From positions 49,235-113,234 of the forward strand of contig JAGATP010000041.1 in assembly GCA_017621155.1 (NCBI GenBank): a DNA stretch of 64,000 nt, given 5' to 3'. The notes beneath the pieces are model-generated. The model was not told where the DNA came from and searched no databases. It saw only the letters and a list, made by a program, of their open reading frames with translations. Each line of letters starts with the position of its first letter. The first letter of the stretch is position 1. Position numbers and translations under genes: made by a program. Source of the stretch: Clostridia bacterium. GTDB taxonomy: Bacteria; Bacillota; Clostridia; Christensenellales; Borkfalkiaceae. This document shows positions 1 to 64,000 of this stretch, piece by piece.

Positions 1-47
1 TGACGAATTTGTACTGCCAAAGATAGCTTTTGATTGTTTTCATAATG

Positions 48-480
48 ATGACCATGATTTCTTATCACAAAACCGTTTGGAAAACAGACGCGCGCAAGAC
101 AAGGAGTGCGTGGATTTGACGACGGGAGTTTACTAAGGCGTAAATGACCGAGGCAAAACGCAAGCACGACACAAGGGTAGCGTCAAACGCATCGGGTAAG
201 CCTGAAACGTGTCTTTTTTGTCCTTTCCGTGCCACCAACGCTTGATATACCACCCGGTATATCGGCGCGTTGCCAACCCAAAAATCCCTAAAAAATACTT
301 CGTTTCAGGTGCTCCGCAGTTTTTACGTGCATAAACGCCGTAAGACAAGGAAACCGAATGCAGCCGTATTCGCCATACGGCAAACGAGGTAGACGCAGTA
401 TTACGGCTGTTTCTTGCCGTAAAAACCTTATCCGTTGCGTTTGCCGCTACCTTCTTGCGCGATGTATGTTTTTCAAACTT
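48..480 (-). repeat. Interspersed repeat family 1, copy A
   Basis: This 433-bp non-coding block is related, in reverse orientation, to 22202-22733 and to the short block 17976-18083. Shared landmarks read on the minus strand are the end AAGTTTGAAAAACATAC, a GCAAACGCAACGGATAAGG stretch, a palindromic hairpin GATATACC/GGTATATC (about 242-261), and a distal end with GTCTGTTTTCC and GTCAT. The two subterminal segments GTTTGAAAAACATAC and GTTTGGAAAACAGAC are imperfect inverted repeats of each other. Nested inverted repeats (CAGCCGTA/TTACGGCTG near 360-412) suggest a strongly folded transcript or MITE-like DNA. The block ends 4 bases from the stop of the response regulator gene. It contains no convincing gene. 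Bases 1-47 show nothing identifiable. Confidence 0.8.
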
Positions 481-484
481 CCCT

Positions 485-1159
485 TCAAAGATCGATCAGA
501 TAACCGTAGCCGACTTTCGTCTTGATGAAATCGTTTAACCCCAAGTCTTCCAATTTTTTTCGAAGGCGGGTCACGTTCACGGTCAGGGTGTTTTCCTCGA
601 CGTAGTTGTCGTCCTGCCAAAGCTTCGTCATGAGGGTATCGCGGCTGATGACTTTTCCCTTGTTGGAGAGGAGGGTTTCCAAAATGCGAAACTCGTTTTT
701 CGTCAGCTCCAAAGTGTTTCCCTCAAAGGAAAGGGTAAAATTGTTCAGATTGAGGGTGACGCCCTTATGCTCGAGGAGAGACGGACTGCCCGCGATCTCG
801 TAGGTGCGCCTGAGCATTGCCTGAATCTTGGCAAGGAGCACGCGAAAATCAAAGGGCTTTGCGATAAAATCATCCCCTCCCAGATTGACCGCCATGACGA
901 TGTTCATCTCGTCGGATGCGGACGAGAGGAAGAGGATGGGCACGTTTGAAGTTTTTCGAATCTCTTTGCACCAATAGTAGCCGTCATAAAAGGGGAGCAG
1001 AATATCGAGCAGGACGATGTGGGGCGTTTCTCTGGAAAATTCCCCGCTGACGTCCCTGAAATTTTGTACGGAAATCACCTCGAAGCCCCAACTTTCGAGA
1101 TAGCTTTGGATTGCGTTCGAGATTCCTTCGTCGTCTTCGACGAGTAGAATTTTATACAT
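485..1159 (-). CDS. BceR-like OmpR-family response regulator
   Basis: A 224-aa two-component response regulator. The receiver domain (about 1-118) has the acidic pair D9/D10, the phospho-acceptor Asp52 in LLDILLP and Lys101 in KPFD. The C-terminal winged helix (about 130-224) ends with VGYGYLIDL, typical of OmpR/PhoB proteins. The receiver stretches DGYYWCKEIR and NLGGDDFIAKPF are characteristic of the BceR group, which senses cell-wall peptide antibiotics with a BceS kinase and a BceAB transporter; that role is inferred from family membership. The ATG follows AAGGAG. It is the last gene of a rarA-methyltransferase-regulator leftward operon. No kinase or transporter lies in the window, and a repeat begins 5 bases downstream, so any partner must lie beyond base 1 or elsewhere. 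Confidence 0.9.
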   Translation of the reverse strand: MYKILLVEDDEGISNAIQSYLESWGFEVISVQNFRDVSGEFSRETPHIVLLDILLPFYDGYYWCKEIRKTSNVPILFLSSASDEMNIVMAVNLGGDDFIAKPFDFRVLLAKIQAMLRRTYEIAGSPSLLEHKGVTLNLNNFTLSFEGNTLELTKNEFRILETLLSNKGKVISRDTLMTKLWQDDNYVEENTLTVNVTRLRKKLEDLGLNDFIKTKVGYGYLIDL

Positions 1160-1197
1160 GATGCACTCCTTTTCTTAAGCGCAAAACGGAGTTAAAC

Positions 1198-2070
1198 TTA
1201 CTTGATTCCCCTCAGCACCATTGTGAGCGACACGGAGGTATCCCATTGCTTTTCTCCCGCGTCGTAGAGTTGAATGCGTTTGTCGTACTTTTGGCAAATG
1301 ATTTTTTTGAGTTCGAGAAGGGCTTCCTCGCTCACCTCTTTCGGAGCAATGCGCCTCCAGGCGCTCACGGCATCGAGCGCGCTTCGACGGTGCGCATCGA
1401 TCATGGCGTGCGCTTCCTCTCTCGAGTTTTCGGGATGATCGGGGGTGAGATTGATCGCCAGGTAATTCGTCGAAACGTGCGAAAAGCCGTAGCGTTCCAT
1501 GGCGGAGGGCAGTTCGCTTTCGCTCATCGCATAGCGCCCCACCTCGTATTTTTGCCCGCTTTCGAGATAGAACGGCTTTACCCTTTCCCAGATGCTTTCT
1601 TCCCGTTCGCTCGGCGCTGAGATACAGTCCGCCTCGATGGAAATTCCTCGCCTTGCGGACAGAACGAGGCAGACTCCGCCCTTTTTCAATACTCTGTACT
1701 GCTCGCCGAAAAACTTGGACGGCTCGACGTGTTCCTGAACGGTATTGGATACCACGACGTCAAAGGATTCCTCCGCAAAGGGCAAAGCCGTGGCGTCCGC
1801 TTCCAGAAATCGGACGTTCGGCGCTTGGCGCGAGGCAAATGCAATGAAGGAAGAGTCCCTGTCGCTGCCGATGATCTCTGCGTCCGGATACCAACGGGCA
1901 AGCGACTCGGAAAGCGCGCCGGGCCCGCAACCGATTTCCAGAATTTTCTTTTTGCCGTCAATTTGAAATGCGCGTTGATAGGCCTCCCGATAGCGATCGG
2001 AAAACCGCAAGGCGCGGGAGCAATAGAGCGTATCGATATTTTGTACATAGTCAGACCAGATCGTGTTCAT
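1198..2070 (-). CDS. Class I SAM-dependent methyltransferase
   Basis: A 290-aa protein with a Rossmann-type methyltransferase domain. Motif I LEIGCGPG lies at about 44-51, followed by an acidic post-I strand (GSDRD) and LEADATALPF at motif II, as in UbiE/Methyltransf_11 proteins. The hydrophobic motif III region reads VLKKGGVCLVLSARRG. The C-terminal 100 residues are helical and lack a known signature. The substrate cannot be told from sequence. AAGGAGG precedes the ATG, and the gene starts 15 bases after rarA, so the two are surely cotranscribed. The response regulator follows 38 bases later. Confidence 0.85.
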   Translation of the reverse strand: MNTIWSDYVQNIDTLYCSRALRFSDRYREAYQRAFQIDGKKKILEIGCGPGALSESLARWYPDAEIIGSDRDSSFIAFASRQAPNVRFLEADATALPFAEESFDVVVSNTVQEHVEPSKFFGEQYRVLKKGGVCLVLSARRGISIEADCISAPSEREESIWERVKPFYLESGQKYEVGRYAMSESELPSAMERYGFSHVSTNYLAINLTPDHPENSREEAHAMIDAHRRSALDAVSAWRRIAPKEVSEEALLELKKIICQKYDKRIQLYDAGEKQWDTSVSLTMVLRGIK

Positions 2071-2085
2071 TGCTATCCTCCTTTT

Positions 2086-3417
2086 TTATTCGGACTTTTC
2101 ATGTTCCCGTTTCCACGCCTTGATTTCCTCGAAGCGGGCTTTGTACTTCATTTCCAATCCCTCTTCGGTGGGGCGGTAATACGACCTTCCGAGCAGGGAA
2201 TCGGGCAGGCACTGCATATTGGTGAGCTTTTCTTTGGTGTCGTGAGCGTATTGATAGCCCTTTCCGTAGTCGAGCTCCTTCATGAGCTTGGTCGGCGCGT
2301 TGCGAATGACGAGGGGGACGGGCTCGGCAAGCATGGTGAGGGCGTCCTTTTTCGCCCCTTCATAGGCAAGGTAGAGCGCGTTCGACTTCGGCGCTAGAGA
2401 CAGATAGACGACCGCCTCCGTCAGGTGAACGGAACATTCCGGCATACCGATGAAATGGCAAGCCTGATAGGCGGCGACGGCGATTTCCAACGCGCGAGGA
2501 TCGGCAAGCCCGACGTCCTCGCTCGCAAAGCGGGTGACGCGCCGCGCAATGTAGAGGGGATCTTCGCCCGCTTCCAGCATGCGCGCAAGCCAATAGACGG
2601 CGGCGTCGGGGTCGGAATTTCGCATGGATTTATGCAGGGCGGAGATGAGGTTGTAATGCTCTTCTCCCGTTTTGTCGTAGAGGAGAGATTTTTTGGACGT
2701 GCATTGCTCGACGGTTTCCTGCGTTACGATGGCCTTTTCGCCGTTGAGCTCTCCGTTTAAGACCGCCATTTCGAGGGTGGAGAGCGCGCTTCTCGCGTCC
2801 CCGTTTGCAAAGGTCGCAATTCCTTCCAAAAGTTCGTCCGAAATTTCAATTTCCTGCTTGCCGAACCCTCTCTCGTCCTTTAAGGCGTGGCGAAGGAGTT
2901 CGGTCAATTCCTCCGTTTTCAGGGCTTGCAGGACAAAGACCTTGCAGCGGGAGAGGAGTGCGCCGTTGACTTCAAAGGACGGGTTTTCGGTCGTCGCGCC
3001 GATGAGAATGATGCTTCCCTTTTCCACGAACGGCAAAAAGGCGTCCTGCTGCGCCTTGTTGAACCTGTGGATTTCATCGACGAATAAAATGGTCTTTTCG
3101 CCGAAGCGTCGGCTTTTCTCCGCCTGTTCCATCACCTGCTTGATTTCTTTAATGCCGCTCGTGACGGCGGAAAAGTCGATGAAATTCGCCTTGGTGCGGT
3201 TGGCGATGATGCGGGCGAGCGTCGTCTTGCCCACGCCGGGAGGCCCCCAAAAGATCATAGAGCCGATTTTATCGCTCTCGATCAGACGGCGTAAGACCTT
3301 GCCTTCGCCGAGGAGGTGCTTTTGCCCGACGAAGTCGTTGAGCGTTTGCGGGCGCAATCTTGCCGCGAGCGGCTGCAATTCGTCCCGTTCAAAGAGCGTT
3401 CTCTGCTCATATATCAT
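2086..3417 (-). CDS. rarA: Replication-associated recombination protein A (AAA+ ATPase)
   Basis: A 443-aa RarA/MgsA-family ATPase that acts at stalled replication forks. Walker A GPPGVGKT is at 58-65, Walker B LFVDE at 111-115, sensor 1 GATTENPS at 140-147, and LLSRC supplies the arginine finger. The C-terminal half matches the family's tetramerisation region (AREV-type text SEDVGLADPRAL and HDTKEKLTNMQCLPD). The start at 3417 is chosen because it has a GGAGGG ribosome site 7 bases away and because a longer frame to 3480 would run over the promoter at 3452-3480. First gene of a three-gene operon. Confidence 0.95.
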   Translation of the reverse strand: MIYEQRTLFERDELQPLAARLRPQTLNDFVGQKHLLGEGKVLRRLIESDKIGSMIFWGPPGVGKTTLARIIANRTKANFIDFSAVTSGIKEIKQVMEQAEKSRRFGEKTILFVDEIHRFNKAQQDAFLPFVEKGSIILIGATTENPSFEVNGALLSRCKVFVLQALKTEELTELLRHALKDERGFGKQEIEISDELLEGIATFANGDARSALSTLEMAVLNGELNGEKAIVTQETVEQCTSKKSLLYDKTGEEHYNLISALHKSMRNSDPDAAVYWLARMLEAGEDPLYIARRVTRFASEDVGLADPRALEIAVAAYQACHFIGMPECSVHLTEAVVYLSLAPKSNALYLAYEGAKKDALTMLAEPVPLVIRNAPTKLMKELDYGKGYQYAHDTKEKLTNMQCLPDSLLGRSYYRPTEEGLEMKYKARFEEIKAWKREHEKSE

Positions 3418-3451
3418 GTGGTTTCCCTCCGCTATTCTAACATCAAACTTA

Positions 3452-3480
3452 AGTATAAATGTTTTTCGGGCGCGTGTCAA
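3452..3480 (-). promoter_or_regulatory. Housekeeping promoter of the rarA operon
   Basis: TTGACA (3475-3480) and TATACT (3452-3457) on the minus strand are separated by 17 bases. Transcription should start near 3445, giving a leader of about 28 bases. The -35 box lies inside the inverted repeat 3465-3496. Confidence 0.8.
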
Positions 3481-3496
3481 GCGACACGCGCCCGAA
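3465..3496. terminator. Perfect 14-bp inverted repeat between antiporter and rarA
   Basis: TTCGGGCGCGTGTC, a 4-base loop and GACACGCGCCCGAA form a perfect GC-rich stem just after the antiporter gene. It is probably that gene's terminator, but the flanking T-run is poor. It also covers the rarA -35 box, so it could act as an operator. Confidence 0.55.
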
Positions 3497-3518
3497 TTTT
3501 ACCGCCGAGGAAAAGCGT

Positions 3519-4478
3519 TCAATGACGGATGACAATGTAGACGAGATAGGCGACGTAACAAGCTACCATGAGCGCGCCTTGCCATCGTGAAATCTTGGGA
3601 GAGATCAGGGAGAACACGAGGACGAGCACGCCCGAAGCGAGCATGACGAGAAGATCGACGAGCACCGCGGGATTGATCGCAAGGGGAGAGATAGCGGCGG
3701 TCACGCCGAGGATTAAGACGACGTTAAAGCTGTTCGAGCCGACGACGTTGCCCACGGCGATGTCGTTTTCGTGCTTGAGGGCAGCGACGACGCTCGTCAC
3801 CAATTCGGGAAGGGAAGTGCCGACGGCGAGGATCGTCAGTCCGACCAAAGCTTCGCTCATGCCTAGAGTCTTGGCGATTTCCGCCGCGTGATCGACCACG
3901 AGATCGCCGCCGAAAATGATGCCCGCAAGTCCGATGACGGCAAGGAGAATGCTCAGCCAAAGGGGCTTTTTGGAATGTGGCTCTTCGGGAAGATCGGCAA
4001 TTTTCTCGAGTTCCTTTTTCGCCTTTCTTGCCCGAAAGAGGAGAAAGAGGGTATAGGCGAGGAAGGCGCAGATCATGACGATTCCCTCGATCCGATCTAA
4101 GGCGTAGGGCGTCAGGACGAAAGAAAACAGAAGGAGGAGAAGGTAAAAGCCGAGCATGATGGGAATGTCGTACTTTTTCATATCCTTGCCGATCAGAACG
4201 GGAAGGAGAAGGGCGCTTAAGCCCAGAATGAGCAGGGTGTTAAAGGCGTTCGAGCCGACGACGTTGCCGATGCTCATGTCGTTCATGCCGCTCAGGGCGC
4301 TTTGAATGCTGACGGAAAGTTCCGGCGCGCTCGTCCCCATCGAGACTAAGGTCAAGCCGATGACGAGGGAGGGCACCTTGCAGGCGCGCGCAATGTCGCT
4401 TGCCCCGTCCACGAACCAATCTGCTCCCTTGACGAGAAGAAGCATACCGACGAGCAACAAAATAACGTGTAAAAACAT
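3519..4478 (-). CDS. CaCA-family cation/Na+ antiporter, probable Mn2+-regulated exporter
   Basis: A 319-aa membrane protein of the YrbG-type calcium/sodium antiporter family with about ten membrane helices. The two inverted alpha repeats that form the ion site are clear: GTSAPE (49-53) with GNVVGSNAFN (71-80), and GTSLPE (220-225) with GNVVGSNSFN (243-252). A charged cytoplasmic loop (about 149-172) separates the halves. A GGAGG site lies 5 bases before the ATG. The gene is preceded by its own consensus promoter and by a yybP-ykoY riboswitch with a terminator, so its physiological cargo is more likely Mn2+ (or Mn2+/Ca2+) than Ca2+ alone; that is inference from the regulation. Confidence 0.9.
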   Translation of the reverse strand: MFLHVILLLVGMLLLVKGADWFVDGASDIARACKVPSLVIGLTLVSMGTSAPELSVSIQSALSGMNDMSIGNVVGSNAFNTLLILGLSALLLPVLIGKDMKKYDIPIMLGFYLLLLLFSFVLTPYALDRIEGIVMICAFLAYTLFLLFRARKAKKELEKIADLPEEPHSKKPLWLSILLAVIGLAGIIFGGDLVVDHAAEIAKTLGMSEALVGLTILAVGTSLPELVTSVVAALKHENDIAVGNVVGSNSFNVVLILGVTAAISPLAINPAVLVDLLVMLASGVLVLVFSLISPKISRWQGALMVACYVAYLVYIVIRH

Positions 4479-4487
4479 AATTCCTCC

Positions 4488-4626
4488 GAAAAAAGAGACT
4501 CCTGCTGAAGAAGTTCAGCAAAAGTCTCGAAAATTAAGCGTAACCGAGTACCGCAAGGTACTGTATTGACGGATCCGCGCGCAATGCGCATTCTACTCCC
4601 TTTTGGCGAGTACTATTATTTTTAAC
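4488..4626 (-). ncRNA. yybP-ykoY (Mn2+) riboswitch with intrinsic terminator
   Basis: The antiporter leader has the conserved order of the yybP-ykoY aptamer: AAAAGGGAGTAG (4593-4604), CCGTCAATAC, GGTTACGC, then CGAGACTTTTGC. CAAAAG (4600-4605) can pair with CTTTTG (4519-4524) to close the aptamer. The same CTTTTG is part of a competing 15-bp hairpin GAGACTTTTGCTGAA/TTCAGCAGGAGTCTC (4495-4528) followed by six U (4489-4494), a textbook terminator. Metal binding should therefore favour read-through and raise exporter expression. Motif recognition is from memory of the family consensus. Confidence 0.88.
4489..4528 (-). terminator. Riboswitch-controlled intrinsic terminator
   Basis: A 15-bp stem with three G-U or A-U wobble-type positions, loop CTTC, and a U6 tract. 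It ends only 10 bases before the antiporter ATG and overlaps the 3' part of the aptamer, so the two folds exclude each other. Confidence 0.85.
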
Positions 4627-4632
4627 CGCCTT

Positions 4633-4661
4633 AGTATAACCGAAACGAAATTTTTTGTCAA
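4633..4661 (-). promoter_or_regulatory. Promoter of the riboswitch-antiporter unit
   Basis: TTGACA (4656-4661), a 17-base spacer and TATACT (4633-4638) on the minus strand. The start point should be near 4626, just upstream of the riboswitch. Confidence 0.85.
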
Positions 4662-4699
4662 CAAGGATTGATCTCTTTCTCTTTGGCTCGACAAAAATT

Positions 4700-6028
4700 T
4701 TATTCGGATTTTTCCTCTGCCTCTTCCTGTTCGGGAGCAGGCGCTTCTTTTTCCTTTTTGAACTTCGGCAGGGGAAGGGGGAGAGGGAAGAGCTTGCGGA
4801 GCTTGATCTTTCTCGTATAGTGCACGAAGCTCGAACAGAGAACGAATCCGACGCTGATTCCGACGAGCGCCAAAAGACATTCGAAGGCGTTGTCCGCAAA
4901 TAGCTTATTGTCGTTGGCAACGACGCCCACCATGGCGTAATAGAAGAGATCTCCGGGGATCAGCGGAATGATGGAGGGATAGAGGAAGATGGTCGCAGGG
5001 GCTTTTTTGTAAAAAGCAAGAACTTCGGCGTAGAGCGCGGCGGAGAAGGCGGCGACTGCCGTATAGAGAATGCGGTAGTTGGTGGTCGCCATCAGCGCAA
5101 GGTAGACGATACGGATGAGCGCACCGCCCATGCCCGCAAACAGAAGATCGAGGGGGCTGATTTGAAAGACGATTCCAAATCCCACCGAAGCGAGGAAGGA
5201 AAGTCCCACGAGTTCGAGTTCCCAAAGGGTGTCCCCCGATCCCGTGATGGCTTCGCCGAAGGACTGATCGTACCAATTTCCGAAGGCGACGAAGGCGAGC
5301 CACAGTCCCGCCACGATGGTGACGACCTCCAGGACGACCTTGATAAGCTCCAGAATGCCATTCATCTCATTGCCACAGAGAATGTTTCTCATGCCGTTGA
5401 CCATGGGGATTCCGGGGATTAAGAAGAAGGCGTTGGTGATGACGATGCTGTAGAAATTTTGGGCAAATCCGAGATACAAAAAGGCGAAGGCCGACCCGCC
5501 GCAGAGAAACATGTTGGCGGTATTGGTGATCATGCGGTTTAAATTCGCCTTCGACCATAGATTGGACAGGAAAAAGAGGAGGACGGTATTGAGGAGAACG
5601 ACGAGGACGTCCTGCCATTTTCCGTTGAAGATGCGGCAGAGGGACGCCATGGCGAGCAGGTACCCCCCAAGGACGACGGGCATCGGGTAGGTTTTGGCGA
5701 CGAGCGCCTCTTCCAATAAGCCCTTCAGATCGTGAAGATCCGGTTTTTCCCGCCGCACGCGATAAGAAAGGTTGTTGAGCCGCCGAAGCTTGGTCAGGTG
5801 AATGTGTGCAGGGGGAACGGACACTTGACTGATGCGGTCTTCCCCTTCCGGATTTTTGGCGCACACGGTGATGACGGTGCTCATGACGTTGATGCTGATT
5901 TCCGCAAGTCCATACGTTTTGCAGATGAGCTCGATGGTGAGATTAACTCGTTCGATGTTCGCGCCGCAGGCAAGCATTTCCTTGCCGAGGTGGGTCGCGA
6001 AGTCTAAGACGTAATCGATGTTTTGCAT
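4700..6028 (-). CDS. ThrE-like threonine/serine exporter, paralog 1
   Basis: A 442-aa integral membrane protein of the ThrE family (DUF1212 plus the C-terminal DUF3815-like half in one chain). The N-terminal soluble domain carries the family's early motif FATHLGKEMLACGANIERV (about 9-27). About ten hydrophobic segments follow, and the tail is rich in K and E. Known members export threonine or serine; substrate here is inferred. GAGGAC precedes the ATG. A second full-length paralog is encoded at 11551-12843. The gene has its own promoter and diverges from the esterase gene. Confidence 0.88.
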   Translation of the reverse strand: MQNIDYVLDFATHLGKEMLACGANIERVNLTIELICKTYGLAEISINVMSTVITVCAKNPEGEDRISQVSVPPAHIHLTKLRRLNNLSYRVRREKPDLHDLKGLLEEALVAKTYPMPVVLGGYLLAMASLCRIFNGKWQDVLVVLLNTVLLFFLSNLWSKANLNRMITNTANMFLCGGSAFAFLYLGFAQNFYSIVITNAFFLIPGIPMVNGMRNILCGNEMNGILELIKVVLEVVTIVAGLWLAFVAFGNWYDQSFGEAITGSGDTLWELELVGLSFLASVGFGIVFQISPLDLLFAGMGGALIRIVYLALMATTNYRILYTAVAAFSAALYAEVLAFYKKAPATIFLYPSIIPLIPGDLFYYAMVGVVANDNKLFADNAFECLLALVGISVGFVLCSSFVHYTRKIKLRKLFPLPLPLPKFKKEKEAPAPEQEEAEEKSE

Positions 6029-6057
6029 GGTATTGTCCTCATGATTTTGGTAGTTTC

Positions 6058-6086
6058 ATTATAGCATTTCACCCTTTCTTTTTCAA
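6058..6086 (-). promoter_or_regulatory. Promoter of ThrE paralog 1
   Basis: TTGAAA (6081-6086), 17 bases, TATAAT (6058-6063) on the minus strand. It is back to back with the promoter at 6095-6123. Confidence 0.75.
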
Positions 6087-6094
6087 GAAAAAAC

Positions 6095-6123
6095 GTGACA
6101 TCGGGCGCAAAATGTGCTATCAT
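6095..6123 (+). promoter_or_regulatory. Promoter of the esterase gene
   Basis: GTGACA (6095-6100), 17 bases, TATCAT (6118-6123). The predicted transcript would begin around 6130, a very short leader before the AGGAGG site. Confidence 0.6.
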
Positions 6124-6142
6124 GAAAAGAAGGAGGTCGATT

Positions 6143-7096
6143 ATGAAAGAATTTACCGAAAATACCCCGCTCTATCGGGTCAGACATTGCAAAGAGTTCG
6201 CACAGATGAAGGATCACTTGCTTAACCCCTATTCCCTGCGCTTTTTCGCGCAGTTTTCCTCTTTGAAGACGGGGCGGTACGTCTTTGCCAATAACCTCAA
6301 GGATACCGCCCGCGCCCTCAATAAGATGCGGGAGATGGCAAGGGAGAAGACCCTCGTCTATCGTTCCCTTTCGCACGAGGCGACGGGCTACTTTGCCTTT
6401 CTGATCGGCAAGGACGGACCCTTCGTTCTCGTGATTCCGGGCGGGGGCTATCATGACGTCTGTTCGATGGCGGAGGGATTTCCCGTCGCCGTGAAGTTAA
6501 ACGAGCTCGGTTATAACGCCTACGTCGGGCTCTACCGCGTGGGAAGAGAGGCGCGCTTCCCCAATCCGCAGGACGATGTTGCGGAGATTCTAAAGGATAT
6601 TTTCGAGCGGGCGGAAGAAGATGGGGTGCAGACGAAGGGCTACGCGCTCTGCGGCTTTTCGGCGGGCGGACATCTCGCCGCAAGCATGGCGACGAAGACA
6701 GTCGGACTTCCTGCTTACGGGCTTCCCCTGCCCAAGACGCTCCTTCTCGGCTATCCCGTCGTCACCATGGGAACATTCACGCATAAGGGGAGCAGAAACG
6801 CCCTGCTCGGAAAGGAAAAGGACAATTTTAAGCTTCAGGAGAAGTATTCGATAGAGCGTCAGGTGGATGAATCGTATCCGTCCACCTACCTTTGGCAGTG
6901 CATAGACGACCCCGCCGTTCCCGTCGAGAACAGCAAAATGCTGGTGGAAGCGCTAAGAGCGCATTCCGTTCGGTATGAATACCACCCCGTAGAGGGAAAG
7001 GGGCACGGTTGGGGACTTGCCATCGGCACGAGTGCGGAGGGTTGGCTGGAACGTGCAGTCGCCTTCTGGCAGGAGAGCGATTGCATAACAGAATGA
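6143..7096 (+). CDS. Alpha/beta hydrolase (esterase/lipase-like)
   Basis: A 317-aa cytoplasmic alpha/beta-hydrolase of the BD-FAE/acetyl-esterase type. The oxyanion-hole motif VIPGGGY is at 97-103, the nucleophile elbow GFSAGG at 171-176 (Ser173), a probable acid in CIDDPAVPVE, and the catalytic His in GKGHGWG near the C-terminus. The start at 6143 is chosen for its AGGAGG site; the longer frame from 6095 would overlap the promoter. The first 70 residues are helical and less typical. Substrate unknown. Single-gene unit, closed by a strong terminator. Confidence 0.85.
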   Translation: MKEFTENTPLYRVRHCKEFAQMKDHLLNPYSLRFFAQFSSLKTGRYVFANNLKDTARALNKMREMAREKTLVYRSLSHEATGYFAFLIGKDGPFVLVIPGGGYHDVCSMAEGFPVAVKLNELGYNAYVGLYRVGREARFPNPQDDVAEILKDIFERAEEDGVQTKGYALCGFSAGGHLAASMATKTVGLPAYGLPLPKTLLLGYPVVTMGTFTHKGSRNALLGKEKDNFKLQEKYSIERQVDESYPSTYLWQCIDDPAVPVENSKMLVEALRAHSVRYEYHPVEGKGHGWGLAIGTSAEGWLERAVAFWQESDCITE

Positions 7097-7101
7097 AAGC
7101 A

Positions 7102-7139
7102 GCCCGCCGCTTTGAAAACAAAGCGGCGGGTTGTTCTTT
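7102..7139 (+). terminator. Intrinsic terminator after the esterase gene
   Basis: CCCGCCGCTTTG/CAAAGCGGCGGG is a 12-bp stem with an AAAA loop, followed by TTGTTCTTT. Confidence 0.9.
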
Positions 7140-7202
7140 GAGCGGTCGGACAAAAGGGAAAAGATTGTCAAAAATGCCTCCCTACATTTCCCCGCAAAAT
7201 AG

Positions 7203-7231
7203 TTGCATCGAGACAGCAATCATAGTATAAT
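7203..7231 (+). promoter_or_regulatory. Promoter of feoAB
   Basis: TTGCAT (7203-7208), 17 bases, TATAAT (7226-7231). No clear Fur box was recognised. The position rules out a start codon at 7203. Confidence 0.8.
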
Positions 7232-7253
7232 AAAGGGTGGTCAGAGGTATCTT

Positions 7254-9620
7254 ATGAATGCAAACGAGAAGAGAAAGACATTGAAAGAAGTGAAAGTCGG
7301 GGAGAGCGCCGTCATCCAAAGCGTGGGCGGAAGCGGTTCTCAGCGACAGCACCTTTTGGACATGGGCGTCATTCCGGGGACGGAAGTCACCCTCGTCAAG
7401 CTTGCGCCTATGGGCGATCCCATGGAGCTGCGTATTTACGATTATGAGCTTACCATCCGCCTCGCGGACGCCGAAAACATCGGGGTATCCGAGCCTTACA
7501 TAAAAAAGGAAGAGAAGGATTCTTCCGCCTTCCGGGCAGTTCGGGCGCATCCCGGACTCGGCGAGGGCGGCAAGTACCACGAAAAGGGGACGGAGCCCCT
7601 TCCCAAAGACGAACTACTCACCTTTGCGCTCGCGGGGAATCAGAATTGCGGAAAAACCACCCTCTTCAATCAGCTCACGGGTGCAAATTGTCACGTGGGA
7701 AATTTCCCCGGCGTGACGGTGGACAGAAAGAGCGGAGCGATCAAAGATCATCCCGAAGCGGAAGTGACCGATCTTCCGGGAATTTATTCCCTTTCCCCCT
7801 ATAGCGACGAGGAGCTCGTTTCCCGTCGGTTTATTTTGGAGGAGAAGCCCAAGGGCATCATCAACATCGTCGATGCCACCAATATCGAGCGGAATTTGTA
7901 TCTCACCCTCCAACTCATGGAGCTGGAAGTTCCCGTCGTCCTCGCCCTCAACATGATGGACGAGGTCAAGGGCAACGGTGGCTCGGTGGACGTCAACGGC
8001 ATGGAGGAAATGCTCGGCATTCCCGTCGTCCCCATTTCGGCGGCGAAGAACGAGGGCGTCGGCGAGCTCGTCAATCACGCCCTGCACGTCGCCTCTTATC
8101 AGGAAAAGCCCGCCCGTCAGGACTTTTGCGGCAAAGACGATCACGGCGGCGCTGTCCATCGCTGTATGCACGGCATTATGCACCTCATCGAAGATCACGC
8201 CGCGGCGGCGGGTATCCCCGTTCGCTTTGCGGCGAACAAGCTCATCGAGGGGGATACGCTCGTTTCGGAAGCTCTTTGCCTTTCTGACAACGAAAAGGAA
8301 ATGGTCGAACACATTATCGTGCAGATGGAGACAGAGCGAGGACTCGACCGCTCGGCGGCAATCGCCGACGCGCGCTTCTCCTTCATTCGGGAAGTGTGCG
8401 CGCAAACGGTCGTCCGTCCCAAGGAGAGCAAGGAACACGTCCGAAGCCGCAAAATCGATCGGATTTTGACGGGAAAATACACGGCGATTCCCTCTTTTAT
8501 CGCCATTATGGCGCTCGTCTTTTATCTCACCTTCGGCGTGATCGGCGAGGGACTCAAAGTGCTCCTCGAAATGGGAATCGACGCCTTGACTTCCGTGGTG
8601 GACGGTGCGCTTCGCTCCTGGCAGGTCAACGAAGTCGTGCATTCCCTCGTCATCGACGGTATTTTTACGGGCGTCGGAACGATTCTCTCCTTCGTGCCCA
8701 TTATCGTCGTTCTCTTTTTCTTCCTCTCCCTGTTGGAAGACAGCGGCTACATGGCGCGTGTCGCCTTCGTCATGGATCAGCTCTTAAGAAAAATCGGACT
8801 TTCGGGAAAGTCCATCGTTCCCATGCTTATCGGGTTCGGCTGTACCGTGCCCGGGGTCATGGCAACGCGCACCCTCTCTTCCGAGCGGGACAGAAAGATG
8901 ACCGTCCTTTTGACGCCTTTTATGAGCTGTTCGGCAAAGCTCCCCATTTACAGCTTCCTCGCCGTGGCGTTCTTCCCTAAGGTTTCCTGGCTCGTGATGA
9001 TCGGCATGTACTTCATCGGTATGGCGATGGGCATTCTCATCGCCTTTGTCTCCAAGAAAACGGTGTTCAAGGGAGAAGCCGTTCCCTTCATCATGGAGCT
9101 TCCCAACTATCGTCTGCCCGGAGCAAAAAACGTCGCCAGACTTCTTTGGGAAAAGACCAAGGACTTTTTGAAGCGCGCCTTTACGGTCATCCTCGTCGCC
9201 ACCATCGTCATCTGGTTCTTGCAGACGTTTGACTTCCGCATGCAGATGGTGGACTCTTCGAAGAGTATGCTCGCGACCATTGCGGGGCTCATCGCGCCTC
9301 TCTTCGCTCCCCTCGGGCTCGGAGATTATCGCATCGTCACCGCCCTCATCTCGGGATTCATGGCAAAGGAGAGCGTCGTTTCCACCCTCGTCGTGCTGTA
9401 CGGCTCGGCGGAACTGATGACGGCGGCAATCACTCCCTGCGCCGCGTTTGCCCTTCTCGTGTTCTGTCTTTTGTACACCCCTTGCGTGGCTGCGGTTGCC
9501 GCCATTCGCAAGGAACTTGGAACGCGCTGGATGCTTCTGACCGTCGTCGGTCAGTGCGTTCTCGCGTGGCTCGCCGCAGGGCTGGTCTCCCTCGTCGGCT
9601 TTCTGATCGGGTTGCTATGA
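7254..9620 (+). CDS. feoB: FeoA-FeoB fusion, ferrous iron transporter
   Basis: A 788-aa Fe2+ uptake GTPase/permease. Residues about 8-80 form a FeoA SH3-like domain (LLDMGVIPGTEVTLVKLAPM), then a linker, then the FeoB G domain: G1 GNQNCGKT (128-135), G2 FPGVTVDR, G3 DLPGIYSLSPYSDEE, G4 LNMMD. A helical GDI-like domain follows, then about eight membrane segments containing MLIGFGCTVPGVMATRTL and the second Gate-type repeat GFMAKESVVSTL. The ATG at 7254 is used because upstream codons overlap the promoter. Its stop overlaps the ATG of the small Cys-rich partner (ATGA). FeoA is usually a separate gene; the fusion is known in some Firmicutes. Confidence 0.95.
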   Translation: MNANEKRKTLKEVKVGESAVIQSVGGSGSQRQHLLDMGVIPGTEVTLVKLAPMGDPMELRIYDYELTIRLADAENIGVSEPYIKKEEKDSSAFRAVRAHPGLGEGGKYHEKGTEPLPKDELLTFALAGNQNCGKTTLFNQLTGANCHVGNFPGVTVDRKSGAIKDHPEAEVTDLPGIYSLSPYSDEELVSRRFILEEKPKGIINIVDATNIERNLYLTLQLMELEVPVVLALNMMDEVKGNGGSVDVNGMEEMLGIPVVPISAAKNEGVGELVNHALHVASYQEKPARQDFCGKDDHGGAVHRCMHGIMHLIEDHAAAAGIPVRFAANKLIEGDTLVSEALCLSDNEKEMVEHIIVQMETERGLDRSAAIADARFSFIREVCAQTVVRPKESKEHVRSRKIDRILTGKYTAIPSFIAIMALVFYLTFGVIGEGLKVLLEMGIDALTSVVDGALRSWQVNEVVHSLVIDGIFTGVGTILSFVPIIVVLFFFLSLLEDSGYMARVAFVMDQLLRKIGLSGKSIVPMLIGFGCTVPGVMATRTLSSERDRKMTVLLTPFMSCSAKLPIYSFLAVAFFPKVSWLVMIGMYFIGMAMGILIAFVSKKTVFKGEAVPFIMELPNYRLPGAKNVARLLWEKTKDFLKRAFTVILVATIVIWFLQTFDFRMQMVDSSKSMLATIAGLIAPLFAPLGLGDYRIVTALISGFMAKESVVSTLVVLYGSAELMTAAITPCAAFALLVFCLLYTPCVAAVAAIRKELGTRWMLLTVVGQCVLAWLAAGLVSLVGFLIGLL

Positions 9621-9784
9621 ATTTACCGAGCATTCTCATTTTAATCGTCGTTGGGGTCATTCTGATTGCGGACGTCGCGTATCTATTTCTCCGCGCCCGA
9701 AACAAAAAGGGCGGGTGCGACGGCTGCAACGGTTGTGACGGCTGTAACTTCTGCGAAAAACGGGAAAAGTCCGATAAGCTTTAA
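9617..9784 (+). CDS. FeoB-associated Cys-rich membrane peptide
   Basis: A 55-aa peptide: one N-terminal membrane helix (about 5-25), a basic patch RARNKKG, then a Cys-rich tail CDGCNGCDGCNFC with five cysteines spaced C-x2-C. This matches the FeoB_associated family found next to feoB in Firmicutes; the Cys cluster may bind iron or a cluster. Its ATG overlaps the feoB stop, implying translational coupling. An intrinsic terminator follows. Confidence 0.9.
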   Translation: MNLPSILILIVVGVILIADVAYLFLRARNKKGGCDGCNGCDGCNFCEKREKSDKL

Positions 9785-9804
9785 ACAGTTTAAAAATGAA
9801 GAAA

Positions 9805-9840
9805 GCACCTCCAAGTATTCAAAACTTTGGAGGTGTTTTT
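9805..9840. terminator. Bidirectional terminator between feo and suf genes
   Basis: CACCTCCAA and TTGGAGGTG pair around an AT-rich loop. TTTTT follows on the plus strand and CTTTCTTC on the minus strand, so it can serve both convergent units. Confidence 0.8.
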
Positions 9841-9861
9841 CAATCCGGAAGATAAATTGCG

Positions 9862-10779
9862 TTATTTTAAGAAACCGTTGATGATCTGCGCTTCCGCTTC
9901 CTCTTCGGTGAGCCCGAGCGTCATCAGCTTGATGAGCTGCTCTCCCGCAATCTTGCCGATCGCCGCTTCGTGAATGAGCGCGGCGTCCACGTGGTTCGCG
10001 GTCAGCTCCGGTTTTGCCGTCACGCGGGCATCATCCATGATGATGGCGTCGCATTCGGTGTGTCCCGAGCAGGCGTTGTTGCCGTTTAAGCGGGAGACGA
10101 ACTCCTGCACCGATCTGTCCTTTGCGACGGAGCGGGAAACGACGCTCGCGGAGGAATGTTCCCCGTTTAGATCGACGCTGAAATACGTCTTTGCGACCTG
10201 ATCTCCGTGCGTCATGATCTTTTCCTTGACGACGAGCGAGGCGTCCTTCTTCAGATCTCCCTCCGTTCTCCGAACGGTGGAGGAAACGCCTTTAATCTGC
10301 ACGGTCTCCATTTCGAGATACCCGCCCTCGTCCACGTGAACGATGGTGGTCGGGTTGAGGACGCGCTCTCCCGTCCCGTCCCCCTCGCCGTAGTGCTTTT
10401 CGACGTAGCGGACGCGGGCGTTCTTGCCCACATAGAAGGTGTGGATGCCGTCGTGCTCGGACTTCTGGTTGCCGCAGTTGTGAATGCCGCAGCCCGCGAT
10501 GATGAGGACATCCGCCCCCTCGCCGATGTAAAAATCGTTGTATACGGTGTCGTTCAGCCCCGTTTCCGTCATGATGACGGGAATGTGCACGCTCTCGTTT
10601 TTGGTATACGGCTTGATGATGACGTCGATGCCCGGCTTGTCCGTCTTGGTTACGATGTCGATGTGTTCGGTGGTGCGCCGTCCCGCCTTTTCGCCGTTCG
10701 AGCGGATGTTATACGCCCCTTCGGGAATTTCGTGCAGATCGGCAATTTCCATGAGCAGTCTTCTTTGAATTTCGTCCAT
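9862..10779 (-). CDS. sufB: SufB/SufD-family Fe-S cluster scaffold (SmsB-like)
   Basis: A 305-aa SufBD-type scaffold that builds Fe-S clusters together with SufC. The central beta-helix region is evident (YNDFYIGEGADVLIIAGCG, then HTFYVGKNARVRYVEKHYG) and the C-terminal part has NNACSGHTECDAIIMDD and a helical tail with LTEEEAEAQIINGFLK. It is much shorter than E. coli SufB (about 495 aa) and resembles the SmsB subunit of the minimal SmsCB systems described in archaea and some anaerobes. It begins 8 bases after sufC. No sufD, sufS, sufU or sufE is present here. Confidence 0.88.
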   Translation of the reverse strand: MDEIQRRLLMEIADLHEIPEGAYNIRSNGEKAGRRTTEHIDIVTKTDKPGIDVIIKPYTKNESVHIPVIMTETGLNDTVYNDFYIGEGADVLIIAGCGIHNCGNQKSEHDGIHTFYVGKNARVRYVEKHYGEGDGTGERVLNPTTIVHVDEGGYLEMETVQIKGVSSTVRRTEGDLKKDASLVVKEKIMTHGDQVAKTYFSVDLNGEHSSASVVSRSVAKDRSVQEFVSRLNGNNACSGHTECDAIIMDDARVTAKPELTANHVDAALIHEAAIGKIAGEQLIKLMTLGLTEEEAEAQIINGFLK

Positions 10780-10787
10780 AGTTCACC

Positions 10788-11495
10788 TCAACCTATTCTC
10801 GGACAAGCGCCGCTCAAAAAGGCGGGAAGCACCTGATCCTTGCTGCCGTCCGCAGTGACAGACCCGTTCTCGAGGACAATCACCCTGTCCGCGATATTTA
10901 AAATGCGCTCCTGATGGGAGATGATGATAATCGAATCGTTCGTCTCCCGATACAGTTTCTCGAATACCTTGATGAGACTCTGAAAGCTCCAAAGGTCGAT
11001 GCCCGCCTCGGGTTCGTCCATAATGGAGATCTTCGCGCCCCGCGCGAGGGTCATGGCGATTTCGATGCGCTTGAGCTCCCCGCCCGAAAGAGAGGCGTTC
11101 AGCTCACGGTTGACGTACTCCTTGGCGCAGAGCCCGACCTCGGAGAGGTATTCGCACACCTTGCCGACGGAAAGGCGCTTGCCCGCGGCGAGGTTCATCA
11201 GATCCATGACGGTAAGCCCTTTGAAGCGCACGGGTTGCTGAAAGGCAAACGAAATGCCCGCTTTGGCGCGCTCGGTGATGGAAAAATCAGTAATGTCCGT
11301 GCCGTTGAAGGTGATCTTTCCTCCTGTTGGCTTGAGAATGCCCGCGATGATCTTGGCAAGGGTGGATTTTCCGCTCCCGTTCGGGCCGGTAATGACGATA
11401 AACCGCTCGTTGAGAGAGAGGCTCACGTCCTTTAATATGGTTTTCGTGCCATTCCCTTCCGGAACGGCATAGCTAATGTGTTCTAATTGCAGCAT
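10788..11495 (-). CDS. sufC: SufC-type Fe-S assembly ATPase (SmsC-like)
   Basis: A 235-aa ABC ATPase that energises cluster assembly on SufB. Walker A GPNGSGKST is at 37-45, the Q-loop in FAFQQP, the signature LSGGELKR at about 136, Walker B ending MDEPEAGIDL, and the switch His in IIISHQ. The MDEPEAGIDL and SFAFQQPVRF stretches are typical of SufC rather than of import ATPases. AGAGGA precedes the ATG. First gene of a two-gene unit. Confidence 0.93.
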   Translation of the reverse strand: MLQLEHISYAVPEGNGTKTILKDVSLSLNERFIVITGPNGSGKSTLAKIIAGILKPTGGKITFNGTDITDFSITERAKAGISFAFQQPVRFKGLTVMDLMNLAAGKRLSVGKVCEYLSEVGLCAKEYVNRELNASLSGGELKRIEIAMTLARGAKISIMDEPEAGIDLWSFQSLIKVFEKLYRETNDSIIIISHQERILNIADRVIVLENGSVTADGSKDQVLPAFLSGACPRIG

Positions 11496-11514
11496 AATGA
11501 TTCCTCTGTTTGTT

Positions 11515-11544
11515 ATTATACCCCAAAGATTGGGAAACCGTCAA
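11515..11544 (-). promoter_or_regulatory. Promoter of sufC-sufB
   Basis: TTGACG (11539-11544), 18 bases, TATAAT (11515-11520) on the minus strand. It lies directly after the stop of the upstream ThrE gene. Confidence 0.75.
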
Positions 11545-11550
11545 TTGCTT

Positions 11551-12843
11551 TTAATGCGTTCCCTTGGATTTGTGCATGTGTCGCTGAAATTTCGGTATTT
11601 TAATGAGGCGAATGAGCAGTGAGACGATAACGACGCCCACGGCGATGCCGGCGGAGACTTCGAGGGTGGTCAAAGCGGATTCCGTAAAGGCTTGGATATC
11701 TCCCTGCATGAGATAAAACGTCGCGTTATAGAGATGATATCCGGGCGCAAGCGGCACCAACCCCGGAAGGGTGTACAGCGTGACGGGCGTTTTGGCGATT
11801 CCTCCCGTTGTCTCGCAGTAGACGGCGAGGACGAGGGTGGCGATGAAGTTGGAGAGAAATTTGGGATCTATGGCGAAAAAATCCTTCGACAGCGCAAACA
11901 TGGCGTAGCTGATGAGCGAAGCGGCGAGGGAAAAGGGCAGATAGCGGAAGGGAAGCCGATAGAGAATGCAAAATCCGAGAGGCCCGACAATCGCCGTCGC
12001 GAGAAAGACAATCGCGTAGGGGAAGGAAACGGAAGAGGTGTGATCGACCGAAGGGAAAAAGCGCGCAAACCAAAGGGCAAGGGAATAGCCCACCGCGATG
12101 GCGACAGCCGTGAGGAGCGCCTGCAAGAGCTTGAGCATTCCCGCGACGAGGTCTCCGCACAGAAGGTCGCGCAGGGCGTTGCCGAAGAGAATTCCCGTGA
12201 TAAAGAGCATGAGCGTTCCCGCGTTGATAGCGGTCAGATGGTGCCCGATGCCCGCCGCGCAGAAGAGGACGGCGAACAGTCCGCTTAAAAAGGAATCCAT
12301 AAAGGTGCGGGCAAGGGTGTTGATGATGCGCTTGGTCAGCCAGAAATTAAACCAAAAGATGACAAAGCCGATGAACGCCGCCGCGAAAAAATCGGCAAAG
12401 TCGCCTCCGAAGGCGATTGCAAACCCGCCTGCGCCGAGCGCCATGCCGAGCATGTCGAGGGAGGAAAGCTTTTTGTTCTCTTTGATCAGCTCGGAAAACA
12501 GCGCCTCCGCCTCGTCTAAGGGGAGGTGTTCCTTGCAGATGCGATCTGCAAGCCTCGCGAGGGATAACAGCATTCCAAGGTCGGTGGTCGTCTCGTATAC
12601 CCTGCGAATTTGCGTGGTGTGGTAGCCGTCCTGCATCAAAACGGACGCCTGCACGAGGGAGGTAATGGCAAAGGGCGCCACTTGCTTTGCCCCGTAGGCA
12701 AGGCAAATCCGCACGATGGTATTTTCTACGCGCTGAATCTGCGCTCCTTTTTCCAGCAGCTTTTCCGCAAAATCCATGGCGAGCCCCACGATTCTGTCCG
12801 ATTCGTACAGTGACGACGGGCTTCTTTGTTCCGAATGTTCCAT
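11551..12843 (-). CDS. ThrE-like threonine/serine exporter, paralog 2
   Basis: A 430-aa second ThrE-family exporter. The N-terminal signature FAEKLLEKGAQIQRVENTIV parallels FATHLGKEMLACGANIERV in paralog 1; about ten membrane segments follow and the tail is basic. The start at 12843 is preferred because the promoter -10 box lies at 12867-12872, which excludes the longer frame to 12876. A GAGGG site lies 10 bases upstream. It may transport a different amino acid or small peptide than paralog 1; sequence alone does not tell. Confidence 0.86.
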   Translation of the reverse strand: MEHSEQRSPSSLYESDRIVGLAMDFAEKLLEKGAQIQRVENTIVRICLAYGAKQVAPFAITSLVQASVLMQDGYHTTQIRRVYETTTDLGMLLSLARLADRICKEHLPLDEAEALFSELIKENKKLSSLDMLGMALGAGGFAIAFGGDFADFFAAAFIGFVIFWFNFWLTKRIINTLARTFMDSFLSGLFAVLFCAAGIGHHLTAINAGTLMLFITGILFGNALRDLLCGDLVAGMLKLLQALLTAVAIAVGYSLALWFARFFPSVDHTSSVSFPYAIVFLATAIVGPLGFCILYRLPFRYLPFSLAASLISYAMFALSKDFFAIDPKFLSNFIATLVLAVYCETTGGIAKTPVTLYTLPGLVPLAPGYHLYNATFYLMQGDIQAFTESALTTLEVSAGIAVGVVIVSLLIRLIKIPKFQRHMHKSKGTH

Positions 12844-12866
12844 AATATCCGCTCCCTCGGCACAAC

Positions 12867-12895
12867 AGTATACCAACTTTTTTGTCGAAAGTCAA
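12867..12895 (-). promoter_or_regulatory. Promoter of ThrE paralog 2
   Basis: TTGACT (12890-12895), 17 bases, TATACT (12867-12872) on the minus strand, giving a leader of about 17 bases. Confidence 0.8.
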
Positions 12896-12902
12896 AAGAT
12901 TT

Positions 12903-12937
12903 GAAACAAAAAAAGACAATCACAAAAAAGTGACTGT
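12903..12937 (-). terminator. Second terminator-like hairpin after the phosphatase gene
   Basis: On the minus strand ACAGTCAC and GTGATTGT pair around a T6 loop and are followed by CTTTTTTTG. With the stem at 13001-13033 it forms a tandem pair. Confidence 0.6.
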
Positions 12938-12989
12938 TCTCTCATTTCATCGGATCGGGCGTTCTCAAAGAGAAATCCTTTCCTTCTCT

Positions 12990-13036
12990 TGGAAAAACTT
13001 CGGCAGATCTTAGAAAATTACCAAGATCTGCCGAAA
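12990..13036 (-). terminator. Intrinsic terminator of the tyrosine phosphatase gene
   Basis: CGGCAGATCTTGG and CTAAGATCTGCCG form a stem of at least 11 bp on the minus strand, followed by AAGTTTTTCC. Confidence 0.75.
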
Positions 13037-13056
13037 AAATCGGATTTAGGATGCTT

Positions 13057-13890
13057 TTATAAAGGGAGAACTTCTTCGAGGTACTTGTCCCGAAGGGCTT
13101 TCATTTCCTCCTCGGTGATGCCGAGGGCTTCTTTGCAGTAGTTGGGAATGCTTTGATAGCGTTCCTTGATCTTTTCCAAAATTGCATGGATATAAATGCG
13201 CTTTGCCTTCATCATGGCGATGATCAGCGCTTTGAATTGTCCGGAAACGGGAGCAATGGTCATGCCGATTTTTTGCCAGGAGCGCTTTCTGCGCTGGAAG
13301 ACGTCCGAAAGGCAGTAATCGAGCTCCATGATGTGCTCGTCGACGCCGAGAATGCCCTCAACGAGCATGGCGCAGACGCCCGCCCTGTCCTTTCCTGCCG
13401 AGCAGTGCCAAAGGACGCAGCCCTCTTCCTCGATGAGCATATGTAAAAATTCGGCGAGCTTTTGCTGCGGGTCTTTCTGGAAGAGAATAGATTCGTACAT
13501 GGCAATCATGTAGTTGTCCGCACTGCCGAACTCTTCCTTGATGCGCCTGCTTTCTTTTGCCATGAGCCTTCTCATGCTCCGATCGTGCGTGATGCCCGCC
13601 GTCGCCGTGCAGAGGAGGGGAATGCGGATGTATTCCGCCCCCGGGATCATGGTGTCGGGGTATTCTCCGATTTCCGTGTCGATGCGCAGATCGACAATCT
13701 TTGTCACGCCGATCTGATGCAGGCGCGCAATCGTCTTTTCGGGAAGCTTAAAGAGCTTTCCGCTGCGAATGAGCTTTCCGTATTTGACCACCCTTCCGTC
13801 CTTGGTGGGCAGCCCCCCCAAATCCCTCGTGTTATTCAGTTTTTTCAAGCGAAGGGTGGTAATTCCCACCTCATTTTGGATTTTAGCCAT
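13057..13890 (-). CDS. Tyrosine-protein phosphatase (PTP-B/Y_phosphatase3 type)
   Basis: A 277-aa cysteine-dependent phosphatase. It opens with NTRDLGGLPTKDGRVVKYG (20-38), the hallmark of the Tyr_phosphatase3 family, and has the P-loop HCSAGKDRAG at 162-171 with Cys163 and Arg169. No signal peptide is seen. Family members act on phosphotyrosine, phosphoserine or phosphoinositides; substrate here is unknown. The start at 13890 has a GGGGAATT site and fits the promoter; the open frame continues far upstream but runs through the promoter and is not used. Monocistronic. Confidence 0.9.
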   Translation of the reverse strand: MAKIQNEVGITTLRLKKLNNTRDLGGLPTKDGRVVKYGKLIRSGKLFKLPEKTIARLHQIGVTKIVDLRIDTEIGEYPDTMIPGAEYIRIPLLCTATAGITHDRSMRRLMAKESRRIKEEFGSADNYMIAMYESILFQKDPQQKLAEFLHMLIEEEGCVLWHCSAGKDRAGVCAMLVEGILGVDEHIMELDYCLSDVFQRRKRSWQKIGMTIAPVSGQFKALIIAMMKAKRIYIHAILEKIKERYQSIPNYCKEALGITEEEMKALRDKYLEEVLPL

Positions 13891-13923
13891 AATTCCCCAT
13901 GCTTTTACTTTTGTTCGGTTGTT

Positions 13924-13952
13924 ATTATAGCAAAAAAGAAAGGGTCTGTCAA
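13924..13952 (-). promoter_or_regulatory. Perfect-consensus promoter of the phosphatase gene
   Basis: TTGACA (13947-13952), 17 bases, TATAAT (13924-13929) on the minus strand. The -35 box lies in an imperfect palindrome GGTCTGTC/GACAAACC. Confidence 0.85.
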
Positions 13953-14065
13953 TCGACAAACCGTGAAAATTTTTGGATCGGCGTGAAAGCTTTGGTAATT
14001 TCAGAAGGAGCAGATTGCGGAAAGGTGTTTGGAACAAAAAAAGACAGATATTTTTCAAATAGGGA

Positions 14066-14094
14066 TAGACAAGCGAAGAAAAATGTGCTATACT
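14066..14094 (+). promoter_or_regulatory. Promoter of the phosphoribosyltransferase-like gene
   Basis: TAGACA (14066-14071), 17 bases, TATACT (14089-14094). The start point near 14101 is at the base of the hairpin 14096-14137. Confidence 0.75.
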
Positions 14095-14095
14095 A

Positions 14096-14137
14096 TAACC
14101 GGAATGTTTCAAATCCGAGTTTGGAATGCTCCGGTTA
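14096..14137 (+). repeat. Leader hairpin, short copy of repeat family 2
   Basis: TAACCGGA and TCCGGTTA form the outer stem and TTTCAAA/TTTGGAA an inner stem. The segment CGAGTTTGGAATGC followed by CCGGTTAAG recurs at 59973-59998 in the dxs leader, and TGTTTCAAATCC resembles TGTTCTAAATCC at 59880. This copy looks like the two ends of that longer element with the middle removed. Confidence 0.5.
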
Positions 14138-14160
14138 AGAAAATGAGCAGGGGGATTTTT

Positions 14161-14787
14161 ATGGAATCCAGAGCAATTTACAAAGTATCGCCGCAAAACA
14201 GCGCCATCGCCATTACCGTCATTCCCGGGCATTTTGCGACCAACCATTCGCATACCAATTACTTCGTCGATCTGACGGAGATGAAATCCATGCACAAAAT
14301 GGCAAAGGCGGCTGCCGAGCGCTTTGCGCAACACTACGTCGCCACGCCTGTCGACACCATCGTCTGTCTGGAGCGCACGAAGATGGTCGCGGCGTTTCTC
14401 GCAGATAAGCTTTCGCAGGGCGGAATCAATCAAGGGCAGGACATCGCCGTTCTGACGCCCGAGCTTTCCAATGGACAGCTTTTGCTTCGGGATAACCTGA
14501 AAAATCTCGTTTTCGGCAAGCACGTCCTTATTATGTTCGCCAACGTCTCTACGGGACTCACCGCGGCGACCGCCGTGGAAGGGGTCAAGTATTACGGAGG
14601 CACGCCCGTCGGCATTGCCGCGCTCTATTCGGTGCAGAGCGAGGTCTCGGAAACGGAGGTCTACCCCATTTTCTCCCTCGAAGATCTACCCGACTATCAG
14701 ACGCACAACAAAGCCGTCTGTCCTCTTTGCAGAAGTCGCGTCAAGCTTGATGCGCTCATCAACAGCTACGGCTATTCCAAGCTGTAG
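14161..14787 (+). CDS. Phosphoribosyltransferase-like protein with degenerate PRPP loop
   Basis: A 208-aa protein with the overall plan of orotate phosphoribosyltransferases: an early substrate region, VDTIVCLERTKMVAAFLAD (64-82), and a late hairpin GVKYYGGTPVGIAALYSV. At the PRPP-binding loop, where active enzymes have an acidic pair before TTG, it reads VLIMFANVSTGLTA (122-134), so the acidic pair is absent. The C-terminus has a CPLC motif (C187, C190). It may be a regulator or bind another ligand. A GGGGG site lies 6 bases before the ATG; an alternative ATG at 14143 lacks one. Monocistronic. Confidence 0.7.
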   Translation: MESRAIYKVSPQNSAIAITVIPGHFATNHSHTNYFVDLTEMKSMHKMAKAAAERFAQHYVATPVDTIVCLERTKMVAAFLADKLSQGGINQGQDIAVLTPELSNGQLLLRDNLKNLVFGKHVLIMFANVSTGLTAATAVEGVKYYGGTPVGIAALYSVQSEVSETEVYPIFSLEDLPDYQTHNKAVCPLCRSRVKLDALINSYGYSKL

Positions 14788-14800
14788 AGAAAAACACAAA

Positions 14801-14842
14801 AGAAATGCCGTGTCGATAGCATCGACACGGCTCTTTGTTCTT
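14801..14842. terminator. Bidirectional terminator
   Basis: GCCGTGTCGAT (14807-14817) and ATCGACACGGC (14821-14831) make a perfect 11-bp stem with loop AGC. TCTTTGTTCTT follows on the plus strand and ATTTCTTTTGTG on the minus strand. It separates two convergent genes. Confidence 0.9.
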
Positions 14843-15563
14843 ACCGGCGTTTTTGATCGAACTCGCCGCGCTCGATGCGCTCGTACAGTCCGTTGACCCG
14901 CTCCTTGAAGGCTTCCGCGATCTGACCGCGCTTCATGCCCGGAAATTCGCCGAGAGTACAGGCTTCGCCGACGACGATCAGCCTCTTCTTCTTGTGATAG
15001 TAGACGGGTCTTACGGGAATGTCTTTCCCGTTTGCCTTGCGGTACTGATCCATCACCATGACGAATCCGGGGAAGAAGTTCGTCATCTTTTCGTGATAGC
15101 CGTCGTTTGAATTTTCGGGAAAGATCAAAAGTGCGCTGTCGTCTAAGACGGTAACGCTCTGCTTGATGGTCTTGGCGAGCCGCGCGTCGGGATAGGTGGG
15201 CAAAAACTTCATGCCGCGGTAGAAAAACTGCGAAAAGAAGGCCTCAAAGGTCGCAAGGCATCCTGCCCAGAAGGGCGGGACTTTGTTTTTTTGAATGTAG
15301 AGGGTGTTCTTCAGATAACTGCGTCTCGTCTTGTAATTTTCAAGCATTTGGTGCGCGCCCCATTTGACCGTATAGACGGGGAAATAGAGCTCGTACTGAA
15401 AGGGCCCCATCTTATTGACGTGGTTTGCGACGTACAGACATTGCTCGGGGATCTTTCCGTCCGTCGAGACGACTCTGATTTTCGGTGTAAAGAGACGAAA
15501 AAAGCCCTTGATCACGGAGAAAAAGGGCTGTTTGCGTTTGGGCGGTTGATAAGCGATTTTCAT
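14841..15563 (-). CDS. PlsC-like lysophospholipid acyltransferase
   Basis: A 240-aa protein with the 1-acylglycerol-phosphate acyltransferase fold. Motif I reads NHVNKMGPFQ (47-56), where the usual NHx4D has Gly in place of Asp. The FPE box is LLIFPENSND, followed by a PxxPVxPVYY-like segment (IPVRPVYYHKKK). One short hydrophobic stretch near the N-terminus could touch the membrane. With the catalytic Asp replaced, activity is uncertain; it may use another acidic residue or another acyl acceptor. Own promoter; ends convergent with the phosphoribosyltransferase-like gene. Confidence 0.75.
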   Translation of the reverse strand: MKIAYQPPKRKQPFFSVIKGFFRLFTPKIRVVSTDGKIPEQCLYVANHVNKMGPFQYELYFPVYTVKWGAHQMLENYKTRRSYLKNTLYIQKNKVPPFWAGCLATFEAFFSQFFYRGMKFLPTYPDARLAKTIKQSVTVLDDSALLIFPENSNDGYHEKMTNFFPGFVMVMDQYRKANGKDIPVRPVYYHKKKRLIVVGEACTLGEFPGMKRGQIAEAFKERVNGLYERIERGEFDQKRR

Positions 15564-15590
15564 AGAGACCTCTTCTTTAGATTCCCCTCT

Positions 15591-15619
15591 ATTTTATCAC
15601 AAAAGCGAGCGATTGGCAA
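15591..15619 (-). promoter_or_regulatory. Promoter of the PlsC-like gene
   Basis: TTGCCA (15614-15619), 17 bases, TAAAAT (15591-15596) on the minus strand. Confidence 0.7.
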
Positions 15620-15655
15620 CCGCTTGCGCCTTTGTTTTGTCGGAAAAGAGGGCTT

Positions 15656-16348
15656 TTACCAATTTTCGTAGCAGAAGAGAATTTCGTTGTTCGCTTCGTC
15701 GACGGCGAAAAATTCCCGTTCTCCGTGATTGGAATTGTCCGAAAAGAGGAGATAGCATTCAAAGGTTTCGGGCATGGCGTATTTGTACTTTTGGGTGTAA
15801 GTCGTATGATCTTTTGAGACGGGTGAGGGGGAGATTCCCTTTGCCTTTGCATAGGACAGGTATTCGTTCACCGTGTCCTCGTCCGTGAAGCAAAGCTCCA
15901 AGGTCGTGCCTGCCATCGCAATTCCCGTCATATAGTAAAAGGAAACGCCTGTCGCTTCTTTGGGAACGGAAGGCGGGAAGAAGGCGATGGCTTCGTTTTT
16001 TTCATAGCCCAAGAGGCGCAAGGTGCGCTCGTAAAAAACGGGATGGGTGACGGGCGTAGTCGCCTCGATGATGAGGGTGAAGAAAAACCCGTAAGGGTAG
16101 GCGAAGAGAGAGGCAAACAGGAAGAGGGCGGAAAGGACGATACAGGCGACGTCATTCAGCTTTCCCCGCTTGGAGAAAAAGGTGAGTAGTCCTGCCAGAA
16201 GGACGGGGAAGAGAAAGAGGAGAAAGTAGAGCCTCGGCTGAATGAGTCCGAAGAGCAAAATGCCTAAAATGGCGGTGGAGACGATTCCCGAAAGGAGGGT
16301 GAGAATGAGGGGAATCAGATATGTTTTTCCCTTTTGCGTAATCTGCAT
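15656..16348 (-). CDS. Uncharacterised membrane protein
   Basis: A 230-aa protein with no family that I recognise. Three to four membrane helices occupy about residues 12-110, including two Pro- and Phe-rich segments. The C-terminal 120 residues are soluble, predicted outside, and begin near PVFYERTLRLLGYEKNE. The start at 16348 has a GGAGG site 7 bases away; a longer frame to 16447 would overlap the promoter. It is convergent with nothing and diverges from the rhodanese-TtcA gene with back-to-back promoters. Confidence 0.7.
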   Translation of the reverse strand: MQITQKGKTYLIPLILTLLSGIVSTAILGILLFGLIQPRLYFLLFLFPVLLAGLLTFFSKRGKLNDVACIVLSALFLFASLFAYPYGFFFTLIIEATTPVTHPVFYERTLRLLGYEKNEAIAFFPPSVPKEATGVSFYYMTGIAMAGTTLELCFTDEDTVNEYLSYAKAKGISPSPVSKDHTTYTQKYKYAMPETFECYLLFSDNSNHGEREFFAVDEANNEILFCYENW

Positions 16349-16382
16349 GACAAGACCTCCCATACGAGTAGAGTATGCTTTC

Positions 16383-16411
16383 AGTATAGCATACATTCGA
16401 AAAAAGAACAA
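16383..16411 (-). promoter_or_regulatory. Promoter of the uncharacterised membrane protein
   Basis: TTGTTC (16406-16411), 17 bases, TATACT (16383-16388) on the minus strand. Confidence 0.65.
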
Positions 16412-16481
16412 GACTGTTGCTGCGTATCTTTGTTCCGGATTGTGCATTTTCGTGCACGGGAGCGGAAAAGGGGAAAAGCGA

Positions 16482-16510
16482 TTGACATTTTGCCCCGAAT
16501 GGGTTATACT
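16482..16510 (+). promoter_or_regulatory. Promoter of the rhodanese-TtcA gene
   Basis: TTGACA (16482-16487), 17 bases, TATACT (16505-16510). It shows that the start codon must lie after about 16517. Confidence 0.85.
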
Positions 16511-16537
16511 GAAACAAAAAATTCGGGAGAAAACACT

Positions 16538-17629
16538 TTGACGAAAGCACTTGTCATCGATCTGAGGGACGAAGGGGCGTATGCCTACGGCAAAATCGGA
16601 GACGCTCTCAATATTCCCTGCCGCGATTTTTCTCGGCGCAAAGGGGAGCTTCCCAAAGACAGACCAATTTTGCTCTATTGTCAGACGGGGACAAAATCGA
16701 AAGCGCTCGCCGCTTCCTTAAAGGAAGAGGGGTACGATGCCTCTTATCTGGAAGGGGGCTACGTGCGCTGGGTGATCGAAAGCCCTTGGCAGGGCACGCT
16801 CGAGCGGGTGGAGACGGGCATTCGCAAGAAGTTCCACAAGGAGCTTTGGACGAAGTTCGCCAAAGCGGTGACGGAGTACCGCCTCGTCGAAGAGGGAGAT
16901 ACGATCGCCGTCTGCATTTCGGGGGGCAAGGACTCCATGCTGATGGCGAAGCTCTTTCAGGAGCTCAAGCGGCACGATAAATTTCCCTTTGCCCTCAAAT
17001 TTCTCGTTATGGATCCCGGCTACAGCGTGGAGAACCGCAAAATCATCGAAAAGAACTGCGCGCTTCTGAACATCCCCGCGGAAATTTTCGAGTCGGACAT
17101 CTTCGAGTCCGTTTTTACCGTCGAAAAGAGTCCCTGCTATCTCTGCGCGCGCATGCGGCGCGGGACGCTCTATGCGAAGGCGCAGTCCCTCGGCTGCAAC
17201 AAGATCGCCCTCGGGCATCACTTTGACGACGTCATCGAGACCATCTTGATGGGAATGCTGTACGGCGGACAGGTGCAGACGATGATGCCCAAGCTCTATT
17301 CCACCAATTTCAAGGGGATGCAGCTCATTCGCCCCCTGTATTACGTGCGGGAGGAGGACATTCGCCGTTGGCGGGACGACAACGACCTGCACTTCATTCA
17401 GTGCGCCTGTAAATTTACGGAAGCTGCGGCGGCAGATTTAGAGAGACAAGAGAGCTCTTCCAAGCGGCTCGAAATTAAAAATCTCATCAAGACCCTCAAG
17501 CGGACGAATCCACAGGTGGAAAACAACATCTTCAAGAGCGTGCAAAACGTCAATTTGTCCACGGTCATCGCCTATAAGGACAAGGAGGGAGTGCATCACT
17601 TCCTCGATCGGTACAAGGAGGAGCTATGA
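16538..17629 (+). CDS. Rhodanese-TtcA-like fusion, tRNA sulfur-transfer PP-loop ATPase
   Basis: A 363-aa two-domain protein. Residues 1-80 are a compact rhodanese domain with the active-site loop CQTGTKS (Cys48). Residues about 95-363 are a TtcA-type PP-loop ATPase: SGGKDS at 128-133, GHHFDDVIET, the CYLC pair (C200, C203) and Cys289/Cys291, which fit the Fe-S cysteines of TtcA. TtcA makes 2-thiocytidine in tRNA; the attached rhodanese could deliver the sulfur. All upstream ATG codons overlap or precede the promoter. The best start is TTG at 16538 with GGGAG 8 bases upstream. Its stop overlaps the ATG of the next gene. Confidence 0.87.
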   Translation: MTKALVIDLRDEGAYAYGKIGDALNIPCRDFSRRKGELPKDRPILLYCQTGTKSKALAASLKEEGYDASYLEGGYVRWVIESPWQGTLERVETGIRKKFHKELWTKFAKAVTEYRLVEEGDTIAVCISGGKDSMLMAKLFQELKRHDKFPFALKFLVMDPGYSVENRKIIEKNCALLNIPAEIFESDIFESVFTVEKSPCYLCARMRRGTLYAKAQSLGCNKIALGHHFDDVIETILMGMLYGGQVQTMMPKLYSTNFKGMQLIRPLYYVREEDIRRWRDDNDLHFIQCACKFTEAAAADLERQESSSKRLEIKNLIKTLKRTNPQVENNIFKSVQNVNLSTVIAYKDKEGVHHFLDRYKEEL

Positions 17630-17886
17630 TTCATTCGCTGAGCGGAGGCGTCCTTTCGGATTTCGAAGTCTATTCGTTTGCCAAAGTCGAATTTGCGGAA
17701 GGATTGGACAAAGGCAAAAAATATTGGTATTTGAATGAATTTTCCCTGTTAAAGGAAGGGGACGAAGTCGTCGTCCCTTACGGCAGGGGAACGGTGCGGG
17801 CAACCGTCGTTTCCATCGAGCAAAACACCGCGCAGACGGCGCCCATTCCGCTCAACCGCGTCAAAGCCATCGAGCGGGTGTTATAG
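17626..17886 (+). CDS. Small protein coupled to the TtcA-like gene
   Basis: An 86-aa soluble protein of unknown function. The stretch LLKEGDEVVVPYGRGTVRA resembles the beta-barrel N-terminal domain of primosomal PriA (a pattern like GDRVLVPFGxxxVTG), but the helicase part is absent. The ATG overlaps the stop of the TtcA-like gene (ATGA), so the two are translationally coupled and probably act together. A terminator follows directly. Confidence 0.75.
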   Translation: MIHSLSGGVLSDFEVYSFAKVEFAEGLDKGKKYWYLNEFSLLKEGDEVVVPYGRGTVRATVVSIEQNTAQTAPIPLNRVKAIERVL

Positions 17887-17901
17887 GCATTACCAAATTT
17901 A

Positions 17902-17929
17902 GGGGAACATTGCGTTTTCCCCTTTTTTT
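17902..17929 (+). terminator. Intrinsic terminator
   Basis: GGGGAA and TTCCCC pair across a short loop and are followed by seven T residues. Confidence 0.85.
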
Positions 17930-17940
17930 CTTCCTTCCCC

Positions 17941-17969
17941 TTGCATTTTGCAAGGGATTGTGCTACAAT
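17941..17969 (+). promoter_or_regulatory. Promoter of sbcD-sbcC-vanZ
   Basis: TTGCAT (17941-17946), 17 bases, TACAAT (17964-17969). The expected start point coincides with the first base of repeat copy C. Confidence 0.75.
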
Positions 17970-17975
17970 GTGGAA

Positions 17976-18083
17976 AAGTTTGAAAAACAACCATCGTGCA
18001 AGAGGGTAGCGGCAAATCCGCACACTCCTTGTTTTGCGCACGTCTGTTTTCTAAACTACCTTGTGATAAAAAATCATAGTCAT
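17976..18083 (+). repeat. Interspersed repeat family 1, copy C (internally deleted)
   Basis: A 108-bp version of the 532-bp copy B. Its left part (AAGTTTGAAAAAC, then CATCGTGCAAGAGGGTAGC) and right part (CACTCCTTG, GTCTGTTTTC, TTGTGATA, GTCAT) match the two ends of B, and everything between is missing. It makes up almost the entire leader of sbcD. Its subterminal inverted repeats could fold the leader into a long hairpin. Confidence 0.8.
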
Positions 18084-18099
18084 AAGCATGGAAAACCGT

Positions 18100-19158
18100 A
18101 TGAAATTTATTCACACAGCCGATTTACATCTAGAGTCCCGCATGGCGAGTTCCTTTTCCGCTTCCCTCGCTTCGGAGCGGAGGAGAGAACTGCTCTTGAC
18201 CTTTGGGCGCCTCTTTTCCTATGCGGAGGAGAACGGGGTGGAGGGCATTCTCATCGCGGGAGATTTGTTTGACAGCGGAAGAGTGCCTGCCCGCACCGTA
18301 AACGACGTGCTCGGCGTCTTAAAGGCGCACCCGCACGTTCAGGTCTATTATCTTTGCGGCAATCACGACGAAAACAATTTATCCAAGCTTTCGGCACTGC
18401 CCGAAAATTGCCACGCCTTTTCTAAGGGGTGGACTTCTTATACCCTCGGCGGTGTGAATCTCGTCGGCACGGAGGACTTTACGGACGAGCGGGCAGCCGA
18501 TCTCACCCTTCCCGAGACGGGAAAGAACATCGTTCTCTTACACGGACAAGTTGCGGATAAGAACGGCTCCTTTCAAATTGCGCTTTCCTCGTTGCGGGGG
18601 AAACACATCGACTATCTTGCGCTCGGACATCTCCATTCCTATCGGGAGGGAAAGCTGGACGAAAGGGGTGTTTACGCCTATCCCGGCTGTCTCGAGGGGC
18701 GGGGCTTCGACGAGTGCGGCGAAAAGGGCTTTTTGCTCCTCGACGTCGGCGAAACCATTGAAAGGACGTTCGTCCCCTTTGCGTCTCTCACTCTGCACGA
18801 GGCGGAGGTCGCACTGACCGCGGAGGATACGGGAATCTTCGAGGTAGAGGCGAAAATCGATCGCGCACTCTGTTCGATTCCCTCTTCGGATATGGTCAAA
18901 ATCGTCTTTCGCGGGGACAGAAATCCCGACCTTTCCTTTGACCTTTCCTATTTCGAACAGCGCTATCGCCCGAACTTCCGCTTCGTCAAAGTGGAGGACA
19001 AGACCCGCCTTGCCGTCTTTGCGGACGATTTTAAGGGGGATATTTCCCTCAAGGGAGAGTTCGTCCGCCTCGTAAGGGCGAGCAAGCTCTCCGAAGAGGA
19101 GCAGGACGACATTCTCGAATGCGGCATTCGCGCCTTGCGCGGGGAGGCGGACTTATGA
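18100..19158 (+). CDS. SbcD/YhaO-like DNA repair metallophosphoesterase
   Basis: A 352-aa calcineurin-like exonuclease subunit. Metal-site motifs are TADLHL (6-11), AGDLFDSG (53-60), CGNHDE (86-91) and GHLHSY (about 178). The C-terminal 100 residues would contact the SbcC-like ATPase. The start at 18100 gives the canonical MKFIHTADLHL; ATG 18088 lies 4 bases beyond the repeat and has no ribosome site. The stop overlaps the next ATG (ATGA). The short size fits the Firmicute YhaO group rather than E. coli SbcD with its longer cap. Confidence 0.9.
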   Translation: MKFIHTADLHLESRMASSFSASLASERRRELLLTFGRLFSYAEENGVEGILIAGDLFDSGRVPARTVNDVLGVLKAHPHVQVYYLCGNHDENNLSKLSALPENCHAFSKGWTSYTLGGVNLVGTEDFTDERAADLTLPETGKNIVLLHGQVADKNGSFQIALSSLRGKHIDYLALGHLHSYREGKLDERGVYAYPGCLEGRGFDECGEKGFLLLDVGETIERTFVPFASLTLHEAEVALTAEDTGIFEVEAKIDRALCSIPSSDMVKIVFRGDRNPDLSFDLSYFEQRYRPNFRFVKVEDKTRLAVFADDFKGDISLKGEFVRLVRASKLSEEEQDDILECGIRALRGEADL

Positions 19159-21737
19159 TTCTCCTTTCCTGTCACGTCGAGCACTTCGGCAAGCTCTCCA
19201 AGTTCGATCTGAATTTTGAAGAGGGGTTACAGCCCCTTTTAAGGGAAAACGGATGGGGGAAGACCACCCTTGCCGTTTTCATTAAAGCGATGCTCTTCGG
19301 ACTTCCCAAGACCACCAAGCGCAAGCTCGACGAAAACGAGCGCAAAAAATACACCCCCTGGCGGGGCGGCGCTTACGGCGGCGAGCTCGTCTTTGCCGTG
19401 GGCGAGCGGGAGTACCGCATCGAGCGGTATTTCGGAGAAGTGGAGGGAGAGGATACCTTTGCCCTCTACGACAACCGCACCAACAAGCTCTCGGACGACT
19501 ACGGCGCGGACGTCGGCGAACGCCTGTTCGGACTGAATGCTGCTGCCTACGAGCGGAGTACCTTCTTTTCGGGGAGGAACGTCGAGTTCGACGGGGCGGC
19601 AAACAGCATGACCGCCAAGCTCAACGGGCTTTTGGAGGACGAAGAGGACATCGGCGCTTACGACAAGGCGATCGAAAAATTGGACGAGGCGAGAAAACGC
19701 TACAAGCAGGACAAGGGGACGAACGGGCTTCTAGATCGCCTCGAAGTCGAACGCTATGAGTTAAACCGCAAAATCGAGGAGGCAAAGCGCGCGGAGCGCA
19801 GTCTTTTCGCCTGCAAGGAGCGCGCCGAAGGCATTCAAAGGGAGCTTGTGCGGGCAAACGAGGCGCTCGAGCTTGCCGAACGCCGCTACGAAGAGGCGGC
19901 AGAGGAAAAGGCGCGGCTCGAATTACAGGGGCGGTATCGCGCCATGCACGAGAAGTGGCAGGAATACCGGACTTCCTTCTCGAAGGAAGAAGAATTTTTC
20001 CGCGGCAGGATTCCGACCGCGGAGGAGCTTGACGAAATCGAGCGCAAGGAACGAGAAAAAAAGGGGCTGGAAGGACAGAGAAGCGCCCTTCCGCTCGACG
20101 ATTATACGGAGGTGCGCCGCCGCTTTGTGGGGACAGCTCCGAGCGAGGAGCTCGATACCCTCAAACAGCACGCCGCGGAAGCGGACGTTCTCATCAAACA
20201 GGTGCAGACCCTTCGCGCGGTGGACGGAGAGACGTATGCACAGTGCGGAAGGGAATTAGACCTATGCAGAGAGGAGCTTTCCACGCTTCCCCTCCTCACC
20301 AAAGAGGAGGCGCTTTCCAAGGAAGTCGAGGCGCAAAACGACTTCGACGCAGCCGCAGCCGCGGCGGGGGAACACCGCAAGCGGGAAAAGCCCTTCCATC
20401 AGGGAAGGGGCGGCTTTATCGCGGGCATGCTTCTTTCCGCCCTCGTTTTTGCGGGGGGCGCGTTGGCTGCAGTTCTGCTCTTCGTTTTCAAGGGTGGAGA
20501 AATGTTTCCCCTTCTCCTCATTCTTCTTGCGCTCGCCGCTTTGGGACTTGTCGGGCTTTGCACCCTCGTACCCGTCTTTCTTTTGCGGGAAAAGGCGGTT
20601 GGGCGCGCTCTTCTCTCCTATGAGAAAGAGAGACAAACCATCGACGAGGACATCAAGCAAACGTCCGAACGTTTAAAAGAGACGCGGCTCGCCGTCGGAA
20701 ACGCCATGCGCAGAGAGGAGCTCTTGCGCCGGGTTTCGGAGCTTGAGGACGAAGTCGACCGCTATTGCAGGGCGCAGGAGCTTCTCTCCGAACTCTTTCC
20801 CCACGAAGTTGCCTTGAAGCCGCTCGGCAGACGTGCGGAGAACGAATCCTGGACGGTGCGCTATTACCGCTATTCCCAAGCCGTCGAAAATTACCGCAAA
20901 TACCTCGTTCTCACCGCAAAGGAAGAGGAGCTGACTGCTCAAATCGAAGCGTTGCAGAAGGAGCTTAGCGCATTCGAGGCGCGCTATCGGGCGAATGCCG
21001 CAGCCGTTCGCAGTCGCCTTCTGACCTACGAATTTTATCGGAACGAACTCAAGAAACAGGAAGAAGCCATCTCTTCCTTCGAGGAGGAAAAGGGGATTGC
21101 TTCCGACTTTTTGGAAGAACAGCTTTCCGATCGCACGGAGGAGATGAGCCGTGACCGCAAGGCGAGGCTCGCCGAAAAGGCGGAAATCGAGGAGCGGGCG
21201 AGAAAGTGCGCCCGCGAGGAGGAAGGGTTTGCGGCGATTGCCGACGCGCTTCCCGAGCTCGAGTCCCTTCTCCTTTCCAAGCAGGCGGAGAGCGCCGCGG
21301 CGACGAAGAAGTACGAAACCCTGAAAAATACGAAAAAATATCTGCAAAGGGCGAGAGAGGATCTTTCCGCAAGGTACATGGGCAAAATGCAGGAGAGCCT
21401 CCTCCTCTATTTAAAGGAGTTTCAGGGAGAACGCCTCGGACAGTTCGGATTCGATACCGAGCTTTCCCTCGTCTTCCGCGCCGAGGGGAAAAAGCAGGAT
21501 ACCGCTTCTTTGAGCAAGGGCTATCGCGCTGTCCTCGATTTTTGCGCGAGGCTTTCCCTTATCGACGCCCTCTATCCCGAAGAAAAGCCCTTTCTCGTTC
21601 TCGACGATCCCCTTGCCGATCTCGACGGCGACAATTTAAAGGTTGCCCTCTCCGCCTTGAAGAGAGCGGCTTCGCGCTATCAGATCTTGTACTTCGTCTG
21701 CCACGAAAGCAGACTTCCGGAGGAATATGAAGCGTAG
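19155..21737 (+). CDS. SbcC/YhaN-like SMC-type ATPase with central membrane segment
   Basis: An 860-aa partner of the phosphoesterase. The N-terminal P-loop is RENGWGKTT (30-38), with Arg where the first Gly of Walker A normally stands. Long coiled coils (about 180-410 and 495-720) flank two hydrophobic helices near residues 430-490. The signature-like SLSKGYRAVLD and Walker B FLVLDDPLADLD sit at the C-terminus. The membrane pair in place of a zinc hook marks the YhaN type, which suggests membrane-tethered DNA processing. The start at 19155 is chosen from GGGGAGG and the ATGA overlap with sbcD. Confidence 0.9.
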   Translation: MILLSCHVEHFGKLSKFDLNFEEGLQPLLRENGWGKTTLAVFIKAMLFGLPKTTKRKLDENERKKYTPWRGGAYGGELVFAVGEREYRIERYFGEVEGEDTFALYDNRTNKLSDDYGADVGERLFGLNAAAYERSTFFSGRNVEFDGAANSMTAKLNGLLEDEEDIGAYDKAIEKLDEARKRYKQDKGTNGLLDRLEVERYELNRKIEEAKRAERSLFACKERAEGIQRELVRANEALELAERRYEEAAEEKARLELQGRYRAMHEKWQEYRTSFSKEEEFFRGRIPTAEELDEIERKEREKKGLEGQRSALPLDDYTEVRRRFVGTAPSEELDTLKQHAAEADVLIKQVQTLRAVDGETYAQCGRELDLCREELSTLPLLTKEEALSKEVEAQNDFDAAAAAAGEHRKREKPFHQGRGGFIAGMLLSALVFAGGALAAVLLFVFKGGEMFPLLLILLALAALGLVGLCTLVPVFLLREKAVGRALLSYEKERQTIDEDIKQTSERLKETRLAVGNAMRREELLRRVSELEDEVDRYCRAQELLSELFPHEVALKPLGRRAENESWTVRYYRYSQAVENYRKYLVLTAKEEELTAQIEALQKELSAFEARYRANAAAVRSRLLTYEFYRNELKKQEEAISSFEEEKGIASDFLEEQLSDRTEEMSRDRKARLAEKAEIEERARKCAREEEGFAAIADALPELESLLLSKQAESAAATKKYETLKNTKKYLQRAREDLSARYMGKMQESLLLYLKEFQGERLGQFGFDTELSLVFRAEGKKQDTASLSKGYRAVLDFCARLSLIDALYPEEKPFLVLDDPLADLDGDNLKVALSALKRAASRYQILYFVCHESRLPEEYEA

Positions 21738-22209
21738 CCTTGCCGTTCTCTTTTGGATTTTATACATTGCCTTTTCTTCCTTCCTCATCGTGCATTCGTG
21801 CTTGAGTGCCGAAAGCTCGAGCGAGAAAAGCTCGTTCGTGGGGGAGATCGTGGATAAAGTGCTGTCCGCGCTCATTCCCGATCCTTCGGGTGCGAATTTG
21901 CCCTTAAGCGAGCGGTGGGACGGTTTTTCGACCTTTATCCGCAAGGGCATCGGACACTTCGGCGGATTTTTTGTGTGCGGGGCGCTCGGCTTTTTCGCCT
22001 TCTTCTTTACCGCGTCCCTCGAAAAGACGCCCCTTTCCCTGGCGTGCGGCGGCTTTCTCGCGTTGTTTACCGAATTTTTGCAATTGTTCGCCGAAGGGAG
22101 AGGCGCGCAGCTTTCCGATTCCCTTCTCGACTTTGCGGGATATTTCCTTTCCACTGCTCTTCTCTATCTACTCTTTTTTCTTCTCGGGCTGAGAAAGCGA
22201 AAAGTTTGA
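21727..22209 (+). CDS. VanZ-family membrane protein
   Basis: A 160-aa protein with four membrane helices and the VanZ pattern: RKGIGHFGGF, then TEFLQLFAEGR, then SDSLLDFAGYF. VanZ proteins give low-level teicoplanin resistance in some hosts, but most have unknown roles in the envelope. It overlaps the SbcC-like gene by 11 bases. Its last codons and stop (AAAGTTTGA) fall in the left end of repeat copy B, so the present C-terminus was set by the repeat. Confidence 0.88.
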   Translation: MKRSLAVLFWILYIAFSSFLIVHSCLSAESSSEKSSFVGEIVDKVLSALIPDPSGANLPLSERWDGFSTFIRKGIGHFGGFFVCGALGFFAFFFTASLEKTPLSLACGGFLALFTEFLQLFAEGRGAQLSDSLLDFAGYFLSTALLYLLFFLLGLRKRKV

Positions 22210-22733
22210 AAAACATACATCGTGCAAGAGGGTAGCAGCAAACGCAACGGATAAGGTTTTTACGGCAGAAAACAGCCGTAATACTGTGTCAACCGGCGAA
22301 TACGGCTGCATTCGGTTTCCTTGTCTTACGGCGTTTATGCACGTAAAAACTGCGAAGCACCTGAAACGAAGTATTTTTTAGGGATTTTTGGGTAGACAAC
22401 GCGCGGATATACCAGGTGGTATATCAAGCGTTGGCGGCACGGAAAGGACAAAAAAGACACGTTTCAGGCTTACCCGATGCGTTTGCTGCTACCCTTGTGT
22501 CGTGCTGCGGCAAAGATAGGGCTCCCGCAAAAGATTTGCTTGCAAAGATTTTGTGGGAAGAGGAGGCGCGACGGAGCAAAGTAGTCGGTTTTGAAACAAA
22601 ACCGACTTAAAGCGAAGTTTGCGGCAACCCTCAGTCATTTACGCCCTAGTAAACTCCTTCGGGTTTTCCTCGCACTCCTTGTCTTGCGCGCGTCTGTTTT
22701 CCAAACGGGTTTGTGATAGGAGATCGTGGTCAT
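22202..22733 (+). repeat. Interspersed repeat family 1, copy B (full length with nested insertion)
   Basis: A 532-bp block related to copies A (48-480) and C (17976-18083). It has the left end AAGTTTGAAAAACATAC, the inner palindrome GATATACC/GGTATATC (22406-22425), and the right end through GTCAT. Imperfect inverted repeats lie near both ends. Relative to copy A it carries an extra 114 bases flanked by the direct repeat TGCGGCAA. No credible gene lies inside it. It fills most of the 650-base gap between vanZ and the polysaccharide operon. Confidence 0.82.
22514..22627 (+). mobile_element. Nested small insertion in repeat copy B, with 8-bp target duplication
   Basis: TGCGGCAA occurs at 22506-22513 and again at 22620-22627. 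Removing 114 bases restores a sequence that aligns with copy A. The insert has no terminal inverted repeat but consists of two hairpins: CCCGCAAAAGATTTGC/GCAAAGATTTTGTGGG (22523-22556, imperfect) and AGTCGGTTTTG/CAAAACCGACT (22583-22607, perfect). It resembles a REP/BIME or MITE-like unit. Confidence 0.65.
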
Positions 22734-22783
22734 AAAAATGAAATCTTTCTTGCTTTTTTTGGCAGTTATTGGGGTATGAAATG

Positions 22784-22812
22784 TTGACAAGGGACGAAAA
22801 TAGAAGTATAAT
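22784..22812 (+). promoter_or_regulatory. Perfect-consensus promoter of the polysaccharide locus
   Basis: TTGACA (22784-22789), 17 bases, TATAAT (22807-22812). Start point about 22819, 41 bases before the first ATG. Confidence 0.9.
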
Positions 22813-22818
22813 ACTTCT
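22802..22818. promoter_or_regulatory. Operator-like palindrome over the -10 box
   Basis: AGAAGTAT-A-ATACTTCT is a perfect 8+1+8 palindrome that contains the whole -10 box. Its placement is that of a repressor site. Confidence 0.55.
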
Positions 22819-22859
22819 GTATGAGTGTTGGGTTTTTCCCCGATGCTGAAGGAAGAACC

Positions 22860-24263
22860 ATGGCGAAACGAGGAACAAAGCTCAAGGAAAAATTGCATTC
22901 GCTGAAAACGTCGTTCTCGGCGCTTCCTTTGCGGTGCAAATTTCTTTGGCTGTTCGTGTCGCTTTCTGTCGTCTGCGTCCTTTTGTACCTTCTCTATATC
23001 TACCTGTTTTTTGCCCCCGGCAAAGATCTGTATGGCCCCGATTTTTTGAGCGGAAGCATCTTCTTTCAGGACGTCGGCGACGTATTCATGGATTTTTTCA
23101 ACATCAATTTCATGGTGTCGGAAAACAATCCCTATTTCGTGGAGGGAGATCCGGGCGGCGGTTCTTCCTATCCTCCGCTCATTCTCACGATTGCCAAGTT
23201 TTTCTCCCTGATCGGAGGAAAGGCAGAGACGGCGCGCGCCCTTCGGGCGACGGCAAGGGGGATTTTTTCTCTCGTTCTCTACTTTTCGATTTTCTTCGCG
23301 GGCGCATGGCTCGTCCTTCGCGCCTATGCAAAAAAAGTCGGTTTTTCGCTCAAAGAGACGATCTTTCTGTATGTTTCCCTCGTCCTTTCCGCTCCCATGC
23401 TCTACCTCATCGATCGGGGCAACTATCTGACGTATACGCTTCTCTTTTTGGGTATCTTTTTCCTGTACGAGGACAGCGCATCGCCCGTCCTTCGGGAGGT
23501 TTCTTATCTTGCCCTCGCCTGCGCGGTGGGGTCAAAGCTCTATCCTCTCGTTTTCGCGTTTCTTCTCCTCCGCGAAAAGCGCTATTACGCTTTTTTGCGG
23601 GTTTCGCTCTATTCGCTCGCGCTCTGCTTTTTGCCCTTCTTTTTCTTCGAGGGCGGAATCAGAAACGTCGTGTGGTTTGCGGAGAATCTGACGAGATTCA
23701 GCACGGAGCCCTATTCGTTCTGGTCTGAAGGCGTTCGCTTTTCGACGGGGACGTCCAACGACCTTGCGGTGGACAACCTCGTGCACGTATTCGCCCTTCT
23801 CGTCAGCGGTTGTTCCTTTTTCGAGTTGCCCGATTGGGTGTTCGGCATCGGATTCGGCGTTCGCGTCCTCTTTGCCGTTTTCACCGTCGGCAGTCTCTTT
23901 TTGGCGACGCACAAGTGGCAAGCCGTTCTCGGCGCGGCGCTTGCGGTTTTATTGTTACCCTCCCCCAGCTACGCTTATACGGCGGCGATCATGCTGTTTC
24001 CCTTTGTCCTCTTTTTGGCGGAAGACAGAGGGGGCAGGAAAAACATCGCTTATTTTGTATTGTTTCTCTGTGAGCTCTTGACGATCGACCTCGGATTTTT
24101 GCTTCCGACTTGGTCGCACGGATTGCAGCACGGATACGCGACAATCGACTTTATCCAGGGAATTGCCGCGTGTGCGCTCGCGATCCTTACCTTTTGCGAC
24201 AGTCTGAAAGGCCGTCTGTACAGGAAAAACCATGACAAGAACCATCCAGCATCCCTATCTTAA
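22860..24263 (+). CDS. GT87-like membrane glycosyltransferase 1
   Basis: A 467-aa polytopic protein with about ten membrane helices, of the DUF2029/GT87 mannosyltransferase type. These enzymes use polyprenyl-phosphate sugar donors outside the membrane. The first outer loop has FFQDVGDVFMDFFNINFM and SSYPPL, a motif set shared with the proteins at 36099 and 41220; its acidic residues are candidates for catalysis. A conserved LIDRGNYL follows helix 6. The start at 22860 has AAGGAAG upstream and fits the promoter. First gene of the locus. Confidence 0.78.
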   Translation: MAKRGTKLKEKLHSLKTSFSALPLRCKFLWLFVSLSVVCVLLYLLYIYLFFAPGKDLYGPDFLSGSIFFQDVGDVFMDFFNINFMVSENNPYFVEGDPGGGSSYPPLILTIAKFFSLIGGKAETARALRATARGIFSLVLYFSIFFAGAWLVLRAYAKKVGFSLKETIFLYVSLVLSAPMLYLIDRGNYLTYTLLFLGIFFLYEDSASPVLREVSYLALACAVGSKLYPLVFAFLLLREKRYYAFLRVSLYSLALCFLPFFFFEGGIRNVVWFAENLTRFSTEPYSFWSEGVRFSTGTSNDLAVDNLVHVFALLVSGCSFFELPDWVFGIGFGVRVLFAVFTVGSLFLATHKWQAVLGAALAVLLLPSPSYAYTAAIMLFPFVLFLAEDRGGRKNIAYFVLFLCELLTIDLGFLLPTWSHGLQHGYATIDFIQGIAACALAILTFCDSLKGRLYRKNHDKNHPASLS

Positions 24264-25473
24264 GCTCTTTCTCGTTCAGGTCGGTATCATCGTCGTCCTG
24301 ATCGGCGGAGGCATTCTCTTCTTTTCGATCAAGAGCGGCGGAATCGGGCCTGCGTTCGACTATTTTTTCAGCTATGCCATGTCCGACTTTGGACAGTATC
24401 TCTTCTTTTCGGTGCAAAAGAACCCGTACATAGGGAATTTTCACACCATGTATACCCCCTTGAATTTCCTCCTTTTGCTGCCCTTTACGTTTTTTTGCAG
24501 GGGGAACGATCTTTTTTATCGGCTTTCCGAGGTATCGGTTGAGGAGTACAACAAAGCGGTCGTCACTTCGGGCGCATTTTGGCTGAGTTATGCTCCCTAT
24601 GTCCTCCTTTTCATCGTATTCTACGTCTTTTTGGTAAGGCGCATTCTGCCGAGCGACATGGAGGAAAAGACGTGGTTTTCCCTCGCGCTCATCTTTTCCA
24701 ATCTCGGCATCTACGCCATTTCGCGGGGAAGCAACGTACAGCAGGTGCTCTTGCTTTTGCTGGTATTCGTCTGTGCTTACCGTTCGCCCAACAAGTGGTT
24801 GAAGGAGCTTGCGCTCCTCTCCCTCGCTGCGGCGGGCGTCTGCAAATATTACCCTTTCATTTTCGGGGCGCTCCTCATCAAAGAAAAGGATTATATGGCG
24901 GTTTTGCGGGTCATTCTCTATTCGATCCCCCTGTTTATTCTTCCTTTTCTCTGCTACGAAGGAGGCTTAGCGAACATTTCCCTTTACCTCGGTAATCTGG
25001 GGAAGTTCGTCTACGGAGAAAATCGCATTTCGGCGGGCAATAACCTTTCGGCATATAGCTTGGTCTATAAGATTGCCTTGCTTTTCGGGGGAGGAGAAGG
25101 ATCGTCTGTGCTCCGCTACGTCGCGCTCGGGTTTTGCCTGTCGATCCTCTTGGTCTGTGCGGTTCTCTCCATTGTCAGCGACAATCGTTTTACGCAATAC
25201 ATTCTCTTTAATTGCGCCATGACGCTTGTTTGCCCCGTATCGTATTATTATCTCGTCATCTACTTGATTTTTCCCATTGCCGAGTATATGCGGGAGTATC
25301 AGACGATGGAACAGGGTAGAAAGATCTATTACCTCGTATTTTTCTCGATTTGCGGCTTTTTGCCCTCTCTCGTACTGCCTTCCTACGTACTTCAGACCAT
25401 GCTGTACTTCGGGGCGATCGGGATCGAGTGGGTACACCTAACGAAAAAACAGAAACAGAAGGAAAGAACATGA
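24232..25473 (+). CDS. GT87-like membrane glycosyltransferase 2
   Basis: A 413-aa polytopic protein that overlaps the previous gene by 32 bases. The plan is that of GT87: a first loop with FFSYAMSDFGQYLFFSVQKN and PYIGNFHTMYTPL, then AISRGSNVQQ in the place of the RGNY motif, and a KYYPFIFGALL segment equal to the KLYPLVFAFLL of protein 1. It is the most divergent of the four GT87-like proteins here. Donor and acceptor are unknown. Confidence 0.72.
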   Translation: MTRTIQHPYLKLFLVQVGIIVVLIGGGILFFSIKSGGIGPAFDYFFSYAMSDFGQYLFFSVQKNPYIGNFHTMYTPLNFLLLLPFTFFCRGNDLFYRLSEVSVEEYNKAVVTSGAFWLSYAPYVLLFIVFYVFLVRRILPSDMEEKTWFSLALIFSNLGIYAISRGSNVQQVLLLLLVFVCAYRSPNKWLKELALLSLAAAGVCKYYPFIFGALLIKEKDYMAVLRVILYSIPLFILPFLCYEGGLANISLYLGNLGKFVYGENRISAGNNLSAYSLVYKIALLFGGGEGSSVLRYVALGFCLSILLVCAVLSIVSDNRFTQYILFNCAMTLVCPVSYYYLVIYLIFPIAEYMREYQTMEQGRKIYYLVFFSICGFLPSLVLPSYVLQTMLYFGAIGIEWVHLTKKQKQKERT

Positions 25474-26249
25474 AAGTAGTTATTCTTGCAGGCGGACTTG
25501 GCACCAGAATCAGTGAAGAGAGCAGACTCAAGCCCAAGCCCATGGTGGAATTGTGCGATCAGCCCATTCTTTGGCACATCATGAAGGAGTATTCCTATTA
25601 CGGATTCAACGAGTTCATCATCTGTGCCGGTTATAAGCAGACGCTCATTAAAGAATATTTTGCCAACTACTATCTGCATCATTCGGATATTACGTTCGAC
25701 TTTACCAAGGAGAACAAACAGATCGTCCACAACAACGTGGCAGAGCCCTGGAAGGTGACGATCGTCGATACCGGTCTTCATACGATGACGGGGGGACGGC
25801 TCAAGCGCATCCGCCAATACCTCGGCGACGAGGATTTCCTGATGACGTACGGCGACGGCGTCTCGGACATCAACATCAAAGACCTCATCGCCTTCCACAA
25901 AAAGAGCGGCAAGCTCGCGACCCTCACCGCAGTCATGCAGGGAGGGAGATTCGGCACCATCGACATCAGCCGCGACGCTTCCGTCAAGAGCTTTAAGGAA
26001 AAGCGCCCCGAAGACGGCGGCTGGATCAACGGCGGCTACATGGTGCTCAGCCCCAAGGTGCTCGACTACATCGAGGGGGACAGCACGACGTTTGAAAGGG
26101 AGCCTTTAGAGCAGCTCGCAAAGGAAGGTCAGCTCTGCGCCTATCGCTACAACGGATTCTGGCAGTGCATGGATACGCTCCGCGAAAAGAATTACCTTGA
26201 ACACCTCATGTTAACCGGCGAAGCGCCCTGGATGGTTTGGGAAAAGTAA
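25470..26249 (+). CDS. rfbF: Glucose-1-phosphate cytidylyltransferase
   Basis: A 259-aa nucleotidyltransferase that makes CDP-glucose from CTP and glucose 1-phosphate. The signature GGLGTRISEES with KPKPMVE (about 8-26) and the acidic metal site in YGDGVSDINI are diagnostic of the RfbF/AscA family. Length is as usual (about 257). The start at 25470 gives MKVVILAGGLGTR and an ATGA overlap with the previous gene; AAGGAAAG precedes it. It starts the CDP-3,6-dideoxyhexose pathway. Confidence 0.95.
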   Translation: MKVVILAGGLGTRISEESRLKPKPMVELCDQPILWHIMKEYSYYGFNEFIICAGYKQTLIKEYFANYYLHHSDITFDFTKENKQIVHNNVAEPWKVTIVDTGLHTMTGGRLKRIRQYLGDEDFLMTYGDGVSDINIKDLIAFHKKSGKLATLTAVMQGGRFGTIDISRDASVKSFKEKRPEDGGWINGGYMVLSPKVLDYIEGDSTTFEREPLEQLAKEGQLCAYRYNGFWQCMDTLREKNYLEHLMLTGEAPWMVWEK

Positions 26250-26255
26250 TTTCCC

Positions 26256-27425
26256 ATGCTAAAAGCGCGTACACCTGCCTTTTTCGGCAAAAATACTTCA
26301 CGTTTCATCAAGTGCATTGCCATCGTGCTCATGCTTTACCACCACCTCATCGGCTTCGATTATTGGCATTTGCAGTTTGTCGTTCGGTGCGTCCCCTGGA
26401 TGGTATCGTTCGGAAAAGTGTGCATCGATCTCTTTGCCTTCGTGACGGGCGTCGCCTTTTTCGTCCTGAAAGACCGCTATGAAAAGGGGAGCTACCGCCT
26501 CCAAAAGGGGATTTCCTTCCTCTTACAATATCAGCTCGTCTGCCTTATTTTTCTTACGATCGGGCTTTTCTGCAGCGAGCCCATGCCCGATTTTTCCACT
26601 CTTCTCAAAAATCTGTTCGGATGGGAGACGGGAGTCGGCGGAACAATTGTAGACTATTCGATCATCCCGCCCGTCTTTACCCCGTTCGGGAAACAGTATA
26701 TCAACGTCTGTCACGCGTGGTACGTCTTTTTCTACCTGTTAGCCCTCGCGGCGTACCCGCTTCTTGCGAGACTTTCCACGGGGAAAGGAATGCTCGCCGA
26801 CGCGGGACTTCTCCTTCTCACCTTTTCCCTTCTTCGCGCGTTCGCGCTTCTTTCGGGCGTCTCCTCTCTTCCCTTCGTCGATGAATTTCTGGATTATCTT
26901 CCCATCGTCGCCCTCGGCTATCTGATCGCAAAAAACAAAGCGTTCGAGGCATTCGAAAAGCTTCCTTCCTATCTTTCTTTGGGAGTTGGCGTTTTCGTCT
27001 GCGTGGCGACCATCGTGATTCGATACGGCGAAACGGACGCGGCGGAATTTCCCCTGCGCGCTGCTTGGATTTACGTTCCGCTCCTCGTCTATTTCTTCGC
27101 AAAAGTGGGAAAAACGGGTGCGTTTTTCCTCAAAAAAGTTCCCAAATTGTACAAAGTGTGCCTGTTTTTCGTCACGTTTTTCGCGGCGAACAGCATGAAC
27201 GTCTGGTATCTGCACGGCATTTTCAATACACCGCGCCAATCGCTGCAATGGATCGCCTATCTTCCGAGAAGGTCGCTTCTGATCGTCGGATGGGTACTCG
27301 TATTACTGAGTATCGTCTCCTTCGTACTCTCCTTCCCGCAGAAGATGCTATCCGATTGGTGCAGGCAAGTTTTTTATAAAATCAAAAAGAAAAGGAACGG
27401 ATATGACACAACAAGAACAGGATAA
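26256..27425 (+). CDS. Acyltransferase-3 family membrane protein
   Basis: A 389-aa polytopic protein with about ten helices. The early segment IKCIAIVLMLYHHL has the conserved His pair of the acyltransferase-3 (OafA/YiaH) family, and GKVCIDLFAFVTGVAFF matches the second motif. Such proteins O-acetylate or otherwise acylate cell-surface sugars. It starts 6 bases after rfbF and overlaps rfbH by 23 bases. The sugar it modifies is unknown; the neighbours suggest the dideoxyhexose or its carrier glycan. Confidence 0.8.
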   Translation: MLKARTPAFFGKNTSRFIKCIAIVLMLYHHLIGFDYWHLQFVVRCVPWMVSFGKVCIDLFAFVTGVAFFVLKDRYEKGSYRLQKGISFLLQYQLVCLIFLTIGLFCSEPMPDFSTLLKNLFGWETGVGGTIVDYSIIPPVFTPFGKQYINVCHAWYVFFYLLALAAYPLLARLSTGKGMLADAGLLLLTFSLLRAFALLSGVSSLPFVDEFLDYLPIVALGYLIAKNKAFEAFEKLPSYLSLGVGVFVCVATIVIRYGETDAAEFPLRAAWIYVPLLVYFFAKVGKTGAFFLKKVPKLYKVCLFFVTFFAANSMNVWYLHGIFNTPRQSLQWIAYLPRRSLLIVGWVLVLLSIVSFVLSFPQKMLSDWCRQVFYKIKKKRNGYDTTRTG

Positions 27426-28731
27426 GCAAAAAATTCTCGACCTCGTTGCCGAGTATTACAGAAATTATCATCAGAAGCCCGCATACAAAGAGGGAGACCG
27501 CATCACCTACGCCGCTCGCGTTTACGGCGAGGAAGAAATGGTCAACCTCGCGGACAGCGCGCTTGAATTTTGGCTCACTTCGGGAAAGTGGACGGAACAG
27601 TTCGAGCGCGAGTTCGCCAAGTTTTTGGGCGTGCGCTCTGTCTCTCTCGTCAACAGCGGTTCGAGCGCAAATCTCGTCGCCTTTATGGCGCTGACCTCTC
27701 CCCTGCTCGGAGAGCGGCGTATAAAGAGAGGGGACGAAGTCATCACCGTTGCGGCGGGTTTCCCCACGACGGTAACACCCATTATCAACTTCGGCGCGAT
27801 TCCCGTTTTCGTGGACATCACCATTCCTCAATACAACATCGACGTTTCCAAGCTCGAAGAGGCGCTTTCCGAAAAGACCAAGGCGGTCATGATCGCCCAT
27901 ACCCTCGGCAATCCCTTCGACCTTACCGCAGTCAAAGCGTTTTGCGATCGGCATAATTTGTGGCTCGTCGAAGACAATTGCGACGCGCTCGGCTCGAAGT
28001 ATCTCTATTGCGGAGAGGAGCGCTACACGGGCACGATCGGCGACATCGGAACTTCCAGTTTCTATCCCCCGCACCACATCACGATGGGGGAGGGCGGCGC
28101 CGTGTATACGTCCAATCCCGTGCTGGCGCGGGCAATCCGCTCCATGCGCGATTGGGGAAGAGACTGCGTTTGTCCTTCGGGAAGGGACAACTTCTGCGGA
28201 CACAGATTTGACAGACAGTACGGCGAGCTTCCCTTAGGCTACGATCACAAATACGTTTATTCCCATTTCGGGTACAATTTAAAACCCACCGATCTGCAAG
28301 CCGCCATCGGCTGCGCGCAGATGAAGCGGGTGGACGAATTCGCCGAGCGGCGGCGGCACAATTGGGCAAGACTGAAAGAGGGCTTAAAGGATTGCACCGA
28401 CAAGCTCATCCTTCCCGAGCCGTGCGCGCATTCCAATCCCTCGTGGTTCGGCTTCATGATCACCTGTAAGGACGGGGTCGATTCCTTCAAAGTCGTCGAA
28501 TACATCGAATCCAAACAGGTGCAGACGAGAAGGCTTTTTGCAGGCAATCTCATCAAGCACCCTTGCTTCGACGAGATGAGAAAAACGGGGGAGGGCTACC
28601 GCGTGGTCGGGGAGCTTTCCAATACCGATAAAATCACCACGGACACCTTCTGGGTCGGGGTCTATCCCGGCATGACGGACGAAATGATCGACAGGATGAT
28701 CAAAGTCATCAAAGAGGCGATTTCCCAATGA
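27403..28731 (+). CDS. rfbH: CDP-4-keto-6-deoxyglucose 3-dehydrase (E1, RfbH-like)
   Basis: A 442-aa PMP-dependent enzyme that removes the C3 hydroxyl from CDP-4-keto-6-deoxyglucose. The PLP lysine of aminotransferases is replaced by His in SFYPPHHITMGEGG (about 219-232), the mark of E1. The [2Fe-2S] ligands fit: Cys193, then CVC (C255, C257) and Cys265, keeping the C-x-C-x7-C spacing. A reductase partner (E3, AscD/DdhD) is not in the window. AAAGGAACGG precedes the ATG. The product feeds a 4-reductase or a branching enzyme. Confidence 0.93.
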   Translation: MTQQEQDKQKILDLVAEYYRNYHQKPAYKEGDRITYAARVYGEEEMVNLADSALEFWLTSGKWTEQFEREFAKFLGVRSVSLVNSGSSANLVAFMALTSPLLGERRIKRGDEVITVAAGFPTTVTPIINFGAIPVFVDITIPQYNIDVSKLEEALSEKTKAVMIAHTLGNPFDLTAVKAFCDRHNLWLVEDNCDALGSKYLYCGEERYTGTIGDIGTSSFYPPHHITMGEGGAVYTSNPVLARAIRSMRDWGRDCVCPSGRDNFCGHRFDRQYGELPLGYDHKYVYSHFGYNLKPTDLQAAIGCAQMKRVDEFAERRRHNWARLKEGLKDCTDKLILPEPCAHSNPSWFGFMITCKDGVDSFKVVEYIESKQVQTRRLFAGNLIKHPCFDEMRKTGEGYRVVGELSNTDKITTDTFWVGVYPGMTDEMIDRMIKVIKEAISQ

Positions 28732-29219
28732 AGTTTACGGCTCTCGTCAAAAAGCTCTATTACGATATGCGAATCCGCTTCCTCTTCGTGGGGGCGCTCA
28801 ATACCGTAATCGGATTCGGCGTCGATGCGCTCGTATGCTTTCTCTTTCAACAGCATACGGACGTCTCCGCAACCGTCTATCAGGCGGTTGCCATCGTTAC
28901 GGGTACAATCATCGGCGCGATCAACAGCTATTTCTGGAACAAATACTTTACGTTCCGCTCCAAGAAAAAATCCCTGCGGGAAATCGGACGGTTTGCGCTC
29001 GTGTACCTTGTTTGCTTTTTGTTCAGCTATTTTTCGCAGCTCGGTATGCAGGCGTGGCTGGACTATCCCGACAAGAGCTGGCAATTTTACGCGGTAAAGC
29101 TCGGCGTGCTCGTCGTACAGACGGCGGCGAGCTGGTTCGGACAGAAGTATTTCAGTTTCCGCAAGGGAAAGAGCAACGACCTTGCCGAAGAAGAGAGCAA
29201 AGGACATAACGACGTATGA
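28728..29219 (+). CDS. GtrA-family lipid-linked sugar flippase
   Basis: A 163-aa protein with four membrane helices. The motifs RFLFVGALNTVIGFGVD and NSYFWNKYFTFR, and the closing FGQKYFSFRKG, are typical of GtrA. GtrA proteins are thought to flip undecaprenyl-phosphate sugars and pair with a GtrB/DPM-like GT2, which is present at 32720. ATGA overlaps join it to both neighbours. Confidence 0.9.
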   Translation: MKFTALVKKLYYDMRIRFLFVGALNTVIGFGVDALVCFLFQQHTDVSATVYQAVAIVTGTIIGAINSYFWNKYFTFRSKKKSLREIGRFALVYLVCFLFSYFSQLGMQAWLDYPDKSWQFYAVKLGVLVVQTAASWFGQKYFSFRKGKSNDLAEEESKGHNDV

Positions 29220-31012
29220 AAATGAGACTTGCCGATTATGTGGCAGACTTTTTGGTTGAAAACGGAATTACCCATCAATTCTGCGTGACGGGCGGCGGCG
29301 CCATGTTTTTGAACGACGCCTTCGGCGGAAAAGAGGGATTGAAGGTATTCTACAATCACAACGAACAAGGTTGTTCCGTCGCAGCGGAGGGCTATGCGCG
29401 GGCGAGCGGAAAGATGTGCTCCGTCTGCGTGACGACAGGGCCGGGCGGCACGAACGCCCTCACGGGCGTCATGGGCGCTTACGTCGATTCGATCCCCATG
29501 TTCGTCATCTCCGGTCAGGTCAAATTCGTGACGACGGTGGCAAGCTGTCCTTCCCTTCCCTTAAGACAGCTCGGAGATCAGGAATTTCCCATCGTAGAAT
29601 GCGCAAAATATATGACGAAGTACGCCGTCATGGTGACGGATCCCAATTCCATTCGCTATCACCTCAAAAAGGCGTTCTATCTTGCCACGCACGGCCGTCC
29701 GGGGCCCGTGTGGCTGGACATTCCCATCAACGTGCAGTCCGCGCTCATCGATACGGAAACGCTCCTCGATTACGACGAGGCGGAGGATAAAAAAGAGCTT
29801 CCTCCTCCCCCGCAAAAAGAACAGATTCAGACGCTGATGAAGCGGCTTTCCGCCGCGAAGCGCCCCGTCATTTTGGCGGGAGACGGAATCCGCATTTCGG
29901 ACACGCAAAAAGAATTTTTGGCGCTCGTCAGAAAATGGGGAATCCCCGTCTGCACGGCTTGGAATTCCCACGATCTTCTCGGCGATACCGATCCTTTCAG
30001 CTGCGGCAGACCTTCTACGGTCGGCACACGCGGGGGCAACATCGTCTTGCAGACCGCAGACTTTGTTTTGGCGCTCGGATGCAGAATGAACATCCGCATC
30101 ATCAGCTACAATTGGGAAAACTTTGCGAAAAACGCCTATCTCGCTTCCGTGGACATCGATCGGGCAGAGCTCGAAAAGCCGACCCTGCACGTCGATCTGA
30201 AAATTCACGCCGATCTTCGGGAGCTGTTGCCCGCCCTTTTAAAGGAAGATTACGCCCCGCATCACGAGGCTTGGCGCGCATGGGCAAAGGAAGTCGCCTT
30301 CCGCTACCCCGCCGATCTTCCCGAATACTACAAAAAATCCACGCCGGTCAATCCCTACGTCTTTATGAAAAAGCTTTCGAAAGCGTTTTCGAATGACGAG
30401 ACGGTCGTCTGCTCCAACGGAAGCGCCTGCGTCTGCTCCTTCCAGGCAATGGAAATGCGGGAAGGTCAGCGCGTCTTTACCAATTCGGGGTGCGCGTCCA
30501 TGGGCTATGGCTTGCCTGCGGCAGTCGGCGCAGCCGTAGCGCTTGCGGGAAAGCGGGTGATCTGCCTCGAAGGGGACGGCTCCATTCAGATGAACTTACA
30601 GGAGCTGCAAACGGTCGTCGGCAATCAGTTGAATGTGAAGATCGTCTGGCTCAACAACGAAGGATATCATTCCATTCGCCAGACGCAGACCAACTCCTTC
30701 CACTCTCATTTTTGCGGAGTTTCCAAGGAGAGCGGCGTCTCTCTCCCCGAAGCGGAGCGCATCGCCTACGCCTATCGCATTCCCTTCTTCCGGGTTGATT
30801 GCCACGAAAAAATCGACGAAACGGTACAAAATTGGCTGAACACGGAGGGCTTTGCCATGCTCGAGGTCGTTCTCGACAAGAAGCAGTTCTTTGCGCCCAA
30901 GCTCTCTTCCAAAACGCTTCCCGACGGGTCGATCGTGTCCCCGTCGCTCGAAGACATGTTCCCCTTCCTTTCCGAAGAGGAAAAGCCAATTTTGCCCGAA
31001 ACATTACGTTAA
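29216..31012 (+). CDS. ThDP-dependent acetolactate-synthase-like enzyme 1 (YerE-like candidate)
   Basis: A 598-aa ThDP enzyme with the three-domain plan of acetolactate synthase. The catalytic Glu is Glu50 in YNHNEQG; the cofactor site is GDGSIQMN ... WLNNEGY in the last domain. Family members in sugar clusters, such as YerE of yersiniose synthesis, transfer a C2 unit from pyruvate to C4 of a CDP-3,6-dideoxy-4-ketohexose. That role is inferred from the RfbF/RfbH context. It is clearly a paralog of the enzyme at 39419. ATGA overlap with GtrA. Confidence 0.82.
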   Translation: MKMRLADYVADFLVENGITHQFCVTGGGAMFLNDAFGGKEGLKVFYNHNEQGCSVAAEGYARASGKMCSVCVTTGPGGTNALTGVMGAYVDSIPMFVISGQVKFVTTVASCPSLPLRQLGDQEFPIVECAKYMTKYAVMVTDPNSIRYHLKKAFYLATHGRPGPVWLDIPINVQSALIDTETLLDYDEAEDKKELPPPPQKEQIQTLMKRLSAAKRPVILAGDGIRISDTQKEFLALVRKWGIPVCTAWNSHDLLGDTDPFSCGRPSTVGTRGGNIVLQTADFVLALGCRMNIRIISYNWENFAKNAYLASVDIDRAELEKPTLHVDLKIHADLRELLPALLKEDYAPHHEAWRAWAKEVAFRYPADLPEYYKKSTPVNPYVFMKKLSKAFSNDETVVCSNGSACVCSFQAMEMREGQRVFTNSGCASMGYGLPAAVGAAVALAGKRVICLEGDGSIQMNLQELQTVVGNQLNVKIVWLNNEGYHSIRQTQTNSFHSHFCGVSKESGVSLPEAERIAYAYRIPFFRVDCHEKIDETVQNWLNTEGFAMLEVVLDKKQFFAPKLSSKTLPDGSIVSPSLEDMFPFLSEEEKPILPETLR

Positions 31013-31028
31013 ACAGGAGGATTCATTT

Positions 31029-31826
31029 ATGAATTTAATCGAAAAGAAAATGCTCGATCTTCTCAAAGAGCTCAGGGACGAACACAACGTCCTCGCCATC
31101 AAGGCGGAATTCGAAGCGGAGGGCAGTCGTACCGACGAGCTCGTCCAACTCAATGAAGTGATCTTCCGTGCCGATATGCAGCTCTTCATCAAAATCGGCG
31201 GATGCGAGGCGGTCAGAGACCTCGACCAGTGCCGCCTGCTCGGCGCAACCGGCATCATGGCGCCCATGATCGAAACGCCGTTCGCCATGAAAAAATACGT
31301 CGGCGCAGCCAAAAAGGTCTACGGAGACCAGGTAAACGACATCAGCTGGATCATCAATGCCGAGACCAAGACCTGCAAGCAGAACTTAAAGGACATTCTC
31401 GACGAGGGCGAGGGATTTTTGAACGTCGTCTCCGTCGGCAGAGTGGATTTGTCCTCTTCCATGGGACTCACCCGTGCGGACATCAATAACGAAACCATGT
31501 TCGAAACGACGAAGGAGATTGCCGAATACACGAGAAAGAGAGGGTATCTCGTCAATTTCGGGGGCGGCATCAGCTTCGACGCCATTCCCTTCATTCGGAG
31601 AATTGCTCCCTATGTAGATAGATTCGAAACGAGAAAGGTCGTCTTCGGCATTATGGACGATGAAAAGAGGCTGGAAAAGGCCATCTATCGCGCCATGGAA
31701 TTCGAAACGCTCTATTTGCAGAACAAGTGCGCTTACTACAATCGCATGGCGAAGGAAGACGAAGCGAGAATGCAGATGTTTACCGTTCGCCTGCAACAGG
31801 CAAAAGACAGACTCGGCATTTTATGA
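31029..31826 (+). CDS. HpcH/HpaI-type aldolase family protein
   Basis: A 265-aa TIM-barrel protein of the class II HpcH/HpaI aldolase or citrate-lyase beta type. KIGGCEAVRDLDQCRLLG (55-72), MAPMIETPFAM (78-88, metal-site Glu) and GRVDLSSSMGL (137-147, metal-site Asp) support this. Such enzymes cleave or form C-C bonds with pyruvate or similar. In this place it could supply or extend the C2/C3 unit for a branched sugar, which is inference. An AGGAGG site precedes the ATG, 16 bases after the ThDP gene. Confidence 0.8.
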   Translation: MNLIEKKMLDLLKELRDEHNVLAIKAEFEAEGSRTDELVQLNEVIFRADMQLFIKIGGCEAVRDLDQCRLLGATGIMAPMIETPFAMKKYVGAAKKVYGDQVNDISWIINAETKTCKQNLKDILDEGEGFLNVVSVGRVDLSSSMGLTRADINNETMFETTKEIAEYTRKRGYLVNFGGGISFDAIPFIRRIAPYVDRFETRKVVFGIMDDEKRLEKAIYRAMEFETLYLQNKCAYYNRMAKEDEARMQMFTVRLQQAKDRLGIL

Positions 31827-32707
31827 GAATTGCAGTCAGCGGCGGAACGGGCATGATCGCTTCCGCCCTTTTGCGTTATGCGCTTTTGAACGGGCACGAG
31901 GCGATCGCCATCGTCCGCCCTTCTTCTTCGAGAATGCAAAATCTCCCCGCGGGGGTTAAGATTCTCTCGTGCGATCTCAAGGACTATGCGTCCTTCGCAC
32001 CGCAGGAAAAAGTTGACGTCTTTTTCCATCTCGCTTGGGCAAAGACCTCCGTCTTCGGTCGGGACGACGTCCGAACGCAGGAGGAAAACATCGCCTATAC
32101 GCTGGGCGCAGTCGAGCTTGCGCACAGAATGGGCGCGAAGTGCTTTGTGGGCGCGGGCTCGCAGGCAGAATACGGCAGAAAAGAGGAAAAAATCGGCTCT
32201 TTTACCCCCGTCAATCCCGAAAGCGGCTACGGAATCGCCAAGTACGCGGCGGGAAAGCTCTCCTTCCTCGCCTGCGACAAGCTGGGCATCCGCCATTGCT
32301 GGACGAGAATTTTGAGCGTGTTTGGCAAGGGCGACGCACCTACGACCCTGATTTCCTACCTTGCGCAGTGCATGAAGGGAGGAGAAAGCCCCTGCCTGAC
32401 GCCTTGCGAACAGATCTGGGACTATTTGTACGTCGAAGACGCCGCGCGTGCGCTCTTTCTCATCGGAGAAAAGGGAGTCCACGGCAAAACGTATCCCGTC
32501 GGCAGCGGCAAGGGCGCGCCCCTTTCCGAGTACGTCCTCACCATGCGCTCCCTTCTTGCGCCCGATCTTCCCATTTCGTTTGGGGGAAAGGCATATTATC
32601 CCCATCAGCCCATGTATCTGGTGGCGGATCTTTCCGAGCTCACCAAAGACACGGGATTTGTTCCCGCCTATTCCTTTGCGGAGGGAATCGCAGAGGCTTA
32701 CTTATAG
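31823..32707 (+). CDS. NAD(P)-dependent sugar reductase/epimerase (extended SDR)
   Basis: A 294-aa extended short-chain dehydrogenase. The Rossmann motif GGTGMIAS is at 7-14, a catalytic Ser in GAGSQAEYG and the YxxxK pair in YGIAK. At 294 residues it is shorter than RfbG-type 4,6-dehydratases and lacks their GxTGFKG start, so a 4-ketoreductase (YerF, abequose or paratose synthase type) is more likely. ATGA overlap with the aldolase gene. Confidence 0.8.
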   Translation: MRIAVSGGTGMIASALLRYALLNGHEAIAIVRPSSSRMQNLPAGVKILSCDLKDYASFAPQEKVDVFFHLAWAKTSVFGRDDVRTQEENIAYTLGAVELAHRMGAKCFVGAGSQAEYGRKEEKIGSFTPVNPESGYGIAKYAAGKLSFLACDKLGIRHCWTRILSVFGKGDAPTTLISYLAQCMKGGESPCLTPCEQIWDYLYVEDAARALFLIGEKGVHGKTYPVGSGKGAPLSEYVLTMRSLLAPDLPISFGGKAYYPHQPMYLVADLSELTKDTGFVPAYSFAEGIAEAYL

Positions 32708-32719
32708 CGAGGTATTTTC

Positions 32720-33652
32720 ATGAACCGTAAGAAAATCAGCGTCCTCGTTCCCTGTTACAACGAGGAAGAAAACGTACAGCCTTTGAGCGAAGCTATTATC
32801 GGACAGCTCGACGAGTTGGATTCCTACGATTACGAAATCGTCTTCATCGACAATTTCTCCACGGACAGCACGCGGGCAAAGCTCGAGGCGATGTGCGCGG
32901 AGAACAAGAACATCAAGGCAATTTTCAACGCCCGCAACTTTGGGCAGTTCAATTCTCCCTACTATGGCTATCTTCAGTGTTCGGGGGATTGCGTCATTTC
33001 CATGTGCTGCGACTTCCAGGATCCCCCCGAAATGATTCCCAAGCTCGTCGCCGAATGGGAGCAGGGTGCGAAAATCGTCTGCGCGATCAAGGAATCCTCC
33101 AAGGAAAACAAGCTCGTGCGGGGACTGCGCACCATCTACTATAAACTCATCAAAAAAATGTCCGAGGTCGAGCAGATCGAGCACTTTACGGGCTTCGGGC
33201 TTTACGATAGGTCGTTTATCGAAGTGCTTCGCTCTTTGGACGACCCCACCCCTTTCCTGCGGGGAATCGTGGCGGAGCTCGGCTTCCGCAGGGTGATGAT
33301 TCCCTACGAGCAGCAGAAGCGCCGTGCGGGCAAGACGAGCAACAACTTCTCCCGCCTCTACGACGCGGCAATGCTCTCGTTTACGACGTATACCAAGACG
33401 CCCGTGCGCTTTATCACCTTTTTCGGGCTCTTTTTGTCCCTTGCGAGCGTCTGCGGCGGCATCGCCGTCGGCGTCCTTGCGGGACTCTCCATTCTCGTCG
33501 ATTTCATGCCTTACGTCCTTCTCTGCGTCATGTGCTTTTTGTTCGGCGGGGTGTTCTGTTCGATCGGCGTCATCGGAGAATACCTCTTGACGGTGAAATC
33601 CAAGGTGACGAAACGTCCCCTTGCCGTAGAAGAGAGAAGAATAAACTTTTGA
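32720..33652 (+). CDS. DPM/GtrB-like GT2 glycosyltransferase
   Basis: A 310-aa GT2 enzyme with two C-terminal membrane helices (about 230-295), the layout of GtrB and ArnC. The N-terminus VLVPCYNEEENV and the metal site CCDFQDPPEM (DxxD-type QDPP) are typical of polyprenyl-phosphate glycosyltransferases. It would load the CDP- or NDP-sugar on undecaprenyl phosphate for flipping by GtrA. GAGG lies before the ATG. Confidence 0.87.
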   Translation: MNRKKISVLVPCYNEEENVQPLSEAIIGQLDELDSYDYEIVFIDNFSTDSTRAKLEAMCAENKNIKAIFNARNFGQFNSPYYGYLQCSGDCVISMCCDFQDPPEMIPKLVAEWEQGAKIVCAIKESSKENKLVRGLRTIYYKLIKKMSEVEQIEHFTGFGLYDRSFIEVLRSLDDPTPFLRGIVAELGFRRVMIPYEQQKRRAGKTSNNFSRLYDAAMLSFTTYTKTPVRFITFFGLFLSLASVCGGIAVGVLAGLSILVDFMPYVLLCVMCFLFGGVFCSIGVIGEYLLTVKSKVTKRPLAVEERRINF

Positions 33653-33667
33653 TTCGGGGAATTGTCT

Positions 33668-36130
33668 GTGGGTAAAAACGCATTCAAAATCATATGCGGA
33701 CTTTTGATGCTCGCCGTGGGCGCGATGACGGGCGCTTTTTGCACGCTCTCCGCTTCGGCAGAGTCCTTCGAAGGGGAAGGGACGCTTTCCAATCCTTACC
33801 TCATTAAGAGCGAAAGGGATTTAAACGAGCTCTCTTTCCGCGTTTCGCAGGGAGAGACCTTTTTCGGCGTGTGTTTTTACCAGACTGCGGACATTAAGTT
33901 TTCCGGTTATTTTCGTCCCATCGGTAACCCCGAAGAGAACACGGGATTTAAGGGAACTTACGACGGCGGAGGGCACGTCCTTTCCAACCTTCGCATCGAT
34001 ACGCGCTATGACACCGTTAACAACGCGCTCTTCGGCGCATTGGGCGGCACGCTTCGCAACCTCGGCGTCGAGAGCGGAACGATCGAGGGTGCAAACTGCG
34101 CCACCTTCGTCTCTTCCGGTATGCCGGGGGCGGTCTCTACCGTCTACAACTGCTATACCCTCCTTTCCCCCGAAGGGCTCGGAAGAAATGCCTCCATCGC
34201 CGACAACTACAACGGCTCGATCGTGCATTGCTGGGCTTACAGCGAAGAGGAGCTTCCGCTCGTGGGCTACGGCGCGATGTCCCTCGTTTCGTGCTATACG
34301 AACGGGGATTTGAGCGAAGAAAAAGTGCAAGTTGCCGAAAACAATCAGACGATTCTGCCCGAACTCATGATCAGCGACTCCTTTGCGCGGCTTTTGGACG
34401 AAAACAGCGCCGAGAACGCCATGCTGCACGCTACTTCTTATCTGGGCTGGGAAAAGGGGAAAAATCACCCCGTGTATTCGCATAGCAGCTATTCTTTGGC
34501 GGGAAGCGGTACGAGGGAAGACCCGTATTTGATTTCTACCGCGAAAGACCTTGCTTACCTTTCGGCTTCCGTCAACGGCGGGAAGAGCTATCAAGGGGAG
34601 TACGTCAGCCTGACGGCGGATATCGACCTTTCCTGTTATGAAAACTTCGTCGCCATCGGTACATACGATAGCGGGACGGAGTTCGCGGGCGTCTTTGACG
34701 GAAACGGATATACGATTTCCAATCTCACCATGCTGAAAACTGCCGACGGCAGAGTGGACAATAACGCCCTTTTCGGCTCGCTTGCGGGCTCTGTCGTCAA
34801 TCTCAGAATTTCGGATGCGGAAATCCACGGTGCTTGCTGTGCGACCTTTGCGGTCGGCGGAACAGCGGACAGCCGCATTGTCAACTGCATTGCGCAGAAT
34901 ATCACGCTCAAGGGCGTGCTTCGAAACGGCGGTCTCGTCGATAATTTTGCGGGCAAGGTCGCCTCTTCTTACTACGGCGGGGAAGAGCCTTTGGCAGGTT
35001 ACAATGCGACGGCGATCGCCTATTGTGCGACCAAAGGTACCGTCACGCGCAACGAAGTCGGGTTAAACGTCGGCAATCAGGTGCGCTATGCGGGAGAAAT
35101 TGACGAGGTGATGAACGCCCGCCTTCTTTACGGCGCGCTCCGCATTTCGTTCGACCCTTCCCTTCTCAAATTCTGGGAGGGGGGCTCGCCCCGACTTCTT
35201 TCCTACGGGCTTGAAGGAGAGGGTACGAAGGAAAACCCGTATCTCATTTCCAAACCCTCCGATCTCGTGTATTTCGCAGCTGCAGTCAACAGCGGCGACA
35301 AATTCGACGGGCAGATGTTTCTGCAAACGGCGGACATCGACATGCAGGGCGTTTTCTTCATGCCGATCGGGCTTTCGGGCGGCATCGCTCGCTTTCAGGG
35401 AGTTTACGACGGAGGGGGGCACACCATTTCTAATCTGGTGATTCGGGAAAACGAGCTCGCCTATTGTAACGCCCTGTTCGGTTCTTTTGAGGGAACGCTC
35501 CTCAATTTGGGGCTCGAAAGCGGCAGAATTTACGGCAATCTCGCGGCGGGACTCGTCTGCGAGGGGTATCAGAGCCTTTTGCGCAACTGCTATTCGAAGG
35601 CGGAGGTGTACGGCTTTGTGCGAAGCGGCGGACTCGTCGACAATTTCGACGGAGAAATCGTGCTCAGTTGGTACGACAATTCGCAAAAGCACCCGCTCGC
35701 GTCTTACAATTACGATCGAATGTACGCTTGCTGCGCTTCGGGCGAACTCGTCAGCGAATGGATGGACGATTCCTATACGGAAGAGTGCAAGGAAAACTTC
35801 GACTTTTCGGAGGTGGACGAAGAATTCGCGGAGGCGTACAACGAAAAAATCCTTTTGGGGTCAACCCGCTACGCCTATCAGCGTTCGTCCCTCATTCTGT
35901 GGACGTTTGAAGACGGACTTTCTTACAGCGACGAGGTGTTTACCTTGCGACCCGAAATGGCGATTCGCTTCCGATCCGTCCTCGTTTCCTGTTATCTTTG
36001 GAACGTCTTGGGCGTTCTGGCAATTGCGGCGGCGCTCGTCGCCATCGTGATTTCGTTTGTTTTCGAGGGCAGAAAAGGAAAGCGTGTAGGAAAAAAGAAT
36101 GAAAGAAAAGACGGCACAAAAACTGCATAA
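33668..36130 (+). CDS. GLUG-like repeat surface protein 1, membrane anchored
   Basis: An 820-aa predicted exported protein. A signal peptide ends at about SASA-ES (residue 30). Three long repeats follow, each with a Gly-x-Gly-Thr...NPYLI start, a TADI strand, a GTYDGGGHVLSNL-type turn and NALFG. These match beta-helix proteins of the GLUG class. A single membrane helix (about 765-792) and a basic tail end the chain; there is no LPXTG. The GTG at 33668 is preferred: GGGGA lies 7 bases before it, and the TTG at 33662 is too close. No catalytic motif is seen. It overlaps the next gene by 32 bases. Confidence 0.78.
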   Translation: MGKNAFKIICGLLMLAVGAMTGAFCTLSASAESFEGEGTLSNPYLIKSERDLNELSFRVSQGETFFGVCFYQTADIKFSGYFRPIGNPEENTGFKGTYDGGGHVLSNLRIDTRYDTVNNALFGALGGTLRNLGVESGTIEGANCATFVSSGMPGAVSTVYNCYTLLSPEGLGRNASIADNYNGSIVHCWAYSEEELPLVGYGAMSLVSCYTNGDLSEEKVQVAENNQTILPELMISDSFARLLDENSAENAMLHATSYLGWEKGKNHPVYSHSSYSLAGSGTREDPYLISTAKDLAYLSASVNGGKSYQGEYVSLTADIDLSCYENFVAIGTYDSGTEFAGVFDGNGYTISNLTMLKTADGRVDNNALFGSLAGSVVNLRISDAEIHGACCATFAVGGTADSRIVNCIAQNITLKGVLRNGGLVDNFAGKVASSYYGGEEPLAGYNATAIAYCATKGTVTRNEVGLNVGNQVRYAGEIDEVMNARLLYGALRISFDPSLLKFWEGGSPRLLSYGLEGEGTKENPYLISKPSDLVYFAAAVNSGDKFDGQMFLQTADIDMQGVFFMPIGLSGGIARFQGVYDGGGHTISNLVIRENELAYCNALFGSFEGTLLNLGLESGRIYGNLAAGLVCEGYQSLLRNCYSKAEVYGFVRSGGLVDNFDGEIVLSWYDNSQKHPLASYNYDRMYACCASGELVSEWMDDSYTEECKENFDFSEVDEEFAEAYNEKILLGSTRYAYQRSSLILWTFEDGLSYSDEVFTLRPEMAIRFRSVLVSCYLWNVLGVLAIAAALVAIVISFVFEGRKGKRVGKKNERKDGTKTA

Positions 36131-37529
36131 GCTCGCGCTTTGGTGGAGGGGAAAATCCAAGGAAAATCAGATGCTGATGCTCTTTATCGGCATTATTTTG
36201 CTGTGCTTTGCCCTTCTCGTCCCCGTCATGTTCATCAAGTATGCGTTCAACATCCGCATTCCCGACGAGGAGCTTGCGAGCGGAGCGGTCATCAAGACGA
36301 CAAACGACTTTTACCGCTTCTTCTCTATGCTGTTTTACGATACCAATATCTTCTTTCAGGATCGCGACGACATCTTCATGGATTGGTTTAACATCAATTT
36401 CATGGTTGCAAAGAACAACCCTTACCTTGGAGCAGACTCTTCCTATCCTCCTCTTGTTTTAAAGATCGCGCAGATTTTTACCGCGATGGCGGATTATTCC
36501 AAGGGGGCGGGCGTTGCGAGGAACTCCATGGAGGGCGTATACTCCATTCTCATCTTTTACGCCGTCTGCCTTATCCCCACTTACGTCCTCATCTACGTCG
36601 CATGCCGTCGGGCGAAGCAGCCCTTTTGGGTTTCCCTTCTCCTCTCGTTTGCGTTTTCCGTATCCGTCCCCTTCCTCTTTGAGTACGACAGGGGAAATTA
36701 CGTTCTGATGGCGCTTCCCTTCACCATCGCCTTTTTCCTATGGTACAATTCGGAAAAAAAGTGGGCGAGGGAGCTTGCCTATCTTTCCCTCGCAATCTCG
36801 GTGGGCATTAAAATTTACCCTGCCGCTTTTGCGCTCATTCTCTTAAAGGAAAAGCGCTTTGCGGGCTTCGTCCGCACCGCCGCCTATTCCGTCGTGGCGC
36901 TCGTCCTGCCGTTTGCCTTCTTCGACGGGGGATTCGACAACATCGAGGCGTTTTTGCATTGGCTCACCGACTTTTCGGGCGATAAGGGTACGGGCGTCAA
37001 CGTGGTCGTCTACGGCGTGTCTTATAGTTACAGCCCGTACAACCTCTATGCGATTCTCGCGGGCATTTTAGGAGAAGGGATCATCGATCTGGAAGTGGTG
37101 CAAACGGCGAAGGCGTTTGAAATTGTCGGCAAATTGACCACGCTTTTTATCATCGTCTGCATCTTCTTCGCGGGACTGACCGCCAACAGAGGTTGGAAGG
37201 TCTTGCTCGCCTCCGCGCTTGCCACGCTGTTCGTCCCGAGCATCAGCTTCGCCTATTCTGGCTGTATGTTCGTCGTTCCCATTCTCGCCTTCCTCTTCGA
37301 AAAGAACAAGGAGAAAATCGATTGGGCATACCTCGTTCTTTTTCTCCTCGTGCTTGCGCCCGTCGATTCGTTTAACGTGCTTTCGTACTATCGGCTTGCG
37401 TTCCGCTGGGGCGTTTCGTTCATGCACATCATCCAACTTCTGTCTTATATGGCAATGCTTGGACTGCTGACGGCGGAAAGCCTTTTGCGCTATGCAAAAA
37501 AAGTGCGGAAATTGCCTGCTAAAGCATAA
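36099..37529 (+). CDS. GT87-like membrane glycosyltransferase 3
   Basis: A 476-aa polytopic enzyme and the closest relative here of the protein at 22860. Its first outer loop reads FFQDRDDIFMDWFNINFM then KNNPY and SSYPPL, against FFQDVGDVFMDFFNINFM, NNPY and SSYPPL in protein 1. EYDRGNYVLMALPF and GIKIYPAAFALILLKEKR are also shared. It should use a polyprenyl-phosphate sugar donor. The N-terminal 20 residues are basic and cytoplasmic. Confidence 0.78.
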   Translation: MKEKTAQKLHKLALWWRGKSKENQMLMLFIGIILLCFALLVPVMFIKYAFNIRIPDEELASGAVIKTTNDFYRFFSMLFYDTNIFFQDRDDIFMDWFNINFMVAKNNPYLGADSSYPPLVLKIAQIFTAMADYSKGAGVARNSMEGVYSILIFYAVCLIPTYVLIYVACRRAKQPFWVSLLLSFAFSVSVPFLFEYDRGNYVLMALPFTIAFFLWYNSEKKWARELAYLSLAISVGIKIYPAAFALILLKEKRFAGFVRTAAYSVVALVLPFAFFDGGFDNIEAFLHWLTDFSGDKGTGVNVVVYGVSYSYSPYNLYAILAGILGEGIIDLEVVQTAKAFEIVGKLTTLFIIVCIFFAGLTANRGWKVLLASALATLFVPSISFAYSGCMFVVPILAFLFEKNKEKIDWAYLVLFLLVLAPVDSFNVLSYYRLAFRWGVSFMHIIQLLSYMAMLGLLTAESLLRYAKKVRKLPAKA

Positions 37530-37545
37530 AAAATCAAAAGAATCA

Positions 37546-37574
37546 TTGACATCTTTCCCGTTTTTCGGTATAAT
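37546..37574 (+). promoter_or_regulatory. Internal perfect-consensus promoter
   Basis: TTGACA (37546-37551), 17 bases, TATAAT (37569-37574), start near 37581. It splits the polysaccharide locus into at least two transcription units. Confidence 0.85.
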
Positions 37575-37621
37575 AATAAGGACAAACCATACGGTTGACG
37601 AAAAACGGGAAGCTTTTTCTT

Positions 37622-39415
37622 ATGACAGATTATAGATTGCGGATCTCCATCCGAAAAAAGTGCATTCTCCTGCTGCTTGCGGTTCTCTTTGCCGTAAGCG
37701 CCTTTTGCTGTCTGTTTTCCCTTTCCGAGACCAAGAAGGCGTCGGCTGACTCCAACATTTCCCTCGAAGGATCGGGAACGCGGTCGAATCCCTATCGCAT
37801 CTCTTCCATTCAGGATCTCACCGTTTTCCGCAACACCGTCAATGGCGGTAAATCCTTTCAAGGGCTTTATTTTTTGCAGACGGAGGACATCGATTTAAAA
37901 CTCCTCTCGAATTTCACGCCCATCGGCACGGAAGAGACTTATTTTGCGGGCATTTACGACGGAGGGGGACATACGATTTCCAACCTGAACATCGCCTCGA
38001 CGGGCGATTCGGCGCTCTTTTCCCACCTTTCGGGTACGGTGCGCAATCTCGGCATCGAGAGCGGCTCGGTATCCGGTCGCGTGGCTGCGTCCTTCGTTCT
38101 GAACGGCACGGAGAGCGCGAGACTTTTGAATTGTTATTCTCTCGCCCGCATCGAAGGGGAGGAGCGGAGCGGCGGACTCGTCGATTCCTTCGATGGGAAG
38201 GTCATGAACGCTTGGTACTACTCCGCTACGACGGACATTCCCGTGGTCGGCTCGGACGTGGGCGAGGCGTATTACTGCTATGGAACAGATTTGGCGCCCG
38301 AATCGGCGAAGGGGGACTTCGTGCAGTGCAAGGAGTACGGCGCATTCTTCTTCCAGGAGGCGGAATTTATCGATATTCTCAATCTGGGCAGAGCGGTGAC
38401 GCTGAACAATCTCTTCCTGAAGGAAGAGGATTTGAATCGCTGGGTGCTTTCGAAAACGCCCGTATTTACCTCCGAACTCAAAACCTGGCAGGGAGAAGGC
38501 TCGAGAATGTCTCCCTATCTTGTGCAGAGCGTGGAGGAGTTCGTCCTCCTGTCCGTCCGCGTCAACGCCGGTGAGAGCTTTAAATCCATGCACTTCGTGC
38601 AGACCGTAGATTTCGACCTCTCCTCCGTGTATAATTTCGTGCCCATCGGCATTTACGAATCCGACCGCTATTTCTTCGGTACGTACGACGGCGCGGGCTT
38701 TATCCTCACCAACCTCATGATCAAGGCCATTCCCGAATCGGTCAATAACGCCCTCTTCGGTCAGCTTGCGGGCACGGTTCGCAACCTCGGCGTCGAGAGC
38801 GGCAGAATTTACGGGGCGAACTGCGCAACGATCGCTTCGCACGCCGTCAGCGTGAAGGCGGAAGTCGTCAACTGCTATTCCAAGGCGCTCGTTTTCGGAC
38901 AGTCGCGGAGCGGCGGCATCGTCGATAACTTTGCGGGTCACGTTTTCAACTGCGTCTACTTCAATCGGGCGCAACCGCTCGTCTTTTTGTGCAGCTACAG
39001 CGCCAATCAGCTGAGAAACTGCTATTCGACGGGAAGCGTTTACAACGACTATACGTTTTCGGGCGAGATGTACGACAACGTGGTCGTCATCAACGAGAAT
39101 TCGAGAATCGAGGAAATCGCCCTTTCCCTCAACGAATGGGTTGCCGATTACGCAGCCTCTTACCGCATGAGCTATTCCAATTTCGCAAAGTGGAAGATGG
39201 ACGATTCGTTTGCCCTCTCCTTTGACGGGCGTTTCAAAATGGAGGAATTGCCCGGTTACGTGCAAGACCTCATCAATAAGCATTATACCGACCAATTGGT
39301 CGTCACGAAAATGATTCTCGTTTCCGTGGTCATCATCGTATTTACCATCGTCATTGACGTACTGTTATACCGCTATCGAAGAAAGCGCATTGACAGAGAA
39401 AAAAGAGGAAAATAA
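37622..39415 (+). CDS. GLUG-like repeat surface protein 2, membrane anchored
   Basis: A 597-aa homolog of the protein at 33668. A signal peptide ends near KKASA-DS (residue 42). Two repeat units follow, each with a G-S-G-T or G-E-G-S start, FVPIG or FTPIG, a GIYDGGGHTISNL-type turn and VRNLG(I/V)ESG. One membrane helix (about 558-582) precedes a basic tail. The ATG at 37622 is used, although a TTG at 37595 in frame has an AAGGA at longer distance. It opens the second transcription unit and is followed after 3 bases by the second ThDP enzyme. Confidence 0.76.
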   Translation: MTDYRLRISIRKKCILLLLAVLFAVSAFCCLFSLSETKKASADSNISLEGSGTRSNPYRISSIQDLTVFRNTVNGGKSFQGLYFLQTEDIDLKLLSNFTPIGTEETYFAGIYDGGGHTISNLNIASTGDSALFSHLSGTVRNLGIESGSVSGRVAASFVLNGTESARLLNCYSLARIEGEERSGGLVDSFDGKVMNAWYYSATTDIPVVGSDVGEAYYCYGTDLAPESAKGDFVQCKEYGAFFFQEAEFIDILNLGRAVTLNNLFLKEEDLNRWVLSKTPVFTSELKTWQGEGSRMSPYLVQSVEEFVLLSVRVNAGESFKSMHFVQTVDFDLSSVYNFVPIGIYESDRYFFGTYDGAGFILTNLMIKAIPESVNNALFGQLAGTVRNLGVESGRIYGANCATIASHAVSVKAEVVNCYSKALVFGQSRSGGIVDNFAGHVFNCVYFNRAQPLVFLCSYSANQLRNCYSTGSVYNDYTFSGEMYDNVVVINENSRIEEIALSLNEWVADYAASYRMSYSNFAKWKMDDSFALSFDGRFKMEELPGYVQDLINKHYTDQLVVTKMILVSVVIIVFTIVIDVLLYRYRRKRIDREKRGK

Positions 39416-39418
39416 AAA

Positions 39419-41215
39419 ATGCGCATCAAACTCTCCGATTATGTCGCCAACTTTATCGTTTCGAAGGGGATTACCCATCTCTTTTCCGTGACGGGCGGGG
39501 GCTCTATGCACCTGAACGATTCCTTTGGGCATAAAGAAGGGCTGAAATCAATTTATTGCCACCATGAACAGGCGTGTGCCATCGCGGCGGAAGCCTTTGC
39601 CAGGGTGGAAAATAAAATCGCCGCAATCTGCGTGACGACCGGGCCGGGCGGAATCAACGCCTTAAACGGGGTATGCGGCGCTTACGTCGATTCCATTCCC
39701 ATGCTCGTCTTTTCGGGACAGGTCAAGCGGGAAACCACCGCTCGGCTTTCGGGGCTTCCGCTGCGCGCAGTGGGCGATCAGGAATTCGACATCGTGGGTT
39801 CGGTCAAAAATATGACGAAATACGCGGAGATGATCGTAAATCCGCAGGATATCCTCTATCACCTGCAAAAGGCGTATTACCTTGCCATGCACGGAAGAAG
39901 AGGCCCTGTCTGGCTCGATATTCCCACGGACGTGCAGTCCGCCATCATCGAAACGGAGGACTTGAGAGAATTTGACGAAGAGGAGGAAACGCCCGTCGTC
40001 TCCGAGGAGACGATCGACGAGATCTGCCGCATGGTGCGACAGGCAAAGCGTCCCGTCGTCTATGCGGGCAGCGCCATTCGCTACGCCGCCGTGCGGGAAT
40101 CCTTTTTGCAACTCGTCGAAAAGTGGAATGTTCCCGTCGTCACGGCGTGGAACTCCATCGACGTCATTTGGGACACCCACCCCGATTACATCGGCAGAGG
40201 CGGAATTATGGGGGACAGAGCGGGCAATTTTGCGGTGCAAAATGCCGACCTCGTCGTCTCCTTGGGCTGTCGGCTCTCCATTCGTCAGGTCAGCTATAAC
40301 TACGAAACGTGGGCGCGCGGCGCGAAGGTCGTCATGGTCGACATCGACAAGTACGAGCTGAAAAAGCCCACCCTTCACGTCGATCTGCCCGTCTGGGGGG
40401 ACATTGCGGACGTCATTCCCCGCCTTGCGTACAAGGCAAAGCCCTCCGAGCATACCGAGTGGCTCGCCCTCTGCAAATCGTGGCAGAAAAAATACCCCGT
40501 CATCACGGAGAAGATGTGCGCTCCCTCCAAGCCCGCCAATCCCTACTGCTTTTTAAAGCGGTTGTCCGAGCGCCTGCGCGATGACGAGCTCATCGTCGTC
40601 GGCAACGGCACTGCCTGCGTCGCGGGCAGCCATTCCCTTCCCATGAAGAAGGATCAGCGCTTTTTCATTCAGTCGGGCATGGCTTCCATGGGCTACGATC
40701 TCCCCGCCGCCCTCGGCGTTGCCCTCGCTTCCAAGCGGGACAGAATCATCCTCATCACGGGGGACGGCTCCATTCAGATGAATTTACAGGAATTGCAGAC
40801 GCTTTTGACCAATCGCATTCCTGTAAAGCTCTTCCTCCTCAACAACGGGGGGTATCAGTCCATCCGACTCACGCAAAAATCCTTCTTCGGCAAGCGAAAT
40901 CCCGTCGGCATCGGTCACGACAGCGGAGACCTCGAATTCCCCGATATGAAGAAAATCGCCCGCGCTTACGGCTTCCCCTTCATGCGCTGCTCTTCCAACG
41001 AACAGCTCGGCGGGGCGATCTCCCGCTTCCTGAACAAGGAAGGGGCGGGCATTCTGGAAATTATCATCGACGAAGGACAGGCGTTCGAACCCAAATCTTC
41101 CTCGCGGCTCTTGCCGGACGGCAGGATTGTGTCCCCCCCGCTCGAAGATTTGGCGCCCTTCCTCTCGCGGGAAGAACTCAAAGAAATCATGCAAATTCCG
41201 ATGATAGGAGAGTAA
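39419..41215 (+). CDS. ThDP-dependent acetolactate-synthase-like enzyme 2
   Basis: A 598-aa paralog of the enzyme at 29216, the same length and colinear through the whole chain. Catalytic Glu50 lies in CHHEQAC, and the ThDP motif is GDGSIQMN ... LLNNGGYQ. Both share VTTGPGG(T/I)NAL and GAYVDSIPM. Two such enzymes in one locus suggest two successive or two alternative C2 transfers, or two different sugars. It is not next to a second HpcH aldolase or SDR. An AGAGGAAAA site precedes the ATG. Confidence 0.82.
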   Translation: MRIKLSDYVANFIVSKGITHLFSVTGGGSMHLNDSFGHKEGLKSIYCHHEQACAIAAEAFARVENKIAAICVTTGPGGINALNGVCGAYVDSIPMLVFSGQVKRETTARLSGLPLRAVGDQEFDIVGSVKNMTKYAEMIVNPQDILYHLQKAYYLAMHGRRGPVWLDIPTDVQSAIIETEDLREFDEEEETPVVSEETIDEICRMVRQAKRPVVYAGSAIRYAAVRESFLQLVEKWNVPVVTAWNSIDVIWDTHPDYIGRGGIMGDRAGNFAVQNADLVVSLGCRLSIRQVSYNYETWARGAKVVMVDIDKYELKKPTLHVDLPVWGDIADVIPRLAYKAKPSEHTEWLALCKSWQKKYPVITEKMCAPSKPANPYCFLKRLSERLRDDELIVVGNGTACVAGSHSLPMKKDQRFFIQSGMASMGYDLPAALGVALASKRDRIILITGDGSIQMNLQELQTLLTNRIPVKLFLLNNGGYQSIRLTQKSFFGKRNPVGIGHDSGDLEFPDMKKIARAYGFPFMRCSSNEQLGGAISRFLNKEGAGILEIIIDEGQAFEPKSSSRLLPDGRIVSPPLEDLAPFLSREELKEIMQIPMIGE

Positions 41216-41219
41216 ATTC

Positions 41220-42797
41220 ATGGCGGAATTTTCCGAAAAAATCAAAAAAATGTTCGGTGCGATCGCGGCTTTTTTCCGTTCTCTTTGGACGGAGAAGTGT
41301 AAGCCTGCCTTTGCGCGCGTCGGAAAATTCTTCCCTTCGGAGCGTTTGCGCTCCTTCGGGCACAACATTGCTTGCGGAAAGATCAATCTGATCTCCATCT
41401 CCTTTTTGATTGCGCTCATTGTCGTTCTCCTTTCGGCAGCCGTCATGGCGTTTTCGACGGAGGGCGTCAGCCTGACTTCCGTTCTCTATCCCGATGCGGA
41501 CGACTATTTCATGGACTTTTTCAACTCCATGTCCGACTCCGATTTCCCCAATCTGTACATCGAATACCACGTTATCTATGCGCCCATTCTCTACATTCCC
41601 TTAAATCTGGTCTTGCACCTCATTCCCGGTTACGAGTTCTTGGAGAAAAAGGAGATTCGAAATACCCAGATCGGCATGCTTTTCTTCTTCCTCGTCTTTA
41701 CGCTCGCGCTCATCGGGCTTGCCGCACTGCTCTATAAGGAGAAAAAGGGGACGCCGCTTGAAAAGGTCGCCTTTATCTTCCTCATGTATTTCTCCGTCGG
41801 CATGATCTCCGTTATCGACAGGGGAAATCTCATCGTCTATGCGGTGCTTTTCTCCGCCATGTTCCTCTCCCTGTACAAATCCGAAAAGTGGTGGGTGAGG
41901 GAAATTTCCTACGTTTGCCTGGCGCTTGCGATCTGTTTGAAGATCTATCCCGCCTTTCTTGTCATTCTGCTCATTCGTCGGAAAGAATTTACGGGCGCCC
42001 TTCGGCTGTTCGTCTATTGGCTCGTCCTCTTCGTCACCCCCTTCCTCTATTACGGGAGAATGGCGGAAAACATCCTCGCATACCTGCAATCCGTCTTTAA
42101 CTTCGGCTTTGATACCGAGGAAAAATCCGTGCTCGTCACGAACGGCGATATCTGGTGGGTGGAAGCCGCGGCGGGAGAAACCACGGAAACGGTGAAGGAA
42201 GTTCTGGAACAGGCGGTGGACGGAAGCACGAGCTTCTCCTTTACGGGTACGCTTCAGATTCTCTTTGCGAAATTCTACCAAAATCCTAAGACGCTTGACG
42301 TGGCAAAGCCGCTCGGCAACGTGCTCTTGGCTTGCTGCTTCCTTTTCTCCTTCTTCCAGGATAAGGATTGGAAGAGCGCGACCCTTCTTTCCATCTGCTC
42401 CATCACCTTTACTTCGAGTGTGTACACCTATTCGCTCGCCTTCCTCATCTTCCCCTGCCTGATGTTCCTCAACGAGGCGAACTTCAAAAATCCCCTGCAT
42501 TGGATGTATGCGGCGCTGTTCGTGGGGCTGTTCGGCATGTTTACGTGGGAAGAGACCTTCTATCACGTGCTTCCCATCATGCCCAATTTAGAGGCGAATT
42601 ACTATTACTATCTCAATTACGCCAACATCATCGAGCGCGTTTCGCTCATGATTTTGACCTTCCTTCTCGTCTGTGAAGGGATCTTCCGTACCATTCTCCT
42701 TTTCGAAGACTTCGTCGTCTGGATTGTCCGCAAGGTTCAACGCCGGAAACGCCGCAAGGCTTCCATCTTAAACAACCCCTACGGAATCAGGAAGTAG
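41220..42797 (+). CDS. GT87-like membrane glycosyltransferase 4
   Basis: A 525-aa polytopic protein. A 60-residue basic cytoplasmic start precedes the first helix. The first outer loop reads YPDADDYFMDFFNSMSDSD, which keeps the FMDFFN core of proteins 1 and 3, and VIDRGNLI and LKIYPAFLVILLIRRKE are conserved. A longer insert (about 310-350) lies between helices 8 and 9. AGGAGAG precedes the ATG. Confidence 0.76.
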   Translation: MAEFSEKIKKMFGAIAAFFRSLWTEKCKPAFARVGKFFPSERLRSFGHNIACGKINLISISFLIALIVVLLSAAVMAFSTEGVSLTSVLYPDADDYFMDFFNSMSDSDFPNLYIEYHVIYAPILYIPLNLVLHLIPGYEFLEKKEIRNTQIGMLFFFLVFTLALIGLAALLYKEKKGTPLEKVAFIFLMYFSVGMISVIDRGNLIVYAVLFSAMFLSLYKSEKWWVREISYVCLALAICLKIYPAFLVILLIRRKEFTGALRLFVYWLVLFVTPFLYYGRMAENILAYLQSVFNFGFDTEEKSVLVTNGDIWWVEAAAGETTETVKEVLEQAVDGSTSFSFTGTLQILFAKFYQNPKTLDVAKPLGNVLLACCFLFSFFQDKDWKSATLLSICSITFTSSVYTYSLAFLIFPCLMFLNEANFKNPLHWMYAALFVGLFGMFTWEETFYHVLPIMPNLEANYYYYLNYANIIERVSLMILTFLLVCEGIFRTILLFEDFVVWIVRKVQRRKRRKASILNNPYGIRK

Positions 42798-42799
42798 CC

Positions 42800-43756
42800 A
42801 TGTTTTATTCCATCGTCATTCCCGTTTATAACGGCAAAGAGACTCTTGGAGAAACCGTAAAAAGCATCGTTCGTCAAGACTTTACGGACTACGAACTTAT
42901 TCTCGTGGACGACGGCTCTACGGACGGGACGGGGGAGCTTTGCGATCAATTTGAGAAGCAATACGATTTCATCAAAGTCATTCATCAGAAAAATGCCTAC
43001 TTGGGTGCTGCGCGCAATCGCGGTTTGGACGAGGCAAGCGGAAAATACGTGTATTTTCTGGATGCCGACGACCTGTTGTGCGAAGGGATACTCCAAGCGG
43101 CTTTTTTCTTTGACGGGGCGGACGTCATCGCCTCTAATCGCTTTTACGCCTACGATTGTCGGGTGGGAAAAGAGCGGGTAAAAAAGGGCGACTTCGATGG
43201 CGGAATGCCTGCAAAGCGCATCAATTCGCGGCTCGCCGCCTTCTCTCCCTATGCGGGACAGTCTTTTTACCGCATTGCATTTTTAAGAGAAGAGGGGATT
43301 CGCTTCGAGGAGGAGCGCATCAATTCCGAAGATCGGGTCTGGACGGTGCGGCTCTTGCATCGTTCCCGAAAGACGGCTGTCTTGGAGACGCCCTGCTATC
43401 GCTATACCGAACACAGGGCGGGGTCTCTCATGAACTGCATGAGCGCCGACAATATTTTGGGCTCTCTTCAGGCGCTCGAAGCGCTCCTTTTCGATCTTCC
43501 GTCCTTTGACTACGAAGAGGGAGCGCTTCGCAAGAGAATCTGCAACGAATTTTTGAGCTTTTGCGCCCTTGCCGCCCTCGTGCGGGACGAAGCGCTCAGC
43601 AAAGAACTCATGGCGTACGTGCGGGAGCACCTGTACATTCTGAAGGACAAGGACTGCTCCGCTCGCTTGTTCCTTTGGGCAAGGCACGTCATAGGATTGA
43701 AAAATTTACTCAAACTATGCAATGCGGTATTTCTGCATTATACGACAGACAAATGA
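42800..43756 (+). CDS. GT2 family glycosyltransferase
   Basis: A 318-aa GT-A fold transferase. The N-terminus IVIPVYNGKETL, the nucleotide site VDDGSTDGT and the metal site FLDADD are all present. No membrane helix, but a hydrophobic patch near the C-terminus may attach it to the inner membrane face. It is similar to the next gene (43753) in length and order of motifs, probably an old duplication. Sugar specificity unknown. Confidence 0.88.
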   Translation: MFYSIVIPVYNGKETLGETVKSIVRQDFTDYELILVDDGSTDGTGELCDQFEKQYDFIKVIHQKNAYLGAARNRGLDEASGKYVYFLDADDLLCEGILQAAFFFDGADVIASNRFYAYDCRVGKERVKKGDFDGGMPAKRINSRLAAFSPYAGQSFYRIAFLREEGIRFEEERINSEDRVWTVRLLHRSRKTAVLETPCYRYTEHRAGSLMNCMSADNILGSLQALEALLFDLPSFDYEEGALRKRICNEFLSFCALAALVRDEALSKELMAYVREHLYILKDKDCSARLFLWARHVIGLKNLLKLCNAVFLHYTTDK

Positions 43757-44670
43757 GAGTTTCCGTCATCATTCCCGTTTACAACACAAGAGAATATCTG
43801 CGCGCGGCGGTGCGTTCCGTGCTTGCACAGGGGGAAGATCTGGAAGTCCTTCTCATCGACGACGGCTCTACGGACGGGAGCGGGGCGCTCTGCGACGAGC
43901 TCGCCCTTTCCCCCCTCGTGCGCTGCATTCATCAGGAGAATAGGTACGTCGGCGAAGCGAGGAACGCAGGCATTCGCGCGGCAAAGGGAGAATATCTCTA
44001 CTTTCTCGACAGCGACGACACCATGGAAGAGGGCGTCCTTTTCCGCCTTCCCGTGACTTCTGCGGACGTGATCTCCTCTTCCGTTCGCTTCGAGCGGGGC
44101 AGAAAGCTCGTCTGGACGGAGAAGAAAGGAACGCCCGAGGGGCTCTTTCTCTTCAGCCCGTACCTCGGACAGAGCTTTTATAGGAGGGAGTTCGTTTTGG
44201 AGAGGGGAATCTTTTTTTCTCCCGAACGAAAGACCGCGGAGGACTGCGAATGGCTCTTTTTCCTCTTGCAGGGGGCGAAGGTGGAAACGGTGGATTTCTC
44301 CTTTTACGCCTATACGGAGGAGAGAGGGGGGTCGCTTTGCACCGCTTACAAAAAGCAGGCGATTTTGCCCACCCTTGCAACGTGGAAAAGACTGTATGAC
44401 AGCGTGGACGAAAGTTTTTATGCGGATCGGGAGGCGATCAAGGCGTACTGTGCGGATGGGCTCATTCAGCATTGCATTCGCGCCTGTATGGTCAAATCGG
44501 AAGGGTCGCGCTATCGCTCGGCGGTCAAATCCTGCCTTCCTTATTTGAGACAAAGGGGATGTAAGGTGGCAAAGTTCGTCTTTCTTGCAAAGCTTATCGG
44601 CGTGCGGGCATTCTTTTCCATCTGCAACAGAAAGATGAAATGCAGCCCTCCCGTGGAAGATACGCCATAA
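43753..44670 (+). CDS. GT2 family glycosyltransferase
   Basis: A 305-aa GT-A transferase: VIIPVYNTREYL, IDDGSTDGSG and FLDSDD. Shared stretches with the 42800 product, such as SPYAGQSFYR against SPYLGQSFYR, show that the two are paralogs. The ATG at 43753 overlaps the previous stop (ATGA). A promoter follows in the 109-base gap before the polymerase gene. Confidence 0.88.
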   Translation: MRVSVIIPVYNTREYLRAAVRSVLAQGEDLEVLLIDDGSTDGSGALCDELALSPLVRCIHQENRYVGEARNAGIRAAKGEYLYFLDSDDTMEEGVLFRLPVTSADVISSSVRFERGRKLVWTEKKGTPEGLFLFSPYLGQSFYRREFVLERGIFFSPERKTAEDCEWLFFLLQGAKVETVDFSFYAYTEERGGSLCTAYKKQAILPTLATWKRLYDSVDESFYADREAIKAYCADGLIQHCIRACMVKSEGSRYRSAVKSCLPYLRQRGCKVAKFVFLAKLIGVRAFFSICNRKMKCSPPVEDTP

Positions 44671-44708
44671 TTTGCCGTGCCTTGACAGGATAAATTTTTT
44701 CAAACCAC

Positions 44709-44737
44709 TTGCCAAGAGATTGATTTTATGCTATGAT
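44709..44737 (+). promoter_or_regulatory. Internal promoter before the Wzy-like gene
   Basis: TTGCCA (44709-44714), 17 bases, TATGAT (44732-44737), start near 44744. It could drive the distal third of the locus. Confidence 0.7.
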
Positions 44738-44779
44738 GATAGTGAGAAATCGGAAATTCCGAACGAAAGAGAGGCTTCT

Positions 44780-46000
44780 ATGGATACAGTCGTGGGCAAA
44801 GAACTCATTTATGCCGTCAGAAATCCGAATAAAGTTTTTTTCGCCAAGCTCTGCTTCTACCTTTTTTGGAGCATTCAGATGGTGTCGAAGGGGCTTGCCT
44901 TTGAGGATGCCGATCGGATTTACAAGATCTTATCCCTCGTTTCGCTCGGATTTCTCGCCCTTAAGTTTCTCCTGACCGATTGGGAATTTCAAGAGCTTGT
45001 TATCGCCTGCGCGCTTGTGTTCTGCGGGTTTATGTGCTATCTGATGACGGGTATGCTCCCGCTGACCATTCTCGCACTTGCACTTGTCGGCATGAAGGAT
45101 GTGCCGGTCAGACCCCTTCTTATCTATACGTTTTATTTGCGGGCAGCAATCTATTTGTACATGGTATCGGGCGCGATTTTAGGCTTTATTCCCGAAATCT
45201 TGTTTGGAAAGAGAGAAATTTTTGACATCGTCGCGTATTTCTTTACGGGTGATTTTCATGTTGTGACCGTTCGCCGCAGCATCGGATACAGCAATCCGAA
45301 CGTCGCTCATATCAGCTTTTTGGTCATCGCGCTTCTGTATCTTTATGTGCGCAAGAACAAGCTCTATGTTTTAGAATACCTCGGCATTGTCTTCTCGAAC
45401 TACATTCTCTATCGCTGGACGGGTAGCCGTACGAGTATGCTCGTCGTCTTTTTCGCGCTGCTATTAAGCATTCTCATTCGCATTCGATTTTTCAAGAAAC
45501 CGCTGTATATCATCGGCGCATGCTCGTTTTTCGCGCTGCTTGCGTTCAGCGTCATCATGGGGCATACCTTTGAGGAACTCTCTGACGATCCGACCTTATG
45601 GCAACGGATCTGCGCAAAGCTCGACAGCCTCTTTTCGACGAGATTGGGACTCAATCACTACGCCGTTTCGACGTTTTCCGTCTGGACGCCGTTCGGACAA
45701 AAATTTCAAAATGACTGGAGTATGTTGGATAACGCCTATTTAAACTTCTGGCTCAGATTCGGACTCATCAATTGCGCTCTGTTTTTATGGGCGAATACCG
45801 GATATCTCCTTCGGTGCAAGCGGTTGGACAGGGAGGAAGCGTTCGTTGCCATCGTGAGTATGGCGGTGCTCGGCATGATGGAAATGTCCCTTTATTCTGT
45901 CACCATGAACGTGTTTTTGCTTCTGTTGTCCGTCTATCTGTATCCTTCCAAAAGAATCGTCTTTCCTGCGGAAAATCCCATTGTCCGCATGTTACAATAA
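44780..46000 (+). CDS. Wzy-like polysaccharide polymerase
   Basis: A 406-aa protein with about ten membrane helices and a large loop, of the O-antigen polymerase/ligase type. The pattern GYSNPNVAHISFLV and, later, YRWTGSRTSML matches G-x-x-HPN-x-A and SRTGM in the N-terminal half of the protein at 53233, so the two are paralogs. Polymerases of this class join lipid-linked repeat units outside the membrane. The start at 44780 has GAGAGG upstream and lies after the promoter. Confidence 0.78.
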   Translation: MDTVVGKELIYAVRNPNKVFFAKLCFYLFWSIQMVSKGLAFEDADRIYKILSLVSLGFLALKFLLTDWEFQELVIACALVFCGFMCYLMTGMLPLTILALALVGMKDVPVRPLLIYTFYLRAAIYLYMVSGAILGFIPEILFGKREIFDIVAYFFTGDFHVVTVRRSIGYSNPNVAHISFLVIALLYLYVRKNKLYVLEYLGIVFSNYILYRWTGSRTSMLVVFFALLLSILIRIRFFKKPLYIIGACSFFALLAFSVIMGHTFEELSDDPTLWQRICAKLDSLFSTRLGLNHYAVSTFSVWTPFGQKFQNDWSMLDNAYLNFWLRFGLINCALFLWANTGYLLRCKRLDREEAFVAIVSMAVLGMMEMSLYSVTMNVFLLLLSVYLYPSKRIVFPAENPIVRMLQ

Positions 46001-46010
46001 AGGAAACACT

Positions 46011-46811
46011 ATGAATATCATCGAAAGAAACTTAACGCTCGGCGCGGTCGGCTATAACGCCTGTACGCAGGACGAGCTGATCGGTTATATCCAGAATTAT
46101 CCCGTCGACAGGGCGTGCTACGTCTCTTTTTTGGGCGCGCCGCACATTTCCATCGCGGAACGCTCCCCTGCGGCGAAAGAGGCATATCAAAATGCAACCA
46201 TCGTCGCGGTCGACGGAATGCCCGTCGTCAAGGTTGCGAAAAAGCTTGACATCGTATGTGAGCGCTGCGGCGGGCCTGATATCATGGAGCGCATTTTGAA
46301 AGAGGGCGTCGAAAAGGGTTATACGCACTACTTTTACGGCGAAAGCCCCGAAGTTCTCGTCAAGTTGGAAGCGCGTTGTCGCGAACGCTTTCCCGGCATT
46401 CAAATCGCAGGCTCGTTTGCTCCGCCGTACCGTCCTTTGACGGAGGAAGAGGAAGCGACCGTTCTTGCGGAGCTAAGGGAAAAGAAGCCCGATTTCATCT
46501 GGGTCTCTCTCGGCTCTCCCAAGCAGGACGAATGGATGGAGAAGCATGCTTCTCTTCTTGTCGGAAGCAAACTGATGGGGGTGGGAGCTGCCTTTAAGTT
46601 CCTCGCGGGGACGGTCAAGCGCGCTCCCGTTTGTTGGCGCAAAGCGGGACTCGAATGGCTCTATCGCATTTTCAAAGAGCCGCACCTTCTGTGGGAGCGC
46701 TATTTGAAGTTCAGTTTCGGATTTCTTCGCGCCAGGAAGAAGGCGGTCAAGGAATACAGAGCGCGGCAAGAGGAGCCGGAAGCGGCGGAAGAGCCGGTTA
46801 CGCTGCAATAG
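46011..46811 (+). CDS. WecG/TagA/CpsF-family glycosyltransferase (GT26)
   Basis: A 266-aa enzyme of GT26, which adds the second sugar to undecaprenyl-PP-linked GlcNAc or similar. VAVDGMPVV, HYFYGESPEVL, IWVSLGSPKQDEWM and GVGAAFKFLAGTVKRAP with GLEWLYR are the family blocks in order. AAAGGAAA precedes the ATG. Its presence implies a lipid-PP-sugar acceptor, although the initiating transferase is not in the window. Confidence 0.93.
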   Translation: MNIIERNLTLGAVGYNACTQDELIGYIQNYPVDRACYVSFLGAPHISIAERSPAAKEAYQNATIVAVDGMPVVKVAKKLDIVCERCGGPDIMERILKEGVEKGYTHYFYGESPEVLVKLEARCRERFPGIQIAGSFAPPYRPLTEEEEATVLAELREKKPDFIWVSLGSPKQDEWMEKHASLLVGSKLMGVGAAFKFLAGTVKRAPVCWRKAGLEWLYRIFKEPHLLWERYLKFSFGFLRARKKAVKEYRARQEEPEAAEEPVTLQ

Positions 46812-46817
46812 AAAAAC

Positions 46818-48911
46818 ATGAAGACGCTGTTAATCACAAACATTGCGTCCCCGTATCGGGTGGATTTCTTCCGCTATTTGCAGGAGACTTATCCCGCATA
46901 CGGGTTTAGCATATTATACACCTCCGATCGTCAGGAGGGTAGAGAATGGGGGACGGATCAGGATAGCATTCGGGACTCCGTCTTTCTGCATTCCAAGGCC
47001 ATTACGGTCGGTAAGAAGGGCTGGGAGCGGACGATTTACTTCCCGCCCAATCCCAAAAAAGTGCTCGATGACCTTGCGCCCGACGTCGTCGTCGCTTCCG
47101 AGTACAACCCTGCGGCGCTTTCTGCGCTCTCCTGGTGCAAAAAACACGGCGTTCCCTTCGTCCATTGGACGGACGGTACCCTTGTCAACGAGCGCAATTT
47201 GAATTTTGTGCAAAAGTGGTCGAGGAAGCGCATCGTGAAGAATGCGGATTCCTTCATCGCAAGCTCGTCTGCGGCGAAGAAGAAGCTCGAAGTGTACGGC
47301 GCAAAGCGCAAAATCTTCGTCAGCTCCCTCACCGTGGACATCAAAAAATACCTCACGAAGAAGGAGAAGAGCGGACAAAAGACTCTTCTCACCGTGGGCG
47401 GACTCATCGAGCGAAAGGGAATCGACCTTCTTTTGCATGCGCTCTCGCTCAAACCCGATGAATACCGCCTTTGGATGGTGGGCAACGGCGCGGAGCGAGA
47501 AAATCTCGAAGCCCTCGCGCGGGAAAAGGGGATCGATACGACGTTTTTCGGATTTTTGGAGGGCGAAGCGCTCCGCAAGGTCTATGCGGAGGCGGACGCC
47601 TTCGTTCTTCCCACGCGGGAGGACTGTTTCGGACTCGTCCTTTTGGAGGCAATGTGCGCTTCTCTTCCCATCGTCTGTTCGACGTATGCGGACGGAGGAT
47701 ACGATCTCATTGACGGGAACGGAACGATGGCTGATCCCTTCGATCCACAGGCGTTTTTGAAAGCAATCGAGGAAACGGTCGCCGCCAACGGCACGGACAA
47801 CGTGCTCGGCAGACGCTCTTACGAGCGGGCGCAGCTCTTCGCCTTTGAAAAGGTAGCCCCTCCTTTTGTGCAGGCGGTGGACGAAGCCAAAAAGAAGAGA
47901 GTGCTTCTCGTGGACAACGCTTCGGACGGGCATCACGTCGCCTACGCCAAGACCTTGTTTTCCATCGAGGAGACGGAAAATACCCTCGTCTTCCCGGAGG
48001 GAATCGAGGGGGCAATTCCCCTTCCCAAAGCCAAATTATCGGGACTGCACCCCCTTTCGTACCTGCAATTCGTGCGGAGGGTCAAAAAAATCGCCAAAGA
48101 GGAGAAGGTGGATATCGTCCATTTCCTCGACGGCAATCCCCTCGTGAACTATTGGGGCGTCGGGCTTTCGTGGCTTAAACGCTATCGCGGGGTCATCACC
48201 TATCATTTGCACTTCCGCGGAAAGTGGAAGGATTTCGGACATAAGCGGCTTGCAAAGCTCGCCGTGAGCGTTGTGCACACCGAAAAGCTCAAAAATACGT
48301 TTGAGACTCTCTACGGCGGAGAGGTCAGACACATCGAATATCCCGACTTTTTGCTTCGGGAGGTTTCTCCCAAACAGAAAACGGACGAAACCGTCCTGCT
48401 TGCCCTCGGACAGACGCGGTATGAAAAGGGGCTCGATCTCCTCTTGGAGGCGTTAAACGCCGTGCAGGGGAATTTCCGCCTGATCGTCGCGGGCGCGCCC
48501 GACGCCTTCGACGAGGCATTTATTCGGGAGAAGAGCAAGGCGTATGCCGAAAAGGTGACGATTCTTCTTCGCTATCTCTCGGAAGAAGAGGTGCATTCCT
48601 TCTTACAGCAGTGCGACGTCGTCGTCCTTCCCTATCGCAACGCCTTCGAGGGCGCGAGCGGCCCTTTGACCGAGGGGGTAGGGTACGGCAAGTGCATCGT
48701 CGGGCCGAAGGGGGGAAGCGTCGGCGAACTCATTCAAACGCATCACCTCGGAATTACTTTTGAAGGAGAGGACGTCTCTTCTCTCCAATCAGCCATCGAG
48801 CGAGCGATGACCGAGCCTTTTTCCTATGACGAGAGGGCGGAAGCGTACCGCGCTTTCCTTTCTCCCAAGCGTTTTCGGCAGGAATATGCCGATCTATACC
48901 AAAGCCTATGA
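46818..48911 (+). CDS. Tandem GT4 glycosyltransferase fusion
   Basis: A 697-aa chain with two complete GT-B transferases. Domain 1 (about 1-350) starts LLITNIASPYRVDFF and has the GT4 EX7E-type segment PTREDCFGLVLLEAMC. Domain 2 (about 355-697) starts VLLVDNASDGHHVAY and has LALGQTRYEKGLDLLLEAL and YRNAFEGASGPLTEGVGYG. Each part is the size of a stand-alone GT4 enzyme. The fusion may add two sugars in sequence. It begins 6 bases after the GT26 gene without a strong ribosome site. Confidence 0.85.
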   Translation: MKTLLITNIASPYRVDFFRYLQETYPAYGFSILYTSDRQEGREWGTDQDSIRDSVFLHSKAITVGKKGWERTIYFPPNPKKVLDDLAPDVVVASEYNPAALSALSWCKKHGVPFVHWTDGTLVNERNLNFVQKWSRKRIVKNADSFIASSSAAKKKLEVYGAKRKIFVSSLTVDIKKYLTKKEKSGQKTLLTVGGLIERKGIDLLLHALSLKPDEYRLWMVGNGAERENLEALAREKGIDTTFFGFLEGEALRKVYAEADAFVLPTREDCFGLVLLEAMCASLPIVCSTYADGGYDLIDGNGTMADPFDPQAFLKAIEETVAANGTDNVLGRRSYERAQLFAFEKVAPPFVQAVDEAKKKRVLLVDNASDGHHVAYAKTLFSIEETENTLVFPEGIEGAIPLPKAKLSGLHPLSYLQFVRRVKKIAKEEKVDIVHFLDGNPLVNYWGVGLSWLKRYRGVITYHLHFRGKWKDFGHKRLAKLAVSVVHTEKLKNTFETLYGGEVRHIEYPDFLLREVSPKQKTDETVLLALGQTRYEKGLDLLLEALNAVQGNFRLIVAGAPDAFDEAFIREKSKAYAEKVTILLRYLSEEEVHSFLQQCDVVVLPYRNAFEGASGPLTEGVGYGKCIVGPKGGSVGELIQTHHLGITFEGEDVSSLQSAIERAMTEPFSYDERAEAYRAFLSPKRFRQEYADLYQSL

Positions 48912-49822
48912 TATTTTCCTTTATTATACCCGTTTACAACGCAAGAACTTACCTTCGGGACTGTCTGGACAGCCTTGTCAAACAGGATTTATCCGACTGT
49001 GAGGTGCTCCTCATCGACGACGGTTCCACGGACGGAAGCAGGGAAATCTGCGACGAATATGCAGACAAATGCACCGTCTATCACCTCGAGAACGGTGGCG
49101 TTTCCCGTGCGCGAAATTTCGGCATCGACCACGCGCAGGGGAGGTACGTCGCCTTTCTCGACAGCGACGATACCGTCACGGACGACTTCGTCTCCGTCTA
49201 TAAGGAAGCGGTCAAGGAAGAGGCGGACATCTACCATTTCAATTCCTATCGCACCGACCGCGAGACGGAGCTGATGCGCCACTATCTGACGAACAACGTC
49301 AAGTCCAACCGCGCGGCGCTCCTCTCCTTCCGCCATTGTCAGCCCTGGGATAAGATCTTTGTGCGCGAGCTCATCGGCGACAAGCGTTTCGACGAGAGCA
49401 TGAAGCTCTACGAGGACTTTTCCTTCCTCCTCGATTACTACCGCGGGGTGAAGAAGGTCTTTGTCTCCAAAGCCGCCGTGTACCGCTATTACGTGAGAAA
49501 GGGGAGCCTTTCCACCAAGGGCAAAAAGGAATACTTCGCAAGCTGCGACAAGCTCTATCAAAAGATTCGCGCCTTTGCCAAGGACTATGCGATCGCCGAT
49601 TTGACGGACGTGCACAGGAATCTTTTATTCGTCACGACGCTCGTGGGGGCAAGGCTCTATCACAAGGGCATGAAGAGCAAGGAGATCAAGGCTTGCCTCA
49701 AAAAACTCGCCTATTACAAACCCCTCGTCAAGGAGCGCTACGCTTCCTTGCAGGATAAAGTGAGAAAATTCTGTTTAAAGACGGGCTGGTTTAAGCTTGC
49801 CCATCACTTCTTCTATTATTGA
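48908..49822 (+). CDS. GT2 family glycosyltransferase
   Basis: A 304-aa GT-A transferase with FIIPVYNARTYL, IDDGSTDGSR and FLDSDD in the usual places. The C-terminal third is basic and helical. ATGA overlap with the GT4 fusion. Specificity unknown. Confidence 0.88.
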   Translation: MIFSFIIPVYNARTYLRDCLDSLVKQDLSDCEVLLIDDGSTDGSREICDEYADKCTVYHLENGGVSRARNFGIDHAQGRYVAFLDSDDTVTDDFVSVYKEAVKEEADIYHFNSYRTDRETELMRHYLTNNVKSNRAALLSFRHCQPWDKIFVRELIGDKRFDESMKLYEDFSFLLDYYRGVKKVFVSKAAVYRYYVRKGSLSTKGKKEYFASCDKLYQKIRAFAKDYAIADLTDVHRNLLFVTTLVGARLYHKGMKSKEIKACLKKLAYYKPLVKERYASLQDKVRKFCLKTGWFKLAHHFFYY

Positions 49823-49823
49823 T

Positions 49824-50696
49824 ATGGTCAGCGTCGTCATTCCTACCTACAACAGAGCGGCTACCCTTCGCCGCGCGATGGAGAGCGTCCTTTCGCAGAG
49901 CTATTCCGATTTAGAGCTCATCGTCGTGGACGACGGCTCGACGGACGAAACGAAGGAGCTCGTCACTTCCTTCTCCGATTCAAGGGTGCGCTACGTCTAT
50001 CAGGAGAACGGCGGAGCTTGCAAGGCGAGAAACCGCGGCGTCCAAGAGGCGAGAGGGGAGCTTATCGCCTTTCAGGACAGCGACGATGAGTGGCTTCCCG
50101 GAAAGCTCGAAAAGCAAGTTTCCTTTTTGAAGGAACAGGACGCCGACATGGTCTATTGCGCGCTCGACAGTTACTTTGAAAGCGGAGAAAAGGAGTGCGT
50201 CATTCCCGCCACTTATCCCCCCATTCGTCAGGGAAATAAGGAGACCGTCAGGCAGATGCTCTTTTCGGGTACCGTCGTTACGCAGACCATTTTGGTGAAG
50301 GCGGACAAGGCGAGGGAAATCCCCTTTGACGAGAGCATGCCGCGCTATCAGGAATGGGAGTGGTCTGTGCGTTTTGCCTATGCGCATTCGGTGGCGTTTC
50401 TCCCTGAAATTCTCGTTCGCCGTTACATTCAGAAGGACAGCATTTCAAGGGTTTCCAAAAATCTTCCCATCGCGATCACCAAAATATTCTATAAAAACTT
50501 CGACACCATTCGCTCGGACAAAGCTCTTTGGAAGCTCTGGACGAGAGAGGTTGCCAACCATCGTTTTCAGCACGGCTTGAAGGCGGGCAAGGAATGCCGA
50601 TACGCCTTTTTTGCCACGGGCAATCCAAAATTTCTCGCGAAATGGTTTTTGTGCCTCTTCGGCTTGGAGAAAAAGGTAGGAAAATATGCAAATTGA
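49824..50696 (+). CDS. GT2 family glycosyltransferase
   Basis: A 290-aa GT-A transferase: VVIPTYNRAATL, VDDGSTDET and FQDSDDEW. The start at 49824 follows the previous stop by one base and lacks a ribosome site, so it depends on translational coupling. An upstream TTG in frame (49797) is possible but adds only nine residues. It overlaps the flippase gene by 11 bases. Confidence 0.86.
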   Translation: MVSVVIPTYNRAATLRRAMESVLSQSYSDLELIVVDDGSTDETKELVTSFSDSRVRYVYQENGGACKARNRGVQEARGELIAFQDSDDEWLPGKLEKQVSFLKEQDADMVYCALDSYFESGEKECVIPATYPPIRQGNKETVRQMLFSGTVVTQTILVKADKAREIPFDESMPRYQEWEWSVRFAYAHSVAFLPEILVRRYIQKDSISRVSKNLPIAITKIFYKNFDTIRSDKALWKLWTREVANHRFQHGLKAGKECRYAFFATGNPKFLAKWFLCLFGLEKKVGKYAN

Positions 50697-52257
50697 TCGT
50701 TCCCGCAATTCGGTGAGAAATATGGCGAGCGGCATTTTCAGCCAGATCGTTACTTTGGTCATGCCGTTCGTCATCCGAACGATTATCATTTACTCTTTGG
50801 GCGATGAATTTGTCGGGGCGAGCAGCTTGTTCGGCTCGATTTTGCAGGTGCTCTCCCTCGCCGAGCTCGGGTTTGCCACGGCGATGGTCTTTTCCATGTA
50901 CAAGCCGATCGCAGAGGACAACGTCGAGCTCGTCTGCGCCCTCTTAAAGCTCTATCGCAACGTCTATCGGGTGATCGGGCTCGTCATTTTGGCGGTGGGG
51001 CTCGCTCTGATGCCCACGCTTCCCTTTCTCGTCAGTGGAACGGTGCCCGAATCGCTCAATCTCTACGTCTTATACCTGCTTGCGCTCTTCAATACGGTGG
51101 CGAGCTATTTCTTTTTCGCCTATAAGAGCTCTCTTTTAACGGCGCACGCCCGCGCAGACGTCTCTACGCTGATTACGGCGCTCACCTGCTTTGTGCAGTA
51201 TGCCGTGCAGATTCTCGTTCTTCTCCACTTTAAAAATTATTACGCCTACTATATTTTTACGCCCGTCTTCACCATCCTTGCGAATCTCCTCCGCTCCAAG
51301 GCGGTGGACATCATGTACCCGCAGTACACCTGCAAGGGCAAAGTGGACAAGGCGTCCCTTTCCGTCATCAAGAAGAACGTCGGCGGACTGTTCTTTCACA
51401 GAATCGGCTCGGTCATCGTCAATTCGACGGATATGATCGTCATTTCCGTCTTTTTCGAGGAGAGTCTTCTCGAGACGGCGAGATATGCGAATTACTACTA
51501 TATCTCCACTGCCGTTTCGGGATTTCTCATCGTGCTGTATAACGCCATCAGCGCGACGACGGGCAACGCCGTCGCCACGAAATCGGTGGATGAAAATTAT
51601 CGGGATTTTTCGAAGTTCTCCTTTATGAACCTCTCCCTCGTCGGGTGGTGCACGGTCTGTCTGTTCGTTCTCTATCAGCCGTTTATGACCATCTGGACGC
51701 CCAACAACCTCTATGACAGCATGCTTATCGTCGCCTGCTTCTGCCTGCACTTTTACTGCTACCGTGCGCGTGCGCTGACGACGGCTTATAAGTCGGCGGC
51801 AGGCATTTATTGGGAAGATCGCTTTTGTCCCTTGGTATCGAGTGCGGTCAACCTCATTCTCGATTTATTGCTCGTGCAGATTTGGGGGATTCCGGGCGTG
51901 CTCATGGCGACGGTCTTCAGTATGCTGTTCATCGAGACGCCTTGGGAAATTGTCGTCCTCTTTAAACTGTACTTTAAGCGCAGTCCCAAGGAGTTCGTCC
52001 TGCGCCAGCTCTTCTATTTCGGCGTCACCGTGCTTGTCACGGCGGTCACATATCTTCTGCTTTCCATCCTTCCCATGTCGATCGGCGGAAAAGAACATCT
52101 CCTTTACAACCTGATCTGGCTCTTCGTCAAGGGCGTTTTGTGCCTGATCGTGCCGACGGGGCTTTTCGCCCTCGCCTATTTCAAGCACGCGCCCGCGCGC
52201 GATGCGGTTGCCTTTGTCAAAAATTATCTCCGTCGGAGGCTTCGCCATGGATCGTGA
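50686..52257 (+). CDS. Wzx-type polysaccharide flippase
   Basis: A 523-aa membrane protein with about 14 helices, of the MATE/MVF-like polysaccharide transporter group. The start SRNSVRNMASGIFSQIVTLV and the NVGGLFFHRIGSVIVNSTDM segment near the middle are typical of Firmicute oligosaccharide flippases. It would flip lipid-linked repeat units. A second flippase domain lies in the protein at 53233. Confidence 0.87.
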   Translation: MQIDRSRNSVRNMASGIFSQIVTLVMPFVIRTIIIYSLGDEFVGASSLFGSILQVLSLAELGFATAMVFSMYKPIAEDNVELVCALLKLYRNVYRVIGLVILAVGLALMPTLPFLVSGTVPESLNLYVLYLLALFNTVASYFFFAYKSSLLTAHARADVSTLITALTCFVQYAVQILVLLHFKNYYAYYIFTPVFTILANLLRSKAVDIMYPQYTCKGKVDKASLSVIKKNVGGLFFHRIGSVIVNSTDMIVISVFFEESLLETARYANYYYISTAVSGFLIVLYNAISATTGNAVATKSVDENYRDFSKFSFMNLSLVGWCTVCLFVLYQPFMTIWTPNNLYDSMLIVACFCLHFYCYRARALTTAYKSAAGIYWEDRFCPLVSSAVNLILDLLLVQIWGIPGVLMATVFSMLFIETPWEIVVLFKLYFKRSPKEFVLRQLFYFGVTVLVTAVTYLLLSILPMSIGGKEHLLYNLIWLFVKGVLCLIVPTGLFALAYFKHAPARDAVAFVKNYLRRRLRHGS

Positions 52258-53236
52258 GCTGAAATTTTGGAAAGACGAATGCGAATACTATCGAAATCAG
52301 CTCGCCTTCCTCGAAAAATACGGCAAAGAGGACGTCCCCGGATTGTGGGGTAAGCTCAGTCGCTTTTCTGCGCGCATGGGAAAGAAGCGCGCACGGAAAA
52401 AACAGATCGCGGCGCAAAGAAGACTCAGAAGAGAGCTGGAGACTCCCGTGGACGGGCTGAACCCGGAAAAGAGGGAAGTCCCCCTCATCGTTTCGCTCAC
52501 GAGTTTTCCCGCCCGCATTTCCTTCGTGCCTGCCGTGGTCGGTTCTCTGCTCCGTCAGACGTGCCGTCCCGACCGCATTCTATTGTATCTTGCGGGGGAG
52601 CAGTTCTCTTCTCCGCTCCCCGAAAAGCTGACCGCCCTTCAAAAGGTCGGCTTGGAGATCAGATTCGTAGAAGATCTCCGCCCCCATAAAAAGTACTTCT
52701 TTGCCATGCAGGAGTACCCCGACGCCGTTCTCGTCACCGTCGACGACGACGTTTTGTATGCGGAGACCTTTTTGGAGGAACTGTACGCTTCCTATCGAAA
52801 ATTCCCCGAAGCGGTTTCCTGTATGCGGGCGCACAAGTTCCGCTTCGACGAAGAGGGGAATCTCAAGCCCTATTTCGAGTGGATTTTGGAATACAACGAA
52901 AAGAGGGGCGTCCCTTCCGCAAATCTCATTCCGACGGGTTGCGGCGGCGTGCTCTATCCGCCCCGTTGCTTTTCGGAAGAGGCGTTCGATCGCGAGACGA
53001 TTCGGCGCATCGCCCTCTCGGCGGACGATTTGTGGCTCAAGGTCATGTGCCTGCGCATGGGGCGAAAGACCGTCCTCTGCGGAGATTCCAAAGCCCCCTT
53101 AAACGACGTTCTGGAGGCGATTCCCACCGCGCTTGCGGGGGAGAACTTCGCTTCTTCGGGCAACGATGAAATTTTAAAGAACATTTTGGCGCATTTTTCC
53201 ATGCGCTTATTCGACTATATGGACGATGAATTATGA
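52247..53236 (+). CDS. Probable GT-A glycosyltransferase
   Basis: A 329-aa soluble protein. After a basic helical start (1-75) it has PLIVSLTSFPARISF, then VTVDDDVLY (DxD-type metal site) and PTGCGGVLYPP. These blocks occur in a family of polysaccharide-locus transferases without an assigned sugar. CGGAGG lies 7 bases before the ATG; an in-frame upstream codon at 52202 is not needed. It overlaps the flippase gene by 11 bases and the next gene by 4. Confidence 0.75.
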   Translation: MDRELKFWKDECEYYRNQLAFLEKYGKEDVPGLWGKLSRFSARMGKKRARKKQIAAQRRLRRELETPVDGLNPEKREVPLIVSLTSFPARISFVPAVVGSLLRQTCRPDRILLYLAGEQFSSPLPEKLTALQKVGLEIRFVEDLRPHKKYFFAMQEYPDAVLVTVDDDVLYAETFLEELYASYRKFPEAVSCMRAHKFRFDEEGNLKPYFEWILEYNEKRGVPSANLIPTGCGGVLYPPRCFSEEAFDRETIRRIALSADDLWLKVMCLRMGRKTVLCGDSKAPLNDVLEAIPTALAGENFASSGNDEILKNILAHFSMRLFDYMDDEL

Positions 53237-55917
53237 CGTTTCAAGCGGCAAAACAGCAGATAGCCCTTTCTTTTCGGGAGAAGAAAAGGGAGAAAGCGAG
53301 AAAGTCGCTTTCCGTTGAGCTCGACGGCGGGAGAAACGGAAAGGGGACTTGTTTTTACTATGCCTTCTGGGCGATCATGCTCTTTGCAAAGGCGTTGAAT
53401 TTGAGCTCCTCCGACCGTCTGTTGCAGCTCTGTATGCTCGCGGCGCTCGGCTGTCTCGCCCTCAAATATCTCTTTACCGATTGGACGGCAAGGGGGGCGT
53501 TTGTCGGCTGGTGTCTGTGCGCGCTCGGCGTCCTCACCTTTTTGAAGTCGGGCAGCACCGAGCTTTTGATTACGCTCGCCGCCATCGTGGGGTCGAAGGA
53601 CGTCAAGCTCATGCCCCTCATCAAATTTATCTTCGGGCTTCGCCTCGTCATCTTCTGCGCCACCATTCTCATGGCGACGACGGGAATTGTCGAAAACGTC
53701 TCCGAGTTTACGGAGGATTTCGACGGCAACCTTTTAAAGGGACAGCGCTTTTACCTCGGCTTCGTGCACCCCAACTTTGCGCAGGTTTCCCTGTTCGTCC
53801 TCATCGGGCTGTATTCCTGGATCAACTTCAAAAAGCTGAACATCATTCACTTCGGGGTCTTTCTCGCCCTCAATTTCCTGCTTTATCAGTATACCATGAG
53901 CCGAACGGGCATGATGCTCATCTGCCTTCTGTGCTTCTGCCTTGCCCTGTTCCGTCAGGAGAGCCTCTTCAAAGGGAGCGCGCTCTTTACCGCAGTTCCC
54001 GTCTTTCTCGCCCTGTTCTGTCTGTTCATCGGCGTCATGTACAATCGGGACGTCTCTCCGAACGCTCCTCTCGTCAAGCTCAACGAAATGTTTTCGGGCA
54101 GAATCTTTCTCATCTTCCATTTCCTCCGCTTCGGCGTCACGGCATTCGGAGCCGAGGTCGTCACGGACAGCGTTTACGTCCTCGATTGCGCCTATACCAT
54201 GCTGTTAAAGCAGTACGGCTTTGTGAGCTTCTTGTTTTTCGTGTGCCTTGGGACGGTCGTCCTCGTCAAACTCTATCGCGAGCGGCGTGCAGGCGCCCTC
54301 CTCTTTGCGGGAATGTTCTGGGTATTGGGCTTTTTCGAGCACTTCACGATCGACGTTTTCGTCAACCCCACCCTTCTTCTGTTTGCGCCCCTGCTCTTTG
54401 GGACGAAGACGGAGCGAAGCGAACGGCCCGCCTTTGCAAAGCCCGTTCTTCCGGGACAAAAGCGCACGCTTGCGGGCAATTTCCTCTACTATCTCACCTA
54501 TACCCTCTTGCAGGTCGTCATTCCCCTCGTCACCATCGTCTACGTGTCCAAAATTCTCGGCGCGGATGGCGTGGGCAAGGCTTCGGTGGCGCAGAACTTC
54601 GCTTCCTATTTTACCATTATCGCCTCGCTCGGCATTCCCAACTACGGCACGCGGGAGCTTTCCAAGGCAAAGACGCGGGAAGAGCGGGACAGAATTTTCA
54701 CCGAGCTCTTTTCCATCAACTTTATCTCCACGACGATCTGCCTCGTCGCTTACCTCGTGGCAGTGCTGTCCTTCGGGTATTTCGAAGGGTTAAAGCCCTT
54801 GTACCTCGTGGCGGGGCTTGCCATCGCCCTTAACTATTGCAACGTCGATTGGCTGTACCGCGGAACGGAGGAATATCCCTTTATGACGGAATCCTCCCTC
54901 ATCGTCAAGGCGGCGGCGTTCATCGGGCTCCTGCTCTTCGTCACCAAGCCGCAGGACGTAGCTCCCTATCTCCTGCTCGCGACGATCGCGCTCACCGGTT
55001 CGGGCGTGCTCAATTTGATTTATGCGAGAAAGTTCGTCTCCTTCCGCTTCAAGGGTATTTCTTTGAAACGGCACTTAAAGCCCGTCTTTGTGCTCCTCGC
55101 GGCGAACGTCGCTATCGAGCTTTACACCCTGCTCGACATCACCATGCTCGGAATTTTCTGCACGGACGCGGAGGTCGGCTATTACACAAACGCCATGAAG
55201 CTCGTCAAGACCACCGTCACGGTGATCTGCACGATCGGCGCCATTCTCCTTCCGAAGCTTTCCGTCTCCTTCCAAACTGATCGAAAGTCTTCCGATCAGA
55301 TGGTGCAAAAGGCGTTTTTCATTCTTCTTCTCATCTGCCTTCCCGCTACGTTTGGCATTTTCTTTCTCTCTGACAGCATCATTTTGGGGCTGTTCGGAGC
55401 GGAATACTTCCCTTCCGTTCCCATCATGGTCGTGCTCGCGCCCTTAATTCTCATCATGGGGATCGGCAATTTGTTCGGAACGCAGGTCTTGCTCTCGTCG
55501 GGGGCGGAGCGCAAGCTCTTCTATTCCGTCCTCTTGGGAGCGGCGTCCAATATGGCGCTCAACGCCTTCTTGATTCCCGCGTTCGGCGGCAGGGGAGCGG
55601 CGCTCGCCTCCGTCATAAGCGAACTGCTCGTCATGACAGCGCAAATCGTCTTTGCCCTAAAGTACTGCTCGCTGCGCCTTTCTCCCGCAGAATGCGCAAA
55701 GCCTGTCCTCGCCACGATCGGCATGTGCCTTGCGCTCGTCCTCGTTCGCTTTTTCATTTCCTCCGCGCTTGTAGAGGTCGTCGTCGGAATTTTCGTCGGC
55801 GTGCTCGTCTACTTCGGCATCTGCTTTGCCCTTCGTCAGAAGGAATGCATCGAAGGGGCAGCCATGGTTAAGGGTAAGCTTTTGCCCCTCCTTCGCAGGA
55901 AGAAAGGGGAATCCTGA
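53233..55917 (+). CDS. Wzy-Wzx fusion: polymerase-like plus flippase domains
   Basis: An 894-aa protein with more than 20 predicted membrane helices. Residues about 35-395 resemble the polymerase at 44780: FVHPNFAQVSLFVLIGLY and YQYTMSRTGMML match GYSNPNVAHISF and SRTSML. After a soluble linker (about 396-412), KRTLAGNFLYYLTYTLLQ begins a complete Wzx-type flippase with IPNYGTRELSKAK and NVDWLYRGTEEY, motifs of the RfbX family. The frame is open throughout and the linker shows no stop, so this is a real fusion in the sequence given. ATGA overlap with the upstream gene; a terminator follows. Confidence 0.85.
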   Translation: MTFQAAKQQIALSFREKKREKARKSLSVELDGGRNGKGTCFYYAFWAIMLFAKALNLSSSDRLLQLCMLAALGCLALKYLFTDWTARGAFVGWCLCALGVLTFLKSGSTELLITLAAIVGSKDVKLMPLIKFIFGLRLVIFCATILMATTGIVENVSEFTEDFDGNLLKGQRFYLGFVHPNFAQVSLFVLIGLYSWINFKKLNIIHFGVFLALNFLLYQYTMSRTGMMLICLLCFCLALFRQESLFKGSALFTAVPVFLALFCLFIGVMYNRDVSPNAPLVKLNEMFSGRIFLIFHFLRFGVTAFGAEVVTDSVYVLDCAYTMLLKQYGFVSFLFFVCLGTVVLVKLYRERRAGALLFAGMFWVLGFFEHFTIDVFVNPTLLLFAPLLFGTKTERSERPAFAKPVLPGQKRTLAGNFLYYLTYTLLQVVIPLVTIVYVSKILGADGVGKASVAQNFASYFTIIASLGIPNYGTRELSKAKTREERDRIFTELFSINFISTTICLVAYLVAVLSFGYFEGLKPLYLVAGLAIALNYCNVDWLYRGTEEYPFMTESSLIVKAAAFIGLLLFVTKPQDVAPYLLLATIALTGSGVLNLIYARKFVSFRFKGISLKRHLKPVFVLLAANVAIELYTLLDITMLGIFCTDAEVGYYTNAMKLVKTTVTVICTIGAILLPKLSVSFQTDRKSSDQMVQKAFFILLLICLPATFGIFFLSDSIILGLFGAEYFPSVPIMVVLAPLILIMGIGNLFGTQVLLSSGAERKLFYSVLLGAASNMALNAFLIPAFGGRGAALASVISELLVMTAQIVFALKYCSLRLSPAECAKPVLATIGMCLALVLVRFFISSALVEVVVGIFVGVLVYFGICFALRQKECIEGAAMVKGKLLPLLRRKKGES

Positions 55918-55975
55918 GCAGAACTTTCGGCTCAAAGCAAGGGCGAAGTTTAAAAAATTATAATGAAAAAGATAA

Positions 55976-56002
55976 AAAACTCTGCATCGGCAGAGTTTTT
56001 TT
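55976..56002. terminator. Intrinsic terminator at the end of the polysaccharide locus
   Basis: AACTCTGC/GCAGAGTT with loop ATCG, T-run on the plus side and A-run before it, so it works in both directions. Confidence 0.88.
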
Positions 56003-56022
56003 GGCTTGGAAAGGTTTTTTGT

Positions 56023-56051
56023 TTGACAAGAAAGGGTGGTTGTGATAAAAT
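56023..56051 (+). promoter_or_regulatory. Promoter of the ABC exporter pair
   Basis: TTGACA (56023-56028), 17 bases, TAAAAT (56046-56051). Confidence 0.82.
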
Positions 56052-56102
56052 AGAAAAACTATTGTAAACGATTTTATACGATCGGATGAACGGAGGAGCG
56101 GC

Positions 56103-57884
56103 GTGGTTTTCGGAAAATATATCAATCGGTATTATCTTAAATACGGTTGGATTTTGCTCATCGGCATTCTTTCTCTCATCATGGTAGACTACTTCCAGCT
56201 CGAAGTGCCCGAATTTTACCGTCTCATTATCAACGGCATGAACGAAGGCAGCGTCGTTCTGGACGGGACGGAATATCCTTTCGATATGAATTTTGTCCTC
56301 GATCACATTTGTCTTCCCATGTTGATTGTCATTCTCGCCATGGTATCGGGGCGGTTTTTATGGCGTATCTGCTTTTTCGGCTCGGCGATTAAGGTGGAGA
56401 CAGACCTCAGAAAGAGAATGTTCGATCACTGCAAAAATCTCTCTCAGCAGTACTATCAGGTGAACAAAGTGGGCAACCTGATGTCTCTCTTTACCAACGA
56501 TCTCGACACCATCAATGAGTGCTACGGCTGGGGCGTCATGATGTTCTGCGACGCGCTCTTTTTGGGCGTGCTCGCCCTCATCAAAATGTTCCGTATGAGC
56601 GGAATGCTCACCCTTCTTTCCCTCATTCCAATGGGGCTGTTGCTCGTTTGCGGAACGCTCGTGGGCAACGTCATGGAAAAAAAGTGGGAAGAGCGGCAGC
56701 AGGCGTTTTCCGATCTTTCCGACTTTGCGCAGGAGAGCTTTTCGGGCATTGCGGTCATCAAGGCGTTCGTCAAAGAGGCGAAGGAGCTCATCGCCTTCCG
56801 TTGGCTCAACAAGAAGAACGAGGACATCAACGTCAAATTCACCAAGATTTCCACCCTTTTGAATATCCTCGTCACCCTGTTCGTCGAGTCTATTATCTGC
56901 GTTATTTTGGGTTATGGCGGTTTTCTCGTCCATGAGGGGACGTTCGACGCGGGACAGCTCATCGAGTTCATCGGCTATTTCACGGCGATTACCTGGCCCA
57001 TCATGGCGGTCTCGGAGCTCATTGGCATGATTTCGAGGGGCAAAGCTTCTTTAAAGAGAATCAGCGAGCTTCTCGACGCCAAGCAGGATGTCGTCGATCG
57101 GGAAGGGGCGAAGGAAGTCGATGACTTGCGCGGCAAAATCGAATTTAAGCACCTCACCTTCCGCTATCCGGACGGAGAGTTCGACGTTTTGAAGGACGTC
57201 TCCTTCACCATCGAGGAAGGGGAGAACGTCGGCGTCGTCGGAAAGACGGGTTCGGGAAAGACGACCATCGTCGATCTCATTTTGAGGACGTACAACGTGC
57301 CAGACGGTACGATTTTCGTGGACGGGCACGACGTCAACGACATTACCATCCGCTCGGTGCGAAAGGCGTCCGCCTACGTTCCGCAGGATAATTTCCTCTT
57401 TTCGGACACCATTGAAAACAACATCTGCTTCGCATCGGACGAGAGGAGCTTGGAAGCGGCGATCGAGGCGGCGAAGCTCGCCGACATCGACGAGAACATC
57501 ACGGGCTTTCAGGAATCCTATCAGACGGTGCTCGGCGAGCGCGGCGTCACCGTTTCGGGCGGACAGAAACAGCGTATCTCCATCGCCCGCGCACTCATGA
57601 AGAACGCTCCCATTCTCATTCTGGACGATTCCGTCTCCGCGGTGGATACCAAGACGGAAAAGAACATTTTGGACAACTTGCGCAAGACCCGTGCGGGCAA
57701 GACGACCGTTCTCATCGCGCACCGCATTTCCACCATCGAAAAGATGGACAAGATCATCTTTATTGACGACGGCAAGGTCGTCGCGGTCGGCGCGCACAGC
57801 GAACTTTACGAGAACTGCTCCGAATACAGAAAGATGGTCGATCTGCAAAAACTCGAAGACGAAGGAGGAGAAGAAAATGCGTGA
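56103..57884 (+). CDS. Heterodimeric ABC exporter subunit A
   Basis: A 593-aa type IV (B-family) ABC exporter half: six membrane helices (1-320) and an NBD with Walker A VGKTGSGKTT, signature VSGGQKQR and Walker B LILDDS. The catalytic Glu after Walker B is Asp/Ser here (DDS), so its own ATP site is degenerate, as in BmrC or TM287. The start is GTG at 56103 with CGGAGGAG upstream. It overlaps the partner gene by 8 bases. Drug, lipid or peptide cargo cannot be told. Confidence 0.9.
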   Translation: MVFGKYINRYYLKYGWILLIGILSLIMVDYFQLEVPEFYRLIINGMNEGSVVLDGTEYPFDMNFVLDHICLPMLIVILAMVSGRFLWRICFFGSAIKVETDLRKRMFDHCKNLSQQYYQVNKVGNLMSLFTNDLDTINECYGWGVMMFCDALFLGVLALIKMFRMSGMLTLLSLIPMGLLLVCGTLVGNVMEKKWEERQQAFSDLSDFAQESFSGIAVIKAFVKEAKELIAFRWLNKKNEDINVKFTKISTLLNILVTLFVESIICVILGYGGFLVHEGTFDAGQLIEFIGYFTAITWPIMAVSELIGMISRGKASLKRISELLDAKQDVVDREGAKEVDDLRGKIEFKHLTFRYPDGEFDVLKDVSFTIEEGENVGVVGKTGSGKTTIVDLILRTYNVPDGTIFVDGHDVNDITIRSVRKASAYVPQDNFLFSDTIENNICFASDERSLEAAIEAAKLADIDENITGFQESYQTVLGERGVTVSGGQKQRISIARALMKNAPILILDDSVSAVDTKTEKNILDNLRKTRAGKTTVLIAHRISTIEKMDKIIFIDDGKVVAVGAHSELYENCSEYRKMVDLQKLEDEGGEENA

Positions 57885-59766
57885 ATATTATCCCCTTCTC
57901 GTCGTCGGTGCGCTTGTCGGCGTGATCTCCATCGTCTTTACCATCGCTTACGCCCTCATCAAGGACAAAAAGGAAGCCTTCGGCTTCGAGCGGAATATGA
58001 AGGACGGGGAAATCGTCAAGCGGCTTCTTCGCTATGCGACGCCCTTCTGGAAGAACTTTCTCGTCGTGTTGGTGCTGATGATTTTCTCCATCGCATACGA
58101 CATCATTTCCCCCGTTCTGGTGGGTAAAATCGAAGAACTCGTTAAGGTGGCGGGCTTCGAATTAAACGAGCTCTTTGTGCTCGTAGGCGTATACGCATCG
58201 ATTCTCATCATTTCCCTGCTCTGCACCTACTTCGAAGCGATCATCTTGCAGAAGACGGGTCAAAAAATCCTTTCTGCCCTTCGCGAAACGGTCTTTACGC
58301 ACATTGAAAGCTTATCGCACGAGCAGCTCAATCAAATCCCCGTCGGCAAGCTCGTCACGAGGGTGGCAAACGATACGGGCGCCATCTCCATGATGTTCAC
58401 AAACGTCCTCGTCAACCTCATCAAGAACGTGTTCGTCATCATCGGCGTCCTCGCCGCCATGTTCCTGTTAAACTACGAGCTCACCTTGATGGTGCTCTGC
58501 TTCGTGCCCTTCATCGTGCTGTTTACGGTGATCTTCCGTAAATTTTCGAGGCGGGCGTACCGCAAAGTCAAGGACGGCACGACGGACATCAACACCTACC
58601 TTTCCGAAAACCTGTCCGGCATTAAGGTCACGCAGATTTTCAATCGGGAAGAGGAAAAGATGGAGGACTTCTCCCGCCGCAACGAAAGGCTCGGCAAGGC
58701 GAAGAGACAGCAGACCTTCGTCTTCGGAATTTTCCGTCCCCTCGTCTACATGCTCTATATCTCCTCGGTGCTCTGCCTGTTCTATCTCGGCGCACGGGGG
58801 TACATCAAGGGGACTTCCTTTTTAGGACAGACGATCACGAGCGAAATTATCATCATGTTCTACATGTACATTTCGCGCTTCTTCAATCCCATTCAGAACC
58901 TTGCGGAGCAGTTTAACACCCTTCAGTCGGCGTTTGCCTCTGCGGAAAAGATCTTCACCATTCTCGACATCGTTCCCGCCGTCGTGGACGAGGAGGACGC
59001 CATCGAGTTGGACGAAGTCAAGGGAGACATCGAGTTTAAGGACGTGTGGTTTTCCTACGTTCCCGGCGAATGGGTCTTAAAGGGCGTTTCCTTCCGCGTC
59101 AAGGCGGGACAGACGGTTGCCTTCGTCGGCTCTACCGGCTCGGGCAAGACGACCATTCTTTCCTTGATCTGCCGCAATTACGACATTCAGAAGGGGCAGA
59201 TTCTCATCGACGGGATTGACATTCGCCACATCAAGATCTCTTCCCTCCGAAAGCACTTCGGACAGATGTTGCAGGACGTGTTCCTCTTCGCGGGAACGAT
59301 CCGCTCGAACATCGTTTTAAGAGAAGAGGGCTTCACAGACGAGGAAATCATGGCGACCTGCCGCTACGTCAATGCCGATTCCTTCATCTCCAAGCTCGAC
59401 TTGGGCCTTGACGAGGTGGTCAGAGAGCGGGGCAACAACTTCTCCGCGGGACAGCGCCAGCTCCTCTCCTTTGCGAGGACGATCATTCACAAGCCCTCGG
59501 TCATGATTCTGGACGAGGCGACCGCCAACATCGACACGGAGACGGAGGTGCTCATTCAGGATTCCCTCGAAAAGATGATGAACATCGGCACGATGCTCAT
59601 CGTGGCGCACCGCCTTTCCACCATTCAGCACGCCGACAACATCATCGTGCTGGCAAACGGGGAGATTCTGGAACAGGGCAACCATCAGGAATTGTTGAAG
59701 GAGAAGGGGAGATATTATCAGCTCTATACCCTCCAATACAACAAACAGCAAATCATCAACCGTTGA
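57877..59766 (+). CDS. Heterodimeric ABC exporter subunit B
   Basis: A 629-aa partner half with an extra N-terminal helix (about 5-25), six helices and an NBD. Walker A is GSTGSGKTT, the signature is FSAGQRQ (Ala for the first Gly) and Walker B is MILDEA with the catalytic Glu intact. The intact Glu here with the altered signature, against DDS in subunit A, fits an asymmetric heterodimer with one hydrolytic site. AAGGAGG precedes the ATG. A strong terminator follows. Confidence 0.9.
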   Translation: MREYYPLLVVGALVGVISIVFTIAYALIKDKKEAFGFERNMKDGEIVKRLLRYATPFWKNFLVVLVLMIFSIAYDIISPVLVGKIEELVKVAGFELNELFVLVGVYASILIISLLCTYFEAIILQKTGQKILSALRETVFTHIESLSHEQLNQIPVGKLVTRVANDTGAISMMFTNVLVNLIKNVFVIIGVLAAMFLLNYELTLMVLCFVPFIVLFTVIFRKFSRRAYRKVKDGTTDINTYLSENLSGIKVTQIFNREEEKMEDFSRRNERLGKAKRQQTFVFGIFRPLVYMLYISSVLCLFYLGARGYIKGTSFLGQTITSEIIIMFYMYISRFFNPIQNLAEQFNTLQSAFASAEKIFTILDIVPAVVDEEDAIELDEVKGDIEFKDVWFSYVPGEWVLKGVSFRVKAGQTVAFVGSTGSGKTTILSLICRNYDIQKGQILIDGIDIRHIKISSLRKHFGQMLQDVFLFAGTIRSNIVLREEGFTDEEIMATCRYVNADSFISKLDLGLDEVVRERGNNFSAGQRQLLSFARTIIHKPSVMILDEATANIDTETEVLIQDSLEKMMNIGTMLIVAHRLSTIQHADNIIVLANGEILEQGNHQELLKEKGRYYQLYTLQYNKQQIINR

Positions 59767-59784
59767 CGAAAGAAAAAAATGATG

Positions 59785-59823
59785 CGGCAGCTTCCCTTTT
59801 GGGAAACTGCCGTGCGTTTTTTT
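59785..59823 (+). terminator. Intrinsic terminator after the ABC exporter
   Basis: CGGCAGCTTCCC and GGGAAACTGCCG pair with a TTTT loop, followed by TGCG and seven T. Confidence 0.92.
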
Positions 59824-59834
59824 GGCAATTGCAC

Positions 59835-59863
59835 TTGCTTTTTCGCCCTTTATGAGGTATAAT
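59835..59863 (+). promoter_or_regulatory. Promoter of the dxs operon
   Basis: TTGCTT (59835-59840), 17 bases, TATAAT (59858-59863). It gives a leader of about 130 bases, unusually long for this window. Confidence 0.75.
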
Positions 59864-59876
59864 AGGTTTAACTAGA

Positions 59877-59998
59877 GTGTTCTAAATCCAAACTCTCCCA
59901 CGCGGCAATAATGTTTGCGCGCTTTGCGCTCAATACCCGATATAAGCCGAAATTTATCCTTAAAATAGAGTTCGAGTTTGGAATGCGCCGGTTTAAGG
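59877..59998 (+). repeat. dxs leader element, long copy of repeat family 2
   Basis: TAAATCCAAACTC (59883-59895) and GAGTTTGGAAT can pair. The right end CGAGTTTGGAATGC followed by CCGGTTTAAG matches 14115-14139, ahead of the phosphoribosyltransferase-like gene, at nearly all positions. The left TGTTCTAAATCC resembles TGTTTCAAATCC there. The 80 bases between are unique in this window. No known riboswitch was recognised. Confidence 0.5.
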
Positions 59999-59999
59999 A

Positions 60000-61817
60000 A
60001 TGACGAAAGACATGATGCTTGAATCCATCCGCTCGCCCGAAGACATCAGGGCATACGATCAAAAACAGATAAAAACGCTTTGCGAGGAAATCAGGGGAGA
60101 GATTTTATCCGCCGTTTCGAAAAACGGGGGACATCTCGCCTCGAATCTCGGCATGGTCGAAGCGACCGTCGCGATGCATCGGGTGTTCCATTCTCCTGCC
60201 GATCAGTTCGTGTTTGACGTGGGGCATCAATGCTATGCCCATAAACTCCTCACGGGGAGATACGAGGGCTTTTCTTCCCTTCGCACCTTAGGGGGAATTT
60301 CCGGGTTTACCAATCCCACCGAGAGCGAACACGACGCCTTTTACGAAGGGCATTGCGGCACTTCGCTCTCCGCCGCGCTCGGGCTTGCCGCCGCCAACGC
60401 CATTCAGGGCAAAAAGGACTACGTCGTCGCCGTCGTCGGGGACGGCGCGTTTACCAACGGCATGATTTACGAGGCGCTCAACAACTGCACGCAAAAGAGG
60501 GATTTGCACCTCATTTTCCTCTTGAACGACAACGAGATGTCCATCTCCAAAAACGTGGGAGCTTTCCCCAAGCACCTCGATACCATGCGCACGAGCCGCG
60601 AGTATTACACGTTCAAGCATAAAGTCAGCAAGCTGCTCTCTCGCGTTCCCTTCTTGTTCCGCATGGGGCGTAAGACCAAGGCGTTTATGAAGCGGCAGGT
60701 CTTAAAATACAACCTCTTCGAGAGCCTCGGCGTGGACTACATCGGGCCGGTGGACGGAAACGACGTCGAAAAGATGGAAGTTGTTTTGGAAGAGGCAAAG
60801 CGGAGACACAACGTCTGCGTCATTCATATGGTGACGAAAAAGGGCAAGGGCTACGCCCCTGCCGAGCAAAATTCCTCTCTCTATCACGGCGTCGGCGCTT
60901 TCTCCTTGGAAGAGGGGTACAAGGAGTGCAAGGAGAGCTTTTCCGAGCAATTCGGAGAAGAATTGGCGGAAGCGGCGAAGGAAAATCCTTCCATTTGCGC
61001 CATCACCGCCGCCATGTGCGACGGGACGGGGCTGAACCGCTTTGCCGAAGAGTTCCCCGATCGCTTTTTCGACGTCGGCATTGCCGAAGAGCACGCCGTC
61101 ACTTTTGCGGGCGGACTTGCCAAAAAGGGATTTTTACCCGTCTTTGCGGTGTATTCCACCTTCTCTCAGCGCATTTACGATCAGGTCTGGCATGACGTCG
61201 CCCTGCAAAATCTCCCCCTCATTCTCTGTTTAGACCGATCGGGCTTTGTCCCCGGTGACGGAATCACCCATCAGGGCATTTTCGACGTGCCTCTCTTTTC
61301 CGCCATTCCCCATGCGGAGATCTACTCTCCCGAAACGTATGCGGAGCTTCGCTCCTCCCTCCATCGCGCCATCGAGCGCAGGGGCTTGACCGTGATCCGC
61401 TATCCGAAGGGCGCGGAGAGCCCTTGCGAGGGGCTTATCGATCGGGGAGATTACTGTGCGACGCCCGACATCGAAGAGGAGGAAAACGTCCTCGTCACTT
61501 ACGGAAGAGTGACAAAGCGGGCGCTTGCCGCCTGCAAAGAAGCGGGCTTCGGACTCGTCAAGCTCGTAAGGATATACCCCCTTCCCGAGCTTCCTCTAAA
61601 AAAGGCAAAGAGGTGCTATCTCCTTGAAGAGGGGTACTTGCAGGGGGGAATCATGCAAAAGCTTGCCGTTCGCCTCGAAGGGGAAGGAAAGCGTTGCTTC
61701 CTTCACGCAGTCGAGGATTTCATGCAGCACGCTTCGCTCGACGCCCTCTATGCCCTCGTCGGAATGGACGAAGCGAGCCTTGTCAAAAAATTAAAAAACT
61801 TTGCAGGTAAGGTATGA
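60000..61817 (+). CDS. dxs: 1-deoxy-D-xylulose-5-phosphate synthase
   Basis: A 605-aa ThDP enzyme that condenses pyruvate and glyceraldehyde 3-phosphate, the first step of the MEP isoprenoid pathway. FDVGHQCYAHKLLTGR, EGHCGTSLSAALG, the ThDP site VVGDGAFTNGM and the transketolase block FFDVGIAEEHAVTFAGGLA occur in order, and QGIFDV ends the active-site region. The start may be ATG 60000, with AAGGA directly before it, or ATG 60012; the difference is four residues. The chain is slightly shorter than E. coli Dxs (620). The stop overlaps the next ATG. Confidence 0.93.
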   Translation: MTKDMMLESIRSPEDIRAYDQKQIKTLCEEIRGEILSAVSKNGGHLASNLGMVEATVAMHRVFHSPADQFVFDVGHQCYAHKLLTGRYEGFSSLRTLGGISGFTNPTESEHDAFYEGHCGTSLSAALGLAAANAIQGKKDYVVAVVGDGAFTNGMIYEALNNCTQKRDLHLIFLLNDNEMSISKNVGAFPKHLDTMRTSREYYTFKHKVSKLLSRVPFLFRMGRKTKAFMKRQVLKYNLFESLGVDYIGPVDGNDVEKMEVVLEEAKRRHNVCVIHMVTKKGKGYAPAEQNSSLYHGVGAFSLEEGYKECKESFSEQFGEELAEAAKENPSICAITAAMCDGTGLNRFAEEFPDRFFDVGIAEEHAVTFAGGLAKKGFLPVFAVYSTFSQRIYDQVWHDVALQNLPLILCLDRSGFVPGDGITHQGIFDVPLFSAIPHAEIYSPETYAELRSSLHRAIERRGLTVIRYPKGAESPCEGLIDRGDYCATPDIEEEENVLVTYGRVTKRALAACKEAGFGLVKLVRIYPLPELPLKKAKRCYLLEEGYLQGGIMQKLAVRLEGEGKRCFLHAVEDFMQHASLDALYALVGMDEASLVKKLKNFAGKV

Positions 61818-62644
61818 GTCATCAAGACAACGAGCAAATACTGCATATTTTATCCCTCCTTCTGAATCGCTACGAACGCCTCATCACCAAAGAACAGGTC
61901 GATTTGGTGCGAGAGAGCGGGGTATCCGAAGAGAGGGCTTTTCTTCTGCTTTTAAAGGAGTATTGCGGGTTGGATTCCGCCCTCTTTGACGCCTATTTCC
62001 CCAAAATGGTCAAGCGGGAGAGGGCGGAGGAGTACCGAGCGGATGCCTATTATCGGACGGTGCATTTTCCCGAAGCCACGCAGGGCAAATGGCGCTTCGG
62101 CAAAGGGGAGTACGCTCCCTACGAGGTATTCGTCCGCGACGACTTTCAAAGGGAAGGCGAACAGGTGCTCCCGCAAATCGGCTACTTTTCCGAAACGTTC
62201 TCCTATCCTGCCGTCTGGCAGGGGGAGCGACTTTGGATGAGCGTGACGCCCAACGAAATCAACACGGCAAAGCCCTCCTTGCAGCGGGCGCACGGTCGGG
62301 TGCTGACTTCGGGGCTGGGGCTGGGATATTACGCTTTTATGGCTTCGAACAAGGAAACGGTGTCGTCCGTGACCGTCGTCGAACGGGAAAAAGACGTCAT
62401 CTCCCTCTTTTCCCGCTTTCTCCTTCCGCAGTTTCCGCACAAGGAGAAAATCAAGCTCGTTGAGGCGGATTGCTTCGATTACCTCGATTGTCCGAACGAA
62501 CCCTTCGACTTCGTGTTCGGCGATCTGTGGCACGACGTCGGGGACGGGCTCGATCTGTACCTCCGCATGAAGGAGTATGAAAAAAAGTATCCGCAGGCGG
62601 AATTTACCTATTGGATTGAAAAGACGATGAAGGAGTATCTGTAA
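61814..62644 (+). CDS. Uncharacterised protein with spermidine-synthase-like fold
   Basis: A 276-aa protein. The first 70 residues are helical. The C-terminal half has the nucleotide-binding plan of spermidine synthases and related SAM enzymes: VLTSGLGLGYYAFMAS, then VTVVEREKDV (acidic strand-2 residue), KLVEADCFDYL and FDFVFGDLWHDVGDGLDLY. No polyamine gene is nearby. Coupled to dxs by an ATGA overlap. Confidence 0.72.
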   Translation: MSHQDNEQILHILSLLLNRYERLITKEQVDLVRESGVSEERAFLLLLKEYCGLDSALFDAYFPKMVKRERAEEYRADAYYRTVHFPEATQGKWRFGKGEYAPYEVFVRDDFQREGEQVLPQIGYFSETFSYPAVWQGERLWMSVTPNEINTAKPSLQRAHGRVLTSGLGLGYYAFMASNKETVSSVTVVEREKDVISLFSRFLLPQFPHKEKIKLVEADCFDYLDCPNEPFDFVFGDLWHDVGDGLDLYLRMKEYEKKYPQAEFTYWIEKTMKEYL

Positions 62645-62651
62645 GGCTTCT

Positions 62652-63827
62652 ATGAAACACTACAACCGAACGATTTTTGCGTGCTTTATCGGCTATATCG
62701 TACAGGCGATCGTCAACAACTTTATCCCCCTTCTCTTTCTGACCTTTCGGGACGCCTATGCTCTCCCGCTCGGTCAGATTACCTTTCTCGTCACCTTTAA
62801 CTTCGGCGTGCAGCTCCTCGTCGATTTTCTGTCCGCCTCCTTCGTGGATAAAATCGGCTATAAGCCGTCCATCGTCATCGCGCACGCAACTTCCGCGCTG
62901 GGACTTATTCTCCTTGCGATTCTTCCCGAACTCATGTCTCCCTTTGCGGGACTTCTCATCGCCGTATGCGTGTACGCGATCGGCGGGGGACTCATCGAGG
63001 TGCTGGTCAGCCCCATCATGGAGAGCTGTCCCACCCAAAACAAGGAAAAGGCGATGAGCCTTCTGCACTCCTTTTATTGTTGGGGACACGTCGGCGTGGT
63101 TGCCCTCTCCACCCTCTTTTTCGGGGTCGTCGGCATTGCGCATTGGAAGATTCTCGCCCTTCTTTGGGCGATCGTCCCTGCGGCAAACCTCGTCCTCTTC
63201 CTCTGTTCTCCCATTGCGCCCCTTCTTCAGGAGGGAGAAAAGGGCATGACGGCAAGAGAGCTTGGGAAGAGCAAGCTCTTTTGGATTTTCTTTTTGATGA
63301 TGTTCTGTGCGGGAGCGTCCGAACAGGCGGTCAGCCAATGGGCGTCTGCCTTTGCCGAACAGGGGCTCGGCGTTTCCAAGACGATCGGCGATCTGGCAGG
63401 CCCGCTCTCGTTTGCCCTTCTCATGGGAACTTCCCGCGCCGTTTACGGCAAATGGGGGGATAAAATCAAGCTCGATCTCTTCATAACGGCGAGCCTCGTC
63501 CTCTGCGTTGCTTCCTATCTTCTCATTTCCTTAGTGCCAAATCCTGTCGTCGGACTCGTCGGGTGCGGACTTTGCGGCTTCTCCGTGGGAATCTTATGGC
63601 CGGGAACGTTTTCCAAGGCGTCCGCTTCCCTCAAGCGGGGTGGGACGAGGATGTTCGCCTTTCTCGCCCTTGCGGGGGACGTCGGGTGCTCGGCAGGCCC
63701 GACGCTCACGGGGACGCTCTCCTCGCTGTTTGGAGATAACCTGCACCTCGGCATTCTCTGTGGCGTGTGTTTCCCGCTCCTCTTTTTAGCCTGTATGTTC
63801 TGCCTGAAAAAATCAAAAAATCCATGA
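62652..63827 (+). CDS. MFS transporter (FucP/YfkF-like)
   Basis: A 391-aa major facilitator with 12 helices. The block IVNNFIPLLFLTFRDAYALP at the N-terminus and SFVDKIGYKP in the helix 2-3 loop fit the MFS sugar-permease group close to FucP. The centre has CAGASEQAVSQWASAF, also typical of that group. Substrate unknown. It follows the previous gene by 7 bases, so it is the third member of the dxs operon. Confidence 0.85.
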   Translation: MKHYNRTIFACFIGYIVQAIVNNFIPLLFLTFRDAYALPLGQITFLVTFNFGVQLLVDFLSASFVDKIGYKPSIVIAHATSALGLILLAILPELMSPFAGLLIAVCVYAIGGGLIEVLVSPIMESCPTQNKEKAMSLLHSFYCWGHVGVVALSTLFFGVVGIAHWKILALLWAIVPAANLVLFLCSPIAPLLQEGEKGMTARELGKSKLFWIFFLMMFCAGASEQAVSQWASAFAEQGLGVSKTIGDLAGPLSFALLMGTSRAVYGKWGDKIKLDLFITASLVLCVASYLLISLVPNPVVGLVGCGLCGFSVGILWPGTFSKASASLKRGGTRMFAFLALAGDVGCSAGPTLTGTLSSLFGDNLHLGILCGVCFPLLFLACMFCLKKSKNP

Positions 63828-63833
63828 AAAATA

Positions 63834-63866
63834 GGGCTGTCGCGTAAAGCGGCAGTCCTTCTTTCT
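63834..63866 (+). terminator. Terminator-like hairpin after the MFS gene
   Basis: GGCTGTCGC and GCGGCAGTCC pair (with wobbles) around GTAAA, followed by TTCTTTCT. Confidence 0.65.
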
Positions 63867-64000
63867 GTAGAGGATAACGGCAAGGCTCGTAGAGGATTGC
63901 CGTTAAAAAGCCACCGGCTATGCCGGTGGATCTGAAAAAGCTTTAGCTTCAAGCCTTGTAACAATATACAAAAAAGCTCCTATGTGCTAAACTGAATGTA
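63867..64000. other. Hairpin-rich edge, possible IS200/IS605-type element end
   Basis: AACGGCAA/TTGCCGTT (63876-63904) and CCACCGGC-TAT-GCCGGTGG (63911-63929) are perfect 8-bp stems, and GTAGAGGAT occurs twice (63867-63897). A CCACCGGC...GCCGGTGG hairpin followed by an A-rich GAAAAAGCTTTAGC stretch recalls the left ends of IS200/IS605 elements. The window stops before any transposase, so this is only a suggestion. Confidence 0.35.

Follow-up and report, generated by a model that had tools for sequence, protein, structure and literature searches.

The fused gene and its surroundings

The window, meaning the whole 64,000-nucleotide stretch of DNA analyzed here, carries a gene in which a WaaL/Wzy-like domain, a linker, and a predicted Wzx-type flippase follow one another in a single frame (Table 1). 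The first-pass annotation had described a polymerase and a flippase joined in one chain, and the join itself is borne out by the 894-residue frame, a linker free of any stop codon in this frame, and the recovery of seven fused proteins. The ATG of the fused gene overlaps the stop of the preceding gene by 4 nt. A stem-loop (55974-56001) and a promoter-like site (56023-56051; such sites are no commoner there than in shuffled sequences) follow the fused gene, which is therefore probably the last of its operon. The upstream part of the cluster comprises two GT2 genes, a Wzy-like ORF of its own starting at 44672, a WecG/TagA/CpsF transferase, and a double GT4 gene, together with two further GT2 genes and two genes that no family matches over cut-off. 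A flippase and a polymerase-like gene are thereby found within a glycosyltransferase cluster, the arrangement of a Wzx/Wzy pathway, and the fused flippase gives the only PF01943 match on the contig.

Elsewhere in the cluster (27403-31823 and 39419-41212), genes for a DegT aminotransferase, two TPP-dependent enzymes, and an HpcH/HpaI aldolase-like protein are present, hinting at an unusual sugar. Three large ORFs (33662-36130, 37595-39415, and 50686-52257) match no Pfam family over cut-off, the last of them being 66% identical to its G002 counterpart. No Rfam match was obtained over window positions 52000-57000.

Table 1. Coordinates of the fused gene, its parts, and related features (window positions unless a locus is given)
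Feature	Coordinates	Strand	Description
Fused gene, WaaL/Wzy-like domain + linker + Wzx-type flippase	53233..55917	+	single frame, 894 aa
Preceding gene	52202..53236	+	344 aa; 58% identical counterpart at the same place in G002
N-terminal WaaL/Wzy-like domain	53344..54405	+	residues 38-391; hand-drawn model with 12 membrane helices
HPN motif	53767..53775	+	residues 179-181; invariant in 7 fusions
SRT motif	53899..53907	+	residues 223-225; R224 in 19/20 family members
R290 to G306, predicted outer loop	54100..54150	+	R290 20/20, G306 19/20 in the family
D318	54184..54186	+	20/20 in the N-half family
Linker	54406..54480	+	residues 392-416; predicted cytoplasmic
Wzx-type flippase domain	54481..55833	+	residues 417-867; 14 predicted membrane segments
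Separate Wzy/WaaL-like paralogue, same cluster	44672..46000	+	homology to the N half
Wzy_C + TupA-like ATP-grasp + flippase	L117:579-4268	-	1230 aa; genome G245, another genus

Family assignment of the two halves

The C-terminal half is predicted to be a Wzx-type flippase of the MOP superfamily. PF01943 matches residues 415-677 at 94.4 bits against a curated cut-off of 28.2, and PF13440 is likewise over its cut-off in this half, in agreement with the flippase placed by the first-pass annotation from about residue 413. A full-chain AlphaFold model built from seven rows reached a pLDDT of 55, with most of the N half under 50; only the C-terminal part was used for fold comparison, and it showed the WzxE/MurJ fold.

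The N-terminal half (residues 40-392) is 31% identical to the paralogue at 44672-46000 (E 4e-28). PF04932 did not match the N half at E thresholds of 0.1 or 1 and reached only 18.4 bits on the paralogue, below the curated cut-off of 31.7; because this cut-off was not reached, we call the N half WaaL/Wzy-like and do not file it as PF04932. By profile comparison, the N half matched Wzy_C with a probability of 96.8 (E 2.2e-10, score 85.9), and the alignment paired their R, G, and H/D sites. Reversed controls of the same comparison gave 0.6-0.9% (scores 21-23), the N half against flippases gave 0.2%, and the unrelated pair of flippase and Wzy_C gave 6.9% (10.4% reversed, scores 32-34); on these controls, the explanation that the N half resembles Wzy_C by hydrophobicity and chance alone was dropped. 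The HMM search of each half proposed in the first-pass annotation thus identified the flippase (PF01943 and PF13440), and the similarity of the N half to Wzy_C is seen by profile comparison. In structure searches with an N-half model, Foldseek returned nothing better than E 0.2, and the best re-aligned chain was WaaL (7tpg) at 9% identity. A sequence profile of the N half, run with an E limit of 10, matched no PDB sequence. The WaaL/Wzy superfamily includes ligases, polymerases, and protein glycosylating enzymes. The N half is predicted to polymerize lipid-linked repeat units, a ligase also being possible.

Conserved residues and topology

In the 20-member N-half family, G176 is found in 20/20 and R172 in 19/20 sequences, alongside the conserved positions listed in Table 1, and the His of HPN is present in 8/20. 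The motifs that the first-pass annotation held to be common to the N half and the paralogue are only partly so, as SRT-x-M is shared and HPN is replaced by NPN in the paralogue. An Arg aligns with R290 in 28/28 members of the Wzy_C set, corresponding to the outer-loop arginine of the SGR site. The residues R290 and G306 are separated by 15 residues in four of the seven fusions, by 16 in two, and by 17 in one; RX15G is a known Wzy motif. An RX10G motif is mentioned in PMC5748678. At the HN site, where 27/28 of the Wzy_C set have His, the N-half family has Asp (D318) in 20/20. PMC12800693 proposes the His at this place as catalytic in WaaL and PglS, with H324A PglS used as an inactive control. 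From the sequence comparison, we infer that R290 and D318 may be catalytic.

Hydropathy over six rows predicted 9 segments for the N-terminal half and 14 for the C-terminal half. A 12-helix topology for the N half, with both ends inside, was drawn by hand using the helices of the first model, and it places HPN, SRT, R290-G306, and D318 outside and the linker inside. Under this model, K+R amounts to 23.5 in 94 inner-loop residues versus 7.2 in 97 outer-loop residues, a bias that speaks for consistency and is not proof because the topology was drawn after seeing the data. The ends of both halves would accordingly lie in the cytoplasm in this model; with both ends inside, the linker would be cytoplasmic, and both chambers could open outward.

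Conservation and origin of the fusion

Counting the window's own, seven distinct full-length fused proteins were recovered, the homologues being 46-94% identical to the window protein. For five of the 11 proteins in the first search (P0002-P0006), the alignment covers 96-100% of the chain, and a sixth homologue, P0015, was among the 21 proteins of the second search. Two contig-cut pieces from Christensenellaceae bacterium records (P0007 and P0013), perhaps the two ends of one more fusion, were left out of this count. All seven linkers are 23-29 residues long.

Within the genus, two of three genomes have the fusion, the third genome being 79% complete. With at most two candidates scored per genome, 71 of 398 genomes of the bacterial family matched. 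A stop-free match across both halves was seen in G000 and G002 only; in four further genomes the match extends over the two halves but is interrupted by one stop, and in G140 and G068 the match reaches only the last 50-70 N-half residues, through stops. The order scan, scored in the same way over 396 genomes, gave G000 alone as fused, with G002 not among the matches listed. Scanning genome contigs with a profile of the N-half alignment yielded one locus, the G002 gene, and no relatives of the fusion were found on viral contigs by the patterns used. From the GT4 gene through the ABC transporter, the operon is collinear with that of G002 (52-81% identity per gene). These observations support the view that the joining of a Wzy/WaaL-like domain to a Wzx-type flippase is real and conserved, and it was seen in a small number of related uncultured Clostridia. 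The first-pass annotation had suggested looking for the same join in related genomes and had regarded separate genes in all close relatives as fatal to it; G002 and the homologues P0002-P0006 and P0015 carry the join, and only more distant relatives have the genes separate.

Constraint was measured as identity per codon position versus G002. For positions 1, 2, and 3, these values were 0.69, 0.79, and 0.51 in the N half and 0.67, 0.79, and 0.48 in the flippase half, and with values so similar the two halves look alike under constraint; the linker gave 0.52, 0.44, and 0.24, with 32% identity. An internal start yielding a free flippase was considered and dropped for the window gene, where residues 366-425 contain no ATG, GTG, or TTG. 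The G002 gene has start-type codons at 385 and 388, within its linker, and might yield a free flippase.

The polymerase (N-half) family occurs in 15/398 genomes of the bacterial family. In all seven g5 genomes that have it, the polymerase gene ends directly before the flippase match, and in G202, G219, G209, and G230 both genes share a frame, separated by one stop and 6 nt, with free tails that sum to about the length of the fused linker. In the three g4 genomes with the polymerase, the flippase match lies on another contig. A Wzy-family ORF lies directly upstream of 9/28 unfused flippase loci in the family (five of these nine ORFs being in the family model by construction) and of 2/6 in the order. 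The simplest route to the fusion would be the loss of a stop between adjacent in-frame genes.

A second fusion and other joined chains in the order

Another genus provides a second chain in which Wzy_C (44.9 bits; cut-off 31.7) and a PF13440 flippase (296 bits) lie in one frame, with a TupA-like domain between them (Table 1). In its relative G240 (L119), Wzy-TupA and the flippase are separate and 1 nt apart, the flippase being downstream. The G245 junction shows no stop and no start codon, which speaks against a one-base error. This chain occurs in one of the nine genomes of its genus, and a search of 307 genomes of the order with it returned flippase matches only, none spanning the chain.

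Further joined chains were observed alongside these. The flippase C-terminus is followed by Acyl_transf_3 (L018:1489-3975 and L019:1525-4011) or by UDP-galactopyranose mutase (GLF; L025:1495-4086), and flippases are joined to RmlC-RmlD, LicD (two genomes), and DUF1295 at L125:868-3795, L126:1564-4128, L127:1681-4131, and L130:1258-3390. Wzy-type proteins are joined to GT4 (L115:2011-4638 and L123:2329-4932) and to a GT28-like domain (L116:1661-4483), and a member of the N-half polymerase family is joined to GT2 (L124:637-2757). Among database proteins, P0023 is a GT2-flippase chain, and precomputed domains give YfhO (PF09586) with a flippase in P0012 (1330 aa) and a flippase with RmlC/RmlD-type domains in P0009 (949 aa).

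Proposed mechanism and alternative explanations

We consider it probable, at roughly 60%, that the 894-residue chain combines a WaaL/Wzy-like domain predicted to polymerize with a predicted Wzx-type flippase, the repeat units likely being handed over within the chain. The flippase half would carry a lipid-linked unit to the outer leaflet, from where it would pass straight to the polymerase domain of the same chain, and the tethered N half, with its active site facing outward, would add the flipped unit to the growing chain.

The alternative that survives best, though distinctly less probable, is that the N half is a ligase moving the flipped glycan to an acceptor, with the paralogue at 44672 acting as the polymerase. 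WaaL is the best re-aligned fold for the N half, the superfamily takes in ligases and protein glycosylating enzymes as well as polymerases, and two of its members occur within the one cluster. In addition, LytR-CpsA-Psr (PF03816, E 0.001) matched 0/10 of the genomes searched (G000, G001, G002, G202, G230, G219, G226, G245, G240, and G313) and 7/14 control genomes, and the lack of an LCP-type wall ligase match in all ten keeps the ligase alternative alive. However, WaaL-type ligases usually serve LPS, and the g5 homologue directly precedes a flippase, the usual company of Wzy, even if a ligase is still compatible with this position.

A bolder form of the handover reading, which we regard as doubtful, would see a covalent flip-and-polymerize machine in which the tether replaces the bridging co-polymerase, the flippase feeds growth 1:1, Asp replaces His, and the join of Wzy and Wzx arose at least twice in the bacterial family, as Wzy-Wzx and Wzy-TupA-Wzx in different genera. 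No Wzz (PF02706, E 0.01) was found in G000 (97.8% complete) or G002 (84%), and PF02706 is found in a same-genus genome without the fusion. Matches in the unfused g5 genomes G202 and G230 are under the cut-off. A simple replacement of Wzz by the tether is nonetheless made less likely by two unfused g5 genomes, G219 and G226, in which PF02706 is likewise unmatched, and by the fused G245, which has a match.

It is improbable that the join arose passively from the dense packing of genes in operons, leaving two independent enzymes without substrate handover. Many unrelated neighbors are fused in the order (flippase with acyltransferase, GLF, RmlC-RmlD, LicD, or DUF1295; Wzy proteins with GT4, GT28-like, or TupA domains), four relatives are one stop codon short of the fusion, and the linker is poorly conserved, as its identity to G002 indicates, so close gene packing may account for fusions in the order as much as contact does, and being fused does not by itself prove contact; against this, the join is retained down to 46% identity, and the linker has stayed short in all seven fusions. 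Since flippases and Wzy proteins are also fused to unrelated domains, the earlier statement that the fusion gives direct physical support for a Wzx-Wzy complex was overstated. An assembly error or frameshift in the linker, conceivable in a genome of 59 contigs whose relatives have the genes parted by one stop codon, is very unlikely given seven distinct fused proteins (P0004 representing 23 and P0002 representing 4 member sequences), the collinear G002 operon, and the start-free junction region of the window gene.

Comparison with known systems

A natural single chain fixes the ratio of flippase to polymerase at one to one, and it makes the debated partnership of the two directly testable, as the chain could be split, mutated half by half, and studied by imaging. 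Its larger size would also help in determining a structure for the polymerase-like family, for which the sequence profile found no solved relative, and the His-to-Asp change provides a concrete catalytic test. The consulted literature, including the available part of PMC11340318 and with preprints and most subscription papers outside its scope, names no Wzy-Wzx fusion.

In the Wzx/Wzy pathway, as described in PMC10030265 and PMC11706664, flippase and polymerase are separate proteins, and a physical unit of the two has been argued from complementation genetics (PMC10030265). The WzxE/WzyE/WzzE system of enterobacterial common antigen shares with the window locus a MOP flippase with the WzxE fold, a WaaL/Wzy-like membrane enzyme, and a glycosyltransferase cluster that includes a WecG/TagA/CpsF protein. 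It differs in that the proteins are separate there and form one chain here, and in its WzzE-type co-polymerase, PF02706 being unmatched in G000 and G002. From the O-antigen ligase WaaL (7tpg), the N half is set apart by Asp where nearly all Wzy_C relatives have His, by its low identity, and by its fusion to a flippase. The Wzy-TupA-Wzx chain of G245 is like the window fusion in placing Wzy_C before a flippase in one frame and unlike it in the intervening TupA-like domain. In Rhizobium, the flippase PssL, PssP, and the polymerase PssT have been proposed to be held together on two-hybrid data (PMC5748678); the link there is the bridging protein PssP, whereas here it is covalent.
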